NCBI GenBank assembly: GCA_951812895.1
Contig: OX638333.1
Coordinates: 1,416,366 to 1,480,365 of the forward strand
Reading direction: 5' to 3'
Source of the DNA: an uncultured Roseovarius sp.
GTDB taxonomy: Bacteria > Pseudomonadota > Alphaproteobacteria > Rhodobacterales > Rhodobacteraceae
Length of the DNA: 64,000 nt
The notes beneath the pieces were generated by a model. The model did not search any database. It worked only from the letters and a program-made list of their open reading frames with translations, and was not told the DNA's origin. The translations under genes were made by a program, and so were the position numbers. This document shows, one piece after another, positions 1-64,000 of this stretch (positions are counted from its first letter, which is position 1; every line of letters begins with the position of its first letter).

Positions 1-117
1 ATAGAGATGCTCCCATTCCCGCAAATCACCGGCCATGGAAATTGCAATCGCTAATAGTTCTGTCTCTACGCTGGGGCGCCCCGGCAGCGGGAATCGCACC
101 AATGCAAAGCACTCCAT
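1..117 (-). CDS. Possible N-terminal fragment of an unidentified protein, cut by the window edge
   Basis: An open frame of 39 codons starts at an ATG on the minus strand at 117 and runs off the left edge without a stop. The frame is closed by a TAG three codons upstream of that ATG, so the ATG would be the first usable start. No Shine-Dalgarno sequence stands in front of it. The peptide begins MECFALVRFPLPG and I recognise no family. It may be a real gene or chance coding; the sequence left of the window would decide. Confidence 0.25.
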   Translation of the reverse strand, partial: MECFALVRFPLPGRPSVETELLAIAISMAGDLREWEHLY

Positions 118-306
118 TGTGCTTGGCTAGATCGAAATAACTCGAACCAAACATTTGTAGCTAGTGCGGCTATCACTTTGGCTTCTCAGAAGGCAGTCAA
201 ACAGTTATAAGTACGGCTTTGACTTACTTTGTCGCCATCCAATACTGCTCTATGTTGTCTCGGGGAATGCAATAGCGCTTCCCATTTTCGCAAAAGGAAG
301 GCCAAG
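118..306. other. Intergenic region upstream of the secreted hypothetical
   Basis: This 189-bp gap separates a possible leftward gene fragment from the gene at 307. It ends in a purine-rich ribosome binding site (AGGAAGG near 295). I see no convincing terminator, RNA gene or strong palindrome in it. Confidence 0.4.
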
Positions 307-858
307 ATGAGAAACGTAATCGCCACATTAATGTTAGTATTTGCCCTGCTGGGATTTTCCCCATCCGGTGCCGTTGCCCAAAGCGGGCATTTCATCGAAG
401 TCTATGACATCACCGTTTCGATCCCCAGCCTTAACCGCGGTATTCCCGAGACAGCAAAACCCTATTTTGAATCACATCAACCCGATGGTCTGACCGGGAC
501 TGGCTCGGGATCATTTGGCGGCACTGAGCGGCGGGAAGTTTTTATCGACCGCGGACTAAACGCCAATGTTGATGCCATAATGGCAGGTGTCTACACCGTG
601 ACCCCGCTGTCTTACGGTTTCGGATATGACCGCGTACGATGGGCCGTACGGGAAGGCGTGTACGAAACCTACCGTATCACCGATCCTTCCAGGTCGGATT
701 ATGGCATGTTCCAGGTCTACAAATCCCTGCAACTGCGTTTCACAATCCCGCGCGACGCCGCCCTTTTGGAAGGTGTCCGCGCGGCCATCGTTGCGGCCCA
801 TCCGTGGAGCGAGCCTGTCATTCTGGTCCATGAAGGGCTGGCGCACAGGCGCAATTGA
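307..858 (+). CDS. Secreted protein of unknown function
   Basis: A 183-residue protein with a typical Sec signal peptide: a basic start (MRN), a hydrophobic core and a likely cut after Ala-Val-Ala near residue 24. An earlier in-frame start at 229 was rejected because the ATG at 307 has AGGAAGG at the right distance and directly begins the signal peptide. The mature part has no cysteine pattern, repeat or motif that I can assign. It is a single gene, with pgsA about 200 bp downstream beyond an unusual repeat module, so it need not share a transcript with pgsA. Export is well supported; the role is unknown. Confidence 0.7.
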   Translation: MRNVIATLMLVFALLGFSPSGAVAQSGHFIEVYDITVSIPSLNRGIPETAKPYFESHQPDGLTGTGSGSFGGTERREVFIDRGLNANVDAIMAGVYTVTPLSYGFGYDRVRWAVREGVYETYRITDPSRSDYGMFQVYKSLQLRFTIPRDAALLEGVRAAIVAAHPWSEPVILVHEGLAHRRN

Positions 859-1061
859 TCAGAGTGTTTCGGCCGCATTCTGAACGCAGCGTTCGGCGCG
901 TTAACCCTTTGGCGCAACAGCACGGTATCCAATGGGGGTGCACAGGGGGTGTACAGGTGGTGCATGGAAATCACCCCCCAATTTTACCTCATTTTCAGGG
1001 ATTAACCTTTTATCATTCGCATTACCTTTTACTGATAGAAAAAGCGGGCTAGAACAGGGCC
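859..1061. other. Intergenic region upstream of pgsA, mostly a structured repeat module
   Basis: About half of this 203-bp gap is the iteron module annotated at 897-1007. The rest, 1008-1061, is AT-rich and leads to pgsA. No terminator for the upstream gene is evident. Confidence 0.6.
897..1007 (+). repeat. Iteron module, copy 1 (three GTGYA iterons at 11-bp period)
   Basis: In order: GTTAACC at 900; three direct repeats GTGCACA, GTGTACA and GTGCATG starting at 938, 949 and 960, exactly 11 bp apart; ATCACCCCCC at 970; ATTAACC at 1001. A second copy with the same order and spacing within 1 bp lies inverted at 42466-42577. An 11-bp period places all iterons on one face of the helix, which suggests cooperative binding of a protein. 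The TTAACC boxes resemble half-sites of the cell-cycle regulator CtrA, but I cannot identify the binder. It lies upstream of pgsA. Confidence 0.75.
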
Positions 1062-1727
1062 ATGACGTGGAATATTCCCAACGTGTTAACCGTTCTCCGC
1101 CTGCTCGCTGCACCGGGCGTTGCGCTGATGTTTCTCTACTTCACGCGCCCTTGGGCAGACTGGTTTGCCTTGGTCTTGTTCGTGTCGGCCGCAATCACCG
1201 ACTGGTTCGATGGTTACCTTGCAAGAGCTTGGAAACAAACAACAAAAATGGGAACTATGCTCGATCCTATCGCTGACAAGGCGATGGTTGTGATCGCCCT
1301 GATGGTGATTGTCGGCTACAACAGCATGTCGCCGTGGCTGGTCCTGCCGGCAACGGTGATTCTGTTTCGCGAAGTGTTCGTATCGGGCTTGCGAGAGTTC
1401 TTGGGCGACACTGCTGGTACATTACGCGTGACCAAACTCGCGAAATGGAAAACGACCGCGCAAATGGTTGCAATTGCAGTACTATTTTCCCAAGGCGTGT
1501 TTGAACATTATCTCGGAATGTCATCATACGGCATGGATGATCAGCTGTTTTTCGATATCATTGAAGGCCGCGAAGAGGATCTTTTTGGTTTGCGCTGGAA
1601 AATGACCGGGATGATCTGGACCGGGCAAATCGGGCTGTGGCTGTTGTGGCTTGCGGCTGCACTGACATTGATCACTGGTGTTGATTACTTCAGGAAATCA
1701 ACACCCTACCTAAAGGACAGTGACTGA
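1062..1727 (+). CDS. pgsA: CDP-diacylglycerol-glycerol-3-phosphate 3-phosphatidyltransferase
   Basis: This inner-membrane enzyme makes phosphatidylglycerophosphate from CDP-diacylglycerol and glycerol-3-phosphate, the committed step to phosphatidylglycerol. The CDP-alcohol phosphotransferase signature is complete, with Asp47, Asp50, Gly51, Ala-Arg 54-55, Gly64, Asp68 and Asp72. Several hydrophobic segments fit the family, and 221 residues is a normal length (somewhat longer than the E. coli enzyme because of an insert near residues 150-170). The stop overlaps the moaD start (TGATG), so pgsA, moaD and moaE are likely one transcript. Phosphatidylserine synthases share the signature but differ in the flanking sequence. 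Confidence 0.95.
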   Translation: MTWNIPNVLTVLRLLAAPGVALMFLYFTRPWADWFALVLFVSAAITDWFDGYLARAWKQTTKMGTMLDPIADKAMVVIALMVIVGYNSMSPWLVLPATVILFREVFVSGLREFLGDTAGTLRVTKLAKWKTTAQMVAIAVLFSQGVFEHYLGMSSYGMDDQLFFDIIEGREEDLFGLRWKMTGMIWTGQIGLWLLWLAAALTLITGVDYFRKSTPYLKDSD

Positions 1728-1972
1728 TGGACGTGCTTTACTTTGCATGGGTGCGTGAGCGCATCGGCGCGCCAAAGGAGCGGGTAGAGACCAACGCCGC
1801 AACGGTAATGGATTTGGTTAACGAACTCCGCACCCGCGAAGAACGTTATGCCGCTGCATTCGCCGATCTGAGCGCTTTGCGCGTTGCGGTGGATCAGGAG
1901 TTGAGTGATTTTGATGCGCCCCTCAAAGACGTACGAGAAGTGGCATTTTTCCCCCCGATGACAGGGGGTTGA
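1727..1972 (+). CDS. moaD: Molybdopterin synthase small (sulfur-carrier) subunit MoaD
   Basis: An 81-residue ubiquitin-fold sulfur carrier. It ends in Thr-Gly-Gly, the C-terminal Gly-Gly that is adenylated and thiocarboxylated before sulfur transfer to precursor Z. The FFPPMTGG tail is characteristic. The start overlaps the pgsA stop and moaE follows 4 bp later, so MoaD and MoaE are made together as subunits of one enzyme. The molybdenum cofactor they build would serve SoeA and the Mo hydroxylase encoded elsewhere in this window. Confidence 0.93.
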   Translation: MDVLYFAWVRERIGAPKERVETNAATVMDLVNELRTREERYAAAFADLSALRVAVDQELSDFDAPLKDVREVAFFPPMTGG

Positions 1973-1976
1973 CCCC

Positions 1977-2420
1977 ATGGATATCCGTGTTCAGGCAGAG
2001 CCGTTTGACCTTGGTGCCGAAACCAATGCCTTTGCTGCACGACAATCGGGAATGGGCGCGGTCGTTACGTTTACCGGAATTGTGCGGGATCTGGATAATG
2101 ATGTTCTCGATGTAATGGAGATCGAGCATTATCCGGGCATGACGGAAAAGGCATTGGAAAAAATCGCATCTCAGGCGCATGAACGTTGGGACATCGGGGA
2201 TATCCTGATCATCCATCGCCATGGTAGCCTGCGGCCGGATGATTTGATCATGATGGTTGCCACGTCGTCGCGCCACCGCGCCGATGCCTTTCAGGCTGCC
2301 GAGTTTTTGATGGATTTCCTGAAGTCCCGCGCGCCGTTTTGGAAAAAAGAAAAAACAAACGTCTCAACTGACTGGGTTGCCGCCAAATCCAAAGACGAAG
2401 ACGCACTTAAACGCTGGTAG
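1977..2420 (+). CDS. moaE: Molybdopterin synthase catalytic (large) subunit MoaE
   Basis: A 147-residue MoaE. It carries the conserved HRHG segment, the ATSSRHRADAF segment and the catalytic-lysine region near the C-terminus (APFWKKE). It pairs with MoaD to insert the dithiolene sulfurs of molybdopterin. It lies 4 bp after moaD. The gene ends the short operon and faces the converging oxoprolinase gene across 70 bp, where I see no clear hairpin terminator. Confidence 0.95.
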   Translation: MDIRVQAEPFDLGAETNAFAARQSGMGAVVTFTGIVRDLDNDVLDVMEIEHYPGMTEKALEKIASQAHERWDIGDILIIHRHGSLRPDDLIMMVATSSRHRADAFQAAEFLMDFLKSRAPFWKKEKTNVSTDWVAAKSKDEDALKRW

Positions 2421-2490
2421 TTTTGTACAATCCTCTGATAGGAAGATTTGAACCCAACCTCATTTTAAGAAATTGAAGTTAACCGTTTTA

Positions 2491-5400
2491 TTAGGGCTTC
2501 CCCCAACCACCCCCACCCGGTGTCTCCATTCCAAAGGCACTACCTGACTTTAGCTCGATTTCGTCATTCCCGGCCATTTCACGTATCGTACCATCTGGTA
2601 ATTCGGCCCAATTGCGCCCAGTTTTGCCGGGTTCCCCACCATTCGCGCCAAAGGGTGGAATGATACGGTGATTGGTCAAAGTGGTCACGGTAACCGGCGC
2701 CAGGAACCGAAGCCGGCGGATCAGGCCATGCCCTCCACGCCACTCACCTGCGCCACCGGAATTGTCCCAAATTCCAAATTCCTCCAGTCGGACGGGAAAG
2801 CGTTTTTCAAGAATTTCGGGGTCGGTCATGCGGGTGTTTGTCATATGGCTCTGCACGGCATCGCACCCCCTGAACCCCGGCCCTGCCCCCGATCCGCCAG
2901 CGATGGTTTCGTAATTCTGGAAATCGTCATTGCCCCAAACGAAATTATTCATTGTTGCCTGAGATCCGGCAATCACCCCAAGCGCCCCGTACAGCGCGTT
3001 GCAGGCAGCCTGCGAAACTTCGGTGTTGCCGGAAATCACGGCTGCAGGTGGTCCGGGATTCAGCATTGAACCCTCGGGGATAATGATTTCGAGCGGCTTA
3101 AGACATCCTTGGTTCAAAGGGATTTCAGCCCCCACCATGGTGCGAAAGACGTAAAGCACTACCGCGCCGCTGATCGACTTCGGCGCATTATAGTTGCCGG
3201 TGTGCTGGGCGGATGTGCCGGTGAAATCAATCACTGCAGATCGGTTTTCATGATCAACCTTCACCCGGACTTCGATCGCTGCGCCATGATCCATGGGATA
3301 GGTAAACTGCCCATCGCGCAGCCGGTCGATCACCCGGCGCACGCTTTCCTCGGCGTTGTCCTGAACGTGGCCCATATAGGCCTGCACAACATCAAGGCCA
3401 TAGGCCTCAACCACCTTCAATAGCTCCTGGCGACCGGTTTCGTTCGCCGCCACCTGTGCCTTGAGGTCAGCCATGTTCTGCAGAATGTTGCGGCATGGAT
3501 ATCGACCGGTGGCAAGGATCCTTTCGGCGGTTTCTTCGAGCAGAGTGCCAGCATCCACCAGCTTCACATTGTCGATCAGCACACCTTCTTCGCTGATGTG
3601 GGTGCTGTCTGGCGGCGCAGACCCCGGTGTACGCCCGCCAATATCGGCGTGGTGCCCGCGTGACCCCAACCAGAAAACCGCCGTGCCATCCACGAATACG
3701 GGCGTAACCACGGTAACATCGGGTAGGTGAGTGCCTCCATTGAAGGGTGAATTCAGCATGTAGGCGTCACCGGGCTGCACATCCGGGTTTAGCCGCATGA
3801 CCGTTCTTATACTGTCTGACATCGACCCCAGATGCACCGGCACATGCGGGGCATTGGCCACCAGATCGCCCGCCGCGTCAAAAATCGCACAGGAAAAATC
3901 AAGCCGTTCCTTAATGTTTACCGACCATGAGGTATTGGCAAGAGTTGCCCCCATCTGGTCTGCGACGGACATAAACAGATTGTTGAAAACCTCCAGCAAA
4001 ACAGGATCGGCGCGAGTACCTGCTGCGGCTGTACGACGTGCAGATCCAGAACGTTCCAGCAGCAGATTACCCATGCGATCAACCCGAGCGTTCCAGCCGG
4101 GTTCGACTACATTGGTCCCGGTTGGTTCCGTGATGACGGCAGGGCCACGAACTTGTGCGGTAGGATCAAGTGCGGCGCGGTCATAAAGCGGAACATTAAC
4201 TACGGCTCCTTCCAGATGTACCGGAATGTCGGCATGCGGGACGCCATCACCCTCTGGCAGAGCCGGCTCGGGTGATTGACCCGTTTGGCCCACCGATTCA
4301 ACGCTGACCATCTCGAACAGAATTGCTCGCTCTGGCGAATGAAAACCGAACCTCTGTTGATGCGCTTCTTCGAAACTGGCCTGCATCTGATCAGCGGGCC
4401 CAAATGGCACCTCGAGCGCCTGATGAGATCCGTCATAGCGCAGATGTGCGCGTTTGTGGGTTGTGATGTCCTGAATGCCCTGACCGGCAACTTCGGCACG
4501 TGCATCTTCTTCAAGCGCATCAAGTGCCTTGGTTGCTGCCGCCGTATCCGACAGAGGCGCATCAAGCTGTACCTCACGCAATGCACTGATCTCGGCCAAT
4601 CCCATTCCATAGGCGCTCAGAACACCAGCATGCGGGTGAATTAGAACCCGCCGCATGCCAAGTGCATCGGCTACTAAACAGGCATGCTGCCCCCCCGCGC
4701 CACCGAAACATTGCAGCGTGTAGCGGGTTACGTCATGGCCACGCTGCACACTGATTTTTTTGATCGCGTTTGCCATGTTATCAACAGCAATTCGCAAAAA
4801 CCCGTCTGCCATCTCTTCAGGGCTGCGCCGTGCCTCGCCGGTTTCTTTCGCTACGGCCTCTGACAGGTCTTCGAACTTCTGCTGAACGACCGTGGCGTCA
4901 AGGGGTTGATCGCCACTGGGCCCAAAAACGGATGGGAAGTGATCGGGATTAAGCTTGCCCAGCATGACGTTACAATCCGTCACTGTTAAGGGGCCACCGC
5001 GGCGGTAACAGGCCGGTCCGGGATTGGCGCCTGCACTTTCAGGGCCGACCTGAAACCTGCCGTCGACAAATTTGCAGATCGAGCCGCCGCCGGCAGCGAC
5101 GGTATGAATATCCATCATCGGCGCCCGCATCCGCACGCCTGCCACTTCGGTTTCAAAACTGCGTTCGAATTCACCTGCATAGTGGCTCACATCGGTTGAC
5201 GTACCACCCATGTCAAACCCGATAAGCTTGCCATGTCCGGCTGCTTCGCCGGTGCGGACCATGCCAACGATACCGCCTGCGGGGCCGGACAGGATTGCAT
5301 CACGCCCCTGAAACAGCCCAGCGTCAGTCAGTCCGCCGCTGGATTGCATGAACAACAGTGCTTCGCAGGCGCGGCCAAGTTCCAACTCACCCGCAACCTG

Positions 5401-6066
5401 ATCGACATAGCGGCGCAGGATGGGGGAAAGATAGGCATCGACAACGGTTGTATCGCCGCGTCCCACCAGCTTCGCCAGACGACTGACCTGATGAGAGGTC
5501 GATATTTGCGTGAAGCCGATATCCTTCGCGATTTCTGCGACCTGCTCTTCGTGTGCAGCGTTGAGATAAGCGTGCAGCCCCGCAATCGCTACCGCACGAA
5601 TGCCGTTGTCAAACGAACGCTGTAGCGCCCCTCGCGCGGCGGCTACATCCAAGGGGCGTAGCACATTTCCATCGGCATCAAGCCTTTCATCAAGCTCGGC
5701 CACCTCTTCAAATAACAAATCCGGGCGCCTGATTTCGAGGTCAAACAGGCGCGGTCTTGTCTGATATCCAATCTCCAGCAGATCCCGAAATCCTTTGGTG
5801 ATAAGCAGAAGGACTCGTTCACCCTTTCGTTCCAGCAGTGCGTTGGTTGCGACAGTTGTACCCATTCGGACCGATCGGATAGATGCATCGGGAAACGCGC
5901 GCTCAACTCCCATCAAATCGCGAATCCCTTGCACTGCGGCATCCCGGTAACGTTCCGGATTTTCGGACAGCAGTTTATGGGAATGGACCTTTCCTGCGGG
6001 ATCAAGTGCTACGATATCGGTAAAGGTTCCACCACGGTCGATCCAGAATTCCCAAGGGTTGCTCAT
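2491..6066 (-). CDS. Fused hydantoinase A/B (ATP-dependent 5-oxoprolinase-type) protein
   Basis: A 1191-residue single-chain protein. The N-terminal half (about 1-680) is hydantoinase A-like, with the ATP-site segments [11 protein letters not shown] and [12 protein letters not shown]. The C-terminal half, from about 690, is hydantoinase B-like, with segments such as [11 protein letters not shown] and HLGSMSDS. Family members hydrolyse cyclic amides (5-oxoproline, N-methylhydantoin) using ATP. The fused form and length fit eukaryotic-type 5-oxoprolinase; many bacteria split the two parts. The ATG at 6066 is preferred over one five codons earlier because GAGG precedes it. It is monocistronic and convergent with moaE. 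Substrate is not certain: another lactam is possible. Confidence 0.85.
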
Positions 6067-6186
6067 ATCGTCCTCGCACAATTTTCACCGCCACGTTTCG
6101 CCGGGGGGGTGGAATTGTCAACGGGCGGGCATTGAAATTCTTCCTTGGTTTGGTGCAAATGCGGTGAAAGCAAAAGGAGTCACGCA

Positions 6187-6603
6187 ATGGAGCTGCGCCG
6201 GATCACCGATGAATTCTCGGTCTCGCCACAAGTTGACCCGGAACATATGCATGAAATTGCAGGCGCTGGATTCCGGTCTGTTATCTGTAACCGTCCTGAT
6301 GGCGAAGAAATGGGCCAGTGTGACTACAACCCAATTGCGGAAGCGGCAAAAGCCGAAGGACTAGAGGTTCAGTGCATTCCAATTTCTTCCGGTTTCGTCA
6401 CGCCGGATGCACTTGATGAGTTTCGTAAAGCGCTTGAAGAGATGCCCAAACCGATATTGGCGTATTGCCGCACAGGAACACGCTGCACGATGCTATGGAG
6501 CATTGCCGAACATGGCCGTCGGGCTGACGACGAGATTGTCGAACTTGCTGCCAAAGCCGGGTACGACATGTCCGGTCTGATCCGTCAGTTACAGCAAAGA
6601 TGA
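6187..6603 (+). CDS. DUF442 / TIGR01244-type protein with a rhodanese-like active loop
   Basis: A 138-residue protein of the beta-lactamase-hydrolase-like phosphatase/sulfurtransferase group. Cys94 lies in the loop YCRTGTRC. Its C-R-x-G-x-R shape is that of rhodanese persulfide loops, not the CX5R of protein phosphatases, so sulfur transfer is more likely than phosphatase activity. The start at 6187 follows AAAGGAG. An earlier in-frame start at 6145 lacks this. Its stop overlaps the next gene (ATGA), so the two are translationally coupled. Relatives often sit with sulfur dioxygenases or sulfide enzymes; none is adjacent here. Confidence 0.75.
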   Translation: MELRRITDEFSVSPQVDPEHMHEIAGAGFRSVICNRPDGEEMGQCDYNPIAEAAKAEGLEVQCIPISSGFVTPDALDEFRKALEEMPKPILAYCRTGTRCTMLWSIAEHGRRADDEIVELAAKAGYDMSGLIRQLQQR

Positions 6604-7322
6604 GCCATTGGACGGCAGTTGGCCGATCGGGGGCACAATATCGTGCATTTGCAATTGAGAATGGTCGGGTAACGGCCCGTGCATATGGCGCTGATGAAAC
6701 AGAAGCTTTGGCCGTACTGTCCAAGGCTTCTGAAACGATTGTTCGTGTCGGTAGTGGCGTAGCTGAAAAACTGCCGGCTCCGGTTTTGCCGGCATCTGGG
6801 CTCTGTTTAGCAGACTGGGCACAGGATAAACCGCGAGACTTAATCCCGGCATGGGTGCGCTTAAGCATCGCCGGGTTTCTCGCATCATACAGCAATTGGG
6901 ATGGCGTGATTTGCGTTTCCGAAGCAGGCGTAAACCACTGGATCCACATCAGCGTGAATGAGGCGGTTAGCGCACAGAGCTTTTTGACACCTCGGATGAT
7001 TCACATGCTTGGCGGCGGCCGTATTCCTGATACCGATGCTTTGGAAAACACCCTGAGCCGTCCAGAACGGCTTGCCGCACAATTGCATTCAGCAGAAATA
7101 GCCGACTACCCCGATGCAACAACCGGACATCTGATCGGTGCTGAACTCGCCGCCGCCCGCAGCTATTGGTTGGGGCAGCAGGTCGTATTGATCGGGGATA
7201 CGCTGAAGCCCTACGCAACTGCGCTTGAAAGTCAGGGTGGGCCTTGTGAAGTTGTCAGCGCTGAATTGGCTCTTGAAGATGGGCTTGTGGCCCTTGGCAT
7301 TGCTTTGGGCCTGAACGGGTAA
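6600..7322 (+). CDS. Degenerate 2-dehydro-3-deoxygalactonokinase (DgoK-family) homologue
   Basis: A 240-residue protein similar to 2-keto-3-deoxygalactonate kinases, most clearly in the C-terminal part (GHLIGAELAAAR, VVLIGDTLKPYATALESQGG). Active kinases are about 290-300 residues and begin with a phosphate-binding D-W-G-[TS] segment. Here the matching place reads AVGRSGAQYRAFAI with no Asp, and the PGTHxKW-type segment is replaced by SEAGVNHWI. It therefore looks shortened and probably inactive as a kinase. It overlaps the DUF442 gene by 4 bp, which suggests a shared function. No galactonate genes are nearby. Confidence 0.6.
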   Translation: MSHWTAVGRSGAQYRAFAIENGRVTARAYGADETEALAVLSKASETIVRVGSGVAEKLPAPVLPASGLCLADWAQDKPRDLIPAWVRLSIAGFLASYSNWDGVICVSEAGVNHWIHISVNEAVSAQSFLTPRMIHMLGGGRIPDTDALENTLSRPERLAAQLHSAEIADYPDATTGHLIGAELAAARSYWLGQQVVLIGDTLKPYATALESQGGPCEVVSAELALEDGLVALGIALGLNG

Positions 7323-7383
7323 CGCCCAATTGGGTCAAGAGATTATCATTTTCACGAATGCGCCCGCATGCTAGCTCTTGGCG

Positions 7384-8316
7384 ATGCTGGCGGTATTTCT
7401 TCAGACTCTTCCATTTTTCCTCGTCATCGGATTGGGATATGGGGCTGCCCGTGGCGGATTTTTCCCTGAAGAAGCGACGGCGTGGCTTACCCGCTTTGTG
7501 TTTTATTTTGCACTGTCGGCGATGCTGTTTCGCTTTTCGGCCAATCTGTCATTTGCTGAGATATTCGATGGCCGGTTTGTCCTTGCCTATCTTTGGGGAA
7601 CCGGCTTTGTCTATGTTTTGGCCACACTTGTGGCCATGCTACGAAAAGTCGGAGTAGCCGCCGCCGCATTCGAAGCGCAATGCGCGGTGATCGGCAATGT
7701 CGGATTTCTCGGGGTGCCGATGCTGGTGCTATTGATGGGGGAAACCGCAATTGGTCCGGTTATGCTGGTTTTGTCGGTTGATCTGATCGTATTCGGGTCA
7801 TTAGTGGTGATCCTTGTAACGGGGTCACAAGATGGCCGTACGAATTTGGGAGTTTTACGGACCGTCGCTCTTGGTTTGCTGAAAAATCCAATGATCCTGT
7901 CAATCGCTTTGGGTCTGACCTGGTCGGCGCTTGCTATTCCAATCCCTCCGGTGATGAACGAATTTCTATCGCTGCTTGGTGGGGCCGCGACGCCCGGGGC
8001 ATTATTTGCGATTGGTGCGTCTCTGGCAGGTAAATCTGCGGAGCGACCCTTTGTTGCCGGTTGGTTGAGCGTCTGTAAGTTGGTGATTCATCCTGCAGTT
8101 ATTGCATTTTCAGCGCTCTATTTGTTCCCCGTCGATCCCTATGCAGCGGCGGTTATGATCGCGGCGGCGGCACTGCCAGTGGCAGGGAATGTCTACATTC
8201 TGGCACAACATTACGGGGTCGCCCCGCAGCGGGTTTCGGCCTCTATCCTGATTTCAACGATTTTTGCAGTTCTGACCGTTTCGGTGGTGATCGGTTGGGT
8301 CAGCCAGCTCTATTAG
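7384..8316 (+). CDS. AEC (auxin efflux carrier) family transporter
   Basis: A 310-residue inner-membrane protein with about ten hydrophobic helices and the AEC pattern. The N-terminal helix is FLVIGLGYGAARGGF, the centre contains NVGFLGVPM, and a late segment reads AAALPVAGNVYILAQHYG. Bacterial members move malonate, malate or unknown organic anions; the substrate here is not evident. A TTG at 7378 lies two codons before the chosen ATG, and neither has a strong ribosome site. It stands in the same direction as its neighbours with short gaps. Confidence 0.82.
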   Translation: MLAVFLQTLPFFLVIGLGYGAARGGFFPEEATAWLTRFVFYFALSAMLFRFSANLSFAEIFDGRFVLAYLWGTGFVYVLATLVAMLRKVGVAAAAFEAQCAVIGNVGFLGVPMLVLLMGETAIGPVMLVLSVDLIVFGSLVVILVTGSQDGRTNLGVLRTVALGLLKNPMILSIALGLTWSALAIPIPPVMNEFLSLLGGAATPGALFAIGASLAGKSAERPFVAGWLSVCKLVIHPAVIAFSALYLFPVDPYAAAVMIAAAALPVAGNVYILAQHYGVAPQRVSASILISTIFAVLTVSVVIGWVSQLY

Positions 8317-8329
8317 TGCCAAGGTCTCA

Positions 8330-9043
8330 ATGACGGATATCCAAAAACCAGAATATCAGCCGATACCATTGCCTGACCGACAAGAGCTCAGCGACGACGC
8401 CGGGTTTGCAGAGGTCCAGACCTATTGGGAACTTATGCGCAAGCGGCATACTGTGCGGGATTTCTCAGACCGCTCTGTGCCGGAAAAGATTATCGCAACC
8501 AGTGTCGCGGCGGCTGCGACTGCGCCAAGTGGTGCCAACCAGCAGCCTTGGCACTTTGCGGCGATTGCCTGCCATGAAATGAAGGCCCGAATACGTGAAG
8601 CTGCCGAGCAGGAAGAAGAGCGGTTCTACGCAGGTGGCGGCGGCGACGAATGGCTCTCGGCACTGGAGCCAATTGGCACGGGTGCAGACAAGCCACATCT
8701 CACCACTGCGCCGTGGCTCATCGTGATTTTTGCACAACGGTATGGTGTTAACCCGGACGGATCACGTCGCAAACATTACTATGTGCCGGAAAGTGTTGGG
8801 ATTGCGACGGGAATGCTAATCACCGCATTGCACAAGGCTGGTCTATGTTGTCTGACGCATACACCCAATCCGATGAAATTTCTAAATGACTTGTGTGGAC
8901 GGCCAGACAATGAAAAACCTGTGATGATTTTGGCGGTGGGGCATGCCGCAGAAAATGCAACCGTGCCTGCCGCTGCAAAAGTTAAGAAGCCGCTGGAAGA
9001 TGTGTTGACGATCTGCCGTGGTGAAAAACACGAAAAGGAATGA
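8330..9043 (+). CDS. Nitroreductase-family FMN oxidoreductase
   Basis: A 237-residue soluble flavoprotein. The family segments are RKRHTVRDFSDR near residue 43 (FMN phosphate contacts), APSGANQQPWHF near residue 65, and a C-terminal GRPDNEKPVMILAVGH. The length is typical. Members reduce nitro-aromatics, quinones or, in the BluB/IYD branch, flavin or iodotyrosine. The tail (GRPDNEKP) and length resemble the iodotyrosine-deiodinase-like branch, but the substrate cannot be called. It is 14 bp after the AEC gene and 4 bp before fghA, so it is probably co-transcribed. Confidence 0.8.
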   Translation: MTDIQKPEYQPIPLPDRQELSDDAGFAEVQTYWELMRKRHTVRDFSDRSVPEKIIATSVAAAATAPSGANQQPWHFAAIACHEMKARIREAAEQEEERFYAGGGGDEWLSALEPIGTGADKPHLTTAPWLIVIFAQRYGVNPDGSRRKHYYVPESVGIATGMLITALHKAGLCCLTHTPNPMKFLNDLCGRPDNEKPVMILAVGHAAENATVPAAAKVKKPLEDVLTICRGEKHEKE

Positions 9044-9046
9044 AAA

Positions 9047-9880
9047 ATGCAAATCGTATCGGAAAATGCCTGCTTTGGCGGGGTTCAAGGTGTCTATACC
9101 CACACATCAGAAGCTTGTGGCTGTGACATGACCTTCGGACTGTTTATGCCGGAGGAGGCAAAGGACGGGCCGGTGCCGGTGCTGTGGTATCTGAGTGGAC
9201 TGACCTGCACGCATGAGAATGCGATGGCCAAGGCCGGAGCGCAGGGTTGGGCTGCTGAACAGGGAATTGCACTGATATTCCCGGATACCTCTCCGCGCGG
9301 GGATGATGTTGCAGATGACGACGCTTACGATCTGGGCAAAGGCGCCGGGTTTTATGTCAACGCGACCCAAGCACCCTGGGCGCCGCATTTCCGGATGTGG
9401 GATTATATTGCGGAGGAGCTTCCTGCGTTAGCGACATCGGAGTTTGCCATTGATCCGGAGCGTCAGGCAATCACCGGTCATTCGATGGGTGGTCACGGTG
9501 CGCTCACCTTGGCGATGAACCTTCCCGGGCGCTACAAGTCGGTTTCAGCCTTTGCGCCGATATCCCACCCAACGACAGGTGATTGGGGCCGCAAACAACT
9601 CAGCGCCTATCTCGGGGATGATGAAGCAGCCTGGGCACCTCATGATGCAACTCTGATGATGCGCGAGGCGGGATTTGCCGGACCTGTGCTAACTGACACC
9701 GGTACCAACGATCAATTCATTGACCTTCTGAAGCCCGAGGCGCTGGCCGAGGCGGTGAATGCACGTCGGCAACAGGCGATACTCAGACTTCAGCCGGGTT
9801 ATGATCATAGTTACTTTTTCGTTTCTACGTTCATGGAAGACCACGTAACTTTCCATGCCGAAGCGCTGTATGCGGGGTAA
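9047..9880 (+). CDS. fghA: S-formylglutathione hydrolase
   Basis: A 277-residue alpha/beta hydrolase of the esterase D group. It carries the early segment GCDMTFGLFMPEEA, the substrate-pocket segment WYLSGLTCTHEN, the nucleophile motif GHSMGGHGAL (near residues 146-150) and a C-terminal catalytic His in GYDHSYFF. It hydrolyses S-formylglutathione to formate and glutathione, the second step of glutathione-dependent formaldehyde oxidation. No class III alcohol dehydrogenase gene is adjacent. It lies 4 bp after the nitroreductase gene and 4 bp before sthA. Confidence 0.93.
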   Translation: MQIVSENACFGGVQGVYTHTSEACGCDMTFGLFMPEEAKDGPVPVLWYLSGLTCTHENAMAKAGAQGWAAEQGIALIFPDTSPRGDDVADDDAYDLGKGAGFYVNATQAPWAPHFRMWDYIAEELPALATSEFAIDPERQAITGHSMGGHGALTLAMNLPGRYKSVSAFAPISHPTTGDWGRKQLSAYLGDDEAAWAPHDATLMMREAGFAGPVLTDTGTNDQFIDLLKPEALAEAVNARRQQAILRLQPGYDHSYFFVSTFMEDHVTFHAEALYAG

Positions 9881-9883
9881 GAT

Positions 9884-11317
9884 ATGAGCGATTATGATCT
9901 CATCGTGATCGGTTCTGGCCCTGCTGGCCGGTCCGCGGCTATCCAGGCTGGCAAACTTAAACGCCGGGTGTTGGTGGTGGATCGTAAGGACCGGCTTGGT
10001 GGGGTGTCGGTTCATACGGGGACGATCCCGTCCAAAACCCTTCGTGAAACGGTGCTGAACTTATCAGGTTGGCGCGAGCGGAGTTTTTATGGCCGGGCTT
10101 ACCGGGTGAAAGACGAAATACGTGCCGAAGACCTGAAAGCGCGTCTGCATATGACGCTCGATTACGAAGTTGACGTGCTGGAGCATCAGTTCAACCGCAA
10201 CCATGTGGAAACGTTGCACGGACAGGCCCGGTTCACCGGTCCGAATGAAATTGAAGTCGCCACCGAAGCGGGTGATGTCAGCCGGATCACCGGTGACAGG
10301 TTCTTGATCTCGACCGGAACCAAAACATACCGACCTGATTATGTTCCGTTCAACGGTCAGACCATTGTCGACAGCGATGAGTTTTTAGAGCTGGCCAAGA
10401 TCCCACGTAGCCTTATCGTGGTAGGCGCCGGTGTGATTGGTGTGGAATACGCGACGATGTTCTCTGCGCTTGATGTCCGGGTTTCTCTGATCGAACCACG
10501 CGAAACATTTCTGGATTTCATCGACAATACAATCATTCATGAATTCACTCACCAAATTCGCGATAACGGTGTGGATCTTCGTTTGGGTTCTGCGATCGAA
10601 ACCATCGAGGATGCCGGCGAACATGTTGAGGTGACTCTGTCCAACGGTCGCCATATTCGGGCTGAGATGTTGCTTTTTGCGGCCGGGCGCATGGGGGCGA
10701 CAAGTAATCTGAACCTGAAATCTGTGGGCCTGGAAACGGATCACCGTGGCCGGATTGAAGTGGATCGCAAAAGCTATCAGACCTCGGTGCCACATATCTA
10801 TGCCGCCGGAGACGTGATCGGCCATCCATCGCTGGCATCAACCTCTGGCCAACAGGGGCGCATTGCGTCCTGCCACGCGCTTGACACGCCGACCATGCCG
10901 GAAAGCCCCTGGTTCCCTTACGGTATCTACTCTGTTCCGGAAATCTCCACATGCGGTATGTCCGAAGAGCAAATGCAGGAACGTGGCATTGCCTATGAAG
11001 TGGGCATCGCCCGGTTCCGCGAAACCAGCCGCGGGCATATTATGGGGGTCGATCAGGGCATGCTAAAGATGCTGGTAAGCTTAAAGACTCGCCGTGTGTT
11101 GGGGGTTCAGATCGTTGGCGAAGGGGCGACCGAACTTATTCACATCGCGCAGGCTGTTTTGAACCTCAAAGGAACCGTTGATTACTTTGTACAGAACACG
11201 TTTAACTACCCAACGCTGGCAGAAGCCTACAAAATTGCCGGTCTCGATGCGTTTAACCGCATGCCCATTCCCGAGGAGTACAAGGTCAAACGTAAAGGTG
11301 ACGGAAAAGTGTCATGA
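9884..11317 (+). CDS. sthA: Soluble (Si-specific) NAD(P)+ transhydrogenase
   Basis: A 477-residue FAD enzyme of the disulfide-reductase fold that exchanges hydride between NADPH and NAD+. The FAD motif IGSGPAG is at residue 9 and the NAD(P) motif VVGAGVIGVEYA near 182. The segment GVSVHTGTIPSKTLRE lacks the redox Cys pair of dihydrolipoamide and glutathione reductases, as is normal for SthA and distinguishes it from them. The stop overlaps the next gene by 4 bp. Confidence 0.93.
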   Translation: MSDYDLIVIGSGPAGRSAAIQAGKLKRRVLVVDRKDRLGGVSVHTGTIPSKTLRETVLNLSGWRERSFYGRAYRVKDEIRAEDLKARLHMTLDYEVDVLEHQFNRNHVETLHGQARFTGPNEIEVATEAGDVSRITGDRFLISTGTKTYRPDYVPFNGQTIVDSDEFLELAKIPRSLIVVGAGVIGVEYATMFSALDVRVSLIEPRETFLDFIDNTIIHEFTHQIRDNGVDLRLGSAIETIEDAGEHVEVTLSNGRHIRAEMLLFAAGRMGATSNLNLKSVGLETDHRGRIEVDRKSYQTSVPHIYAAGDVIGHPSLASTSGQQGRIASCHALDTPTMPESPWFPYGIYSVPEISTCGMSEEQMQERGIAYEVGIARFRETSRGHIMGVDQGMLKMLVSLKTRRVLGVQIVGEGATELIHIAQAVLNLKGTVDYFVQNTFNYPTLAEAYKIAGLDAFNRMPIPEEYKVKRKGDGKVS

Positions 11318-12000
11318 CAGGGCATAACGGCAAATCATTGCACGAAATTTTCCTGAGCAATGGGGGCCGCCAGATCAACAAATGGCTTCATTTCTTCGAC
11401 ATATATGAACGTCATTTTGCAAGGTTTGTTGGCAAGGCACCAACAATGCTTGAAATTGGGGTGCTCGGGGGTGGGTCGCTTCAGATGTGGAAAACCTATT
11501 TTGGACCCGGCGCAAAGATTGTTGGGCTCGATCTTGACCAGAAGTGTTCAGAATTCGCGGAAGATCAGATAGATGTGGTGATCGGATCTCAGGATGATCC
11601 AAAGGTTCTTGATGATCTTTTGAATCGGTATTCTTTCGATATCGTGCTGGACGATGGCAGCCACCAGATGGATCACCTCAGCAAGACCTTTACACATCTG
11701 TATGATCAGCTTTCCCCAAACGGCGTTTACATGTTGGAAGACCTGCATTGCTGCTACTTCGAAGGATATGGAGGTGGATACAAAAAGCCGGGCACGTTTC
11801 TGGAAATCGTCAAGGACTGTATTGATCAGCTTCACGCCACCTATAACAGCGATGCCAAAGTTGATACTTTCACCCGTTCCACCTTTGCGATCGATATCTA
11901 CGATTCGATAGTGGCATTCGAAAAGGCTCCTCAGGCCGAGCGTCAGAAACTGCGCACTGGTGGAATGGGTCAGGTCCGAAAAGGAAAAGCCAAACCGTGA
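11314..12000 (+). CDS. Class I SAM-dependent methyltransferase
   Basis: A 228-residue Rossmann methyltransferase. Motif I is [15 protein letters not shown] (about residues 45-59), an acidic strand-2 end is KIVGLDLD, and a metal/substrate strand is [13 protein letters not shown]. The DDGSH motif is typical of metal-dependent sugar or macrolide O-methyltransferases (MycE/CmcI-like). Substrate unknown; no natural-product cluster surrounds it. It is coupled to sthA (ATGA) and to the YaiI-family gene downstream (ATGA), so three unrelated functions share a transcript. Confidence 0.8.
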
Positions 12001-12443
12001 TCTATGTTGATGCTGATGCCTGCCCTGTAAAGGCAGAGATTGAGCGCGTGGGCACCCGGCACAAAGTGGCGATGACGATGGTGTCCAATGGCGGGCTGCG
12101 TCTGTCGCAAAATCCGTTGGTAGAAATGGTTGTAGTGCCGGACGGTCCGGATGAGGCGGATAAGTGGATCGCTGAACGTGCAGGGCCGGGCGATGTCGTC
12201 GTTACCGGAGATATACCGCTAGCCGCGAAATGTGTGGCAGGGGGTGCGCACGTGTTGAAACCCAATGGTGAAGCACTGACTGGCGCAAATGTCGGAGCAG
12301 CCCTAGCAATGCGCGATTTGATGACGGATCTACGCGCCGCGGACCCGTTTCGCCAAGGGGGCGGCAAAGGATTCTCCAAGGCGGATCGTTCGCGGTTTCT
12401 GGATGCACTTGAGCGCTCGCTTAGGGCAGCTGCCAGAATCTAG
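11997..12443 (+). CDS. YaiI/YqxD family protein (UPF0178, DUF188)
   Basis: A 148-residue protein with the family start [17 protein letters not shown] and the downstream [14 protein letters not shown] segment. The conserved aspartates (DADACP, TGDIPLA) suggest a PIN-like nuclease fold, but biochemical function is not established. It ends a run of overlapping genes. The glycine-rich tail ([19 protein letters not shown]) is also typical. Confidence 0.9.
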
Positions 12444-12511
12444 GCCTTTGATCTGAAAGACCTGTCTTGGACAGAGAGGGGTTTACTTTACCGCGTGGCA
12501 AAGGTCTTTAG

Positions 12512-12530
12512 CAGACAGGCGTGCTGTCTG
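12512..12530 (+). terminator. Small hairpin between the YaiI and DMT genes
   Basis: CAGACAG and CTGTCTG form a perfect 7-bp stem with a 5-base loop. A weaker CTGTC/GACAG hairpin lies about 50 bp earlier. There is no T-run, so this may be a factor-dependent terminator or an operator for the DMT gene. Confidence 0.35.
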
Positions 12531-12558
12531 TTCGGTCTGCCTGATTTCAGAGGCACCC

Positions 12559-13527
12559 ATGACCTCCAACGTGCAATCAAACAATAACCTTGCAGGTGCG
12601 CTTTGCGCGCTAGCAGCCGCGTTTTGTTTTTCATTCAACGATATGGCGGTCAAATTCGTATCCGGCGATTATGCTTTGCATCAAGTGGTTCTTATCAGGA
12701 CGGCGGTTGGTTTGGTTACGTTCCTATTGGTAATCATGCCGTTTTGTGGTGGTTGGCATGTGATGCGAACGCGGCGGCCTGGATTGCTGTTTTTGCGCGG
12801 CATTTGCCTGGTCACCGCAAATTCGATGTTGTTTCTAAGCTTGTCGGTTCTTCCGATCGCTGACGCGGTGGCGATTTATTTTGTGCTCCCACTTATCATT
12901 GCGGTTCAATCAGTTTTCTTTTTAGGCGAAACCGTTGGGCCGCGCCGCTGGACTGCTATCGTAGTAGGTTTTTTGGGAGTTTTGCTCATTGTAAAGCCGG
13001 GATCTTCGACATTTCAGGTCGCATCGCTGCTTCCTGCTGGTGCGGCACTATTCTATGCAAGTGCTCACATTCTTACACGACGTGTCGGAGCGACCGAAAG
13101 TGCGGCCACACTGGCTTTCTATGCATTGGTCAGTCTTGGGTTGTTTAGTGCGATTTCGGGGGCATTCCTTGGGGGTGGGCAATATGCCGATCACAGTGAC
13201 GGCGTTCTGAAGTTCCTGTTGCGTGCGTGGGTTCCCGTTAATCCAGTGGACTGGTCAATGCTGATTGGATTGGGAGTCACAGGGGTGTTTGGAGGGTTTT
13301 TCATTGGTCAGGCCTACCGATTGAGCGAAGCTGCATTTGCAGCCCCATTCGAGTATGTTTCTATGGTGCTGGCGATCGTGTGGGGCGTAACAATTTTCGG
13401 AACAAGGCCCGACGCATTGGGCTGGATCGGGATAATCGTAATTCTGGGCTCTGGCCTGTATCTGGTTTGGCGTGAAACTGTAAAAGGCCGAATCACAAGC
13501 CACGCAAAAACTGAAGGTAATTTATGA
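12559..13527 (+). CDS. DMT (EamA) family transporter
   Basis: A 322-residue inner-membrane protein with about ten helices arranged as two EamA repeats. The first repeat starts GALCALAAAFCFSFNDMAVKF. The second starts near residue 160 (PAGAALFYASAHILTRR) and ends GIIVILGSGLYLVWRE. It is probably an exporter of a metabolite or amino acid; the substrate cannot be read from sequence. It overlaps the next HAD gene by 4 bp. Confidence 0.87.
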   Translation: MTSNVQSNNNLAGALCALAAAFCFSFNDMAVKFVSGDYALHQVVLIRTAVGLVTFLLVIMPFCGGWHVMRTRRPGLLFLRGICLVTANSMLFLSLSVLPIADAVAIYFVLPLIIAVQSVFFLGETVGPRRWTAIVVGFLGVLLIVKPGSSTFQVASLLPAGAALFYASAHILTRRVGATESAATLAFYALVSLGLFSAISGAFLGGGQYADHSDGVLKFLLRAWVPVNPVDWSMLIGLGVTGVFGGFFIGQAYRLSEAAFAAPFEYVSMVLAIVWGVTIFGTRPDALGWIGIIVILGSGLYLVWRETVKGRITSHAKTEGNL

Positions 13528-14144
13528 CACCACAGGCAGTCATTTTCGACATTGGCAACGTTCTGATTGAATGGCAGCCAGAAAAGCATTTCGACATTCG
13601 GATTGGACCAGAACGTCGCAAGGCGTTTTTTACGGCTGTAGATATTCACGGCATGATGAACCGAATTGATGAAGGTGGAAATTTTTCACTCGTGGTTGAA
13701 GAGACCGCAAAGGCACATCCGAACTGGGCTGATGAAATTTTATGGTTCCGCGATGGTTGGTGTGAAATAGCGCAGCCGTCGATTGACCATAGCGTGCGAC
13801 TTTTGCGCGCTTTGCGGAGAAAAGACATCCCGGTATTTGCGTTGTCAAATTTCGGCGCGCAGAATTTTCCACTGAGCGAGGCCCAGTTTCCGTTTCTGAC
13901 TGAGTTCGACAAACGTTACATTTCTGGTGAGATGGGCATGATCAAACCTGACACAGCAATTTACGCTGCGGTAGAGGATGATTGTGGCATTGCTCCAGAG
14001 GCGTTGCTGTTTGTAGATGATCGTGAAGAAAATATTGAGGCTGCGGTCGATCGTGGATGGCAGGGGCATTTGTTTGTCTCGCCAGAGGGTTGGGCCGAGT
14101 GTCTGGTTGAATTCGGCCTGATGAATGCTGATGAGGCCGCCTAG
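13524..14144 (+). CDS. HAD superfamily (IA) hydrolase
   Basis: A 206-residue phosphatase-like HAD. Motif I is IFDIGNVLIEW: the nucleophile Asp is kept but the usual second Asp is replaced by Gly-Asn, as in the YihX and epoxide-hydrolase N-domain group. Motif II is ALSNFG, and motifs III/IV are GMIKPDTAIY and LFVDDREENIEAA. YihX-type proteins dephosphorylate sugar phosphates. It is coupled to the DMT gene and 38 bp before the alpha/beta hydrolase. Confidence 0.83.
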   Translation: MTPQAVIFDIGNVLIEWQPEKHFDIRIGPERRKAFFTAVDIHGMMNRIDEGGNFSLVVEETAKAHPNWADEILWFRDGWCEIAQPSIDHSVRLLRALRRKDIPVFALSNFGAQNFPLSEAQFPFLTEFDKRYISGEMGMIKPDTAIYAAVEDDCGIAPEALLFVDDREENIEAAVDRGWQGHLFVSPEGWAECLVEFGLMNADEAA

Positions 14145-14182
14145 ATGAAACTGCGTGATGGCCATTACTCTTGGAGGATACA

Positions 14183-15106
14183 ATGTTCTGGTGGGTGATA
14201 CTGGCATTGACCGTGGTGATCATGGCCGCCCCCCATGTGGCTGAGTTGCTTCGGCCCAGATTGGGCGAACAGGCGCGTCAGAATGCGCCGGGTGAATTGG
14301 TGAAACTCAAACGAGGAGTAACCCATTATCGCTGGCTTGGAGCAGAAACCGGCCCGGTTGCCGTTTGTGTGCATGGTTTGACCACCTCGTCCTATGTTTG
14401 GGAACCGGTTGCCCGCGGCCTTGGGGAGATGGGGTTCCGGGTATTGCTGTATGATCTTTACGGGCGTGGCTATTCGGCGCGTCCAAGAGGTGAACAAGAC
14501 AGCCGTTTCTTTGTTGAGCAACTTGAAGGGTTGCTTGCTCATCTGGACTTAGAGGACGACATCACGTTGCTTGGCTATTCGATGGGAGGTGCTATTGCAC
14601 CCGCCTTTGGTGCCAAGCACCATAAGCGTTTGCGGCAGATGGTACTTATAGCTCCTGCTGGTACGGGACATGACCTCGGGCCAATTGCGCGTCTCGCGTG
14701 TAATCACCGGTGGTTGGGTAAATGGCTTGCTCTGCTGTTTTACCCCCGCTCGCTACGGCAGGCGACAGAGGCCGAGCGCGGCCTGAAATGCGAAATCGAG
14801 GGCATGGTTGACCTGCAAATTGCCGAGACCCGCTGGCGCGGGTTCGCGCCGGCAGTGCTATCTTCGCTTCAGGGCATTCTTGACGAAAACCTTGAGCCTT
14901 CGCATCGCGTGATTGCTGAAGCGGGCTTGCCGGTTTTAGCGATTTGGGGAAAGGAGGATGAGATCATTCCCTTGTCGGGCAGGGAAACACTAGCCGATTG
15001 GAATGGATCGGCGCAAAGCGCTGTAATAGACGGTGCAGGCCATACGCTGACCTATACCAACAGCGCCGCTGTCATAGAACATCTTGAGTGGCTTGATGCG
15101 AGCTAG
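14183..15106 (+). CDS. Alpha/beta hydrolase with N-terminal membrane segment
   Basis: A 307-residue hydrolase. Residues 1-18 are a hydrophobic anchor or signal (WWVILALTVVIMAAP). The oxyanion segment is VCVHGLTTSSYVW, the nucleophile elbow GYSMGGAIAP near residue 135, the acid in GKEDEIIP and the His in GAGHTLTYTN. The ATG at 14183 follows GGAGG by 5 bp; a TTG at 14171 overlaps that ribosome site and was rejected. The substrate is unknown. Its 3' end overlaps the converging MFS gene by 4 bp. Confidence 0.85.
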   Translation: MFWWVILALTVVIMAAPHVAELLRPRLGEQARQNAPGELVKLKRGVTHYRWLGAETGPVAVCVHGLTTSSYVWEPVARGLGEMGFRVLLYDLYGRGYSARPRGEQDSRFFVEQLEGLLAHLDLEDDITLLGYSMGGAIAPAFGAKHHKRLRQMVLIAPAGTGHDLGPIARLACNHRWLGKWLALLFYPRSLRQATEAERGLKCEIEGMVDLQIAETRWRGFAPAVLSSLQGILDENLEPSHRVIAEAGLPVLAIWGKEDEIIPLSGRETLADWNGSAQSAVIDGAGHTLTYTNSAAVIEHLEWLDAS

Positions 15107-16335
15107 GCTGTCGCTAATCGTTGTTCGCGTATTGGCAAATGCACTATTGCGCTGAAAGCGCCTATACCGATGCCAATCCACCAGACGAGGGTATAATCGC
15201 CATAAGCGTCATACATTCTTCCACCCAGCCAAATGCCCAGAAAGCTACCCAACTGGTGTGAAAAGAAGACGATGCCATAAAGAGTCCCCATGAAACGCAA
15301 CCCGTATATCTGGGCGATCAATCCACTGGTCAGGGGGATTGTCGCCAGCCACAATGACCCCATACCGGCAGAGAACAGCAATACCGTGGCCGGTGTGATC
15401 GGGAATAGTATAAACGCCGCCGAAATCAGAGTGCGTAGCGCGTAAACGGCTGCAAGTAGATACTTCTTTGAATACCTTTTGCCCAAATAACCAGCAGTTA
15501 ACGTACCCGCGATGTTGGCCAACCCAATTAACGAAATCGCGACAGCTCCAAGCGCTGAAGTGGTGGTAATTCCCATCCCATGCAGCATACCCCCAGGGGC
15601 AATCGGGCCGCACATTTCGGTTACAAACGCCGGGAAATGCGCGGTGATAAAGCCGAGCTGATAACCGCAGGAAAAGAAGCCCAGGAAGATCAAAGTATAA
15701 GATGGATCGCGAAATGCTTTGCCAAGGATCTGCCCCATTGTTTCTTCAAGCTCAGCCTTGCTGGCCATTGTCGGCGAACGCATGAACGGAAGTAGCATAA
15801 GCGTCGCAAGGATTGTTGCTGCAAATACAAGAAACACCGTCTGCCAACCCATAAAGCCCAGCAGAAACTCAGCAACCGGGGCACCAAAAACCTGACCCGC
15901 AGAGCCCGAAGCGGTGGCAATGGCAAGGCTCATCGACCGGTTTTCTTCGCTGCTGGCCCGCCCCACCACTGCGAGAATTATGCCAAAGCCAGTGCCCGCA
16001 ATGCCAAAGCCAACCAGTATTTCATACAGTTGATGGGCTTCAGGAGACATTGCAAAGGAAGACAAAACAAGGCCTGCCGCATAGGCAATTGCTCCAAGCA
16101 CGATCGCTTTGCGGTCGCCAACTTTTTCCGCAATGGCGCCAAAAATTGGCTGGCCAATTCCCCAGGCCAGATTTTGAACGGCTATCGCCAGTGAAAACTC
16201 AACCCGAAGCCATCCAAACTCTTCAGCAATTGGAATTTGGAACACCCCAAAAGAAGCACGAATTGCAAAAGAAATGAGCGAGATTACACAACCTGCGATC
16301 AGCACAGGTGTGAACAATGATGCAGATTTTTGCAT
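15103..16335 (-). CDS. MFS transporter
   Basis: A 410-residue permease with about twelve helices in two halves. The cytoplasmic loop 2-3 motif appears as GAIAEKVGDRKAIVLG. It fits the oxalate/formate-antiporter-like branch of MFS (start SLISFAIRASFGVFQIPIAEEFGW), whose members move monocarboxylates. The ATG at 16335 has GGAG 8 bp upstream; a longer frame to 16452 has a charged, unlikely extension. It is convergent with the alpha/beta hydrolase (4-bp overlap) and divergent from zapE. Confidence 0.85.
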   Translation of the reverse strand: MQKSASLFTPVLIAGCVISLISFAIRASFGVFQIPIAEEFGWLRVEFSLAIAVQNLAWGIGQPIFGAIAEKVGDRKAIVLGAIAYAAGLVLSSFAMSPEAHQLYEILVGFGIAGTGFGIILAVVGRASSEENRSMSLAIATASGSAGQVFGAPVAEFLLGFMGWQTVFLVFAATILATLMLLPFMRSPTMASKAELEETMGQILGKAFRDPSYTLIFLGFFSCGYQLGFITAHFPAFVTEMCGPIAPGGMLHGMGITTTSALGAVAISLIGLANIAGTLTAGYLGKRYSKKYLLAAVYALRTLISAAFILFPITPATVLLFSAGMGSLWLATIPLTSGLIAQIYGLRFMGTLYGIVFFSHQLGSFLGIWLGGRMYDAYGDYTLVWWIGIGIGAFSAIVHLPIREQRLATA

Positions 16336-16480
16336 TCCGGATCTCCGATGTCGCCGTGCTACTCTATTGGGAATAACACCGGGGTCAAATGAGCGATTGT
16401 GATGGTCACAATCAGACTTTGTAGAGCTTTGAGCAATCTCTTTACTTTTCACGAAAGAGCGGTCGCGGTATGCCGATTAG

Positions 16481-17533
16481 ATGGAATCCTTTGCCCAGAG
16501 ATATGAACGCCTTGTTTCAGAAGGCGCATTAACCCGCGATCCTGCGCAAGAAGCCACGATTCCGGAATTTAAACGCATCGGAACCGCCCTCGCAGAGCCA
16601 GTAAAGAAAGGCTGGTTCAAAAAGGCGCCGGAAGCACCGAAAGGCCTCTACCTTTGGGGGGGTGTCGGGCGCGGCAAGTCGATGCTGATGGACCTCTTTG
16701 TCGAAACGCTTGATGTGCCAAGCCGCCGTGTTCACTTTCATGCCTTCATGCAGGAAATTCACGCCGGGATGCACAAGGCACGTGCAGAAGGGGTCGAAGA
16801 CGCGCTCGCGCCCGTCGCCAAGGCGGTTATCGATAACGTTCGGTTGTTGGCCTTTGACGAAATGCAGATCACGGACATCACAGATGCCATGATCGTTGGT
16901 CGTCTTTTTGAAGCGCTTTTCGCTGCCGGTGTCGTCGTGATCACCACGTCCAACCGTGTTCCAGACGACCTTTATAAAGATGGGCTGAACAGGCAATTGT
17001 TCTTGCCTTTCATATCGATTTTGAAAGAGCGAATGGTCGTCCACGAGATGGTCAGCCCAACGGATTACCGCCAAAATCGACTGGCTGGAAACCCCAGCTA
17101 TTTCACCCCGGCTAACGAAGAAGCGCGCGCGCAGATCGACGCCGTTTGGTCCGACCTGACCGGCAATGCAGGCGCGCCTCTGACGCTCATTGTGAACAAA
17201 AGAGAGGTGGAAATCCCTTCCTTCCACAATGGTGTGGCCAGAGCGAGTTTTTACGATCTTTGTGGCCGAGCACTGGGTCCGGCTGACTATCTTGCGCTGG
17301 CCGGGGCAGCTCGGGTGCTCGTACTAGAAAACATTCCTGAACTGGGGCGCAGCAATTTTAACGAGGCCAAGCGCTTTGTTACGTTGATCGATGCTTTGTA
17401 TGAGGCAGGTGTGCAGTTGATATGTTCCGCTGCTGCGAAACCTGAATATCTTTATATTGAGGGTGAAGGCACATTTGAGTTTGAGCGTACAGCCAGCCGT
17501 TTACGTGAAATGCAGTCCGAGGGCTGGGGGTAA
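16481..17533 (+). CDS. zapE: Cell division protein ZapE (AFG1-like ATPase)
   Basis: A 350-residue AAA-type ATPase of the ZapE/AFG1/LACE1 family. The Walker A loop GGVGRGKS is at residues 60-67, Walker B is LLAFDEMQIT, and sensor 1 follows as VVITTSNRVPDDLY. The C-terminal ERTASRLREMQSEGW tail is a family mark. In E. coli ZapE binds FtsZ and is needed when division is stressed; the mitochondrial relative handles respiratory-chain subunits. It is divergent from the MFS gene and faces the glutamine amidotransferase gene. Confidence 0.93.
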   Translation: MESFAQRYERLVSEGALTRDPAQEATIPEFKRIGTALAEPVKKGWFKKAPEAPKGLYLWGGVGRGKSMLMDLFVETLDVPSRRVHFHAFMQEIHAGMHKARAEGVEDALAPVAKAVIDNVRLLAFDEMQITDITDAMIVGRLFEALFAAGVVVITTSNRVPDDLYKDGLNRQLFLPFISILKERMVVHEMVSPTDYRQNRLAGNPSYFTPANEEARAQIDAVWSDLTGNAGAPLTLIVNKREVEIPSFHNGVARASFYDLCGRALGPADYLALAGAARVLVLENIPELGRSNFNEAKRFVTLIDALYEAGVQLICSAAAKPEYLYIEGEGTFEFERTASRLREMQSEGWG

Positions 17534-17591
17534 TAAGGGAGACGCATCCGTTTTAGGATGCTGCGACGTGCTTGCGGTGATCGAGGCGTAA

Positions 17592-18314
17592 TTACTGTGT
17601 ACGGGACGTTGCTTGAAGCCAGTTGATGTAGAGCCGCTCAGCCATGTTATTAAATGCATCCATCCGCGCGGCACAGGCTTTGTCAAACTGATCGACGGCT
17701 CCTTTTCCCATCGCCCTTTCAAGCGCATCGGCATATTCGGGGATTTCTGCCCAATTCTGTACAGTGTCAGCTTCAAGTTCGACGTGGAATTGAGTGCTGT
17801 AGGCACGCGTTCCCCATTTCATCGCCTGAACAGCACAGTCAGGCGAGGTTGCCAGAACCTGAGCCCCGGGTGGCAGGGTTTTGATTTCGGCTGAATGCCA
17901 TTGCAGGCAATCAAACGTTTCAGGCAATCCATCAAAAAACACACCAGTTGCCCCAGCTTCGGTCAGCTGCACATCCAGAACACCAATTTCAGGTGTTACG
18001 GAGACGCCCACAGATCCACCAAGCGCTTCTGCCAAAAGTTGATGACCCAGGCACAGGCCGAGAAATGGCATACCCCTGACTTCAACTGCATCGCGAATGA
18101 ATGCTTTTTCGTCCTTGAGCCAAGGATGTTCGTCCTCTTGCCAAACATCCATTGGCCCGCCCATGACCCACAGTGCATCATAGCCTTCGATGGATGGCAG
18201 CGGTTCTCCTTCATCCAACTCAACAGCATCCCAGGTATGTCCATCTTCCTTAAGGAAATTGCGGAGGATGCCGGGATGCTCGGCAGCGGCGTGTTGAAGA
18301 ACCAAAATGTGCAT
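17592..18314 (-). CDS. Class I glutamine amidotransferase
   Basis: A 240-residue stand-alone GATase. The nucleophile is Cys88 in FLGLCLGHQLL, and the His/Glu pair is in FHVELEAD. The YDALWVMGGPMDVWQ segment is typical of the GMP-synthase-like group, whose members may hydrolyse gamma-glutamyl amides or serve biosynthetic partners. It is divergent from tauR with a 189-bp gap that carries two candidate TauR sites pointing toward this gene. A role linked to taurine, for example on a gamma-glutamyl amide, is only a guess. Confidence 0.85.
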   Translation of the reverse strand: MHILVLQHAAAEHPGILRNFLKEDGHTWDAVELDEGEPLPSIEGYDALWVMGGPMDVWQEDEHPWLKDEKAFIRDAVEVRGMPFLGLCLGHQLLAEALGGSVGVSVTPEIGVLDVQLTEAGATGVFFDGLPETFDCLQWHSAEIKTLPPGAQVLATSPDCAVQAMKWGTRAYSTQFHVELEADTVQNWAEIPEYADALERAMGKGAVDQFDKACAARMDAFNNMAERLYINWLQATSRTQ

Positions 18315-18456
18315 AGTGATCTCCCTAAATCTTGCTGAAGCCTAGGCCGCAACCTTGCGCGATGACAAGGAGTCTTCGGAAACGTTGTGAATTTTGACGG
18401 GTTTCAACCATCTCTTGCAGGAGAGTGCATCCAGTCATCCTAACAGCAAGAAATTG

Positions 18457-18488
18457 GTGAGGCCAGATTGAATGTGGAATAAGTCCAG
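18457..18488 (-). promoter_or_regulatory. Candidate TauR sites between the GATase gene and tauR
   Basis: On the minus strand CTGGACTTAT (18479-18488) and a weaker CTGGCCTCAC (18457-18466) form a direct repeat 22 bp apart. They resemble the CTGGACYTAA-type direct repeats I recall for TauR; that consensus is from memory. The position 16 bp before the tauR start suits autoregulation, and the orientation would suit activation of the leftward GATase gene. Confidence 0.45.
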
Positions 18489-18503
18489 TATAGGAATGTT
18501 GCT

Positions 18504-19961
18504 ATGTCAATTTCTGTCGAAACCTTCTTTCTCAAACCTGACGCCGAAGGCACTTTGCAATCTCAGATTCAGCAAATGATTGCTCAGGGCATATTGTCCG
18601 GGTTGTTTGGTAAGGGTGAAAAACTTCCAAGCTCGCGAAAGCTGGCGGAACATCTGGGTGTGAGTCGCATCACGGTCACTCTGGCTTACACAGAGCTTTT
18701 GGCCAACGACTATCTCGAATCACGTGACCGTTCGGGATACTATGTATCTGTGAACGCGCCAGAACCGCCGAAATTCCTGGCACACAGACCCAAGCAGGAC
18801 AATGTTGACTGGTCTCGTGTTTTGGGGCGCAAGTTTACTGATGGTGCAACACCCGTAAAGCCTCAGAACTGGTCGAGCTATCGTTACCCGTTTGTCTATG
18901 GCCAAACTGACCCGACCCTCTTTGATCATGCGAATTGGCGGCACTGTGCCTTGCGGGCGCTTGGTCAAAAAGATTTTCAGGCGCTCACCACTGACTACTA
19001 TGACCAGGATGATCCCAAGCTGATCGAATTCATCGCACGCCATACTCTCCCTAGGCGCGGGATTTTGGCCCAGCCGAGTGAAATCCTGGTGACAATGGGC
19101 GCGCAAAATGCGCTTTGGCTCACCGCGCAGGTGCTTTTGTCACAGCGCCGAATGGCTGCTATTGAAGAGCCAAGTTACCATGCATTGCAGGACATTCTGA
19201 AGCAGTCGCGCTGTCATCTGTCTTCGGTTGCGGTGGACAGAGATGGGTTGCCACCGGAAAAAATACCAGACGATGCCGATCTGATATTTACCACGCCCAG
19301 CCATCAATCGCCGACAAATGCCACCATGCCAATGGAGCGACGAAAGAAGCTGCTCAAGCGTGCCAGAGAAATCGATGCCTTAATCGTCGAGGATGACTAC
19401 GAGTTTGAAATTTCGTTTCTGCGGTCACCACTTCCCGCACTTAAGTCACTCGATACAGACGGCCGGGTTATCTATGTCGGTAGCTTTTCAAAATCGATTT
19501 TTCCGGGACTTCGCCTGGGTTACTTGGTCGGTTCACAGGCATTTATTCGCGAAGCGCGTGCTCTGCGCGCCAGCGTTCTGCGGCACCCCCCCGGACACAT
19601 GCAGCGAACTGCCGCATATTTTCTTAGTCTGGGGCATTACGACAGCTTGGTTTGGCGAATGGGACAGGTTTTTGCAAAGCGCAGAAAGGTGATGGAGCAA
19701 GCGCTAGCAGATCACGGGCTTGGGGTTGCCGGCCGCGGGATTTTTGGTGGAAGCTCAATTTGGATGCGTGCACCTGAGCATGTTGATACCGAAGAACTGG
19801 ATCAGAAACTCCGGCCAAAGGGCGTGCTGATAGAACCTGGACGGCCATTTTTTGGGGTGAAAAATCCTCCCAGAAATTATTATAGGCTGGCTTACTCCTC
19901 AATTTCTTCTGAGAAAATCCCCGATGGACTAGCGATCTTGGCGCAAGAGCTGTCGCGCTAA
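18504..19961 (+). CDS. tauR: MocR-type (GntR/aminotransferase) regulator, probable TauR
   Basis: A 485-residue fusion. A winged-helix GntR domain occupies about residues 1-75 (LPSSRKLAEHLGVSRITVTLAY). A PLP fold-type I domain follows, with the PLP lysine in YVGSFSKSIFPGLRLG. MocR regulators use PLP as a sensor. TauR of Rhodobacter activates taurine genes when taurine is present. The location directly upstream of xsc and the length match TauR. No taurine-pyruvate aminotransferase (tpa) or tauABC gene lies in the window, so those may be elsewhere. Confidence 0.85.
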   Translation: MSISVETFFLKPDAEGTLQSQIQQMIAQGILSGLFGKGEKLPSSRKLAEHLGVSRITVTLAYTELLANDYLESRDRSGYYVSVNAPEPPKFLAHRPKQDNVDWSRVLGRKFTDGATPVKPQNWSSYRYPFVYGQTDPTLFDHANWRHCALRALGQKDFQALTTDYYDQDDPKLIEFIARHTLPRRGILAQPSEILVTMGAQNALWLTAQVLLSQRRMAAIEEPSYHALQDILKQSRCHLSSVAVDRDGLPPEKIPDDADLIFTTPSHQSPTNATMPMERRKKLLKRAREIDALIVEDDYEFEISFLRSPLPALKSLDTDGRVIYVGSFSKSIFPGLRLGYLVGSQAFIREARALRASVLRHPPGHMQRTAAYFLSLGHYDSLVWRMGQVFAKRRKVMEQALADHGLGVAGRGIFGGSSIWMRAPEHVDTEELDQKLRPKGVLIEPGRPFFGVKNPPRNYYRLAYSSISSEKIPDGLAILAQELSR

Positions 19962-20062
19962 TGCTTTGCATTGAATGAACCATCTGGAAATCGATCACAA
20001 CGATCCTGATTTTTACACTATGTACTATGGAAGGGTTGTCTGGTTGAATCACTGGTTGTTAA

Positions 20063-20087
20063 TTAATGAGACAAATAATCTCATTAA
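20063..20087. promoter_or_regulatory. Palindrome between tauR and xsc
   Basis: TTAATGAGA and TCTCATTAA form a perfect 9-bp inverted repeat with a 7-base AT-rich spacer. It has too little GC for a strong terminator, and lies 10 bp upstream of the candidate TauR repeats. It may be an operator for another regulator or a weak tauR terminator. Confidence 0.45.
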
Positions 20088-20096
20088 GTATTATAT

Positions 20097-20129
20097 GTGG
20101 TCCTATCCTAGGATGTAAACTGGCCCTAC
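20097..20129 (+). promoter_or_regulatory. Candidate TauR direct repeats upstream of xsc
   Basis: GTGGTCCTAT (20097-20106) and CTGGCCCTAC (20120-20129) are direct repeats starting 23 bp apart, about two helical turns. Both fit a TGGNCYTA core close to the TauR consensus I recall. They lie about 80-110 bp before the xsc start, suitable for an activator. Confidence 0.5.
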
Positions 20130-20206
20130 TTAAGCCTTCGCGCATGCCCTAATTTGCGGCCAAATTGCCGGATATTCCCGGCTTATTCCTGCCAGGAGAT
20201 GCACCC

Positions 20207-21982
20207 ATGAAAATGACGACTGAAGAAGCATTTGTAAAAACACTGCAAATGCACGGAATCCAACACGCTTTCGGAATTATCGGTTCGGCGATGATGCCGA
20301 TTTCGGACATCTTTGGCGAGGCGGGAATCACCTTTTGGGATTGTGCGCACGAAGGGTCTGGCGGCATGATGGCCGACGGTTACACTCGCGCAACTGGCAA
20401 AATGTCGATGATGATTGCGCAGAACGGCCCTGGAATCACAAACTTTGTCACTGCTGTCAAAACGGCTTACTGGAACCATACACCTCTGCTGCTGGTGACC
20501 CCGCAGGCCGCCAACAAAACCATGGGCCAGGGCGGTTTCCAGGAAATGGAGCAGATGCGCATGTTTGCTGACTGCGTCTGCTATCAGGAAGAAGTCCGCG
20601 ACCCATCACGCATGGCCGAGGTTCTGAGCCGCGTTATCATGAACGCCAAACGCTCTTCTGCACCTGCGCAGATCAACGTACCACGTGACTACTTTACCCA
20701 GGTGATTGACATCGACCTGCCCGCTGTCGTCGAATTTGAGCGCCCCGCAGGCGGCGCCGAAGCCGTAGCAGCGGCGGCCGAATTGCTCTCGAATGCCAAG
20801 AACCCGGTTATCCTGAACGGTGCCGGCACGGTTTTGTCCAAAGGCGGCATTGAAGCCTCCAAAGCACTGGCTGAACGTCTGGACGCACCGGTATGTGTTG
20901 GATACCAGCACAACGATGCCTTCCCCGGTTCGCACCCACTCTTTGCTGGTCCTCTGGGTTATAACGGCTCGAAGGCCGGTATGGAGCTGATCAGCGAGGC
21001 CGATGTGGTTCTCTGCCTCGGCACCCGCCTGAACCCGTTCTCGACCCTGCCGGGTTATGGCATGAACTACTGGCCTGCCGATGCCAGAATCATTCAGGTT
21101 GATATCAACCCCGACCGCATTGGCCTGACAAAAAAGGTCAGCGTCGGCATCATCGGTGACGCAGCCAGCGTTGCAAACGGTATTCTGGCGCAACTTTCCG
21201 ATACCGCCGGTGACGAAGGCCGTGATGCCCGCAAAGCAAATATTGCACAGAAGAAATCGACCTGGGCGCAGCAGCTGAGTTCGATGGATCACGAAGATGA
21301 CGATCCGGGCACCACGTGGAACGAACGTGCACGTTCGGCCAAGCCTGATTGGCTCTCTCCTCGCAAAGCTTGGCGTGCGATTCAGGCGGCACTTCCGAAA
21401 GAGGCGATCATCTCCTCTGACATCGGCAACAACTGCGCCATCGGTAACGCCTACCCGTCGTTCGAAAAGGGCCGCAAGTATCTGGCGCCGGGCCTCTTTG
21501 GTCCCTGTGGTTACGGTTTGCCGTCAGTTATCGGTGCAAAAATCGGATGCCCTGACGTTCCGGTTGTCGGGTTCTCTGGCGATGGTGCATTCGGTATCGC
21601 CGTGACCGAGCTGACAGCGATTGGTCGCGAAGAATGGCCCGCCGTTACTCAGATCGTATTCCGCAACTACCAGTGGGGTGCGGAAAAGCGGAACTCGACC
21701 CTTTGGTTCGATGACAACTTTGTTGGTACTGAGCTGGACGAAGGTGTTTCTTACGCCGGTATTGCCAATGCTTGTGGTCTTAAAGGTGTTGTAGCCCGCA
21801 CAATGGACGAGCTGACCGATGCACTGGATCAGGCGATTAAGGACCAGAAGGCCGGGACAACAACGCTGATCGAGGCAATGATCAACCAAGAACTTGGTGA
21901 ACCATTCCGCCGCGACGCGATGAAGAACCCGGTCAAAGTTGCGGGTATCGACGCGGCAGACATGCGTGAGCAACAGGTCTGA
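20207..21982 (+). CDS. xsc: Sulfoacetaldehyde acetyltransferase
   Basis: A 591-residue thiamine-diphosphate enzyme converting sulfoacetaldehyde and phosphate to acetyl phosphate and sulfite, the desulfonation step for taurine, isethionate and other C2 sulfonates. The catalytic Glu region is CAHEGSGGMMADGYTRATGK, and the TPP/Mg motif GDGAFGIAVTEL ends in Asn of FRNYQWGAEKRN. The latter is a characteristic Xsc segment that separates it from acetolactate synthases. The ATG at 20207 follows AGGAG; an earlier in-frame start at 20165 lacks this. It is followed after 5 bp by the exporter gene and then pta. Confidence 0.95.
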   Translation: MKMTTEEAFVKTLQMHGIQHAFGIIGSAMMPISDIFGEAGITFWDCAHEGSGGMMADGYTRATGKMSMMIAQNGPGITNFVTAVKTAYWNHTPLLLVTPQAANKTMGQGGFQEMEQMRMFADCVCYQEEVRDPSRMAEVLSRVIMNAKRSSAPAQINVPRDYFTQVIDIDLPAVVEFERPAGGAEAVAAAAELLSNAKNPVILNGAGTVLSKGGIEASKALAERLDAPVCVGYQHNDAFPGSHPLFAGPLGYNGSKAGMELISEADVVLCLGTRLNPFSTLPGYGMNYWPADARIIQVDINPDRIGLTKKVSVGIIGDAASVANGILAQLSDTAGDEGRDARKANIAQKKSTWAQQLSSMDHEDDDPGTTWNERARSAKPDWLSPRKAWRAIQAALPKEAIISSDIGNNCAIGNAYPSFEKGRKYLAPGLFGPCGYGLPSVIGAKIGCPDVPVVGFSGDGAFGIAVTELTAIGREEWPAVTQIVFRNYQWGAEKRNSTLWFDDNFVGTELDEGVSYAGIANACGLKGVVARTMDELTDALDQAIKDQKAGTTTLIEAMINQELGEPFRRDAMKNPVKVAGIDAADMREQQV

Positions 21983-21987
21983 TCCTG

Positions 21988-22734
21988 GTGAACCTGCCCT
22001 TTGATCTCTCTACAGGCCAAGGGGCCTTTCTGGCCGCCGCGCTTTTAGTGGCGGCCATAATACGCGGATATTCCGGGTTCGGCTTTTCCGCGATTTTCAT
22101 CATTTTTGCTGCACTGACCACCAATCCGATACCTCTCATTCCGGTGGTGTTCTCCTGTGAAATCGCAATGACGCTGTTTCAGGCACGCGGCATTCGTCCC
22201 CACATTGACTGGTCCAGAGTTACACCGCTTCTGATCGGCGCTGCCATTGCCACCGTTCCGGCGGTATCCATTATGGCGCGTCTTGGTGAAACCGAGGCCC
22301 GCATTGCGGTCTCACTCATGGTTCTGTGTCTGAGCCTGATCTTACTAAGCGGTTGGCGTATGACCCGCCCGGTTGGTGCCATTGGCAATGTCGGTTTCGG
22401 TGCATTCGCGGGCATTGCCAATAGTGCCGGCGTGGGTGGTCTTCCAACCGCGGCATTCTTTTCCGCCCAGTCGGTCAGCCCGGCGGTTTTTCGGGCGACG
22501 ATGATTGTTTTTCTGACTGGTATTGACCTGTTGGCAATGCCGGTAATGGGTGCACATGGGTTGGTGGGTGCGGACACACTAACCGGAATCGCACTGGCCT
22601 TTCCGATTCTCGGACTCGGGGTCTGGATTGGCACCCGGCTGTTTCAGGTTGCGTCGCAATCGTGGTTTCGCCGAATGGTCATCCTCATGCTGACGGCGTT
22701 GTCAGTTCTCAATATTGCGAGGGTGCTTGTATGA
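21988..22734 (+). CDS. TauE/SafE family membrane protein, probable sulfite or organosulfur exporter
   Basis: A 248-residue membrane protein with about eight helices and TauE/SafE features (ALLVAAIIRGYSGFGFSAIF; GIANSAGVGGLPTAAFF). It starts with GTG 5 bp after xsc and overlaps pta by 4 bp. Position inside an xsc-pta operon suggests that it removes the sulfite released by Xsc, or sulfate. Direct evidence for the substrate of this family is limited. Confidence 0.82.
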   Translation: MNLPFDLSTGQGAFLAAALLVAAIIRGYSGFGFSAIFIIFAALTTNPIPLIPVVFSCEIAMTLFQARGIRPHIDWSRVTPLLIGAAIATVPAVSIMARLGETEARIAVSLMVLCLSLILLSGWRMTRPVGAIGNVGFGAFAGIANSAGVGGLPTAAFFSAQSVSPAVFRATMIVFLTGIDLLAMPVMGAHGLVGADTLTGIALAFPILGLGVWIGTRLFQVASQSWFRRMVILMLTALSVLNIARVLV

Positions 22735-23753
22735 CCCAGCCCCCCCTAGAACTGCTTCGATCGATCGCACGGCCACAACGCGCCACAATCGCCCTTAGCG
22801 AAGGCAACGATCCCCGCGTTGTTGCAGGCGCAATTGCGGCGGTGAAGGCCGGCATTGCCAACGTGATCCTTGTGGGCACAGCTGATGCCGTGAAGGCAGA
22901 GCTGGCCGCTCAAGAGGCAACCGACTGTGATAGTATCATTGTCCATGATCCACAGGGTTCGCCGCACGAGGATGATTTTGCCGCAGCGTTCCATGCTTTG
23001 CGCAAACACAAAGGAGTGGACGAAAACGCGGCACGCGCTGCGGTACGTACTCCTCTGGTATATGCCGCGATGCTGGTCCGTGAAGGGCATGCTGACGGAA
23101 CAGTTGGCGGCGCGGTGGCAACTACATCGGATGTTGTTCGCGCGGCAATTCAGGTCATCGGCAAGGCATCGGGTGCTTCGATGGTTTCAAGTTTTTTTCT
23201 GATGTACCCACCCAAGGAGGCCACCACCCATGCCCGTGCGATGCTTTATTCAGACTGCGGGCTTGTTATCGATCCTTCTGTCGAAGAACTGTCCGCAATC
23301 GCATCAGCCTCTGCCGCCTCTTGCTGGGCGTTAATGCGGGAAGAGCCAAAGATTGCGATGTTGTCCTTTTCCACCAGGGGCAGTGCGCGCCACCCCAAAG
23401 TGGACAAGGTGACAGAAGCGCTCGCACACCTTCGCGCCGCCCACCCGGATCTGCAGGTGGACGGAGAGCTGCAATTTGATGCAGCTTTTGTCCCCTCGGT
23501 TGGTAGCAGCAAGGCACCGGACTCAGATGTTGCCGGGCAGGCCAACGTTATGATTTTCCCCAATCTTGATGCGGGTAATATTGGCTACAAAATCACTCAG
23601 CGTTTGGGCGGATACGCAGCCATCGGCCCTATCCTTCAGGGTCTCGCAAGACCAGCGAATGACCTGTCCCGCGGTTGTGTGGCCGATGACGTCACACAGA
23701 TGATTGCGGTGACTGTACTTCAGGCGTTGGCTGGAAAAACCGCGATGGAATGA
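22731..23753 (+). CDS. pta: Phosphate acetyltransferase
   Basis: A 340-residue short-form Pta (no N-terminal DRTGG regulatory domain). It converts the acetyl phosphate made by Xsc to acetyl-CoA. Family segments include RATIALSEGNDPRVVAGA at the N-terminus and SAKAPDSDVAGQANV-like SSKAPDSDVAGQANV near residue 260. The ATG at 22731 overlaps the stop of the exporter gene. No acetate kinase gene is adjacent, so carbon is drawn into acetyl-CoA. Confidence 0.93.
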   Translation: MTQPPLELLRSIARPQRATIALSEGNDPRVVAGAIAAVKAGIANVILVGTADAVKAELAAQEATDCDSIIVHDPQGSPHEDDFAAAFHALRKHKGVDENAARAAVRTPLVYAAMLVREGHADGTVGGAVATTSDVVRAAIQVIGKASGASMVSSFFLMYPPKEATTHARAMLYSDCGLVIDPSVEELSAIASASAASCWALMREEPKIAMLSFSTRGSARHPKVDKVTEALAHLRAAHPDLQVDGELQFDAAFVPSVGSSKAPDSDVAGQANVMIFPNLDAGNIGYKITQRLGGYAAIGPILQGLARPANDLSRGCVADDVTQMIAVTVLQALAGKTAME

Positions 23754-23905
23754 GTTTCTACTTTCGTCCGGGTTCAACGAACGGCGGACGCTGAATTTTC
23801 AGGTTTCCTGGTTTGTTTTTTCGGGAAATAGAACAAAAAAAGAAAGTGGTCGCGAGCGTGGGTGTTCTGCCCTAACGTGGCCGCGAACAGGATAAAGGGT
23901 ACGTG

Positions 23906-26704
23906 ATGACGCATCATCAGCCACAGATTGATACCTCTCCCAAAGTCTCGGATGAGGTGCGCAAGACGACTTGCTATATGTGTGCCTGCCGGTGCGGGAT
24001 CAACGTGCATATGAAAGACGGCAAGGTCGCCTATATCGAAGGCAACCGTGACCATCCGGTGAACAAGGGCGTACTCTGTGCCAAGGGCAGTGCAGGTATT
24101 ATGCAGGTCAACGCCCCCTCACGCCTGAAATCCCCGATGAAGCGGGTCGGTCCACGTGGTTCAGGCGAGTTTGAGGAAATCAGCTGGGACGAAGCACTGG
24201 ATATGGCCGTCGCGCTGTTGAAACCCATTAGAGAGAACGACCCGGAAAAACTGGCCTTCTTCACAGGTCGAGACCAGTCGCAGAGTTTTACAGGTTTCTG
24301 GGCCCAAAATTTTGGAACTCCTAACTTTGCTGCACATGGCGGTTTCTGTTCCGTCAATATGGCCGCAGGCGGTATCTATACGATGGGTGGCGCGTTTTGG
24401 GAGTTTGGCCAACCGGATTGGGACAGGACTAAACTCTTTATGTTGTTTGGTGTGGCCGAGGATCACGATTCAAACCCGATTAAGATCGGCATTGGTAAAA
24501 TCAAGGGCAACGGCGGTAAAATTGTTGGCGTCAATCCGATCCGCTCTGGATACAATGCGGTTGCAGATGAATGGGTGGGGATTACCCCGGGATTTGACGG
24601 CCTGTTCATCCTCGCGATGGTGCATGAGCTGTTCCGCGCCGGAAAGCTTGATCTGGAATACTTGTCTCGCTTTACCAACGCTCCGGTTCTGATTGATGCC
24701 GAAACCGGTCTGCTGATGCGTGATGAGAATGGCAAGGAGCTTGTGATCGATCGCCGCACCGGCAAACTGTCCGCGTTCGATCAAAAAGGTATCCTGCCCG
24801 ATCTGGCCGCCACGCATGAGGGCAACCGCACGGTGTTCCAGCTGATGGCAGAGAAATACCTCGACCCGCAATATGCTCCCGAGGCCGTGGCAGAACGCTG
24901 CGGCATCTCTGCCGACCGCATTCGCAAGATCGCGTCTGAACTGGCCCGCGTGGCCTTTGATGAAGCGTTTGAGCTGGATCAGAGCTGGACCGATTTCCGC
25001 GGCGATACCCATGACAAAATGATTGGTCGCCCTGTGTCTTTCCATTCCATGCGCGGCGTCTCGGCCCATTCCAACGGCTTTCAGACCTGCCGAGCACTGC
25101 ATCTGTTACAGATCATTCTTGGCACGGTCGAAGTGCCCGGTGGTTTTCGTTTTAAACCTCCCTATCCAAAACCGATCAGTGCCCATCCCAAACCGCACGG
25201 TAAAGTCTCCCGTAATGCACCACTTGATGGTCCGCATCTTGGCTTTGTTCACGGTCCTGACGATCTCATGTTGCGTGAGGACGGATCTCCCATCCGTATC
25301 GACAAGGCGTTCACCTGGGAAAACCCGATGTCATCGCACGGGCTGATGCATATGGTCATCTCCAATGCCCATGCCGGGGACCCGTACAAGATCGACACGC
25401 TGTTCATGTACATGGCGAACATGTCGTGGAACTCGTCGATGAACTCCAGCGGCGTGATGCAGATGCTGACCGACAAGGATGAAAACGGCGATTACGTCAT
25501 TCCAAATATCATCTATTCGGATGCCTATTCATCAGAAATGGTGGCCTATGCAGATCTGATCCTGCCCGACACTACCTATCTGGAACGACACGATTGCATC
25601 TCACTGCTGGATCGCCCGATTTGTGAGGCTGACGCCGCCGCTGATGCCATCCGATGGCCGGTGATAGAACCGGACCGCGATGTGCGAGGGTTCCAAACCA
25701 CGTTGGTGCATCTGGCCAATCGCCTGGGCATGCCCGGCTTTGTGAACGAAGACGGATCTGCCAAGTACGAAGATTACGCCGACTACATCGTCAACCACGA
25801 ACGCAAACCTGGGATTGGCCCGCTCGCAGGTTTCCGGGGCAAGGATGGCGATAAGGTAGGGCGCGGAGAAGTGAACCCAGATCAGCTGGACCGCTACATC
25901 GAAAACGGCGGTTTTTACGTAGAACACATCCCGTCCGGCGCGGATTACTACAAGCCGTGGAACAACGCCTATCAGGACTGGGCTGTTGGTATGGGGATCT
26001 ACGACAAGCCAGAACCGTATCTGTTTTCGCTTTACAGCGAACCAATGCGCAAATTCCAGCGTGCGGCCGAAGGCCACGGCGACCGCCAGCCCCCTGAACA
26101 CCTGCGCGGTCGGGTAAAAGAGACGATGGACCCGCTGCCGATCTGGTATCCTCCGTTTGAGGAAAACAACGTTGATCCTGATGAATACCCGGTTCACGCG
26201 CTGACCCAACGCCCCATGGCGATGTACCATTCCTGGGGCACGCAAAACGCATGGCTGCGCCAGATCCATGGTCGCAATCCATTATACGTCCCGACTAAAA
26301 TCTGGGAGGCGAATGACTTTGCGGAAGGCGATTGGGCGCGCGTATCCTCGGTTCATGGATCCATCACCGTGCCGGTGGCGCATATGGCAGCGCTCAATGA
26401 AAGCACTGTCTGGACATGGAATGCCATCGGCAAACGCAAAGGCGCATGGGCGCTGTCCAATGATGCACCGGAGGCGACAAAGGGTTTTCTACTCAATCAT
26501 CTGATCCATGAGTTGCAGCCGCCCAAGGGCGACGGGCTGCGCTGGTCAAACTCTGACCCGATCACCGGACAAGCCGCATGGTTCGATCTGCGCGTGAAAA
26601 TTGAAAAAGCCGACGATCCCCGCGAAAGCCAGCCGGGCTTTGACCCGATCAAATCACCCGTAGGGCAGGGACCGGACGAACTGACCTGGAAGGTGGGCAA
26701 ATGA
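23906..26704 (+). CDS. soeA: Sulfite dehydrogenase (quinone), molybdopterin subunit SoeA
   Basis: A 932-residue bis-MGD molybdoenzyme of the DMSO-reductase/CISM family. An N-terminal [4Fe-4S] site is TCYMCACRCGINVHMKDGK, with the fourth Cys in GVLCAKGSAGI. There is no Tat leader, so the subunit faces the cytoplasm, as known for SoeABC. It oxidises sulfite to sulfate. It opens a three-gene unit (4-bp and 1-bp overlaps with soeB and soeC) downstream of xsc-pta. A GTG one codon earlier is an alternative start. Polysulfide or thiosulfate reductases are related, but the context favours sulfite oxidation. Confidence 0.92.
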   Translation: MTHHQPQIDTSPKVSDEVRKTTCYMCACRCGINVHMKDGKVAYIEGNRDHPVNKGVLCAKGSAGIMQVNAPSRLKSPMKRVGPRGSGEFEEISWDEALDMAVALLKPIRENDPEKLAFFTGRDQSQSFTGFWAQNFGTPNFAAHGGFCSVNMAAGGIYTMGGAFWEFGQPDWDRTKLFMLFGVAEDHDSNPIKIGIGKIKGNGGKIVGVNPIRSGYNAVADEWVGITPGFDGLFILAMVHELFRAGKLDLEYLSRFTNAPVLIDAETGLLMRDENGKELVIDRRTGKLSAFDQKGILPDLAATHEGNRTVFQLMAEKYLDPQYAPEAVAERCGISADRIRKIASELARVAFDEAFELDQSWTDFRGDTHDKMIGRPVSFHSMRGVSAHSNGFQTCRALHLLQIILGTVEVPGGFRFKPPYPKPISAHPKPHGKVSRNAPLDGPHLGFVHGPDDLMLREDGSPIRIDKAFTWENPMSSHGLMHMVISNAHAGDPYKIDTLFMYMANMSWNSSMNSSGVMQMLTDKDENGDYVIPNIIYSDAYSSEMVAYADLILPDTTYLERHDCISLLDRPICEADAAADAIRWPVIEPDRDVRGFQTTLVHLANRLGMPGFVNEDGSAKYEDYADYIVNHERKPGIGPLAGFRGKDGDKVGRGEVNPDQLDRYIENGGFYVEHIPSGADYYKPWNNAYQDWAVGMGIYDKPEPYLFSLYSEPMRKFQRAAEGHGDRQPPEHLRGRVKETMDPLPIWYPPFEENNVDPDEYPVHALTQRPMAMYHSWGTQNAWLRQIHGRNPLYVPTKIWEANDFAEGDWARVSSVHGSITVPVAHMAALNESTVWTWNAIGKRKGAWALSNDAPEATKGFLLNHLIHELQPPKGDGLRWSNSDPITGQAAWFDLRVKIEKADDPRESQPGFDPIKSPVGQGPDELTWKVGK

Positions 26705-27447
26705 CAACTCTACCCGAAACCACCCAACGCAAACTTGGCCTTGTTATCGACCTCGACACCTGCGTTGGCTGTCACGCCTGCGTGGTCAGCTGTAAAGGCT
26801 GGAATACCGAAAACTATGGCGCGCCATTGTCGGATCAGAACCCCTATGGCGGTGATCCGTCAGGCACGTTCCTAAACCGTGTGCATTCCTATGAGGTCCA
26901 GCCTGAAGAGGGCGCGGCTCAGCTGATCCATTTCCCGAAATCATGCCTGCATTGCGAAGATGCGCCCTGTGTGACCGTCTGCCCTACCGGCGCCAGCTAT
27001 AAACGCATCGAGGACGGGATCGTTCTGGTGAATGAAAGTGACTGTATTGGTTGTGGCCTGTGTGCCTGGGCTTGCCCATACGGTGCCCGCGAACTGGATG
27101 CAGCCGAAGGGGTGATGAAGAAATGTACCCTTTGTGTGGACCGCATCTACAACGAGAATCTTCCCGAAGAGGACCGGATGCCCGCATGCGTGCGCACCTG
27201 CCCGGCTGGCGCCCGTCATTTTGGTGATTTCGCCGATCCTGAAAGTAACGTGTCAAAGCTGACCGCCGAACGCGGTGGCATGGATTTGATGCCTGAACTG
27301 AATACCAAACCCGTCAACAAATACCTGCCCCCGCGGCCCAAGGATGAGATGGATCAGATCGATGTTCTTGCTCCCTTCCTTGCGCCTGTTGCTGAAGAGC
27401 CTAAGGGCTTCATCGGTTGGCTCGATAAAGCGCTGGAGAAAATCTGA
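26701..27447 (+). CDS. soeB: Sulfite dehydrogenase iron-sulfur subunit SoeB
   Basis: A 248-residue electron-transfer subunit with four ferredoxin-type Cys groups: CVGCHACVVSCKGWN, CLHCEDAPCVTVC, CIGCGLCAWAC and CTLCVD...CVRTC. They carry electrons from the Mo site to the membrane subunit. It overlaps soeA by 4 bp and meets soeC by a shared base (TGATG). Confidence 0.93.
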   Translation: MTTLPETTQRKLGLVIDLDTCVGCHACVVSCKGWNTENYGAPLSDQNPYGGDPSGTFLNRVHSYEVQPEEGAAQLIHFPKSCLHCEDAPCVTVCPTGASYKRIEDGIVLVNESDCIGCGLCAWACPYGARELDAAEGVMKKCTLCVDRIYNENLPEEDRMPACVRTCPAGARHFGDFADPESNVSKLTAERGGMDLMPELNTKPVNKYLPPRPKDEMDQIDVLAPFLAPVAEEPKGFIGWLDKALEKI

Positions 27448-28319
27448 TGCATCCCGCACCTTCCGTTATCGTTTTCACCACTCTTTCCGGTCTCGGCTTT
27501 GGCCTTCTGACTTGGCTGGGTATCGGCATGCCGGATGTATCCGGATGGGTAGCGTTTGTTTTCTTTGCGATTGCCTATGCACTGGCAGTTGGTGGGCTTC
27601 TTGCCTCTACTTTTCACCTCGGCCACCCTGAACGCGCGATCAAGGCGTTCAGCCAGTGGCGCAGTTCGTGGCTCAGCCGCGAAGGTGTTGTTTCAGTAGC
27701 GGCTTTGCTGGTGATGGGCCTGTATGCTTTGGGTCGCGTGTTTCTGGATCAGAACTGGGCGCCAATCGGCTGGCTTGGTGCGGCATTGTCGCTGGCCACT
27801 GTTTACTGCACTTCGATGATTTATGCCCAGCTTGCGACTGTACCACGTTGGAAAACCATTCTGACGCCTGCTCTGTTTCTTTCAATCGCCGTTGGTGGTG
27901 GCGCGCTGTTGGCAGGGGAACGGGATTTTGCCGTCATTCTGCTGCCCGTTGCTGCCGTGTTTCAGATCATCTGGTGGACACGTGGTGATCTGGCATTCGA
28001 GCAAAGCGGGTCGACATTGGCAAGCGCTACCGGTCTTGGCGAACCCGGCCAGGTTCGCGCGTTTGAACCCCCTCATACAGGCACCAATTATCTGCTGCGA
28101 GAATTTGTTTTTCAGGTTGGCCGCAAGCACGCGATCAAGCTAAGGATCATAGCATTTGTGCTTGGCTTTGCCCTACCTGTTTTGCTGGTTTTGGCTCCCT
28201 TCGCGCATGCTCTGTTCGCCGTTGCCGCAATTTGTCATCTAATTGGCATTGCCGCTTCTCGCTGGTTGTTTTTCGCAGAGGCGGAACATGTGGTTGGGCT
28301 TTACTACGGTAAACGGTGA
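27447..28319 (+). CDS. soeC: Sulfite dehydrogenase membrane anchor SoeC
   Basis: A 290-residue DmsC-like quinone-reactive subunit with about eight helices. The family start is HPAPSVIVFTTLSGLGFGLL, followed by the loop FHLGHPERAIKAFSQWRSSWLSRE (residues 51-74). It passes electrons from sulfite to the quinone pool. It directly follows soeB. Confidence 0.92.
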   Translation: MHPAPSVIVFTTLSGLGFGLLTWLGIGMPDVSGWVAFVFFAIAYALAVGGLLASTFHLGHPERAIKAFSQWRSSWLSREGVVSVAALLVMGLYALGRVFLDQNWAPIGWLGAALSLATVYCTSMIYAQLATVPRWKTILTPALFLSIAVGGGALLAGERDFAVILLPVAAVFQIIWWTRGDLAFEQSGSTLASATGLGEPGQVRAFEPPHTGTNYLLREFVFQVGRKHAIKLRIIAFVLGFALPVLLVLAPFAHALFAVAAICHLIGIAASRWLFFAEAEHVVGLYYGKR

Positions 28320-28425
28320 CACTTACGATATTGCCGATCTGTTTTGACTGTCGGTAAGCTTCCGGCAGTATTTTCAATCTTTTCTTTCCTGAACGCGAAC
28401 GGCATGAATGTCGTCAGGAGGAAAC

Positions 28426-29811
28426 ATGCTGTATCGGGTTCTGACGATCCTTGGGCTGTCGCTCTGTGCTGGCAGAGTAAACGCACACGCATCTGAACAA
28501 GGGTTCGTGCTTCTTTTGCCCACGGATGTTTACATCATCTCCGGCGCATCGAGCGTTGCCCTGACAATAATATTGTTGGCCTTTCTCCCAAAGCGGACGA
28601 CACATTTCATCTTTAGCCCGGTTTTGCAGTGGCAAACGCTTCGATTTCCGTTCAGGCATCTGGCGAGCCTTTTGTCGACTGTTCTGCTTGGGACGCTTGT
28701 TTGGCAAGGCTTCACAGGGCCTCGTGACCCACTTGCCAATCCAATGCCATTGTTCGTGTGGACTGTGTGGTGGATTGTTTTGGTCTCACTACAAGGATTG
28801 ATCGGAAATCTCTGGAGCTGGACCAATCCGTGGACTGGGATTGGCTTTTTCCTGAAGCGGCTTACAGGTTCTCGCGCACCTTTGCGATACCCCCGTAGGA
28901 TCGGCTATCTTCCAGGCATTGTAATCATTCTTCTTTTCGCAGCATTTCTGTTGGCGGACCCGGCGCCCGCTGATCCTGCGCGGCTTGCCACATTTGTGGG
29001 GATCTATTGGTATGTTGCTCTCATTGGGCTGGTTTTGTTTGGCCCGGTTTGGATTGTTCGAGGAGAAGCCATTACCATCTTGATGCGTGCGTATGCCAAA
29101 ATGGGCGCGGTTGGTCGATCTCGTGGCAAAATGTCCCTCGGCTTGCCAGGCTGGCAGATTGCGAAATCTCCGCTGCCGCCTCTGGGGCTTGCGATTTTCA
29201 TTTTGATTTTACTTGGTAGCGGAAGTTTTGATGGTCTGAACGAGACTTTCTGGTGGCTTGACGTCATCGGGATAAACCCGTTGGAGTTTCCAGGGCGCAC
29301 CGCAGTGACCATCCAAACTTTGGCAGGCCTGGTTCTGGCAAATACTGCGCTGATTGCGGGGTTCACGGCCTGCCTGTGGATGGGTGAGCGTATTGCAGGT
29401 TCTCAACGCTCGTTGCGGCATGCTTTTTGCCTGTTCGCGCCGTCTATTCTACCTATCGCTCTTGGCTACCATATTGCGCACTACCTAACGACGCTGCTGG
29501 TGGATGGACAGTATGTGCTGAGGTTTTTTAACGATCCATTTTTTCGCGACGCCAACCTGTTAGGGCTAAGCGAGGTCTATGTAACGACGGGTTTTTTCAA
29601 CACCCCGGGCACTGTTAAGGTAATTTGGCTGACGCAGGCGGGCGCTGTTGTTGCAGGGCATGTCATAGCAATTTTGCTGGCTCATTCTACAGCGCTGAAA
29701 GATCAGGCACGCACAAACCGGGCACTGCTTGGCCAAGCGCCTTTGGCGATCTTTATGGTTGCATACACCTTCTTCGGTCTGTGGTTGCTTGCATCTCCCA
29801 GGGGCTTTTGA
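28426..29811 (+). CDS. Polytopic membrane protein of unknown function
   Basis: A 461-residue protein with a signal-like first helix followed by HASEQGFVLLLPTDVYI, then about ten further hydrophobic helices. The ATG at 28426 has AGGAGG 4 bp upstream; one six codons earlier does not. I recall homologues being named fenitrothion hydrolase in databases, but cannot check this, and no hydrolase motif is visible. It follows soeC by 106 bp in the same direction and precedes the ABC binding-protein gene, so it may belong to either unit. Confidence 0.65.
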   Translation: MLYRVLTILGLSLCAGRVNAHASEQGFVLLLPTDVYIISGASSVALTIILLAFLPKRTTHFIFSPVLQWQTLRFPFRHLASLLSTVLLGTLVWQGFTGPRDPLANPMPLFVWTVWWIVLVSLQGLIGNLWSWTNPWTGIGFFLKRLTGSRAPLRYPRRIGYLPGIVIILLFAAFLLADPAPADPARLATFVGIYWYVALIGLVLFGPVWIVRGEAITILMRAYAKMGAVGRSRGKMSLGLPGWQIAKSPLPPLGLAIFILILLGSGSFDGLNETFWWLDVIGINPLEFPGRTAVTIQTLAGLVLANTALIAGFTACLWMGERIAGSQRSLRHAFCLFAPSILPIALGYHIAHYLTTLLVDGQYVLRFFNDPFFRDANLLGLSEVYVTTGFFNTPGTVKVIWLTQAGAVVAGHVIAILLAHSTALKDQARTNRALLGQAPLAIFMVAYTFFGLWLLASPRGF

Positions 29812-29846
29812 CCGCGTCAAATCACTGGACAAAAAGCAGAAATTTT

Positions 29847-29868
29847 CGCAAGCTGATAGCTTGTTGCG
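29847..29868. promoter_or_regulatory. Palindrome before the ABC binding-protein gene
   Basis: CAAGCT-GAT-AGCTTG forms a perfect 6-bp inverted repeat, framed by outer CGCAA and TTGCG. It lies 29 bp before the ribosome site of the next gene. It may be an operator, for instance for the nearby Lrp-type protein, or a short attenuator hairpin. Confidence 0.35.
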
Positions 29869-29909
29869 GCAACCATCGCTGCGAACTCGTCCAATCGGGG
29901 AGAAAACAA

Positions 29910-31196
29910 ATGACCAAACAAATCAAAGACACATCTCGCAGGGGCGCTCTTAAAACCCTCGCCGGAGGTGTGGCCGGTGCTGCTACAATGCCTTTGTGGG
30001 CGCGCTATGCACAGGCACAGACATCCGAGCCAATCAAAATCGGTTTTCAGGTTCATCGCACTGGCATCGGTGCTGCATATGGGCGCTGGTATGGGCGCAC
30101 GACAGAAGCCGCGGCAAAATTGATTAACGACAATGGTGGCATCAACGGCCGGATGGTTGAGATTGTAGCCGAGGACGATGGAACGGATCCCAAGCGCGGT
30201 GCAGAAGTTGTTGAGAAATTCGCCAATCAGCATGGATGCGACGTTGGATTTGGCACACTCTTTTCCCACGTTGTGATTGGATCGGCCCCTCGGGCGGGTG
30301 AATTGAAACTGCCCTACTTCGTAGTCTCAGAAGGGCATCATGTTGCCAGCGGAATGTTGAACCGCTACACGCTCCAGCCCGGCATTACAGATGTGAAAAG
30401 CCAGGTTCAGGCAATGGCACCTTATGTTGCCTCGAATCTTGGCAAGAAGGTCACGATGATCTTCCCGGACTTTGCGTTTGGCCACGACCATCGCGACTTC
30501 TTTACCGCCGCGATTGAGGCGCAGGGCGGCGAGGTGTTGGAACATATTGCGATCCCACCTACCGAGACGTCGTTCACCAAGTACTTCCCAAAAATCCCGC
30601 GCGAAACAGAAGTGCTCTACCACGTGATGGTGGGCCCGGCTGTTCTGACATTCGTAAAGGAATTGGGAGAATTCTTTGGCCCGAGCCGACCAGAAATGTT
30701 TGGCTTTATTGACAGCTTAGAAGCTGTCGATATCGCAAGCCCTGGTCTTGAATATCTTGAGGGAACATATTTTTGGGAGGGCAACCCACGCCATGCCCAG
30801 GCGGATCAATCAGACCACGACAAAGCATTTCGTGCCGCTGTTGGCGTGAATGATCGCGGCGCATCAATCAGCGATCCCGCAGATGTGTCGACATACGCGC
30901 ATATGTTTGGGTGCTGGGAAACCTTGCATGTGATCAAAGCAGGTATGGAAGCATCCGGATATCAAGGCCCAGGGGACCGTGCGGCCCTGATTGAAGCGGT
31001 TGAAGGTATGACAGATATGCCCGAAAGCCTGGCGCACCCGCAGGGGGCCAAGGTGTTCAATGGCAAGACCCATCAGGTATTTGGCCATCAGTATATCTCT
31101 AAGGTTGAAGGTGGGACGCTTAAGCGGGTTCACACTACATCGATCGAGGATACGCTCTATCCGGATGAAACGGATTACACGACTCAATCGTTCTGA
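29910..31196 (+). CDS. ABC transporter substrate-binding protein, Tat-exported (branched-chain amino acid/amide type)
   Basis: A 428-residue periplasmic type-1 binding protein. The N-terminus carries a twin-arginine leader (TSRRGALKTLAGG, about residues 8-20), with cleavage likely after AQA near residue 35. The start of the mature part (IKIGFQVHRTGIGAAYGR) is typical of the urea, amide and branched-chain amino acid family. The ATG at 29910 follows GGGGAG. It serves most plausibly the LivHMGF-type transporter at 32653-35925. A strong hairpin follows the gene, perhaps to raise its dose over the permeases. Confidence 0.87.
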   Translation: MTKQIKDTSRRGALKTLAGGVAGAATMPLWARYAQAQTSEPIKIGFQVHRTGIGAAYGRWYGRTTEAAAKLINDNGGINGRMVEIVAEDDGTDPKRGAEVVEKFANQHGCDVGFGTLFSHVVIGSAPRAGELKLPYFVVSEGHHVASGMLNRYTLQPGITDVKSQVQAMAPYVASNLGKKVTMIFPDFAFGHDHRDFFTAAIEAQGGEVLEHIAIPPTETSFTKYFPKIPRETEVLYHVMVGPAVLTFVKELGEFFGPSRPEMFGFIDSLEAVDIASPGLEYLEGTYFWEGNPRHAQADQSDHDKAFRAAVGVNDRGASISDPADVSTYAHMFGCWETLHVIKAGMEASGYQGPGDRAALIEAVEGMTDMPESLAHPQGAKVFNGKTHQVFGHQYISKVEGGTLKRVHTTSIEDTLYPDETDYTTQSF

Positions 31197-31224
31197 TCCA
31201 GACATCGAAATAACTGAGAATATC

Positions 31225-31260
31225 TGCCCCCGGCAACAGCATCACCTGCTGCCGGGGGCA
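31225..31260 (+). terminator. GC-rich hairpin after the binding-protein gene
   Basis: TGCCCCCGGC pairs with GCCGGGGGCA, with a small bulge and a GCA/TGC extension around the loop. It begins 28 bp after the stop. Downstream is only moderately T-rich, so it may act as a partial terminator or an mRNA-stabilising hairpin. Confidence 0.65.
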
Positions 31261-31329
31261 TTCATTTCAGTCACACATTTTGTGCACGAATTGGCATAAC
31301 ATCCGGGAAAATACCGGAAGGGAACGCAC

Positions 31330-32052
31330 ATGAAACTCACTGATTTCAAGGCTCTGACATTTGACGTTTATGGCACGCTAATCGACTGGGAAACCGGAAT
31401 GGTGAACGGGCTGAAACCATTGACCGACAAGGTGGAGGGCCTGACCCGCAACAAGATCTTGGAAGCGCATGCGTTTCACGAATCCACCACGCAGCGCTTT
31501 ACGCCTGCCAAAACTTACTCAGATATCCTGGCCGTGGTTTACAAACGCTTGGCTGAGGAATGGGATGTTGCAGCGACCTGGGACGAGTGTCTGACTTATG
31601 GCGCATCTGTCAAAGACTGGCCTGCCTTTGCAGACAGCGCAGGCGCACTCGCCTATCTCAAAAAGCATTACAAGTTGGTAGTTTTGTCGAATGTGGACAA
31701 TGCGAGTTTCGCCCATTCCAATGCCAAGCTGGGTGTTGATTTTGATGCGGCCTACACCGCTGGCGATGTTGGGTCCTACAAACCCGCAGATCGTAACTTC
31801 GACTACATGTTGGAAAACCTTGCGCGAATGGGGATTGGTAAATCCGATATCCTTCACACAGCGGAAAGCATGTTTCACGATCATGGACCAGCAAACAAAC
31901 ACGGCCTATCCAATTGTTGGATATACCGGAGGTACGAACAGGATGGTTTTGGAGCGACCATGCATCCCGGCGTAATGCCACGTTATGACATGATGTTTCA
32001 TTCCATGGCCGATCTGGTCAAAGCTCATCAGGAAGAGCTGCGAGCGGGATAA
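31330..32052 (+). CDS. HAD-type (S)-2-haloacid dehalogenase-like hydrolase
   Basis: A 240-residue HAD of the haloacid dehalogenase type II group. The nucleophile is in LTFDVYGTLIDWETG (Asp14), motif II is VVLSNVDN, and the Lys/Asp segment is GSYKPADRNFDYML. The last motif, ILHTAESMFHDHGPANKHG, differs from phosphatases and is typical of dehalogenase-like members. Haloacids are not implied by the context: it lies among uptake genes of the predicted heterocycle cluster and may act on a pathway intermediate. Confidence 0.8.
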   Translation: MKLTDFKALTFDVYGTLIDWETGMVNGLKPLTDKVEGLTRNKILEAHAFHESTTQRFTPAKTYSDILAVVYKRLAEEWDVAATWDECLTYGASVKDWPAFADSAGALAYLKKHYKLVVLSNVDNASFAHSNAKLGVDFDAAYTAGDVGSYKPADRNFDYMLENLARMGIGKSDILHTAESMFHDHGPANKHGLSNCWIYRRYEQDGFGATMHPGVMPRYDMMFHSMADLVKAHQEELRAG

Positions 32053-32119
32053 TTTCGGCTTCGCATTTGTCTTAGGGCGTGCATAGACTGGCTTTGGAAA
32101 TCCTTATGAAAGCACGCGC

Positions 32120-32602
32120 ATGGCTCGGCTTGACCAACTGGACATCAAAATCCTCTCGGCTTTGCAAAAAAACGGGAGGATCACCAATTCGGCGCTTGCC
32201 GAGTTGATAAACCTGTCGCCAAGCCCGTGTCTGCAGCGAACCAAACGTTTAGAAGCCGAGGGATTTATCACCGGTTATGGCGCAGAAATTGATCTAAGCC
32301 GTATCGGTGATACGCTGCTTGTCTTTACAGAGGTAACGCTGAAAGACCACCGGGTCGAGAAGTTTGAGCAGTTTGAAAAAGTAATCTCCACGTTTCCGGA
32401 AGTGATCGAATGTCACCTCATCAGCGGGGGGTATGACTATCTGTTGAAATTCCTTTGCCGCAGTGTTGCCGATTACCAAACGACGATAGAGCGTATATTG
32501 GAAAGCAGCGCAGGTATCGCCAAGTACTTCAGCTATGTCGTTATAAAATCGCCGATTACTCCACGTCGGCGAGACGTCGGCGATTTCTTCTCGGGCAAAT
32601 GA
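32120..32602 (+). CDS. Lrp/AsnC family transcriptional regulator
   Basis: A 160-residue regulator. The N-terminal HTH is LDQLDIKILSALQKNGRITNSALAEL... with CLQRTKRLEAEGFI as the recognition part. A C-terminal RAM/AsnC ligand domain follows (ECHLISGGYDYLLKF). Such proteins sense amino acids or related small molecules as octamers. Lying between the binding-protein/HAD genes and the permease operon, it is the likely local regulator of the cluster. Confidence 0.88.
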   Translation: MARLDQLDIKILSALQKNGRITNSALAELINLSPSPCLQRTKRLEAEGFITGYGAEIDLSRIGDTLLVFTEVTLKDHRVEKFEQFEKVISTFPEVIECHLISGGYDYLLKFLCRSVADYQTTIERILESSAGIAKYFSYVVIKSPITPRRRDVGDFFSGK

Positions 32603-32652
32603 CTGCATTTCTCTTGCCCTCATGCTGGTGTCGGGGCAATCCTTGAATCAAC

Positions 32653-33579
32653 ATGGAATTGGGCCCTTATATTCTGCTGGCTTCTCTTGAAGGTTCGGTT
32701 ACTGCGGCGGTGTTGGCACTGACCGCGGTGGGGTTGTCGCTCGTTTTTGGTGTGATGCGGGTTGTGAACATTGCACACGGCGAGTTTTTCATGCTTGGCG
32801 CGGTCATCGCCTGGTTTGTGGCGCATTCTCTGGGGGGGAACGCAGCCCTGGGATTTGCCGCAGCTTTGATCATTGCACCACTTTTGGTAGGCGCACTTGC
32901 GATTGGCGCGGATATGACAATTCTCAAACGCCTAAAATATGATCCCGAACGTACCATCGTGGCCACCATTGGTTTGCTTTACATTATTCAACAAGTGACG
33001 CTGATGACCTATGGCCCCGAGGCGCGACCGGTAGAAGCACCATTTAATACCCGCCTTGCAATTCCTTGGTTCGAGTGGGGGGATGACGGATTTTCTCTTT
33101 ACTGGCCGTGGGGGCTTAGCACCACCAGCTACAAACTGGCGGTGATCGGTGCGGCGATAACCGTTTTGATGGGTGTCTGGGTATTGATGACTCGCACGCG
33201 GATTGGATTGGTAATGCGGGCCACTCAGGCAGATCGCGACATGGCTTTGGCCTTTGGTATCCCGGTCGAGCGCGTCTATGCGATGGTATTTGGTCTTGGT
33301 GCAGCACTTGCAGCCTTCTCTGCGGTATTGATTGTTCCGATCCAGCAAGCGCATTACCTGATGGGTGCCGATCCATTGCTGCTAAGCTTTATCGTGGTGA
33401 TCATCGGCGGATTGGGAAGCCTGCCGGGCACGGTGTTAGCTGCTGTTCTAATAGGATTGAGTGATGGCATTATCTCGGTCTTCTTCTCGCCCACGCTTGC
33501 TAAAATTCTGGCTACGCTTCTGGTAGGTCTGGTTCTGGTGTTCAGACCACACGGCTTGTTCGGGGTGCGAAACGGATGA
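32653..33579 (+). CDS. ABC transporter permease, LivH type
   Basis: A 308-residue permease with about eight helices. The start LTAVGLSLVFGVMRVVNIAHGEFFMLGA and the cytoplasmic loop GLVMRATQADRDMALAFGIPVERV identify LivH-type subunits. Its stop overlaps the LivM-type gene by 4 bp. With the binding protein at 29910 it should import an amino-acid-like or amide/heterocycle solute. Confidence 0.92.
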   Translation: MELGPYILLASLEGSVTAAVLALTAVGLSLVFGVMRVVNIAHGEFFMLGAVIAWFVAHSLGGNAALGFAAALIIAPLLVGALAIGADMTILKRLKYDPERTIVATIGLLYIIQQVTLMTYGPEARPVEAPFNTRLAIPWFEWGDDGFSLYWPWGLSTTSYKLAVIGAAITVLMGVWVLMTRTRIGLVMRATQADRDMALAFGIPVERVYAMVFGLGAALAAFSAVLIVPIQQAHYLMGADPLLLSFIVVIIGGLGSLPGTVLAAVLIGLSDGIISVFFSPTLAKILATLLVGLVLVFRPHGLFGVRNG

Positions 33580-34520
33580 GTGATCAGGCAAAGATCATTG
33601 CGCTGCATGGCGGCCTGATCCTGCTGTTGTTTGCGCTCCAATTTGTGCTGCCCGCATATCATCACGGCAATCTGGCCCGGATTATGGTTCTGGCATCTTA
33701 TGCCATCGGCTACAACATTCTGTTCGGCTATACCGGGTTATTGAGCCTGGGGCATGCGCTGTTCTTCGCAGCTGGCATGTACGGTATGGCGCTTAGTATA
33801 CATCACTTGGAGTGGGCCCCGGCACCCGCGCTGCTGGCCGGTCTTGTCGCTGGTATTCTTGTATCCGGAACACTTGCATTGCTCGCGTTACGCACAACGG
33901 GCGTTGCTTTTATGATCGTAACGCTGATGTTTGCCCAAGCCGGATACCTGACCGTTCTCTATTTCGGAGAGTATACCCGAGGCGACGAAGGCTTTGTTAT
34001 TCAACAGGCCCAAAGAATGCTCTGGGGCGTCGACCTGAGCGATCCGGTCAATCGCTACTTTGCGGCCTGGGGCTTGCTGACCGTTTGTTTCCTTGCGGCG
34101 CTTTGGCTGGTCCGGCATCCCTTCGGACGCACGTTGATCGCCATCAGAGAGAACGAAGAACGGGTGCGCATGCTCGGCTACAACACATTTGCACACAAGC
34201 TGACCGCGATGATGATTTCCGGTACAATTGCGGCTGCAGCAGGCGCCTTCTACGGATTGTTGTTTGGCTATGCAGGGGCAAGTTTTGCAACGGTTCAATA
34301 CTCCATTTTCCCGCTACTCTGGGTTTTGCTTGGTGGTGCCGGAACCGTATTGGGGCCATTCATCGGTACGCTCTTCATGTTTTACCTCATCGATCTGTCA
34401 AGCGGCATCACCACCGCATATATGCTGATCGCGGGCGTTGCACTTGTCGCCTTGACCCTCTTCGCGCCACAGGGGCTTGTCGGTGAATTGCGGCGCAGAT
34501 TCTGGGGATGGCTGCCATGA
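33576..34520 (+). CDS. ABC transporter permease, LivM type
   Basis: A 314-residue membrane subunit. It carries the family segment LLSLGHALFFAAGMYG and the coupling loop IAIRENEERVRMLGYNTFAHKL. It pairs with the LivH-type subunit. It overlaps both its neighbours by 4 bp. Confidence 0.92.
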   Translation: MSDQAKIIALHGGLILLLFALQFVLPAYHHGNLARIMVLASYAIGYNILFGYTGLLSLGHALFFAAGMYGMALSIHHLEWAPAPALLAGLVAGILVSGTLALLALRTTGVAFMIVTLMFAQAGYLTVLYFGEYTRGDEGFVIQQAQRMLWGVDLSDPVNRYFAAWGLLTVCFLAALWLVRHPFGRTLIAIRENEERVRMLGYNTFAHKLTAMMISGTIAAAAGAFYGLLFGYAGASFATVQYSIFPLLWVLLGGAGTVLGPFIGTLFMFYLIDLSSGITTAYMLIAGVALVALTLFAPQGLVGELRRRFWGWLP

Positions 34521-35230
34521 CAACTTGCCTTCTCAAAACCCGTGGTCTGACCAAACATTTCGGCGGATTGGTTGCGGTTGAGGGCGTGGATTTTGAGCTG
34601 CAGCAGGGTCAGGTTCGCGCTCTTATCGGGCCGAATGGCGCGGGTAAAACCACCTTGGTGGGAATGATCAGCGGTCGCATTTCTCCCACCTCGGGCATGG
34701 TCGAATTTGACGGGCAAAACGTGACGCGACTGCCTGCCCACAAACGCATCATGGCTGGCATGGCGTATACATTTCAGATCACCTCTGTATTCGTAAATCT
34801 GTCTGCCGGCGAAAACGTAGCGCTTGCCGCGCGACGCCGGTTGAATGGTACTGAAGCGGATAAGGCAGTGCGCAAATCGCTTGATCGTTTGGGATTGCTT
34901 GACCGGATCGATCAGGAAGCAGGAGAGCTCAGTTATGGCCATCAGCGCCTGCTGGAGATCGCGATGGGCCTTGTACAGAATCCGCGGCTGTTGATTCTTG
35001 ATGAACCAACGCAGGGCCTTTCAGATGGGGAAATAGCAGACTTCAAATTGCTGGTTCGAGAGCTGGCTGGTGAAACCACCGTTCTGCTTATTGAGCACAA
35101 TATGAGCGTGGTGATGGAAACTGCAGACGAAGTAACTGTTTTAAATTTTGGTGAGGTTCTGGCAGAAGGCACCCCTCTTGCAATACGCGAAGACCAGACC
35201 GTTCAGTCGGCCTATTTGGGAACAAGCTGA
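34517..35230 (+). CDS. ABC transporter ATP-binding protein, LivG type
   Basis: A 237-residue ATPase. Walker A is GPNGAGKTT, the signature is LSYGHQRLLEIAMGL (a variant of LSGGQ usual in this family), and Walker B is LLILDEPTQGLSD. The ATG at 34517 gives the ATGA overlap seen across this operon; an in-frame ATG at 34508 is an alternative. It energises import through the LivH/LivM pair. Confidence 0.92.
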   Translation: MTTCLLKTRGLTKHFGGLVAVEGVDFELQQGQVRALIGPNGAGKTTLVGMISGRISPTSGMVEFDGQNVTRLPAHKRIMAGMAYTFQITSVFVNLSAGENVALAARRRLNGTEADKAVRKSLDRLGLLDRIDQEAGELSYGHQRLLEIAMGLVQNPRLLILDEPTQGLSDGEIADFKLLVRELAGETTVLLIEHNMSVVMETADEVTVLNFGEVLAEGTPLAIREDQTVQSAYLGTS

Positions 35231-35925
35231 TGCTGGAGTTGCGCGGAGTAAATGCAGGGTACGGTCGGGCACAGATTCTGAGAGATCTTTCGCTCACGGT
35301 CAGGCGTGGGGAGATACTGTGTTTGCTTGGGCGCAATGGAGCCGGAAAAACGACCACCATGCAGGCCATCATGGGTCTTTTGCCGCTGATGTCAGGGTCG
35401 GTGCATCTGGATGACCAGGAGGTCAGCGCGCTTTCATCCCATGAAATTCCGCGGGCGGGAATAGGTTACATTCCACAGGGACGCAGATTATTTGCCGGCT
35501 TGACTGTCGCACAGAACCTCGAGATCGGCCTGAGGGCACGCAACAGTGGACCCGAGGTGCTGGACGACGTCCTTTCGCTGTTCCCACGTTTGCGCGAACG
35601 GTATCGCCAGCGGGCGCAGACGCTATCGGGAGGTGAACAGCAAATGCTGGCAACAGCACGGGCGCTATGTTTGCAACCTAAGGCCCTTTTGCTTGATGAA
35701 CCAACCGAGGGATTGCAGCCCTCGATGATTGAAGCGATCCGGCAGGTCATCGTGAAAATGCGTGAAACCGGGGTAGCAATTTTGCTGGTCGAACAGCGCG
35801 TTGACGCAGTCCTTTCGGTTGCGGATCATGTTGCATTTATTGAAAACGGCCGAAAAGGCGCCGTTTTCCCCGCCGCTGAGCTGCAAGCGGACCACAGCAT
35901 TGTTGAGCGATACGTGGGTGTCTGA
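35230..35925 (+). CDS. ABC transporter ATP-binding protein, LivF type
   Basis: A 231-residue ATPase. Walker A is GRNGAGKTTTMQAIMG, the signature LSGGEQQMLATARAL, Walker B LLLDEPTEGLQPS. Its start shares a base with the previous stop (TGATG). It completes the four-gene transporter; 100 bp follow before the Mo-hydroxylase genes. Confidence 0.92.
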   Translation: MLELRGVNAGYGRAQILRDLSLTVRRGEILCLLGRNGAGKTTTMQAIMGLLPLMSGSVHLDDQEVSALSSHEIPRAGIGYIPQGRRLFAGLTVAQNLEIGLRARNSGPEVLDDVLSLFPRLRERYRQRAQTLSGGEQQMLATARALCLQPKALLLDEPTEGLQPSMIEAIRQVIVKMRETGVAILLVEQRVDAVLSVADHVAFIENGRKGAVFPAAELQADHSIVERYVGV

Positions 35926-36025
35926 CCAGTCAACTGGCGATCTGTTGTGTTGACAGCCGCGGGTGCCCTGCCGCACCATTCTGGCGAAAGCTTCAGATCC
36001 AGTTGATGATTTTCTCTAGGGAGGA

Positions 36026-36886
36026 ATGGTGACGGATTATCACCGGCCCGAAACGCTTGATACGGCACTAGGCATTCTTGCCGATACACGCGCGGCTATT
36101 GCAGCGGGTTGTACGGATTTGTATCCGGCAACACAGGCTCAAACCTTGCGAGGTCAGGTTCTCGACGTGACGCGAATTGCGTCTTTGCGTGGCATCGCCA
36201 ACACAGAGAAATGCATCCGTATTGGCGCGACCACCAAGTGGAGCGATATCATTGACGCAGACCTGCCGCCTGCATTCGATATGCTAAAGGAGGCTGCAAA
36301 AGAGGTCGGATCGGTCCAGATACAAAACTCGGGAACGGTTGCGGGAAATTTGTGCAATGCCTCGCCCGCTGCTGATGGTGTACCATGCCTGTTGGCTCTG
36401 GACGCGAATGTAGAGATTGCTTCTATCCGGGGCTACCGTGATGTGCCGTTGAATGAGTTCATCACCGGGCCGCGAAAAACTGTGTTAGAACCAGATGAAT
36501 TGGTTACTGCCATCGACATCCCAAACGAAGCAGCCGGTGGGATATCCCGGTTTCTCAAGCTGGGCGCACGGCGGCATCTGGTGATTTCCATCGCAATGGT
36601 TGCGGTCAGGTTGGTTGTTGAGGATCAGCGTATTGCTGACGCCGCAGTATCAGTGGGGTCCTGTAGTGCGGTGGCAAAGCGCCTGTCAGACCTAGAAGCA
36701 GAACTAACTGGTCGTGATGTTTCCAACGTCGCAACGGGTATAGATTTCAACGCCCTCATCTCTCCCAATCTGGCGCCGATTGCCGACATTCGTGCCGACG
36801 CCTTATATCGCAACACTTCGGCATGCGAATTGGTTAGACGTGCCATTGATGATCTGACTGTTACCGAAGCCGGTGCCGCTGCATGA
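36026..36886 (+). CDS. Mo-hydroxylase FAD-binding (medium) subunit
   Basis: A 286-residue subunit of the xanthine dehydrogenase/CO dehydrogenase family. The FAD-phosphate loop is AAGCTDLYPATQ, the second FAD segment is QIQNSGTVAGNLCNASPAADG, and the C-terminal CO_deh_flav_C part follows. It passes electrons from the iron-sulfur clusters to NAD+ or another acceptor. AGGGAGG lies one base before the ATG at 36026, so the GTG at 36029 may be the true start. It overlaps the fused Mo subunit gene by 4 bp. Confidence 0.9.
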   Translation: MVTDYHRPETLDTALGILADTRAAIAAGCTDLYPATQAQTLRGQVLDVTRIASLRGIANTEKCIRIGATTKWSDIIDADLPPAFDMLKEAAKEVGSVQIQNSGTVAGNLCNASPAADGVPCLLALDANVEIASIRGYRDVPLNEFITGPRKTVLEPDELVTAIDIPNEAAGGISRFLKLGARRHLVISIAMVAVRLVVEDQRIADAAVSVGSCSAVAKRLSDLEAELTGRDVSNVATGIDFNALISPNLAPIADIRADALYRNTSACELVRRAIDDLTVTEAGAAA

Positions 36887-39576
36887 ACCGTACTGTTGAA
36901 ACCATTCCGTTGACTGTAAACGGGCAAGCGGTGGAACTACCCGCCGATCCCGCGACCCGATTATCGGCGGCCTTACGGGAAATTCTGGAATTGCGGGGCA
37001 CCAAGGTTGGATGCGACGCCGGTGATTGCGGGGCTTGTACTGTGCTGCTTGATGGCGCGCCGGTTTGCGCTTGTCTGACGCCTTTGGCGCAGGTCACGGG
37101 GCGGTCAGTAACCACAATTGAGGGCATGGGGAATGCATCGCTTAAGCAAGCTTTCCTTCGCCACGGAGCAGCACAATGTGGGATATGCACCCCCGGCATG
37201 TTGATGGCTGCAACTGCTCTGCTTGCTGATAATCCAAACCCAACGCGCATGGAAGCAGAAGATGCTCTTGGTGGGGTTTTGTGCCGATGCACCGGCTATG
37301 CAAAGATCATTGACGCGGTGCTAGATACGACACCCAAAGCAGCCACTCCTCTGCCCAAATCGGGTGATGCGGTGGGGTCACGGATCGAGCGGTTGGATGG
37401 TAAATCTAAAGTTGATGGCACCGAAGTGTATGGTGCTGACTATTGCCCGGAGAGTGTATTGTTGGTTCGGGCCGTTCGCGCGCCATCGGCACCGATGGCA
37501 TTCCGGTTTGGCGACATTGATGCTTGGACTGCCATGCAGGCAGGCCCGGTACAGGTATTCACTGCCAATGACATCCCTGGAAAAAACTGTTTTGGTACCA
37601 TCCCACCCTATGCTGACCAACCGGCGCTGGCCGAAACACAGGTCAGATTGCGTGGAGAAGCGGTCGCGCTTGTCGCTGGTGATGCTGCTGTGATCGAGAA
37701 CATTGATTTGGATCGCTTTCCGGTCACTTGGGAAGCGCTTGACCCAATACTCCCGGTTCACTCCAACCGGCCTGATGACTGTCTGATTACGGGTCTGGTG
37801 CAACGCGGTGAACCAGAGGTTGCTTTGAAAGAAGCGACCCATGTAGCAGAGGCGCATATCGAAACGCCCTATATTGAGCATGCCTATATCGAACCCGAAG
37901 CCGGCGTGGCGTGGATGGATGGTGCTACTTTGGTTGTGCAGGCATGCACGCAGGCGCCGGTTATGGACCGGGATGACATGGCATGTATTCTGGCCCTTGA
38001 ACCTGAATATGTGCGCATTATCCCCGCAGCCGCAGGCGGCGGATTTGGTGCAAAGCTAGACCTCTCATTGCAACCGCTAATTGGTCTGATTGCCTTAAAA
38101 ACTGGCCGACCCGCACGGATGATCTATTCCCGTGCTGAATCCATGATGTCGACAACAAAACGCCATCCATCCAAGATGACCGGACGGGCGGGCATTGATT
38201 CAACGGGCCGGATCACCGGAATGGTTTTTGATGGTGATTTCAACACTGGTGCATATGCCAGCTGGGGACCAACGGTCGCTGGCAGGGTGCCGGTGCACGC
38301 GTCGGGGCCTTACTATACGCCAGCCTATCACGCAGAGGCGCGGGCAATTCATACTTACGAACCAATTTCTGGGGCCTTTCGTGGATTTGGCGTGCCGCAG
38401 GCGGCAATACTGCAGGAGACACTCTACGATGATCTGGCCGCGCAGGCCGGTATGGACCAGCTGGAATTCCGCCGGATTAATGCGTTGCAGGACGGTCAGG
38501 AAACTGTTTGCGGTCAGGTTCTTTATGGGGTCGGAATTGCAGCTTGCCTTGAGGCGCTAAGAGAGCCCTGGCAAATCGCTTTGAAATGTGCCGGAGAGGC
38601 AAATCGGCTTGAAGGCCACTATCGCTACGGAGTGGGTATTGCGTCTTGCTGGTATGGATGTGGCAACACCGGTTTGCCCAACCCCTCAACAATCCGCATA
38701 GGTATAACACCACGGGGTGAATTGTGCTTGCATCAGGGTGCAACGGACATTGGGCAAGGCGCAAATACCGTGATCGCTCAAATATGTGCAGATGCTCTTG
38801 GCGTGCCGATAGAACAAATCACCCTGATCGGACCGGATACCGCGCTGACGCCTGACTGCGGCAAAACCTCTGCCTCACGCCAAACCTATGTAACGGGCAA
38901 GGCTGCGTTACTTGCCGGACTGGCGCTGAGAAACCGCATTCTGAGTCTGACCAACACTGGTCCGGAGGCGCGGATTCTTCTGCGCGATGGAGTGATTGCG
39001 GTCACAGATGGCCAGGGAGAGCGGAGCATTGCGCTGGCAGAAATCACACCTGACGCAAATGGCTATGCGCTCGCTGCCGAAGAAACATATGATCCGCCGA
39101 CCACACCGTTGGATGAAAACGGGCAAGGATCACCCTATGCAGTTTACGGCTATGGCGCGCAGATCGCAGAGGTGCGTGTAGACACAACGCTTGGTACGGT
39201 AAAAGTAACCCGAATAACGGCAGCGCATGATCTTGGGAAAGTGATCAACCCGCTATTGGCCGAAGGACAGGTGGAAGGTGGAATTGCACAGGGTCTGGGC
39301 CTCGCGTTGATGGAAGAATATGTGCCGGGGCGAACGGAGAACCTGCACGATTACCTCATACCAACCACGGGAGACATGCCAGAGATCAAGAGCATCTTTG
39401 TCGAGGTCCCTGATCCCGAAGGGCCACTCGGGGCGAAGGGTTTGGGTGAACATGTCCTGATCCCTACAGCGCCTGCCATTCTTAATGCCATTCGCCACGC
39501 AACGGGGGCACGGATCACGAAACTACCCGCCCTGCCGCACCGGGTGCTGGCCGCGATCAAAGAGGCGGGTTCATGA
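36883..39576 (+). CDS. Mo-hydroxylase with fused [2Fe-2S] and molybdopterin subunits
   Basis: An 897-residue fusion. Residues 1-160 hold two [2Fe-2S] domains (GCDAGDCGACTVLLDG; CGICTPG; LCRCTGYAKI). From about 165 on is the xanthine-dehydrogenase-type Mo domain, with a Mo-cofactor segment AAGGGFGAKLDLS and the catalytic Glu in LGAKGLGEHVLIPTAP near the end. Such enzymes hydroxylate carbon next to nitrogen in heteroaromatic rings using water. Small and large subunits are usually separate in bacteria. The downstream reductase-like gene suggests a pyridine-like rather than purine substrate; xanthine dehydrogenase itself cannot be excluded. Confidence 0.88.
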   Translation: MNRTVETIPLTVNGQAVELPADPATRLSAALREILELRGTKVGCDAGDCGACTVLLDGAPVCACLTPLAQVTGRSVTTIEGMGNASLKQAFLRHGAAQCGICTPGMLMAATALLADNPNPTRMEAEDALGGVLCRCTGYAKIIDAVLDTTPKAATPLPKSGDAVGSRIERLDGKSKVDGTEVYGADYCPESVLLVRAVRAPSAPMAFRFGDIDAWTAMQAGPVQVFTANDIPGKNCFGTIPPYADQPALAETQVRLRGEAVALVAGDAAVIENIDLDRFPVTWEALDPILPVHSNRPDDCLITGLVQRGEPEVALKEATHVAEAHIETPYIEHAYIEPEAGVAWMDGATLVVQACTQAPVMDRDDMACILALEPEYVRIIPAAAGGGFGAKLDLSLQPLIGLIALKTGRPARMIYSRAESMMSTTKRHPSKMTGRAGIDSTGRITGMVFDGDFNTGAYASWGPTVAGRVPVHASGPYYTPAYHAEARAIHTYEPISGAFRGFGVPQAAILQETLYDDLAAQAGMDQLEFRRINALQDGQETVCGQVLYGVGIAACLEALREPWQIALKCAGEANRLEGHYRYGVGIASCWYGCGNTGLPNPSTIRIGITPRGELCLHQGATDIGQGANTVIAQICADALGVPIEQITLIGPDTALTPDCGKTSASRQTYVTGKAALLAGLALRNRILSLTNTGPEARILLRDGVIAVTDGQGERSIALAEITPDANGYALAAEETYDPPTTPLDENGQGSPYAVYGYGAQIAEVRVDTTLGTVKVTRITAAHDLGKVINPLLAEGQVEGGIAQGLGLALMEEYVPGRTENLHDYLIPTTGDMPEIKSIFVEVPDPEGPLGAKGLGEHVLIPTAPAILNAIRHATGARITKLPALPHRVLAAIKEAGS

Positions 39577-41030
39577 CAGAGAAACGCCGTGAACGTGAAG
39601 AAAAGATCCGGTGCGACGCCTGTCCCGTCATGTGTTACATCGCCGACGGTAAGATCGGCGCATGTGATAGATATGCCAATCAGGGTGGCCGCATTATCCG
39701 GTGCGATCCACTGACAATCCTTGATCGGCGCCTTGCTGACGGCGGCGAAGTGCGGCCGTTCCTCGGGCAGGATTGGGACGGGCAGGTGGTAGGAGACGAC
39801 GACTTGTTTGTTAGCGGCGTTGGGTCCGGCACCACCTATCCTGATTACAAGCCTGCGCCCTTTGTTGTCAGCCGAGAAGTTGATGGCGCAGATTTTGTAA
39901 CTGTCGTGACAGAGGCAATTTTTTCCTATTGCGGTGCGAAGGTTAAGGTCGATACCGACCGCCACTTGGGGGCAGAGACAGCAATCGTGCGCTGCGAAGG
40001 TGAAGTAATCGGCCATGTGACAACGTCTGAATATGGCTCTCAGATGTTGTCTCTTGGTGGTGTTGAACATCTTACAGGGGGCTCAAAGCCCGAAGGGCGC
40101 ATCACATGTGATGCGCTGCTGCGGTTGTGCAATTGCGAAGCGGTGGAACTCACCATCGACGAAGGTGCGACCGTCATCGTGCAGGCCGGAAAAGCGCCAA
40201 TTGTAGATGGTCAGCGTGAGGAACGGATGCGTGTCGGATGCGGGTCCGCAACCATCGGCATGTTCGCCTCACAATGGCAGGGGCTCGTGGATGAAGTGGT
40301 TGTTGTTGATGATCACATAACGGGTGTGGTCAGTGAACATCAGGCTGGCAAAGTGCTCGACTGGCCCGACACAGGCATTCGGATCAAGGGGCGGCGATCC
40401 ACTCCGGGGCGCTACTTCCAGGTGGCACATCCCGGACTTGGCTGGGGTGGTACGGATATCGAGGATCCCTTGACCATCCTCAATCCCTGGCTGGAGAAAA
40501 AAGGGGCACGACCCGGTTTGACCCTGTTGATGGTGTCAACGACGGGGGAGCATTCTGCTTATTACGAACTCGACCATGACCTCGTCCCGCAGTCAAAGCC
40601 GATGCCCGACGCATTGCAGCCTTCGGTCGATCTGATCGCTGAAAACTGCGAACCCGCACTGTGCACAGTGCTGTTTCAGGGGGGCGCCGGAGGGTCGCTT
40701 CGGTCGGGCGTGACCAGGAACCCCGTAAAGCTCACCCATTCGGTACAGGCGCTGAAGACCCATGTGACCTGTGGTGGTGCGCCGACCTATGTCTGGCCCG
40801 GCGGCGGCATTACGTTCACAGTTGATGTTACAAAACTGCCAGAGGGATCATTTGGTTACGTCCCTACACCGGCGTTGGTTGCACCTTTGGAATTTACACT
40901 GACACGGGACGATTATCGTAGTCTTGGCGGACATGATGCGTCTGTGCGAAGCGTGGATGATATCCTCGAAAAGGGTGGAGAGTATGGCGCTGAATTTCGT
41001 GTGGTGCCGTCGGGTAAAGGTAACACCTGA
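39573..41030 (+). CDS. 6-hydroxynicotinate-reductase-like iron-sulfur protein
   Basis: A 485-residue protein. It begins with a Cys cluster, Cys14, Cys17, Cys21 and Cys31 (CDACPVMC...GAC), suited to a [4Fe-4S] centre. The overall length and this N-terminus match what I know as 6-hydroxynicotinate reductase, which in Eubacterium barkeri reduces 6-hydroxynicotinate to 1,4,5,6-tetrahydro-6-oxonicotinate with ferredoxin. It overlaps the Mo-hydroxylase gene (ATGA), so hydroxylation followed by ring reduction is a natural reading. Substrate not proven: nicotinate is only one option. Confidence 0.7.
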   Translation: MTEKRREREEKIRCDACPVMCYIADGKIGACDRYANQGGRIIRCDPLTILDRRLADGGEVRPFLGQDWDGQVVGDDDLFVSGVGSGTTYPDYKPAPFVVSREVDGADFVTVVTEAIFSYCGAKVKVDTDRHLGAETAIVRCEGEVIGHVTTSEYGSQMLSLGGVEHLTGGSKPEGRITCDALLRLCNCEAVELTIDEGATVIVQAGKAPIVDGQREERMRVGCGSATIGMFASQWQGLVDEVVVVDDHITGVVSEHQAGKVLDWPDTGIRIKGRRSTPGRYFQVAHPGLGWGGTDIEDPLTILNPWLEKKGARPGLTLLMVSTTGEHSAYYELDHDLVPQSKPMPDALQPSVDLIAENCEPALCTVLFQGGAGGSLRSGVTRNPVKLTHSVQALKTHVTCGGAPTYVWPGGGITFTVDVTKLPEGSFGYVPTPALVAPLEFTLTRDDYRSLGGHDASVRSVDDILEKGGEYGAEFRVVPSGKGNT

Positions 41031-41872
41031 TGCAGAAAGCCCAGATATCATGGTTGCCAGATGGAAAACGTCTGCACCTGCATCACGGTCCGATTGATAT
41101 GATCGTGGACGTCACAGGACCGGATCGGAGGGCTGCGCTATGTCGGGCAGCGGATCGGTTTGAGAACTTACTGGATGAGCTTGTCATGGAGCTGCCACGC
41201 TTGAGAAGCGCGTTTGGGTCAGAGCTTAATGGCGAAACCGCAAAGAGGATGAGTGACGCTGTTGCTTGTTTTCCAACGGAATTTATCACGCCGATGGCGG
41301 CGGTTGCGGGGGCCGGGGCGGAGACAGTTCTGAACGCTATTTGTGACGGTCCCGGAGTGCACAAAGCTTATGTAAACAACGGCGGTGACGTGGCCTTTGC
41401 TCTTTCGCCGGGGGAATGCATGACAGCGGTGGTTGCCGCTGATCCGCCTGCTCAGGTCAGGATTGGGTATAACACACCGGTACGCGGCATTGCCTCTTCC
41501 GGATGGCGGGGGCGCAGTCATTCGTTAGGTATCGCGGATAATGTAACAGTACTGGCAAAATCTGCGGCGATAGCGGATGCGGCGGCGACGTTAATCGCCA
41601 ACGCTATTGATCTGCCGGGCCATGCCGCTATTGATCGCAGACCGGCATCTGAGCAGAGTCCGGATAGTGACCTGGGCGATCGGCTTGTAACGGTTGGCGT
41701 TGGATCGCTGACTTCTCAAGACATATCTGTGGCCCTGGAAAACGGCGCAAGCCAGGCACAGGACTTTATGGTCCGTGGCTTGATATCCGGTGCTGCTTTG
41801 ACCTTGAAAAATACGTTTCACCACGTTGGTGAGATCCCTCTTTTCCATCAGAAAGAACTCCAATATGCCTGA
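41030..41872 (+). CDS. UPF0280 (ApbE-like) protein
   Basis: A 280-residue protein with the look of ApbE flavin transferases: AYVNNGGDVAFAL (ApbE has VNxGGDI), RGIASSGWRGRSHSLGIAD, and ADNVTVLAKSAAIADAAAT. ApbE attaches FMN to proteins; UPF0280 members have no proven function. I see no lipoprotein signal, so it is cytoplasmic. It shares a base with the reductase-like gene before it and overlaps the next by 8 bp. It may mature a flavin site in the reductase or act as an enzyme in the pathway. Confidence 0.8.
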   Translation: MQKAQISWLPDGKRLHLHHGPIDMIVDVTGPDRRAALCRAADRFENLLDELVMELPRLRSAFGSELNGETAKRMSDAVACFPTEFITPMAAVAGAGAETVLNAICDGPGVHKAYVNNGGDVAFALSPGECMTAVVAADPPAQVRIGYNTPVRGIASSGWRGRSHSLGIADNVTVLAKSAAIADAAATLIANAIDLPGHAAIDRRPASEQSPDSDLGDRLVTVGVGSLTSQDISVALENGASQAQDFMVRGLISGAALTLKNTFHHVGEIPLFHQKELQYA

Positions 41873-42446
41873 CTTCACATTGCGGAAAACCGCTGTATTT
41901 ATTGAAGAAATTCATCATGATGGTGGCCCTGAACCGGCAATTCCCAGGCGTCGTGGGGCGGTTGCGGCGTTGGTCAGGAACCCCTTTGCCGATGGCTATG
42001 TGAACGATTTGCAGTCGGCCATGGATGACCTCAAACCATTGGGCCTGATGATGACTGAGCGGTTGATCGACGCGATGGGCGGGGCCGATGGTATTGACGG
42101 ATATGGCAAAGCTGCGATGGCCGGTGAAGCGGGTGAGTTGGAACATACGGCGCTGTGGCATGTGCCCGGCGGATATGCCATGCGCGCCCGATTGGGAGAG
42201 GCCAGGGCGATTGTGCCATCGTCGATGAAACAAGGAGGGCCGGGTACACGGATTGATGTGCCACTGGGCCATATCAATGCCGCCTATGTCCGAAGCCATT
42301 TTGACGGAATGGAGGTTGGCCTGCCCGACGGGCCGCGGGCGGATGAACTGCTTTTCATCCTAGCGATGAGCCGGGGCGGCCGGATTCATGACCGTATGGG
42401 CGGTCTGACGGTTGACGACGTGAAGGGGGAAGACGGGTTGCGATAG
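41865..42446 (+). CDS. PF06684 (DUF1185, 'amino acid synthesis') family protein
   Basis: A 193-residue protein ending a tightly coupled run. Typical segments are RKTAVFIEEIHHDGG at the start, RRGAVAALVRNPFADGYVNDL, and GKAAMAGEAGELEHTALWHVPGGYAMR. Known structures of the family show a variant of the Bacillus chorismate-mutase fold, and its reaction is not known. Cyanuric acid hydrolase/barbiturase domains are built on a related fold, so this protein is a candidate ring-opening hydrolase in the pathway. That is inference only. Confidence 0.8.
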   Translation: MPDFTLRKTAVFIEEIHHDGGPEPAIPRRRGAVAALVRNPFADGYVNDLQSAMDDLKPLGLMMTERLIDAMGGADGIDGYGKAAMAGEAGELEHTALWHVPGGYAMRARLGEARAIVPSSMKQGGPGTRIDVPLGHINAAYVRSHFDGMEVGLPDGPRADELLFILAMSRGGRIHDRMGGLTVDDVKGEDGLR

Positions 42447-42858
42447 AACCCATAATTCTGAAATCGTTAATAGCACCATCCGGTGCTAATACAGGGGGGT
42501 GATATCCGTACACCCCCTGTGCACCACCCGTACACCGCCGCGCTGCAGAATTTTGGCGAGCGAAATTGGTTAACGCGTGCCTGTACGGTGCTGTTGGAGT
42601 GTTTCAGCCCAAGTGAGCCCCGGTGAATCCGATGTGCACTGATGGCGGTTTTAAGGCATGATTTGCGACCTGAATTTTTTGGGTATATTTTGCAAGAAAG
42701 AAGCAAATGGTGAACTCAAAGACGCTGGTTTCTCTCGCATACCTGATTGCCTAATCAGCCAGAAAGAGTAACGTCATCTCTACACCCTCTCGCTGATGAA
42801 TGTTTCAGTAGCTGGGTGTTTCCGGATGGCTGGAAGCGAAATGAATGGGGGAGGTATC
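42447..42858. other. Intergenic region with the inverted iteron module
   Basis: A 412-bp gap between the PF06684 gene and the ureohydrolase gene. The first third is iteron module copy 2. The rest, 42578-42858, has no further repeat that I can see and ends with the ribosome site GGGGGAGG at 42847-42854. Confidence 0.6.
42466..42577 (-). repeat. Iteron module, copy 2 (inverted)
   Basis: Read on the minus strand: GTTAACC from 42574, then GTGTAC, GTGCAC and GTGTAC starting at 42535, 42524 and 42513 (exactly 11 bp apart), ATCACCCCCC from 42503 and ATTAAC from 42471. The spacings 39-11-11-10-32 match copy 1 (38-11-11-10-31). It begins 19 bp after the PF06684 stop. Confidence 0.75.
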
Positions 42859-43818
42859 ATGGGATCACATGGCTATGAAAGTGGGCGGCTTAATCTGCCC
42901 TTTGTCGGAATTTGTACCTTTGCCAAAGGTGAGTATGTGCCTGACTGGTCTGCGATCGACGCCGATGTGGCTGTTATGGGCGCGCCGTTTGATTTTGGCT
43001 GTCAGTGGCGGTCTGGCGCGCGGATGGGACCGCGGGCAATTCGAGAGGCATCGACGCTTTTCTCGTTCGGACATGGGGGTGCTTATGACTTTGAGGACGA
43101 CGTCACCTATCTGCCGGCAGGCGAGGTGAAAATCGTCGACATTGGTGATGCGGACATTATTCACACTGACACGATGGCCAGTCACGCCAACATTGAAACC
43201 GGTGTGCGCGCCATTCTCAAATCCGGCGCTTTGCCTGTGGTTTTGGGAGGCGATCATTCCGTCAACATCCCCTGCATCAATGCATTTGACGACCAAGAGC
43301 CGATTCACGTGGTTCAGATCGACGCCCATCTAGACTTTGTTGATGAACGCCACGGGGTGCGATTTGGCCACGGCAACCCAATGCGACGCGCGGCCGAGAA
43401 GGATTATGTGACGGGGCTCACCCAAATCGGAATCCGCAATGTGTCATCCACCGCCAAGGAGGGCTATGAACAGGCCCGCGAAATGGGATCCGAGATTCTG
43501 TCGGTCCGGCATCTGCGCAAGATGGGTGTGGATGGCGTTCTGGACCGTATCCCGGGAGGAAAACGCTATTACGTGACGATCGACATTGATGCGTTCGACC
43601 CATCCATTGCGCCGGGGACAGGCACGCCGAGCCATGGTGGATTTATCTATTATGAAGTGCTGGAATTGCTTGATGGGTTGACCAAACGCGGGGACATCGT
43701 GGGGGTTGATCTGGTCGAGGTGGCACCGGATTACGATCAGACCGGGTCAACTGGTATATTGGCCGCGCAGATCCTGATGAATTTGATTGGGCGGATTTTG
43801 CATAACCGGGAGGGCTGA
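42859..43818 (+). CDS. Ureohydrolase (agmatinase/guanidino-acid hydrolase family)
   Basis: A 319-residue binuclear-Mn hydrolase. Metal-ligand motifs are LGGDHSVN, IDAHLDF and TIDIDAFDPS, with the C-terminal Glu in VDLVEVAPDYD. It cleaves urea from a guanidino compound (agmatine, guanidinobutyrate or guanidinopropionate) or acts on a formimino substrate; the specificity loop is not diagnostic. The ATG at 42859 has GGGGGAGG upstream; an in-frame ATG at 42796 does not. It may belong to the upstream cluster or to the guanidine-related gene at 44613. Confidence 0.88.
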   Translation: MGSHGYESGRLNLPFVGICTFAKGEYVPDWSAIDADVAVMGAPFDFGCQWRSGARMGPRAIREASTLFSFGHGGAYDFEDDVTYLPAGEVKIVDIGDADIIHTDTMASHANIETGVRAILKSGALPVVLGGDHSVNIPCINAFDDQEPIHVVQIDAHLDFVDERHGVRFGHGNPMRRAAEKDYVTGLTQIGIRNVSSTAKEGYEQAREMGSEILSVRHLRKMGVDGVLDRIPGGKRYYVTIDIDAFDPSIAPGTGTPSHGGFIYYEVLELLDGLTKRGDIVGVDLVEVAPDYDQTGSTGILAAQILMNLIGRILHNREG

Positions 43819-44007
43819 TGCTCAGTGTTGTGAGTCCATGGATGATTGATGCGAGGGAGCTGAGACGACCCTCTTTGCTACTCTAGGCAGTAAAAACGGC
43901 AAGCGGACGTTCTTATCATTCCTCCGATCCCAGTTCAGGCGCTTGGTGACCTCTTCTATCCTGACCTCTGGTTTGAGGCAGGTTGTTACAGCATAAGGAC
44001 GTGTCAA

Positions 44008-44400
44008 ATGTCGACTGAGATTTCTCATACGGGCGGGTGTCTCTGCGGTGCGATCCGGTTCGAAGCAAAGGGTCCGGCACTCAAGCCTCATTCATGCTCC
44101 TGCAAGATGTGCCAGCGTCACAGCGGCGCCCTAACAACGTTTTGGGTCGAATTTTCCAAAGATTCCGTTAACTGGACCGGGCCCGGTGGTTCGCCAGCAA
44201 TTTATCGGTCATCAGACTATTCCAGCCGAGCGTTTTGCCAATCCTGTGGGAGTACTATGGGCGCTATAGATGATGCGCCGGTCGTTGCATTGTTGCTTGG
44301 CGTATTCGACAACCCGGGAAACGAGAAGCTGATCCCGGAAAAGCATTCCTTTAAGGACGGTTGCCCAACGTGGTGGCGCTTTGAAATCCGAATGGATTAA
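44008..44400 (+). CDS. GFA/CENP-V family zinc protein
   Basis: A 130-residue protein with the family zinc ligands GGCLCGAIRFEA and SCSCKMCQRHSG, and a later FCQSCGSTMG. The original member was called glutathione-dependent formaldehyde-activating enzyme, but most members have no proven activity. It is a lone gene with a strong terminator downstream. Confidence 0.9.
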   Translation: MSTEISHTGGCLCGAIRFEAKGPALKPHSCSCKMCQRHSGALTTFWVEFSKDSVNWTGPGGSPAIYRSSDYSSRAFCQSCGSTMGAIDDAPVVALLLGVFDNPGNEKLIPEKHSFKDGCPTWWRFEIRMD

Positions 44401-44541
44401 AGCAGACCAACGGGCTCATTCCTGTCACCTGACACTTTCAGGCTGGCAAAGTAGGTGAAATTGGAACTCAAACTACTCTGCGACAAATTTGCGGGTCGCC
44501 CGCTTCCCACGTGCGGAACCAAGGCCGAATACGGCTGAGCG

Positions 44542-44571
44542 ATCGCCTGACCGCGTTGGTGGTCAGGCGAT
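44542..44571 (+). terminator. Strong hairpin terminator after the GFA gene
   Basis: ATCGCCTGACC and GGTCAGGCGAT form a perfect 11-bp stem with an 8-base loop, followed by TTGTCATAGCTTT. It sits between two convergent genes and can serve both. Confidence 0.8.
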
Positions 44572-44592
44572 TTGTCATAGCTTTCGCGGCAC

Positions 44593-44617
44593 TCTGATAT
44601 TCTTTGGGAATATCAGA
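44593..44617. terminator. Second hairpin overlapping the stop of the minus-strand gene
   Basis: TCTGATATTC and GAATATCAGA form a perfect 10-bp stem with a 5-base loop. The right arm contains the TGA stop of the gene at 44613, which is unusual. There is no T-run. Confidence 0.5.
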
Positions 44618-45545
44618 CCGGGTCGCGGATCAGGCTTTGGCACATGCAGTGCACTCCTCCGCCGCCCTGGGTGATCATTGACAGGTCCGGATCATAGATG
44701 GTGAAACCGTGCGCCTTTAGCTTTTCCTTGAGCGTTTTGGAGCCTTCCGGCAGCAACACCCGGTCCTCTCCCAACGCCACCACATTGCAACCCAAGGCAA
44801 TGGTTTCCTGAAACGGAACATCGATGATTTCGATGTTCTTGGATCTGAGCCAGTCCACGATATCCGGGTCCGTACAGTCGAGGCAGACCGCGGCGAGTTT
44901 AGGTGCCAGCATCACGACCATCAGGTCGATATGCACATAGAACGGGTCGATATCGGCGAGCTTAACTTCCCAGCCTTCGGCCTCCATCCATCCGGCGATC
45001 TGCTTGGCGCCTTGCTCCATGCTGCGGCCTTCTTCACCTTCCCAGCCGATCAGCACGCAGCCCGGTTCGATCACGTTGAAATCGCCGCCCTCAAACGTGC
45101 CGGCGGTGACAAAATCGTAGATGGGAATACCGAGTTTCTGGTATGTTTCGATTGCGCGAAAGTTTTCACCGCGGCGCCAGTATTGCGCCATATGGGTGAT
45201 GATCGCGCCATAGGGTGTCATGACCGAGCTGTCGCGGGCATAGACCTGATAAGGCAAGTTCGGGTCTGGCGTGTGAGTGTGCACCTCGACGCCAGCGGAT
45301 TCATAGGCGCTGACCATTTCGGCGTGCTGACGCGCAGCAATTTTGGAATCAAAGCGAATGCCCCGACGCAGGGTTTTCTTGGAGACAGAGCTTGTTTCCA
45401 GCCAGCCGTAATTTTCGATAGGTCCCAGCAGGACCGAGCGCAGGGTTCCATAGTCGGAGTTTGCACCCCAGGAGTTTAGTGTTGGCGTGCCGCCATCTTC
45501 GCGCCGGACGCTAAGGGCGAACCCATCTGCTGCATCTTTGGCCAT
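44613..45545 (-). CDS. Arginine deiminase/amidinotransferase superfamily protein
   Basis: A 310-residue beta/alpha-propeller enzyme of the guanidine-modifying superfamily. It shows YQVYARDSSVM, TFEGGDFNVI, YVHIDLMVVMLAP (catalytic His) and a C-terminal nucleophile in QGGGGVHCMCQSL. Members are arginine or agmatine deiminases, dimethylargininases or amidinotransferases; sequence alone does not decide. The ATG at 45545 has GGAGGAGG upstream, and a longer frame is rejected. With the ureohydrolase 0.8 kb away it hints at local guanidine metabolism. Confidence 0.82.
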   Translation of the reverse strand: MAKDAADGFALSVRREDGGTPTLNSWGANSDYGTLRSVLLGPIENYGWLETSSVSKKTLRRGIRFDSKIAARQHAEMVSAYESAGVEVHTHTPDPNLPYQVYARDSSVMTPYGAIITHMAQYWRRGENFRAIETYQKLGIPIYDFVTAGTFEGGDFNVIEPGCVLIGWEGEEGRSMEQGAKQIAGWMEAEGWEVKLADIDPFYVHIDLMVVMLAPKLAAVCLDCTDPDIVDWLRSKNIEIIDVPFQETIALGCNVVALGEDRVLLPEGSKTLKEKLKAHGFTIYDPDLSMITQGGGGVHCMCQSLIRDPV

Positions 45546-45611
45546 GATTCCTCCTCCATCTTTCAAAGCTGACGCAGGCTGTTGCAGAGAGGGGGGGGAA
45601 GTCAAGCGTGC

Positions 45612-46454
45612 TCAGGGGAAAGAAGGGGGTAGAAACAGCAATTCATCAAGCTGGCGGGCGATCCAGCCGCGGGGGATGAAATGGCCGCGGTCATGGATAT
45701 CGAGTGAGACCCGGCCCTCGGCACAGTTTTCCCAGACAGTGCGGGTGAAAAGGTCATGCTTGGTGATGCGCCATTCCCCCAGAGTCTCACCTGTGAGGCA
45801 GCCGAGTTTGTCGCGCCACAATGCGACCGGATGGGTGGTATCGCCATCCGGGCCGTAGGGGAAATCCAGAACGGTGTCACTTAGTCCGTAGACCTGACGC
45901 ACTTGTTTGGGGGCGGTGATGCACTCTTCGTTCTGTGGCAGAGTACCTGAGATGGCCAGCAGTGCGGCTATATCGGCCCCGTCTTCACAGGCAAAGCGCC
46001 AGGCCATGTTGCTGCCCCAGCTGTAGCCCGAGACAAAAATCCGGGTTTCATCCACCGGGTAGCGCGATTTGACATCCTCAAGAACGGCGCGAGCAAAGGC
46101 TACGTCCGGCGTACCGGCGTGCCAGAAATCCCAGGTGCGACGAGCGCCGTTCGGTGCCACCAGCAAAACGCCGCGGCGGCGGGTGGCGCCGGAGATGCGG
46201 CCGTGTTTCACGATGAGGGTGCCCTGACGTTGCCAGCCGTGGAAATGGAGCAGAACGGGAAGCGGGCTGACGCCGTCCCAGTCATCGGGTTCCTTGATAT
46301 GATAGGAGCGGTCGCCCACCGGGCAGGGGATCTGTTCATGGCAGATTTCGCTTTGATTTCCGACAGTTATCAAAACTTCGTCCGTGTCGCCGGACCCTAC
46401 AGCCATGGCAAGACCGGCAGACAGACACAACAGAAGACCAACTAAATACCGCAT
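45612..46454 (-). CDS. Secreted esterase of the PHB-depolymerase/LpqC-like family
   Basis: A 280-residue alpha/beta hydrolase with a Sec signal peptide (MRYLVGLLLCLSAGLAMA). The oxyanion segment is VLLHFHGWQRQG, the nucleophile elbow is GYSWGSNMAW and the His lies in DIHDRGHFIP. Members act on short-chain polyhydroxyalkanoates, feruloyl esters or unknown polymers. The ATG at 46454 follows AAAGGG; a start seven codons earlier was rejected. It lies 66 bp upstream of the deiminase-like gene and may be co-transcribed with it. Confidence 0.83.
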   Translation of the reverse strand: MRYLVGLLLCLSAGLAMAVGSGDTDEVLITVGNQSEICHEQIPCPVGDRSYHIKEPDDWDGVSPLPVLLHFHGWQRQGTLIVKHGRISGATRRRGVLLVAPNGARRTWDFWHAGTPDVAFARAVLEDVKSRYPVDETRIFVSGYSWGSNMAWRFACEDGADIAALLAISGTLPQNEECITAPKQVRQVYGLSDTVLDFPYGPDGDTTHPVALWRDKLGCLTGETLGEWRITKHDLFTRTVWENCAEGRVSLDIHDRGHFIPRGWIARQLDELLFLPPSFP

Positions 46455-46880
46455 GTGACACCCTTTGTAAGACACCCGCTGGACTGTAGCGTTGCGGTGA
46501 AATTTGTCATGTCACAAGCCCGTCAGATTGTACCAATTGTGCTAATTGTATACGCGTTTTGTGCAACTTTCGGGGGTTTTGCGGGAGGGGTGTGCAGGAT
46601 GCATTAAAATTGGTGGTGGGGGTGTTAGTTCAGTACGATTGTGAAACAAGAGCTTGGCAACGCCAAATTCAGATGCTGCGATTTTGGTTCTTCTCAGGCG
46701 TTTACTCATACAATGCCTGCCAAAGCCGCAGAACTTCTGAGGCCGCCGGAAGATGGTGCAACGTCGCCATCAATCAGAACAATTTTCGTGCGTGTGTTTA
46801 TCAAATGTTCTTGCATTAGGGAATATTTCATAACACGGTGTCAATAATCGTCCTAGAGAGGGCGAACTCCGGGGAGCAGC
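46455..46880. other. Intergenic region between the esterase and restriction-modification genes
   Basis: A 426-bp gap with no credible gene. It contains a triple 9-bp tandem repeat near 46527, an AT-rich stretch to about 46850, and GGGGAG before the methyltransferase start. Promoters for the leftward esterase gene and the rightward methyltransferase gene must lie here. Confidence 0.6.
46527..46553. repeat. Three tandem 9-bp repeats beginning ATTGT
   Basis: ATTGTACCA, ATTGTGCTA and ATTGTATAC follow one another at 46527, 46536 and 46545. They lie 73 bp upstream of the esterase start and could be protein-binding sites; chance cannot be excluded for so short a unit. Confidence 0.4.
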
Positions 46881-48104
46881 ATGACTGAATTTGAAACGCT
46901 GATGCGGCAAAGCGGCTGGTCGGTATCCGATGCGGCCAAGAACCTTGGTTATTCTGAAGGCCATGTTTACCGCTGGAGGCGTGGCGACGAAAAGCCCCGC
47001 GAAGCTGTGCTGAAACTACTTCAGATGCAGGTGGATTCCCGGCGGGCTCCGGTTGATGAGGCCTCGTTTTCGTTCATTGATTTGTTTGCCGGCATTGGTG
47101 GTTTGCGCAGGGCGATGACCAGCGCGGGCGGCACATGTGTCTTCACGTCTGAATGGGACAAATTCGCCCAGCAGACCTACCACGCAAATTTCCCGGATAA
47201 TCGTCCGATCGCCGGCGACATTCGTAATGTGGCGCTTGAGGAGATACCGGAGCACAATGTTCTGGTCGCAGGATTTCCATGTCAGCCATTCTCAATTGCA
47301 GGAGTGTCAAAAAAGAACGCACTGGGACGCGCCCACGGCTTCTCCGATGAAACCCAAGGAACTTTGTTTTTTGATGTACTGCGCATACTCAAGTCCCATA
47401 GGCCAGATGCTTTCCTGCTGGAGAATGTTAAGAACCTGAGAAGTCACGACAAGGGCCGGACTTTTGAAGTCATCATGCGAAAACTACGGGATGAGCTTGG
47501 TTATTTTGTACCGGAGCCACGAGTCATTGATGCAGCTAATTTCGTTCCGCAGCACAGAGAGAGAATTGTTATAGTCGGCTTCCGGGAAAAAGTGGATTTC
47601 AACTTTGATGATATCGTATTACCGGGAAGGGCCGGTCGCGGGATGAAGGACATTCTCCACCCTGAAGATGGAACTGAGGCGCCGGAAGGCCACTTTACTG
47701 TCGGAGACAATTCCGCGGTGAACGAGAAATATACACTCACTGACAAGCTCTGGCAGTATTTGCAAAACTATGCAGCCAAACACAAAGCAAAAGGGAACGG
47801 TTTTGGATTTGGTCTGGTCGATAGCGACAGCATAGCGAGAACGCTTTCGGCCAGATATTATAAAGATGGCTCTGAGATTTTGGTCAGCCGCGGTCCTGGT
47901 CGTAATCCGCGCCGGCTTACTCCGCGGGAGTGTGCACGTCTGATGGGCTTCGATGACGATTTTCGTATCCCGGTTTCCGATACTCAGGCGTACAAGCAGT
48001 TCGGTAATTCGGTTGCAATTCCGGTCTTTGCAGAGGTTGCCAAACTGATGCGCCCACATGTGCTTGATCTGATGCAGAATGCGCGTCTCAGAAAAGTTGG
48101 CTGA
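46881..48104 (+). CDS. DNA (cytosine-5) methyltransferase with N-terminal HTH
   Basis: A 407-residue Dcm/EcoRII-like enzyme. Residues 1-50 form an HTH (SVSDAAKNLGYSEGHVYRWRRG). The catalytic core begins FIDLFAGIGGLRRAM (motif I), then GFPCQPFSIAG (motif IV, Cys134), LLENVKNL (VI), QHRERIVIVGFR (VIII) and QFGNSVAIPVFAEVAKLM (X). It protects host DNA against the endonuclease encoded two genes on. The HTH probably represses its own promoter, as in M.EcoRII and M.SsoII. The partner family suggests CCWGG or CCSGG as target. Confidence 0.93.
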   Translation: MTEFETLMRQSGWSVSDAAKNLGYSEGHVYRWRRGDEKPREAVLKLLQMQVDSRRAPVDEASFSFIDLFAGIGGLRRAMTSAGGTCVFTSEWDKFAQQTYHANFPDNRPIAGDIRNVALEEIPEHNVLVAGFPCQPFSIAGVSKKNALGRAHGFSDETQGTLFFDVLRILKSHRPDAFLLENVKNLRSHDKGRTFEVIMRKLRDELGYFVPEPRVIDAANFVPQHRERIVIVGFREKVDFNFDDIVLPGRAGRGMKDILHPEDGTEAPEGHFTVGDNSAVNEKYTLTDKLWQYLQNYAAKHKAKGNGFGFGLVDSDSIARTLSARYYKDGSEILVSRGPGRNPRRLTPRECARLMGFDDDFRIPVSDTQAYKQFGNSVAIPVFAEVAKLMRPHVLDLMQNARLRKVG

Positions 48105-48558
48105 CGTTCATTCTCCTGCTGTAAGAAGCCGCAACATGGCGGCCATCCGTGCGACTGATACCAAGCCCGAACTTGCAATACGCCGGGCCTTGCATGCTCA
48201 GGGTTACCGGTACCGAATAAACGATAAGAGATTGCCTGGAAGGCCTGACCTCGTGCTTCCAAAATACCGAACGGTGATATTTGTCCACGGTTGTTTTTGG
48301 CATTGCCACAGATGTCCACGGTTTCGATGGCCACAATCCAATGTGGATTTCTGGAAGAACAAGATCGAAACGAATGCTGCACGAGATCAAAAAAACCAGT
48401 CTGAATTGGAAAGGGAAAACTGGCGATTTGCGATTGTATGGGAGTGTGCATTAGTCGGTAAGGGTAAGATCCCCCTTCCCAGAATCATTGACAGCATTGC
48501 TGTGTGGTTGTCCTCTGATTCAACAAAGCTATGTATTGAAGGCCATTGGATTGACTGA
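48079..48558 (+). CDS. vsr: Very short patch repair endonuclease Vsr
   Basis: A 159-residue (or 153-residue) mismatch endonuclease. It nicks 5' of T in T:G mispairs left by deamination of 5-methylcytosine. Diagnostic segments are DVHSPAVRSRNMAAIR, DTKPELAIRRAL, GRPDLVLPKYRTVIFVHGCF and the zinc/His-Cys WHCHRCP. The ATG at 48079 lies inside the methyltransferase gene; the TTG at 48097 gives the more canonical start (M-A-D-V-H) and may be the real one. It is flanked by its methylase and the endonuclease. Confidence 0.92.
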   Translation: MRVSEKLADVHSPAVRSRNMAAIRATDTKPELAIRRALHAQGYRYRINDKRLPGRPDLVLPKYRTVIFVHGCFWHCHRCPRFRWPQSNVDFWKNKIETNAARDQKNQSELERENWRFAIVWECALVGKGKIPLPRIIDSIAVWLSSDSTKLCIEGHWID

Positions 48559-49876
48559 ACCTCTCAATCATCTCCTCGATATGATGGCTGACCACGGGGC
48601 GACCCGGTTCTATGCAAAGCAGCTTGCCCCGAACGATAATTCCAAAAACCAAGTTTATCTGGGTAGCGGGTTTGGCGCTCTGAACATCATTCCACATGGT
48701 CCCATCGAACAAGATGAGACCAGCCGGGCTGGTTCCGTCAGAGACCGCGCCAAGGCCGTCGTGAATTTCTTTTGGATTGAAGACGAGGGTCTGTCGCCTG
48801 CACCGGACGCGCAACTAATTTTGTATCCTAAATATCCTGAAATACGTATGTCAGGTTTTCTTCGCGGTGCTGAACGAGCGCCTTCGAATTTGATGAATTC
48901 CAGAGGCGAAGGCCGCGTTCTCTTTTTGGGAATCACTCTGGATGGTCGCGTAATTGGCCATGTAGTTGCGCATGACGCCCCCGAATCTGTGAATTTGAGC
49001 AGGATGGCTGACCGACTGGAAATGGCGGGCGTTTTTCTTGAATTACAAAGCATAAGGCAGAACGGCACCGACACAAAGTCGACACTCCTTTCGGAACTGA
49101 GAAGAATACATCGCAAGGGTTGGATTCCTTCACAAAAGATGGGGAAGGATGGCTTACCCGCATCCTACAGCGCCAGAAATGGTGGAGGGTACACTCTCGA
49201 AGCAGAACTTGGCGTAAGCCCGAATAGTTATTCCGAACCAGACTTCCTCGGGTGGGAGGTGAAGCAATACGGAGTTCGCGATTTCTTACGTTTTGCAGCA
49301 AAAAGCCCGGTTACGCTTATGACACCGGAGCCAACCGGGGGATTGTATCGAGATGAAGGCGCCGAAGTGTTCCTTCGGACATACGGTTATGCAGACAAAT
49401 CAGGTATAGAGAACCGTATTAATTTCGGTGGGATCTATTCAGTTGGGCGTGAGTTTAATCCCCGCACCGGACTGACGCTCGTGCTTGAAGGATTCGACGT
49501 AGCTGCCGGAAAACTGAAGGATGTGGACGGTACTGTATCTCTGATTGACAGGCAGGATCGTGTTGCTGCCTCATGGACTTTTAAGGGAATCATTGAGCAT
49601 TGGAACCGTAAACATGCCAAAGCTGTTTATGTGCCTTCTGTTAAGCGCGCTCCACCACCAGAGTATAGTTTTGCCAGCTTGATAAAATTGTTCGAAGGAA
49701 CTGATGTTCTGATGCTGTTACGTGCCGTTGCAGTAGGCTCAGTTTATTATGATCCGGGAATAAAGCTCGAAAATGCACACCTGCCAAATCCTCGTATCAA
49801 ACGCCGCAGCCAGTTTCGCATCAAGCATCAATTTCTTGAGCAACTGTATCAGCACGGCGAGCTCATATCATTGTAG
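48551..49876 (+). CDS. MvaI/BcnI-family restriction endonuclease with N-terminal extension
   Basis: About 441 residues. The C-terminal ~260 residues match MvaI: GGGYTLEAELG, then the active site PDFLGWEVK (Asp231, Glu236, Lys238) and the end RSQFRIKHQFLEQLYQHGEL. MvaI (CCWGG) and BcnI (CCSGG) are about 240 residues, so some 175 residues in front are additional and unassigned. No ATG with a ribosome site exists at the 5' end; a TTG at 48551 preceded by AAGG and overlapping the vsr stop is my choice. The frame is open back to a TTG at 48488. Confidence 0.82.
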   Translation: MTEPLNHLLDMMADHGATRFYAKQLAPNDNSKNQVYLGSGFGALNIIPHGPIEQDETSRAGSVRDRAKAVVNFFWIEDEGLSPAPDAQLILYPKYPEIRMSGFLRGAERAPSNLMNSRGEGRVLFLGITLDGRVIGHVVAHDAPESVNLSRMADRLEMAGVFLELQSIRQNGTDTKSTLLSELRRIHRKGWIPSQKMGKDGLPASYSARNGGGYTLEAELGVSPNSYSEPDFLGWEVKQYGVRDFLRFAAKSPVTLMTPEPTGGLYRDEGAEVFLRTYGYADKSGIENRINFGGIYSVGREFNPRTGLTLVLEGFDVAAGKLKDVDGTVSLIDRQDRVAASWTFKGIIEHWNRKHAKAVYVPSVKRAPPPEYSFASLIKLFEGTDVLMLLRAVAVGSVYYDPGIKLENAHLPNPRIKRRSQFRIKHQFLEQLYQHGELISL

Positions 49877-49892
49877 GGGGTAAAAAGGAACG

Positions 49893-49925
49893 AGATCGCC
49901 ACCGCGCGCGTCGGCAATGCACGGC
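49893..49925 (+). repeat. Dispersed repeat, copy A
   Basis: The core ATCGCCACCGCGCGCG followed by TCGGCAATGCACGGC recurs with changes at 57743-57773 (direct) and 57623-57671 (inverted, with a short insert). All copies are intergenic. Confidence 0.5.
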
Positions 49926-49995
49926 TTGCGGTGTGGTTGTCTGAAGGCCGGAGAAAATCGTCCCCTTCTTTCTCTAATTGCGTGAAGTCAGGGAT

Positions 49996-50014
49996 GGTGG
50001 GTTGGAAACCCACC
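49996..50014. repeat. Short perfect palindrome of REP type
   Basis: GGTGGGTT-GGA-AACCCACC, followed by CTACGG. This wording is common as a dispersed palindromic element in bacterial genomes. It may also end the restriction transcript. Confidence 0.5.
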
Positions 50015-50198
50015 CTACGGAGGTGTGCGCTCAACGTGGGGGGCAATCGGCAATATCACAGCACACAGCTGCGCCGTTTTCGTGAGCGGCCGTTCGAGGC
50101 GTTCATCACAAATGGTTTGGAGAAATGGGGCTGCTGTTCTTACAATCGCTCATGGTGGTCCGGAACGGACTGCCGCCTTTCAAAGGATGGGAAACAAT

Positions 50199-50489
50199 AT
50201 GAGACATGCGATATTCGGGTTGGTGCTGTGTGTTGGAGGTGTTGCGGGACAGGTCGCCGGCGCCTCTGAAAGAGAAGCGCTGGAGCAGCTTTGCAATAAC
50301 TTTCATAACAATGCGGGCTTCTGCGAATGCTATGCCGGCGTGTTCTGGAAATACGGCGGTGAAGGGAACATGTCGCATATGGTGGAAGCGTGGGAGCGCG
50401 AAATGGATCCCGGCATACTTGCCCAGGAACGTGGTTTCAAAGATCAATACGATGAGAGTTTGAAAATCGTGAATGAAGCGTGTTTTTGA
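50199..50489 (+). CDS. Small secreted cysteine-containing protein
   Basis: A 96-residue protein with a signal peptide (MRHAIFGLVLCVGGVAGQVAGA, cut near residue 22). The mature part of about 74 residues has four cysteines (LCNNF, FCECY and ACF near the end), suited to disulfides or a metal. I do not recognise the family. AAAGGA precedes the start. It lies between the restriction genes and the convergent uvrC, with only 16 bp to the latter. Confidence 0.6.
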   Translation: MRHAIFGLVLCVGGVAGQVAGASEREALEQLCNNFHNNAGFCECYAGVFWKYGGEGNMSHMVEAWEREMDPGILAQERGFKDQYDESLKIVNEACF

Positions 50490-50505
50490 ACACGAGAGGT
50501 GGGCG

Positions 50506-52368
50506 TCATTCCCGCTCGTGAAAGAAATCATAGATTTTTCGGGCAAGCGCCTCGGATACGCCTTCGACTGACTTGAGATCGGCCAATGCGGCGCGGCTTA
50601 CCGCCTTGGCTGAGCCGAAATGGGCGAGAAGCGCACGTTTGCGGGCGGCACCGACGCCTGCCACCTCGTCCAGTGGTGTAGCACCAACGGATTTGGCTCG
50701 TTTGGCGCGGTGGGTGCCGATGGCAAAGCGATGCGCCTCGTCCCGCAGGCGTTGAACGAAGTAGAGCACCGGATCATTGTGGCGCAGCGCCATCGGGCGC
50801 TGGCCGGTGCGGTGGAATTCTTCCTTGCCATGATCGCGGTCCACACCTTTGGCCACACCAACCATGGCAATGTCACTGACCCCAAGTTCGGCCATGATCC
50901 CGGCCACGGCAGAGACCTGCCCTGCCCCGCCATCAATCAACAGGAGATCCGGCCACTGGCCCTTGTCCCGGTCAGGATCTTCCTTGATCAGGCGTTTGAA
51001 GCGGCGGGTCAGAACCTCTTTCATCATGCCGAAATCATCACCGGGGGTGAGATCATCGCCGCGAATATTGAACTTGCGGTAGTGGTTTTTCATGAACCCT
51101 TCGGGGCCGGCAACGATCATCGCGCCGACGGCATTGGTGCCCTGAATGTGGCTGTTGTCGTAGACCTCGATCCGTTGGGGCGCACCGTCGAGATCAAACG
51201 CCTCTGCCAGCCCTTTGAGCAGTTTGCCCTGGGTGGCGGTTTCGGCCATTTTCCGGGCAAGGCTTTCGCGGGCATTGCGCAGGGCGCTGTCGATCAACTC
51301 GGCCTTTTCGCCCCGTTGGGGAATAAGAATTTCAACCTTGCGACCAAGTTTGTCGGACAAGGCCTGTGCCATCAGGTCTGCATTTTCGATGGGGTGGGAC
51401 AGGATCAATTGTTTGGGGGGCACTTTGTTGTCGTAGAACTGGCCGATGAAGGCCTCCAACACCTCGGCCTCTTCGACGTCGGCGCCGACACGGGGGTAGA
51501 AATCCTTGTTCCCCCAATTCTGGCTGGCCCGGATGAAAAAGACCTGAACGCAGGCCTGTCCCTTTTCCAGATGCAGGGCGATGATATCGGCCTCTGCCAC
51601 TGTACGCGGGTTTATCCCCTGGGCGGTCTGGACCTGGGTGAGCGCCTTGATCCGGTCGCGCAGGGCGGCGGCACGCTCGAACTCCATGGCATCAGAGGCC
51701 TCAACCATCTGGGTAGCGAGCTTTTCCTGCACTTCTGTGGATTTGCCGGACAGGTAACGTTCGGCATCTGAAACCTGGGTCGCGTATTCGGGTGCAGTGA
51801 TGTGACCGACACAGGGCGCGGTGCAGCGTTTGATCTGGTATTGCAGGCAGGGACGCGTACGGCTTTCGAACATCGCGTCAGAGCAATTGCGCAGCTGAAA
51901 CACCTTTTGCAGCTGCGCCAATGTGCGATTGACCGCGCCCGCGCTGGCGAAGGGGCCATAATAGGCGCCTTTTTCCTTTCGCGCGCCGCGGTGTTTTTTG
52001 ATCATCGGGAATTCATGCGTGCGCGAGACCAGGATGTTGGGAAAGCTTTTGTCGTCGCGCAACAGCACGTTATAGCGCGGCTTAAGCTGTTTGATCAGGT
52101 TCTGTTCAAGCAGCAGCGCCTCGGTCTCGGTCGCCGTGGTCAGAAACATCATCGATGCCGTTTTCGCAATCATGCGGGCAATGCGCGGGGTGTGTCCGGT
52201 TGGGCGGGTATAGTTCGACACCCGGGCGCGCAGATTGCGGGCCTTGCCGACGTACAGAACACGCGCCTGTGCATCCAGCATCCGGTAAACCCCCGGCGAT
52301 GCGTCGAGCGTTTTCAGATAGGACTGGATCAGGTCGTGTCCGGTCAGAGGGTCAGGTGTATCCGGCAT
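50506..52368 (-). CDS. uvrC: Excinuclease ABC subunit C
   Basis: A 620-residue repair nuclease making both incisions in nucleotide excision repair with UvrB. Domains in order: GIY-YIG nuclease ([19 protein letters not shown], residues 20-110), a UVR segment ([17 protein letters not shown], about 222-240), the RNase-H-like 5' nuclease ([19 protein letters not shown] near 400) and a helix-hairpin-helix end ([20 protein letters not shown]). Length is normal. Long antisense frames inside it are shadows. Confidence 0.96.
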
Positions 52369-52710
52369 ATACTTTCAGATATGATTCCCTATGCGTGCTG
52401 CAATCTTATCGTGGTGGAAGCAAGAGGAAACATGTCCACGACTCCTGTGGATAAGTCTGATGATAACTTTCCCCCGAACCGAAATTTTCGTTGTTTCCGG
52501 CATGTTTCGTTAAATTGCCTAAAAAATAGGCAGTTTTGCAAGATGCTGAATTCAAACAAATAATTTCTTTACATCGCCCAAAATATTGAAATCATTAAAC
52601 TTTTTGTAACGCATTCTTAACTAAACGGTAAAAAGTGCAAAACTTGGCTGGCGGCACGGATAACGAGCACGCATTGACCGCGCAAATTTTGCCCTGCCGG
52701 GCAATTGTAA
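52369..52710. other. AT-rich intergenic region upstream of uvrC
   Basis: A 342-bp gap between uvrC and the antiporter gene, both on the minus strand. It is visibly richer in A and T than its surroundings (52450-52640) and should hold the uvrC promoter and the antiporter transcript end. I see no hairpin, RNA gene or coding frame worth calling. Confidence 0.5.
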
Positions 52711-53667
52711 TCAGCTCAGAACTACAACGATATAGATGACATAAAGTGTCGTCAGGGCGATACCCCAGGTTTTGCCAATATCGCGTTTGAGGAAAACAAA
52801 CGGCACCAACAGAAGCGACGCAGAGAGCATGACCCAAAGGTCGAATTCCAGAAACTCACGTTCAACCGGGATCGGCCCGACCAGAGAGGCGATACCGATG
52901 ATTGCCAGCAGGTTGAACATGTTGGACCCGATGACATTGCCAAGCGCCACGTCAGCCTGACGGCGCAGCGCGGCCATCACCGTGGTCGCGAGCTCAGGCA
53001 ATGAAGTTCCAAGGGCGACAAGAGTCAGGCCGATGACGGAATCACTGACCCCGTATTGCCGGGCGATGATCGAGGCATTGTCGACCAGAAGGTCCGCGCC
53101 AAGGGGAAGGCCGATCAGACCCAGTGCGAGGAACACGAAAATCTGCCACCAGGGCATATCCGGATCGGCACCTTCTACATCTTCAGGATCATCGGTTGCC
53201 GCGGCACAGGCGCGGCGGTGACGCTGCGCATCGCGAAAGGCATCACCCAGAACATAAGTCAGTGCCGCCAGCAGAACCGCCCCTGACAGCGCATCAAATA
53301 CGCCCCGAAAGGCCATCGCGATGAACAGAACCGAGGAGCCGATCATAAACAGATAGGTTTTGCGGCTGTCGCATTGGCTGGTGTGCAGCCCCGCGATCAG
53401 CGCGGGCATGCCCAGCACCAAAAGGATATTGGCCGTATTGGACCCCACAACATTGCCCAATGCCAAACCGGGCTTGTGCTCTAACACCGCGTTCAGTGCA
53501 ATCAACAATTCGGGCGCGGAGGTTCCGAAGGCAACAATGGTCAGGCTGACGATCAGCGCCGGGATGCCCACGCGGAGGCTAAGATTGACCGCGCCTTTGA
53601 CCAATGCGTCACCGGCCAGCAGCAGGATCACAAGGCCCAGCCCCGCAAGCATCCAGACAAGTATCAT
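52711..53667 (-). CDS. Calcium/sodium antiporter (CaCA family, YrbG-like)
   Basis: A 318-residue membrane exchanger made of two inverted repeats. Alpha-1 is VAFGTSAPELLIALNA...GNVVGSNTANILLVLG and alpha-2 LVALGTSLPELATTVMA...GNVIGSNMFNLLAIIG, with the ion-binding Glu in each. The start at 53667 follows AAGG and overlaps the preceding small gene (ATGA); an earlier in-frame start was rejected. Confidence 0.93.
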   Translation of the reverse strand: MILVWMLAGLGLVILLLAGDALVKGAVNLSLRVGIPALIVSLTIVAFGTSAPELLIALNAVLEHKPGLALGNVVGSNTANILLVLGMPALIAGLHTSQCDSRKTYLFMIGSSVLFIAMAFRGVFDALSGAVLLAALTYVLGDAFRDAQRHRRACAAATDDPEDVEGADPDMPWWQIFVFLALGLIGLPLGADLLVDNASIIARQYGVSDSVIGLTLVALGTSLPELATTVMAALRRQADVALGNVIGSNMFNLLAIIGIASLVGPIPVEREFLEFDLWVMLSASLLLVPFVFLKRDIGKTWGIALTTLYVIYIVVVLS

Positions 53668-53831
53668 CGCTTGCCTTTCTGGCAGGAACAGGGGCCCTTG
53701 CCGATGCGGAACTTGCGGCATTTCGGACAGCGCGCGGACGCGAGCCGTTCCTGACCCGGGAACCGCAGCTTACCGAACATCCCCAATACGCAGATGAACA
53801 CCAGAAACAATGCGACGATCTTGAAGATCAT
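53664..53831 (-). CDS. Small membrane protein with a zinc-ribbon-like tail
   Basis: A 55-residue protein. The N-terminal half is one hydrophobic helix (MIFKIVALFLVFICVLGMFG). The C-terminal half has CPKC and CSC with basic residues (RCPKCRKFRIGKGPCSCQKGK), fit to bind zinc. It overlaps the antiporter gene by 4 bp and follows the S49 peptidase stop by one base, so three genes appear coupled. Function unknown. Confidence 0.7.
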   Translation of the reverse strand: MIFKIVALFLVFICVLGMFGKLRFPGQERLASARCPKCRKFRIGKGPCSCQKGKR

Positions 53832-53832
53832 A

Positions 53833-54693
53833 TCAGAGGCCGAAACGCGCATAGGCTGCGCGCTCCTCTATTGCGGCAGTGGCGTCTTCGGCCAGTGACG
53901 CGCCGAACCGCTGGAACAAGCCACGTTTTCGGCCATAACGGGCAAAACGTACCTTTTCGCCATACAGCTCTTTTAGCTTTGGCTCTGGATGACCGATACC
54001 ATCGACAAGACCAAGTTCAACAGCGCGGGAGCCAAGCCAGAATTCACCGGTAAAGAGGTCCGGTTTTTCGACCAACCGGTCGCCCCGGCATTTGGTTACG
54101 TGGGATTTGAAGTTAACATGCATATGATCCAGCAGATCACGCAAGCGGGAAACGTCTTCTTCTTTTTCAGGCAGGAACGGGTCCAGCATGCTTTTGGATT
54201 TGCCAGCGGTATAGACCCGGCGCTCTACCCCCTGCCGCGCAAGCAGGACATGCGCGCCGAACCCGGCGGAGATGACCCCGATTGACCCGACGATCGAGCT
54301 TTCGTCGGCCCAGATATCATCGGCCGCCGAGGCGAGCCAATAGCCGCCGGACGCGGCGACATCTTCAACAAAAGCGTGGACGGGTATCGATTTCTCTTCT
54401 GCCAGCCGACGAATGCGTGCAGCGATGAGGGAAGACTGAACCGGAGATCCCCCCGGTGAGTTGATGACAAGCGCCACGGCGCGTGGCTTGCCCTTGCGAA
54501 ATGCGCGTTCGATGATGGGGGCCATTGCCTCATCATTGAGTTGATTGCGACTGCCCGTGCCAATTGCCCCGGACAAACGAATAACCGCGACCATGGGGCC
54601 GCGTTTGAAAAAGGGAAACCATCGCTTCATGAAGAGCCATGTAGAATGCCGCAGCCCCGCAAACAAGGCGACAGCCGCAAGTCCGACAAGCAT
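53833..54693 (-). CDS. S49 family (SppA-like) membrane serine peptidase
   Basis: A 286-residue protease with an N-terminal membrane helix. The core has VALVINSPGGSPVQSS and the nucleophile Ser in DVAASGGYWLASAAD; the catalytic Lys probably lies in AGKSKSMLDPF. Bacterial relatives degrade signal peptides or act in stress responses. A shorter start at 54627 would remove the membrane helix and has no better ribosome site. Confidence 0.88.
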   Translation of the reverse strand: MLVGLAAVALFAGLRHSTWLFMKRWFPFFKRGPMVAVIRLSGAIGTGSRNQLNDEAMAPIIERAFRKGKPRAVALVINSPGGSPVQSSLIAARIRRLAEEKSIPVHAFVEDVAASGGYWLASAADDIWADESSIVGSIGVISAGFGAHVLLARQGVERRVYTAGKSKSMLDPFLPEKEEDVSRLRDLLDHMHVNFKSHVTKCRGDRLVEKPDLFTGEFWLGSRAVELGLVDGIGHPEPKLKELYGEKVRFARYGRKRGLFQRFGASLAEDATAAIEERAAYARFGL

Positions 54694-54743
54694 ATTTCAA
54701 AAAAGTTATTCCGCACGGGCAAATAAGTCACGCAGTGCAGCGG

Positions 54744-55505
54744 TCAGGATTTGATCCGATAGCCGGTTCTAAAGATCAGCCAGACCAGAAACAGGCAGAT
54801 ACCAGAGAACAGCGCGATGGCAAAAAGACTAACCGCGATGGACACATCCGCCGTGCCAAAAAAGGACCAGCGGAAGCCCGAGATCAAGTAAACCACCGGG
54901 TTGAACAGGGTGATCGTTTGCCAGATCGGCGGCAGCATTGAGATTGAATAGAATGATCCGCCCAGGAATACCAAGGGCGTGATTACCAGAAGCGGGATCA
55001 GCTGCAGCTGTTCAAAATTACGCGCCCAGATGCCGATGATGAACCCGAACAACGAAAACGACAGGCAGGTCAGCACCAGAAAGGCCATCATGGCAAAGGG
55101 GTGTTGGACCTGCAGGTCCACAAACAGAGCAGAGGTGGCAAGGATCACAACACCGATAAAAAGCGATTTTGTTGCCGCCGCCCCGACGTATCCGATCACC
55201 ACCTCCAGAAAATTAACAGGTGCCGACAAAAGTTCAAAAATAGTGCCGGTGAATTTTGGGAAGTAAATTCCGAACGAAGCATTACTGATCGCCTGGGTCA
55301 TGACCGAAAGCATGATCAGCCCGGGCACGATGAACGCGCCATAGCTGACACCTTCGACCTGATCGATGCGGCTGCCAATGGCGGCACCAAACACCACGAA
55401 ATAGAGCGAGGTTGAAATGACTGGCGAAATAAAGCTTTGCATAAATGTTCGAAAGAACCGGTTCATTTCAAATCTGTAGATCGCGCCGATGGCAAGCAGG
55501 TTCAT
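54744..55505 (-). CDS. ABC-2 type transporter permease
   Basis: A 253-residue permease with six helices and the ABC-2 family segment [26 protein letters not shown]-like text ([14 protein letters not shown]). It shares 4 bp with its ATPase gene. Such pairs export lipids, polysaccharides or drugs; the cargo is not evident. It carries [12 protein letters not shown], usual for the NodJ/YadH branch. Confidence 0.9.
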
Positions 55506-56431
55506 GCCGCGCCCTCCTGTACCAGCCCCACGAAGATATCTTCGAGGCTGGATTGAGTTGTCTGGATGTCGCGCAGGGACAGCCCTGCATCTGACAGATC
55601 CTGTAGCAGCCGCGTGATGCCTGTGCGGCTGTGGTTTGTGTCGTAGGTGTAGGTGATGGTTCTGCCATCCGTGGAGAGATCGAGCGCATATTCGGCAAGG
55701 GCGTCAGGCACGGATTTTGCCGGTTCGTTCAATTCGATCCGGAGCGTTTTCTGACCCATTCGTTTCATCAGGTTGGCTTTGTCCTCGACCAACAGGATCT
55801 CTCCTTTGTTGATCACAGCGATGCGATCGGCGATGGCTTCGGCCTCTTCGATGTAGTGTGTGGTCAAGATGATGGTGACACCGCTTTGTTTCAGATCTTC
55901 GACGATACCCCACATATCGCGGCGCAGTTCAACATCGACGCCGGCGGTGGGTTCGTCCAGAAACAGCACCCGCGGTTCGTGGCACAGTGCCTTGGCGATC
56001 AGAACCCGGCGTTTCATGCCGCCCGACAGTTCCATAATACGGCTGTTGCGTTTGTCCCAGAGAGTGAGCTGACGAAGGATGCGTTCGATCAGCGCCTCAT
56101 CCCGTGGCTTGCCAAAAAGACCGCGGGAGAAGCGCACGGTGTTGATCACCTTTTCAAACGGTTCTAACGCCACTTCCTGAGGGACAAGTCCGATCATGCT
56201 ACGGGTAGCACGATAGTCGGTCAGAATGTCAAACCCGCCAACGCGGGCAGTTCCGCCGGTCGGTGATGAAATACCACAAAGTGTTGAAATCAGGGTGGTT
56301 TTCCCCGCGCCGTTTGGACCAAGCAGGGCGATGATTTCGCCCTTTTGTATAGAAAGGGACACGTCACGAAGCGCCTGAAAGCCGCCTTCGTAGGTCTTTT
56401 GCAAGCCGTCTACTTCTACAATATTACCCAT
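55502..56431 (-). CDS. ABC transporter ATP-binding protein (YadG-like exporter)
   Basis: A 309-residue ATPase: Walker [11 protein letters not shown], signature [16 protein letters not shown], Walker [13 protein letters not shown], followed by an extra C-terminal domain usual for exporters. The start has GGAGGGG upstream. It forms an export system with the ABC-2 permease. YadG/YadH of E. coli is the nearest pattern I recall. Confidence 0.92.
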
Positions 56432-56698
56432 AAACCCCTCCGGAATCGTGTTGCGAACCTACGGTCAGATTCTCAAAGTGCAATGGACCGTTCGTGTAGA
56501 GCGAACTGTGCAAAACTGCAAAATTAGTTGGATTAGCCATTACTGTTTCCAAATGGTCAACAATGCCGCCCAGAAATGGTTGAGAATCGGACACAATTCT
56601 GCCATGTTCGGGCCGTGGGGGCGCCAATGGAGCGCCAAATCAAATGTCTGATCTGCTAAGATTTGCCTGCTCCGAAAACCGGAGCCTCTGAAATCATT

Positions 56699-57379
56699 AT
56701 GTTTGTACGTTTCCTTATGCTGACCGCGATGGCCGTGCTTTTGTCTGCCTGTGGTGAGAATGTTAGCCGCAATGCCCCATCACGTATTCTGGTTGTTGGC
56801 GATTCAATGCTCGCCTCGCATAAGATTTCGGATCGCGCCGTTTCCCATTCGATGGAACGCAGGCTGGGAGAACCGGTTGTTGACCGGTCTGTTCTGGGCG
56901 CCCGGTTTTTGTATTCGTTGCCGATTTCAGGGGCGGCGGGGCTGAACATTCGCAAACAATATCTGCCCGGACGGTGGGACTGGGTCATTGTAAACGGCGG
57001 GGGCAATGATCTGTGGATGGGATGCGGGTGTTTTGTTTGTGATGGTAAAATGGACAAACTGATTTCGGAAGATGGCAAGTTCGGGAAGATTCCCGGGTTT
57101 CTGTCGGATATCCGTCAGTCGGGCGCGAAGGTGATCTTTGTGGGCTATCTGCGCAGCCCCGGTGCGGGGTCGCCGATTGAGCATTGTAAGGATGAAGGTG
57201 ACGAGCTGGAGAGCCGGGTGAGCAAGCTGGCTGCATTGGACAGCGGTGTTCATTTCTTATCGCTCAAGGACCTGGTTCCCTATGGCGATACGTCTTATCA
57301 CGCCATCGACATGATCCACCCGTCTGTTAAGGCAAGCAATGCAATTGGGGAAATGGTCGCCGAAATTATCGGCAAGTAA
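56699..57379 (+). CDS. SGNH/GDSL-type hydrolase, lipoprotein
   Basis: A 226-residue protein with a lipoprotein signal (lipobox LLSAC, Cys18). SGNH blocks are VVGDSMLAS (Ser), VNGGGNDLWMG (Asn) and the C-terminal DMIHPS (Asp/His). It is expected in the envelope, acting on acyl or acetyl esters of glycans or lipids. The start at 56699 is chosen because it begins the signal; the ribosome site is weak. Confidence 0.8.
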   Translation: MFVRFLMLTAMAVLLSACGENVSRNAPSRILVVGDSMLASHKISDRAVSHSMERRLGEPVVDRSVLGARFLYSLPISGAAGLNIRKQYLPGRWDWVIVNGGGNDLWMGCGCFVCDGKMDKLISEDGKFGKIPGFLSDIRQSGAKVIFVGYLRSPGAGSPIEHCKDEGDELESRVSKLAALDSGVHFLSLKDLVPYGDTSYHAIDMIHPSVKASNAIGEMVAEIIGK

Positions 57380-57622
57380 CCCGGAACGCTGCCCCGGGTA
57401 GATCAGGTAGGGCGGTGATTGAGACCGCGCATCTGCATCCACTTCGGGTACCAGATGTCTGATTGGTTTTGATTTAGAATGTGGACGTTTGTGCAAAATT
57501 CGGACTGTTTTTCAGAAGGTAAATACGCAATGTGCACATCGTACTGTAAGGTCAAGTTTCCCTGACCCAATCGGGCAAAGGCCCTTGGTTAACCTCCGAA
57601 CAAAATCCCTGCGCGGAGTAAA

Positions 57623-57671
57623 GGGCGAAGCCCGCCGCGCATCACCGACGCGCCCGGACGCGGTGGCGATT
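57623..57671 (-). repeat. Dispersed repeat, copy C (inverted)
   Basis: On the minus strand it reads ATCGCCACCGCG, a short insert, CGCGTCGGTGATGCGCGGC, close to copy A at 49893. With copy B it forms an imperfect inverted pair about 70 bp apart. Confidence 0.45.
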
Positions 57672-57742
57672 TGGCTGCCACATGTACAACGCTCCACTCT
57701 TTTTCGAATTTTGCTGAGATAAAGCGCACTGTTCGACGGTTG

Positions 57743-57773
57743 GATCACCACCGCGCGCGCCAGCAATGCGCAG
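57743..57773 (+). repeat. Dispersed repeat, copy B
   Basis: GATCACCACCGCGCGCG followed by CCAGCAATGCGCAGC differs from copy A at only a few positions over 31 bases. Confidence 0.5.
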
Positions 57774-57816
57774 CTTTGAACAATGGTGTTCGGCGGTAGT
57801 TGTTGATACCGTCAAG

Positions 57817-58494
57817 TCACTCGCGAAACGCCCCCTCGGTGGATTGCCATTCTTCTCTGAGCACGCGGGCGCGGTCTGGGAAATATTCGCCGGTCGCCGC
57901 AACGCTACCAATCCGGTCGAGGCGGAAATGGCGAAAGCCGTTGCGTAAGTTGCACCATGCAGCCAGCACCAACACGTCGACATAGTAGATCAGCGCGAGC
58001 GGCAAAATCACGCGATTTGTACGGCGCTCCTGCAGATCGAGATAGGAAATTTCAAGCTCTGTCGCGTCGCGAATGAAATTGCGAAATTGCTCGGCGCTGG
58101 GCCCAACATTCGGTACCGCCGTCCAGCCTGAGACATGCAGCGCCTTGTCCGGGGCGGCGCCCGGCAGAACCTCGGCGATTTTTTCAGCCGCGCGTCTAGC
58201 GGCGCGTTCAAGGCCTGCGTCACCCGTGCGGTGCAACAGGGCCATGCCGACGAACAGCGCCTCCAGCTCTTCGGGTGTAAACATCAGAGGCGGCAGATCA
58301 AACCCCCGGCGCATGATGTAACCGATGCCGGCCTCGCCCTCGATGGGTACGCGCATTGCCTGCAGCGAAGCGATGTCGCGGTAAACAGTGCGCGGCACGA
58401 CCTCGAGCTCTTCGGCCAGCTGGGCCGCGGTAACCGGGCCAGTCGCGCCGCGCAGGATCTGGATGATTTCAAAAAGACGGGTTGTGCGGGCCAT
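57817..58494 (-). CDS. YafY-family transcriptional regulator (HTH + WYL)
   Basis: A 225-residue regulator. The N-terminal HTH_11 is TTRLFEIIQILRGATGPVTA...RTVYRDIASLQAM. A C-terminal WYL domain follows (EISYLDLQERRTNRVILPLALIYYVDVLVLAAWC). It is divergent from the PEP-mutase-family gene with a perfect palindrome between the starts, so it probably controls that gene and itself. No ribosome site precedes the start. Confidence 0.88.
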   Translation of the reverse strand: MARTTRLFEIIQILRGATGPVTAAQLAEELEVVPRTVYRDIASLQAMRVPIEGEAGIGYIMRRGFDLPPLMFTPEELEALFVGMALLHRTGDAGLERAARRAAEKIAEVLPGAAPDKALHVSGWTAVPNVGPSAEQFRNFIRDATELEISYLDLQERRTNRVILPLALIYYVDVLVLAAWCNLRNGFRHFRLDRIGSVAATGEYFPDRARVLREEWQSTEGAFRE

Positions 58495-58512
58495 AGCGAA
58501 AACATAACACAT

Positions 58513-58536
58513 CTGCTGACAACATGGTGTCAGCAG
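58513..58536. promoter_or_regulatory. Operator-like palindrome between the WYL regulator and PEP-mutase-family genes
   Basis: CTGCTGACA-N6-TGTCAGCAG is a perfect 9-bp inverted repeat with a 6-base spacer. It lies 19 bp before the regulator start and 42 bp before the start of the divergent gene, placing it over both promoters. Confidence 0.75.
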
Positions 58537-58577
58537 TGATGTTGTAGACTGACATGAACATCACCGTGAGGGTAGCC

Positions 58578-59393
58578 ATGCAAACAAAGGCCGATACTTT
58601 TCGAAATCTCCACATGGGCGGCGGCGCGTTTGTCATGCCCAACCCTTGGGATATTGGGTCCGCGCGTATTCTGGCATCTATGGGATACGAAGCGCTGGCA
58701 ACAACCAGTTCAGGCATGGCCCATCGGTTGGGGCGACCAGAGGGAACTGTGCCATCAGAGCAGATGCTGGAGCATTGCCGCGAAATTGTCGCCGCAACCC
58801 CATTGCCGGTGTCCGCCGATCTGGAAAAGGGAATTGGGGATTCGCCGCAGAGTGTGGCCGAGACGATCCGGCTGGCAGCGGGAACCGGACTGGCAGGGGG
58901 GTCGATCGAGGATCATACCGGGCGGCATGATGATCCGATCTATGGGTATTCGCTTGCGGTCGAGCGAGTCGCGGCGGCGGTAGAGGCCTGCCGCGCATTG
59001 CCGGAAGATTTTGTGCTGACTGCACGGTGTGAGAGCCTGTTATGGGGCAAGACTGATCTGGATGATGTTATCCGGAGGTTACAAGCCTATGAGGCGGCGG
59101 GGGCGGATGTGCTTTATGCGCCCGGGCTGGATGATCTGGCCGCGATCCGGACTGTATGTAGTGCGTTGGGAAAGCCCGTGAACGTGGTCATGGAAATGCC
59201 CGGTGCAGTTTTCAGCATTGCCGATCTGGCGGATGCGGGTGTTACCCGTATCAGCATCGGCTCCGGGTTTTTTCGTGTTGCTTATGGCGCGTTTATTGAT
59301 GCTGCGCGGGAGGTTAAGGATCAGGGCACATTTGGCCGGGCCGGGCGCGGGATTGATTTTGCTGAGCTTGAAGAAATTTTCAAACTGGGGTGA
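58578..59393 (+). CDS. Isocitrate lyase/PEP mutase family protein
   Basis: A 271-residue TIM-barrel enzyme. Typical segments are FVMPNPWDIGSARILASMGYEALATTSSG, PVSADLEKGIGDSPQSV and GGSIEDHTG. Relatives include PEP mutase, methylisocitrate lyase, oxaloacetate decarboxylase and phosphonopyruvate hydrolase. The Cys motif of the lyases (KKCGH) is absent, so a C-C lyase of isocitrate type is unlikely. The start at 58578 has GAGGG upstream. Confidence 0.85.
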   Translation: MQTKADTFRNLHMGGGAFVMPNPWDIGSARILASMGYEALATTSSGMAHRLGRPEGTVPSEQMLEHCREIVAATPLPVSADLEKGIGDSPQSVAETIRLAAGTGLAGGSIEDHTGRHDDPIYGYSLAVERVAAAVEACRALPEDFVLTARCESLLWGKTDLDDVIRRLQAYEAAGADVLYAPGLDDLAAIRTVCSALGKPVNVVMEMPGAVFSIADLADAGVTRISIGSGFFRVAYGAFIDAAREVKDQGTFGRAGRGIDFAELEEIFKLG

Positions 59394-59574
59394 TATGAGG
59401 ACTGTAGGAGCATTGTCAACACGAACAGCGATTTGCCGCGAGCCGACATCAAGCGCTTTGCATCATGCCGTGCGGTGACATCTTTGATGGGTTGCGCACT
59501 TACAACAGGGGTTGGATCACCGGGCGCATAAGGTTATTCTGCGCGCTCGCCCCGCGCCCGACAGGACCCAGATT

Positions 59575-60051
59575 ATGGCCAAGCCAAAGGAAAACCCGAA
59601 CTACAAGGTCATCGCCGAGAATCGGCGTGCCCGGTATGATTATGCCATCGAGGACGATATCGAATGCGGTATCATCCTTGAAGGATCCGAGGTGAAATCC
59701 CTGCGTCAGAACAGCGCCAATATCGCCGAAAGCTATGCTGCGGTAGATGAGGCAGAGCTGTGGTTGGTCAATTCCTATATCGCGCCCTATGAACAGGCCA
59801 AGACCTTTGGCCACGAGGAAAAGAGGCGGCGTAAATTGCTGGTCTCAAAGAAAGAACTGTCGCGGCTTTGGAATGACACGCAGCGCAAGGGTATGACCCT
59901 TGTGCCGCTGGTGCTGTATTTCAATCACAAGGGGCTGGCCAAGATGAAGCTTGGTATCGCCAAGGGTAAAAAGAACGTCGACAAGCGCCATACCGAGGCC
60001 AAACGCGACTGGAGCCGGCAAAAGCAGCGGCTGTTGCGCCACGGGGGATAG
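59575..60051 (+). CDS. smpB: SsrA-binding protein SmpB
   Basis: A 158-residue trans-translation factor that binds tmRNA to rescue stalled ribosomes. It shows [40 protein letters not shown] and the C-terminal basic tail [19 protein letters not shown]. The start at 59575 begins the usual MAK sequence. No tmRNA gene was found in the window. Confidence 0.96.
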
Positions 60052-60150
60052 GCGGGGCTGTTTTCCCCTTAAGTGAACTCTGATCGGTCTGATAGTCGGA
60101 AGCGAGTAACGGGGCCGATCATGGCCCTTTCCAGAAGGGGAGTTTGCGAC

Positions 60151-60426
60151 TTGGAACTTATCATCAGTCTGCTTGCAGGTGCAGTTGGCGGCAATGTCGC
60201 TGGTAAGGCGCTTAAACAGTTTAACCTTGGCACAATTGGGAATTCGGTGGCAGGGATAGTCGGTGGTGGTCTTGGCGGTCAGATTTTGGGCATGCTGGGG
60301 GCCGGTGGCCTTGCCGAGGGTGGAACCGATATCGGCGGCATCATCGGCAGCCTTGCCTCTGGCGGTGTTGGCGGTGGTGCTTTGCTGGTGATCGTCGGGA
60401 TCGTCAGGAAGGCGTTGAAGAAGTAA
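60151..60426 (+). CDS. Small glycine-rich hydrophobic membrane protein
   Basis: A 91-residue protein of two glycine-rich hydrophobic stretches (IISLLAGAVGGNVAGKAL; IVGGGLGGQILGMLGAGG) ending in basic residues. It resembles a small family of uncharacterised membrane proteins that begin MELIISL. The TTG at 60151 has GGGGAG 9 bp upstream and matches that start; an ATG at 60121 gives a longer form. A strong hairpin follows. Confidence 0.65.
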   Translation: MELIISLLAGAVGGNVAGKALKQFNLGTIGNSVAGIVGGGLGGQILGMLGAGGLAEGGTDIGGIIGSLASGGVGGGALLVIVGIVRKALKK

Positions 60427-60435
60427 TCTTGCAAA

Positions 60436-60456
60436 CGGGCGGCAAAATGCCGCCCG
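60436..60456 (+). terminator. Hairpin after the glycine-rich gene
   Basis: CGGGCGGCA-AAA-TGCCGCCCG, a perfect 9-bp GC-rich stem, begins 10 bp after the stop. No T-run follows. Confidence 0.7.
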
Positions 60457-60514
60457 ACCTTGCCCTTGGTGCGTCAGGGATGTAGTCAGGCCCCGAAAAA
60501 AGCTGGGGGCCGAT

Positions 60515-61372
60515 ATGGCACAGGATGACCCAAAAACCCTTGTTTCTACGAATTGGCTGGCTGACCACCTAAAAGATCCCGATCTGCGGGTTCTCGACGG
60601 GACATGGTTTATGCCATCCGAGGCGCGGGATGCTAAGGCGGAATATGATGCCGGGCACATTCCCGGTGCACGTTTTTTTGACATTGATGACATCAGTGAC
60701 CATCGGTCGGATCTGCCGCATATGGTGCCGCCGGTTGAAAAATTCATGTCGCGCCTGCGGGCGATGGGCGTGGGGGATGGCCATCAGGTTGTGGTTTACG
60801 ATGCGCTGGGCCTGTTTTCCGCGGCAAGGGTTTGGTGGCTGTTCCGGTTGATGGGACAGAACAATATTGCCGTACTGGATGGCGGCCTGCCAAAATGGCT
60901 GGCCGAGGGGCATCCGGTCGAGGATATGCCACCGGTGATCCGCGACAGGCATATGACGGTGCGGCGGCAGAACCATATGGTGAAGGATGTAACACAGGTC
61001 TCGTCCGCGTCGAAACTGGGGGATTACGAGATTCTGGATGCACGGTCCCCGGGGCGGTTTACCGGGCAAGAACCTGAACCGCGAGAGGAATTACGCGGCG
61101 GGCATATCCCCGGTTCGCGCAGCGTGTTTTTTAAGACCCTGCTGAATACGGATCGCACGATGAAGTCACCCGAAGCCCTGCGTGCCGTGTTTGAGGCGAC
61201 AGGTATGGATTTATCGAAGCCTGCGATCACATCCTGCGGATCAGGTGTGACCGCCGCGATTATCAACCTCGCCCTTGAGCGGATCGGCAAGACCGATCAC
61301 GCGCTATATGACGGATCCTGGACGGAATGGGGTGCCTTTCCCACTGTCCCCGTCGCCACCGGAGAAGCCTAA
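60515..61372 (+). CDS. sseA: 3-mercaptopyruvate sulfurtransferase
   Basis: A 285-residue two-domain rhodanese. The catalytic loop CGSGVTA in the second domain is the mercaptopyruvate type, unlike the CRKG(V/T) of thiosulfate rhodanese. The first domain has LRVLDGTWFMP and GHIPGARFFDIDDIS. It transfers sulfur from 3-mercaptopyruvate to thiols or cyanide. The aminotransferase gene starts 1 bp after its stop, a pairing that fits supply of the keto acid by transamination of cysteine. Confidence 0.92.
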   Translation: MAQDDPKTLVSTNWLADHLKDPDLRVLDGTWFMPSEARDAKAEYDAGHIPGARFFDIDDISDHRSDLPHMVPPVEKFMSRLRAMGVGDGHQVVVYDALGLFSAARVWWLFRLMGQNNIAVLDGGLPKWLAEGHPVEDMPPVIRDRHMTVRRQNHMVKDVTQVSSASKLGDYEILDARSPGRFTGQEPEPREELRGGHIPGSRSVFFKTLLNTDRTMKSPEALRAVFEATGMDLSKPAITSCGSGVTAAIINLALERIGKTDHALYDGSWTEWGAFPTVPVATGEA

Positions 61373-61373
61373 G

Positions 61374-62558
61374 ATGTTTGAACAGCTCAAAGAGCAGCCC
61401 GCTGATAAGATCCTGATGCTGATACAGATGTATCGCGAGGACAACCGGACCAACAAGATCGACCTTGGCGTTGGCGTCTACAAAGACGCGACGGGTCTGA
61501 CCCCGATCATGCGGGCAGTGAAAGAGGCCGAACAGCGCTGGTGGGGTGAAGAAACGACCAAAGCCTATACCGGGCTGGCAGGCGATCCGGCATTTGGCGA
61601 TGCGATGGTGGGCCTTGTTCTGGGCGACGCAGTGTCGCGTGATCAGGTGGCTGCGGTTGCGACCCCTGGTGGCACCGGCGCCGTGCGGCAGGCGTTTGAG
61701 CTGATCCAGATGGCCAACCCTGCGGCGCGGATTTTCGTGTCGAACCCGACATGGCCGAACCACTTGAGCATCATGAAACATCTTGGGATCGAAGCCGTAC
61801 CTTACCGGTATTTCGACGAGACGACCTGTGCGGTGGACTTCGCTGGTATGATGGAAGACCTCGGCGATGTAAAAGCTGGCGATGTGGTTCTGCTGCATGG
61901 CTGTTGCCACAACCCGACCGGGGCCAACCTGAACATGACAGAGTGGCAGGCGGTCATTGAACTGATGAATGCACGCGGTGTGATCCCGATGATCGACATT
62001 GCCTATCAGGGATTTGGCGACGGACTGAACGAAGATGCCGCCGCCACGCGCGCCGTGGTTTCGGAGTGCCCCGAGGTTCTGATCGCTGCCAGCTGTTCCA
62101 AGAACTTCGGCATTTACCGCGAACGGACTGGCCTGTTGATGGCTGTGTCACATGACAAGGCGGGGCACAAGGTGACCCAGGGCAACCTTGCCTATCTCAA
62201 CCGGCAAAACTATTCCTTTCCGCCGGATCATGGTGCGCGGCTGGTGACAATGGTTCTGAATGATGCGGAGCTGCGGGCCGATTGGCAGGCAGAGCTGGAA
62301 GATGTGCGGCAGGGAATGCTGGGGCTACGCGAGCAGCTGGCGACAGAATTGCAGCGCGTCTCAGGATCAGACCGGTTTGGATTTGTAGCACAGCATCGCG
62401 GGATGTTTTCGCGTCTGGGCCTCGCCCCGGAGATCGTGGAAAAGCTGCGCGTTGAGCATGGCATATACATGGTGGGTGACAGCCGGATCAACATTGCAGG
62501 TCTGAACAGCGAGACGGTACCGATACTGGCGAACGCGATTGTTTCGGCGGGCGGGTAA
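61374..62558 (+). CDS. tyrB: Aromatic-amino-acid/aspartate aminotransferase (class I)
   Basis: A 394-residue PLP enzyme of the AspC/TyrB group. It shows KIDLGVGVYKDATGLTPIM, NPTWPNH, LLHGCCHNPTGANL and the PLP lysine in SCSKNFGIYRERTG, then NIAGLNSETVP at the end. It moves the amino group between aromatic amino acids or aspartate and 2-oxoglutarate. TyrB versus AspC cannot be separated firmly by eye. It is directly downstream of sseA. Confidence 0.88.
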   Translation: MFEQLKEQPADKILMLIQMYREDNRTNKIDLGVGVYKDATGLTPIMRAVKEAEQRWWGEETTKAYTGLAGDPAFGDAMVGLVLGDAVSRDQVAAVATPGGTGAVRQAFELIQMANPAARIFVSNPTWPNHLSIMKHLGIEAVPYRYFDETTCAVDFAGMMEDLGDVKAGDVVLLHGCCHNPTGANLNMTEWQAVIELMNARGVIPMIDIAYQGFGDGLNEDAAATRAVVSECPEVLIAASCSKNFGIYRERTGLLMAVSHDKAGHKVTQGNLAYLNRQNYSFPPDHGARLVTMVLNDAELRADWQAELEDVRQGMLGLREQLATELQRVSGSDRFGFVAQHRGMFSRLGLAPEIVEKLRVEHGIYMVGDSRINIAGLNSETVPILANAIVSAGG

Positions 62559-62566
62559 CAGCAACA

Positions 62567-63034
62567 CTATTCTGAAGGCTGAAGTGACCGGAGTGCACGT
62601 ATAAAGCTTTCCGGTGAGGCTTCGGCTTGTAATTTGCTCATGTGGTGATGGATCTGCGGCCCGTAGACCTCCCACATGCGCAGGCGCAATTCAGAACCAT
62701 TTGACGTTAGCCGCAGCGTCTTTGCGCGCCTGTCCCGATCGCAGGTGGATTCGCTTATCAGACCCTGATCGATCATTTTTCGAAGATGACGGGACAGGTT
62801 TGATTGTTCGAACAACAGGTTATCGGTGAGGTTACTTGCCCATATACCATCCGGCCCTGCCATCTCGATCGACCAGAGAATATCGTACCATTTCTGTGTC
62901 GGCAGACCTTTTTCGGCAAAGGCGCGCTCTACGTCGGTATGAATTTTTCGAAACGTGCTGTTCAAAGTGATCCAGAGTCGGGTTTCCAGGTCCGTTGGAT
63001 TGGCCTTCACATTTTCGCGAGAATCGGGATTCAA
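62567..63034 (-). CDS. MarR family transcriptional regulator
   Basis: A 155-residue winged-helix regulator: LPTQKWYDILWSIEMAG, the recognition segment LLFEQSNLSRHLRKMIDQGLI and the wing STCDRDRRAKTLRLTSNG. I chose the TTG at 63034, since AGGAG lies 6 bp before it; upstream ATGs have no such site. It is divergent from the YceI gene, with two palindromes between them. Confidence 0.85.
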   Translation of the reverse strand: MNPDSRENVKANPTDLETRLWITLNSTFRKIHTDVERAFAEKGLPTQKWYDILWSIEMAGPDGIWASNLTDNLLFEQSNLSRHLRKMIDQGLISESTCDRDRRAKTLRLTSNGSELRLRMWEVYGPQIHHHMSKLQAEASPESFIRALRSLQPSE

Positions 63035-63058
63035 TTGGCACTCCTGATGGAAACAATA

Positions 63059-63097
63059 AATTAGATGCATTATCATCTAATTGGATTTTGAATCCAA
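63059..63097. promoter_or_regulatory. Two adjacent palindromes between marR-type and yceI-type genes
   Basis: AATTAGATG-N6-CATCTAATT (63059-63082) is a perfect 9-bp inverted repeat. TTGGATT-TTG-AATCCAA (63081-63097) is a perfect 7-bp one that overlaps its end. They are likely sites for the MarR-type protein on both divergent promoters. Confidence 0.7.
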
Positions 63098-63152
63098 ATC
63101 AAATTCAACCGGCCAAGATATTTCTCTTGCCAGATTTTCAAATGAGGACCTC

Positions 63153-63746
63153 ATGACTTATTTCCGGAACTTCCTCTCATCCACCGCGGTTGCCGCGACA
63201 TGTCTGTTAGCCATGCCTGCCATGGCTGCGACCTACAAAACCGATCAGGGCCATTCCGAAGTGCGTTTCGGCTGGAGCCATGCAGGTGTTTCGATGCAGA
63301 CGGCAGAATTCACCAGTTTTGAAGGCACGCTGGATCTTGATCCGGAGAATGTCGAAGCCGCATCGCTGAGCGCAACAATTCAGGTTGGCAGTCTGGCCTC
63401 TGGATATGAGCCGCTGGATAAAGACCTGTTAAGTGAAGGGTTCTTAAACGCCACTTCGTTCCCGGAAATCACTTTTGTCAGCACCGGCATTGAGCGCACA
63501 GGCGATTCTACGGCGAACGTTACCGGCGATTTGACCATACTTGGAACGACACAATCAGTGGTTCTGGAAACAACATTGACCCATATCGGCGATCACCCTG
63601 TGGCTGCCTTTTTCGATTCTTACAAAGGTGATTGGGTCGCGTTTACCGCGACGACGACCCTAGACCATCAGGCCTTTGGCGTGGGTAGTTTTTCAACCGG
63701 GCCCATTACGGTAGAAATCGTTACCGAGATGAAGGCGGCAGAGTGA
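63153..63746 (+). CDS. YceI family periplasmic protein
   Basis: A 197-residue lipocalin-like protein with a Sec signal (about residues 1-26, ending AMA). Mature segments YKTDQGHSEVRFGWSHAGVS, FEGTLDLDPE and the late DHQAFGVG are family marks. YceI proteins bind isoprenoid-like lipids; their role is uncertain (base or osmotic stress in E. coli). The start follows GAGG. Confidence 0.92.
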   Translation: MTYFRNFLSSTAVAATCLLAMPAMAATYKTDQGHSEVRFGWSHAGVSMQTAEFTSFEGTLDLDPENVEAASLSATIQVGSLASGYEPLDKDLLSEGFLNATSFPEITFVSTGIERTGDSTANVTGDLTILGTTQSVVLETTLTHIGDHPVAAFFDSYKGDWVAFTATTTLDHQAFGVGSFSTGPITVEIVTEMKAAE

Positions 63747-63767
63747 TTTCTGAACTTTAAGCACAAA

Positions 63768-63796
63768 GCCGCGCGAACATTTGGCTATCGCGCGGC
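63768..63796. terminator. Bidirectional hairpin terminator
   Basis: GCCGCGCGA and TCGCGCGGC form a perfect 9-bp stem with an 11-base loop, between the convergent YceI and TetR genes. Confidence 0.75.
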
Positions 63797-63799
63797 GTC

Positions 63800-64000
63800 T
63801 TATGCCCGATACCTGGCGAGAAACATATCGACTGCACCCTGAACCACGCGCTCAATCTGTTCATCGGACTTTTCGCACGGAACACCACAAAGGCTGCGCA
63901 CGAACAGATCGCTTTTGCACAATTCCCCAAACTGATTTGCGGCGAGATCCATATCGTCGATCTGTAGCGTTCCGTTTTCTACATAGGGCGTGAGAACACG
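63800..64000 (-). CDS. TetR family regulator, C-terminal part (cut by window edge)
   Basis: The last 66 residues and TAA stop of a minus-strand gene run off the right edge. The segment ENGTLQIDDMDLAANQFGEL followed by a C-terminal helix pattern (VVQGAVDMFLARYRA) matches the ligand domain of AefR/AcrR-like TetR regulators. The HTH lies outside the window. Confidence 0.7.
   Translation of the reverse strand, partial: RVLTPYVENGTLQIDDMDLAANQFGELCKSDLFVRSLCGVPCEKSDEQIERVVQGAVDMFLARYRA

Follow-up and report, generated by a model that had tools for sequence, protein, structure and literature searches.

In an uncultured Roseovarius sp. (GCA_951812895.1, contig OX638333.1, positions 1,416,366-1,480,365 of the forward strand; this whole stretch of 64,000 nt is called the window), a protein resembling 6-hydroxynicotinate reductase (Hnr) is encoded in an operon with a transporter and a Mo hydroxylase. 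Which compound is degraded by this operon, and which enzyme opens the ring? I favor the explanation that the operon encodes a form of the reductive nicotinate pathway of the Eubacterium barkeri/Azorhizobium type that uses HyuAB, and the probability of this explanation as a whole may be about two in three. The reductive nicotinate route is already known in outline, while the apparent swap of the ring opener looks new.

In the proposed pathway, the Tat-type binding protein and the Liv-type ABC transporter would import nicotinate, and homology suggests that the hydroxylase, composed of a FAD subunit and a fused FeS-Mo subunit, would convert it to 6-hydroxynicotinate. Hnr would then produce 1,4,5,6-tetrahydro-6-oxonicotinate, whose lactam may be opened by an unlinked, ATP-dependent HyuAB in place of enamidase. 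UPF0280 may attach the flavin of Hnr or help to load it. In the weakest step of the scheme, PF06684 may speed the conversion of 2-(aminomethylene)glutarate into 2-formylglutarate and ammonium, and the product would go onward via glutarate to acetyl-CoA, as in Azorhizobium.

The operon and its Hnr orthologue

All genes that an earlier note on this DNA had named are present at the places given there, on the plus strand (Table 1). The range of that note, 29910..43818, also takes in the arginase-family gene, which is unmentioned in its reasoning. Neighboring genes overlap by 1-13 bases within the LivH-LivF group and from the FAD subunit gene through the PF06684 gene, which starts within the 3′ end of the UPF0280 gene. 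Promoter-like sites (7 versus 10.4 expected) and terminator-like sites (17 versus 14.3 expected) were both at chance level. The LivH, LivM, LivG, and LivF identities come from the ORF list and from relatives elsewhere. Seven of the 48 other Hnr loci have relatives of the binding protein (66-85% identity), and the ligand of this protein is proposed to be nicotinate or a related compound.

Table 1. Genes of the Hnr locus, in window coordinates, and the grounds for each assignment.
Feature	Position	Strand	Basis
Tat-type ABC substrate-binding protein (Peripla_BP_6)	29910..31196	+	start codon ATG at 29910; twin-arginine motif SRRGALK spotted by eye
HAD type II hydrolase	31330..32052	+	NCBIfam TIGR01428, 158 bits vs cut-off 125
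Lrp/AsnC regulator	32120..32602	+	family search
LivH-type permease	32653..33579	+	ORF reading, relatives in other Hnr loci
LivM-type permease	33576..34520	+	ORF reading, relatives in other Hnr loci
LivG-type ATPase	34508..35230	+	ORF reading, relatives in other Hnr loci
LivF-type ATPase	35230..35925	+	ORF reading, relatives in other Hnr loci
FAD subunit of Mo hydroxylase (proposed nicotinate 6-hydroxylase)	36026..36886	+	family search, PDB match
Fused 2Fe-2S and molybdopterin subunit of Mo hydroxylase	36883..39576	+	family search, PDB comparison
Hnr (6-hydroxynicotinate reductase orthologue), 485 aa, short form	39573..41030	+	similarity to E. barkeri Hnr
UPF0280, ApbE-related	41030..41872	+	NF003322, 327 bits vs 290
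PF06684 (DUF1185) protein	41865..42446	+	Pfam PF06684, 216 bits vs cut-off 27; ATG 41865
Agmatinase/arginase-family enzyme	42796..43818	+	family search; 349-base gap before gene

The protein encoded from 39573 matches the Hnr profile with 427.7 bits (E 3.4e-128), and its alignment with E. barkeri Hnr shows 40% identity over 457 aa. Since no Pfam or NCBIfam model matched this 485-aa protein at E <= 0.001, its identity rests on the E. barkeri comparison. Thus, the resemblance on which the earlier note had made its reading depend is clear, and the protein can be called an Hnr orthologue, its presumed activity being deduced from its sequence. Among 42 Hnr rows, two of which come from one split gene in locus L070, the cluster site CxxCPxxC...GAC is kept in 41, and the window Hnr has it. 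The motifs of an N-terminal ferredoxin-like part with two 4Fe-4S clusters occur in only four rows, all from Bacillota; the window Hnr and the other Pseudomonadota rows are a short form without this part. No ferredoxin reductase of the Hnr-cluster type was found in the window, which counts against the scheme.

How does the locus compare with known systems? Locus L072, the nicotinate fermentation cluster of E. barkeri, holds within 10 kb the genes for Hnr, an overlapping UPF0280, NdhFSLM, an amidohydrolase taken to be enamidase, and PF06684; its NdhF is 100% identical to the query sequence, which came from PDB 3hrd_C. The window has counterparts of Hnr with the overlapping UPF0280 after it, of the Mo nicotinate dehydrogenase, and of PF06684. 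In contrast to E. barkeri, the two-cluster part of Hnr is missing, the hydroxylase consists of a FAD subunit and one fused FeS-Mo chain instead of NdhF/S/L/M, and enamidase was not detected in the genome.

The system had been regarded as undescribed in the earlier note. However, a 2012 paper (PMC3511419) shows the Hnr cluster for Azorhizobium and Bradyrhizobiaceae and describes strain SG-6C, which has such a cluster and can use nicotinate and 6-hydroxynicotinate for growth, 6-hydroxynicotinate appearing transiently. The nine genomes of genus g30 with enamidase (Ena) only combine it with a NicAB hydroxylase, whereas the window has the FAD and fused FeS-Mo subunits and HyuAB lies elsewhere in the genome. 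Since no enamidase was detected and HyuAB is present instead, the operon is treated as a variant of the reductive nicotinate cluster. PMC3511419 also mentions two 'conserved proteins of unknown function' in the vitamin B3 pathway. If, in my reading, UPF0280 and PF06684 are meant, the present scheme would give them specific roles.

UPF0280 and its proposed role with Hnr

Hnr and the NF003322-type UPF0280 were found in an identical set of 32 among 398 sampled Pseudomonadota genomes, and PF06684 is present in 31 of the 32. UPF0280 is always downstream of Hnr on the same strand, with gaps between the matches of 8-86 bases in 30 genomes and of 318 and 503 bases in the other two. Thus, the co-occurrence of families that the earlier note had called for holds. 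The best reading is that a pyridine carboxylate is imported, hydroxylated by the Mo enzyme, and then reduced at its ring.

E. barkeri Hnr carries a covalent flavin. Because of this, the exact co-occurrence with Hnr, and a kinship with ApbE, it is proposed that UPF0280 serves the Hnr flavin. The GGD, SG, D183, and T187 sites, which look like those of ApbE, are invariant in 41 of 41 UPF0280 rows. With an E limit of 10, the Pfam ApbE model (PF02424) matches 13 of 14 rows, the lowest E being 7.7e-7 and the window's own row being the unmatched one, while the FMN transferases of PDB reach E values of only 1.2-3.2 against the UPF0280 profile. On the other hand, the general-base His of ApbE is not conserved: the position matched by eye to His257 is F in 32, L in 4, H in 3, W in 1, and Y in 1 of the 41 rows, and the window UPF0280 itself has H. 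His257 and the other residues of Vc ApbE were taken from PMC12052999. The proposed target also differs from those of ApbE, as the acceptor motif DxxSGAT is found in none of the 42 Hnr rows. Two candidate flavin acceptors in Hnr were rejected: T381 (SLRSGVT), which resembles the ApbE motif but is preceded by Ser at position 378 in only 5 of the 42 rows, the residue being Cys in E. barkeri and three others, and T227 (GSAT) as a universal acceptor, which is Ala in three rows.

The poor conservation of the ApbE His and the absence of an ApbE acceptor motif from Hnr would fit a UPF0280 that has no contact with flavin and is a partner subunit, or an Fe-S or folding factor, of Hnr. I regard this as a strong contender, with a chance somewhat short of even, but it leaves the four ApbE-like sites in all 41 rows, the match of most members to the ApbE model, and the covalent flavin of E. 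barkeri Hnr without a reason. If the proposed flavin role is true, UPF0280 would broaden protein flavinylation to a dedicated enzyme that lacks the usual acceptor motif, mostly without the catalytic His.

The hydroxylase and its substrate

In the window, the Mo hydroxylase adjoins Hnr. The best PDB match of its FAD subunit is the FAD subunit of E. barkeri nicotinate dehydrogenase (3hrd_C, E 1.5e-26), and the best PDB scores of the fused Mo subunit are against aldehyde oxidoreductases. Hydroxylases vary among the Hnr loci: of 31 genome loci, 16 have a window-like FAD subunit, and 14 others have hydroxylase genes of the NicA and/or NicB type. Is nicotinate the physiological substrate? The variety of hydroxylases and the aldehyde oxidoreductase scores would fit the same chemistry serving another pyridine carboxylate or N-heterocycle, an alternative that I consider unlikely but worth weighing. 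Despite the differing hydroxylases, Hnr is 59-76% identical across the Pseudomonadota clusters in 43 of the 44 loci (all but L070, where the gene is split and was left unscored), which suggests one common substrate for the reduction. The FAD subunit match and the growth of SG-6C on nicotinate, described in PMC3511419, also point to nicotinate, from which the Mo hydroxylase would make 6-hydroxynicotinate.

Ring opening and PF06684

The inference of the earlier note included hydrolytic opening of the ring. However, the window operon has no known ring-opening gene, and a genome search found no enamidase in the window's own genome (best match 29 bits). Rather, a HyuA gene (70% identity) lies at G000:C1:2041923-2043950 with an adjoining HyuB gene, and the family check found PF01968/PF05378 and PF02538 in adjacent genes (locus L119, G000:C1:2041815-2045704). 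This HyuAB is unlinked, about 0.58 Mb from the operon, and its neighbors look unrelated.

Among the 32 Hnr genomes, 15 have Ena only, 15 have only HyuAB of this hydantoinase/oxoprolinase type, two have both, and none has neither. The 32 genomes are not phylogenetically independent: genus g30 accounts for 9 of the 15 Ena-only genomes and genus g34 for 6 of the 15 HyuAB-only genomes. In 48 genomes without Hnr, which were hand-picked rather than random, neither this type of HyuB nor Ena at >=60% was found, and a distant relative of enamidase (41%) was present in two. The 13 plasmid Hnr loci are divided in the same way, nine with the HyuAB type and four with Ena, with none having both or neither. 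Thus, it is likely that HyuAB substitutes for enamidase as the lactam opener, which looks new: among the matches listed from the open-access literature, no paper tying HyuAB or UPF0280 to the nicotinate pathway was recognized.

The either-or pattern might instead reflect lineage hitch-hiking, HyuAB having another job that is common in the same genera, as the two skewed genera and the unlinked HyuAB of the window's genome would suggest. This is rather improbable, since 8 of 31 genome loci and 9 of 13 plasmid loci, from several families, carry HyuA and/or HyuB of this type within the Hnr stretch itself, and since HyuB is present in five of six Hnr genomes of the window's own family (the sixth has Ena) versus 0 of 21 without Hnr. 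It is still harder to believe that PF06684 (or UPF0280) is the ring-opening lactam hydrolase and HyuAB a bystander, as E. barkeri and three other Bacillota loci hold both an enamidase-type gene and PF06684, none of the 32 Hnr genomes lacks both Ena and HyuB, one of them (G139) has HyuB without PF06684, and PF06684 also occurs in trigonelline-type clusters.

If the substitution of HyuAB for enamidase is true, it would explain how the pathway can be completed without enamidase, including in the plasmid-bearing Rhizobium, Sagittula, and Pseudosulfitobacter records, and it would provide a gene-based marker for the route. A more demanding joint claim is tentative, and the odds are against its holding in full: that UPF0280 is a second ApbE branch, mostly without the catalytic His, flavinylating only Hnr; that Hnr is a pyridone-ring reductase whose fold is unrecognized in PDB; and that the ATP-dependent HyuAB replaced the metal-dependent enamidase as ring opener in roughly half of the sampled Pseudomonadota that have Hnr.

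No catalytic step of the E. barkeri nicotinate pathway is known to lack an enzyme. Because the cluster of this species contains both UPF0280 and PF06684, the two more probably have accessory roles than the unassigned pathway steps suggested for them in the earlier note. It is proposed that PF06684 may process the ring-opened enamine or imine as a partner of ring opening. It is not indispensable, because G139 has Hnr, UPF0280, and HyuB without it. PF06684 was rejected as a pathway-specific marker, as 28 of 59 PF06684 genomes have no Hnr. Of 17 stretches around PF06684 genes away from Hnr (a script placed a PF06684 ORF in 13), 11 have aldehyde dehydrogenase-like genes, 10 have flavin reductase-like genes, 8 have luciferase-like genes, and 7 have hydrolase-like genes, these family names being Pfam-checked for L120 only. 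The PF06684/DUF1185 family (3byq, 2qtp) includes TgnF of trigonelline degradation, which PMC7913881 names as a homologue. In nicotinate clusters, the partners are Hnr, UPF0280, and Ena or HyuAB instead of a luciferase-type monooxygenase, a flavin reductase, an aldehyde dehydrogenase, and a hydrolase. PMC7913881 also deals with HcdD, a PF06684 protein in a 7-hydroxycoumarin operon for which the authors saw no effect. HcdD counts against the enamine role, because this operon should offer no enamine.

The HAD, Lrp, agmatinase-like, and DDAH-like genes were rejected as parts of the system because none was found in the 48 other Hnr loci (stretches of about 10-15 kb on each side). Thus, HAD and Lrp, which the earlier note had listed as parts, are left out. 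The Lrp/AsnC regulator is probably local to its own cluster; MarR-type regulators often take its place in other Hnr clusters. The agmatinase/arginase-family enzyme is probably outside the system, and a 75% relative of it adjoins a trigonelline-type cluster in locus L126.

The window cluster and the Eubacterium barkeri locus

All the genes named in the earlier note, from the Tat-type binding protein to PF06684, were found on one strand of the window, as listed in the table. The fused FeS-Mo subunit, 485-aa protein, UPF0280 and PF06684 genes each overlap the preceding gene, and an arginase-family gene lies 349 bases downstream of PF06684. The 485-aa protein had no match at E <= 0.001 in Pfam and NCBIfam, and fold searches gave no recognised fold. 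What is this protein? The top PDB match of the window FAD subunit is the FAD subunit of E. barkeri nicotinate dehydrogenase (3hrd_C), with which the loci of E. barkeri VPI 5359 (L072) and three more Bacillota were located. The order in L072 is Hnr, an overlapping UPF0280, an Hgd-like dehydrogenase, NdhF, S, L and M, a PTS_EIIC_2-family membrane protein, an amidohydrolase and PF06684. The dehydrogenase is read as Hgd, by eye and position, and the amidohydrolase as enamidase, the known ring opener. From place and similarity rather than from an accession, it follows that the first gene should be the characterised 6-hydroxynicotinate reductase (Hnr). The resemblance to this enzyme proposed in the earlier note was confirmed, the window protein being 40% identical to the E. 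barkeri Hnr over 457 aa. The window has the same trio of Hnr, overlapping UPF0280 and PF06684. Since all three genes occur in 4/4 Bacillota genomes too (with UPF0280 below the NF003322 cut-off, and a second UPF0280 copy in two genomes), these three must have been associated for a very long time.

Features in the genome of the window (G000, contig C1; the window is C1:1416366-1480365)
Feature	Coordinates	Strand	Content
Cluster	window 29910-42446	+	Tat-type binding protein, HAD type II, Lrp, LivHMGF, FAD subunit, fused FeS-Mo subunit, 485-aa protein, UPF0280, PF06684
485-aa protein (Hnr)	window 39573..41030	+	
Fused hydantoinase A/B	window 2491-6081	-	1196 aa; presumably 5-oxoprolinase-like
Other metabolic genes	window 18504-28319		MocR/GntR-type regulator, TPP enzyme, phosphate acetyltransferase, followed by a Mo oxidoreductase and its 4Fe-4S and DmsC-like anchor subunits; presumably taurine/sulfoacetaldehyde degradation and a sulfite-dehydrogenase-like complex
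HyuA	C1:2041923-2043950		70% identical to HyuA of a plasmid Hnr cluster
L120	C1:4382000-4401900		cluster of the trigonelline type that contains a separate PF06684 paralogue
L121	C1:2528000-2547900		third PF06684 paralogue, among ribosomal-protein and EF-Tu genes (by eye)

In 2006, Alhapel et al. reportedly purified the E. barkeri Hnr and found it to contain one 2Fe-2S cluster, two 4Fe-4S clusters and a covalent flavin; they are also said to have described genes encoding the first three pathway enzymes in nine Proteobacteria. The Azorhizobium pathway, via a tetrahydro-oxo acid and glutarate, was reportedly worked out by Kitts et al. in 1992. A later paper (PMC3511419) shows such a cluster in three Bradyrhizobiaceae as well as in Azorhizobium, describes growth of SG-6C on nicotinate and 6-hydroxynicotinate, and gives 42% identity between the Hnr proteins of SG-6C and E. 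barkeri. Thus, the undescribed catabolic system of the earlier note was partly right: the nicotinate pathway itself is already known, while the variant looks new. As a whole, the window cluster is best explained, with a probability of about two in three, as a new variant of this pathway, for which I infer the roles of HyuAB (a hydantoinase/oxoprolinase pair), UPF0280 and PF06684. Two sharp, cheaply testable assignments arise from it.

Pairing of UPF0280 with Hnr

Among 398 Pseudomonadota genomes, Hnr and the NF003322 subfamily of UPF0280 were each found in 32, and the 32 genomes are identical. PF06684 is present in 59, including 31 of the 32 (the exception is G139), and the expected co-occurrence elsewhere is thus borne out. 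UPF0280 always lies downstream of Hnr on the same strand, with 8-86 bases between the matches in 30 genomes and 318 and 503 in the remaining two, one of which (L068) has a MarR gene in between. In 31 Hnr genome stretches, UPF0280 was present in 31 and PF06684 in 30. The UPF0280 match of G386 spans a stop codon, and the Hnr of L070 (G016) appears to be split across two frames as two adjoining matches, reflecting either a pseudogene or a sequencing error. The wider UPF0280 family also occurs away from Hnr; two methanogen controls match below the NF003322 cut-off.

At E up to 10, Pfam ApbE was matched by 13 of 14 aligned UPF0280 members (best 7.7e-7), the window row giving no match. A solved relative, 2o34, matched the UPF0280 profile at E 7.6e-13, while FMN transferases reached just 1.2-3.2. 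GGD, SG, D183 and T187 are conserved in 41/41 UPF0280 rows. At the position aligned by eye with His257 of Vibrio cholerae ApbE, whose residue roles are described in PMC12052999, Phe occupies 32/41 rows and His 3/41, including the window. The DxxSGAT motif was found in 0/42 Hnr rows (two being the split gene of L070). On these results, UPF0280 is judged to be ApbE-related and is not assigned as an ApbE transferase. Given the exact pairing with Hnr and the reported covalent flavin of the E. barkeri Hnr, which I take as the basis for a flavin role, the most economical explanation is that UPF0280 loads flavin into Hnr.

Window-type Hnr retains the CxxCPxxC...GAC site and lacks the two 4Fe-4S motifs, which are confined to the four Bacillota rows. 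Ferredoxin-NADP reductase, a plausible electron source for Hnr, is encoded in 16/44 Pseudomonadota Hnr stretches; no such gene was found within the 64-kb window.

Enamidase and HyuAB, the proposed alternative ring opener

The best match of an enamidase search of G000 had just 29 bits. HyuB adjoins the HyuA gene listed in the table, whose other neighbours appear unrelated. HyuAB, ATP-dependent like 5-oxoprolinase, probably substitutes for enamidase in opening the ring. Four further HyuA-like genes of G000, one within the window, show 31-36% identity. The fused hydantoinase A/B of the window was dismissed as the ring opener, being 36% identical to the nicotinate-linked HyuA.

A census of 80 genomes compared all 32 Hnr genomes with 48 that lack Hnr, this second group being hand-picked among genomes of the preceding searches and not a random sample. 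HyuB (E <= 1e-150, every match at least 66% identical) was found in 17/32 versus 0/48, and so was enamidase (at least 60% identity). Two Hnr genomes (G123 and G194) have both and none has neither; the match crosses one stop codon in 5/17 HyuB rows and 7/19 enamidase rows. Assuming independence, P = 2.4e-7 for zero genomes lacking both, which is not a true probability since the genomes are related: genus g30 supplies 9/15 enamidase-only genomes and genus g34 6/15 HyuAB-only genomes. The contrast within the window's own family is cleaner, with HyuB in 5/6 Hnr genomes versus 0/21 others; the sixth has enamidase. Hnr was present in 26 plasmid records, 13 of which were analysed: nine stretches have HyuAB of the G000 type, four have enamidase, and none has both or neither; one enamidase record (L162) also carries a more distant HyuAB pair (42-43%). 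In the genome stretches of about 20 kb, HyuA and/or HyuB were within reach in 8, enamidase in 11 and neither in 12.

Other PF06684 and arginase-family loci

Both G123 and G194 have a second locus (L131 and L139), separate from the Hnr locus, with two PF06684 copies and enamidase; HyuB is also in the genome. In G289 and G238, which lack Hnr, a 41% enamidase relative directly adjoins PF06684 (L137 and L138), possibly representing a further pathway that employs these two genes. The ribosomal operon of L121 is apparently broken up by unrelated genes. In G226, a 75% relative of the window arginase-family enzyme adjoins a trigonelline-type cluster (L126).
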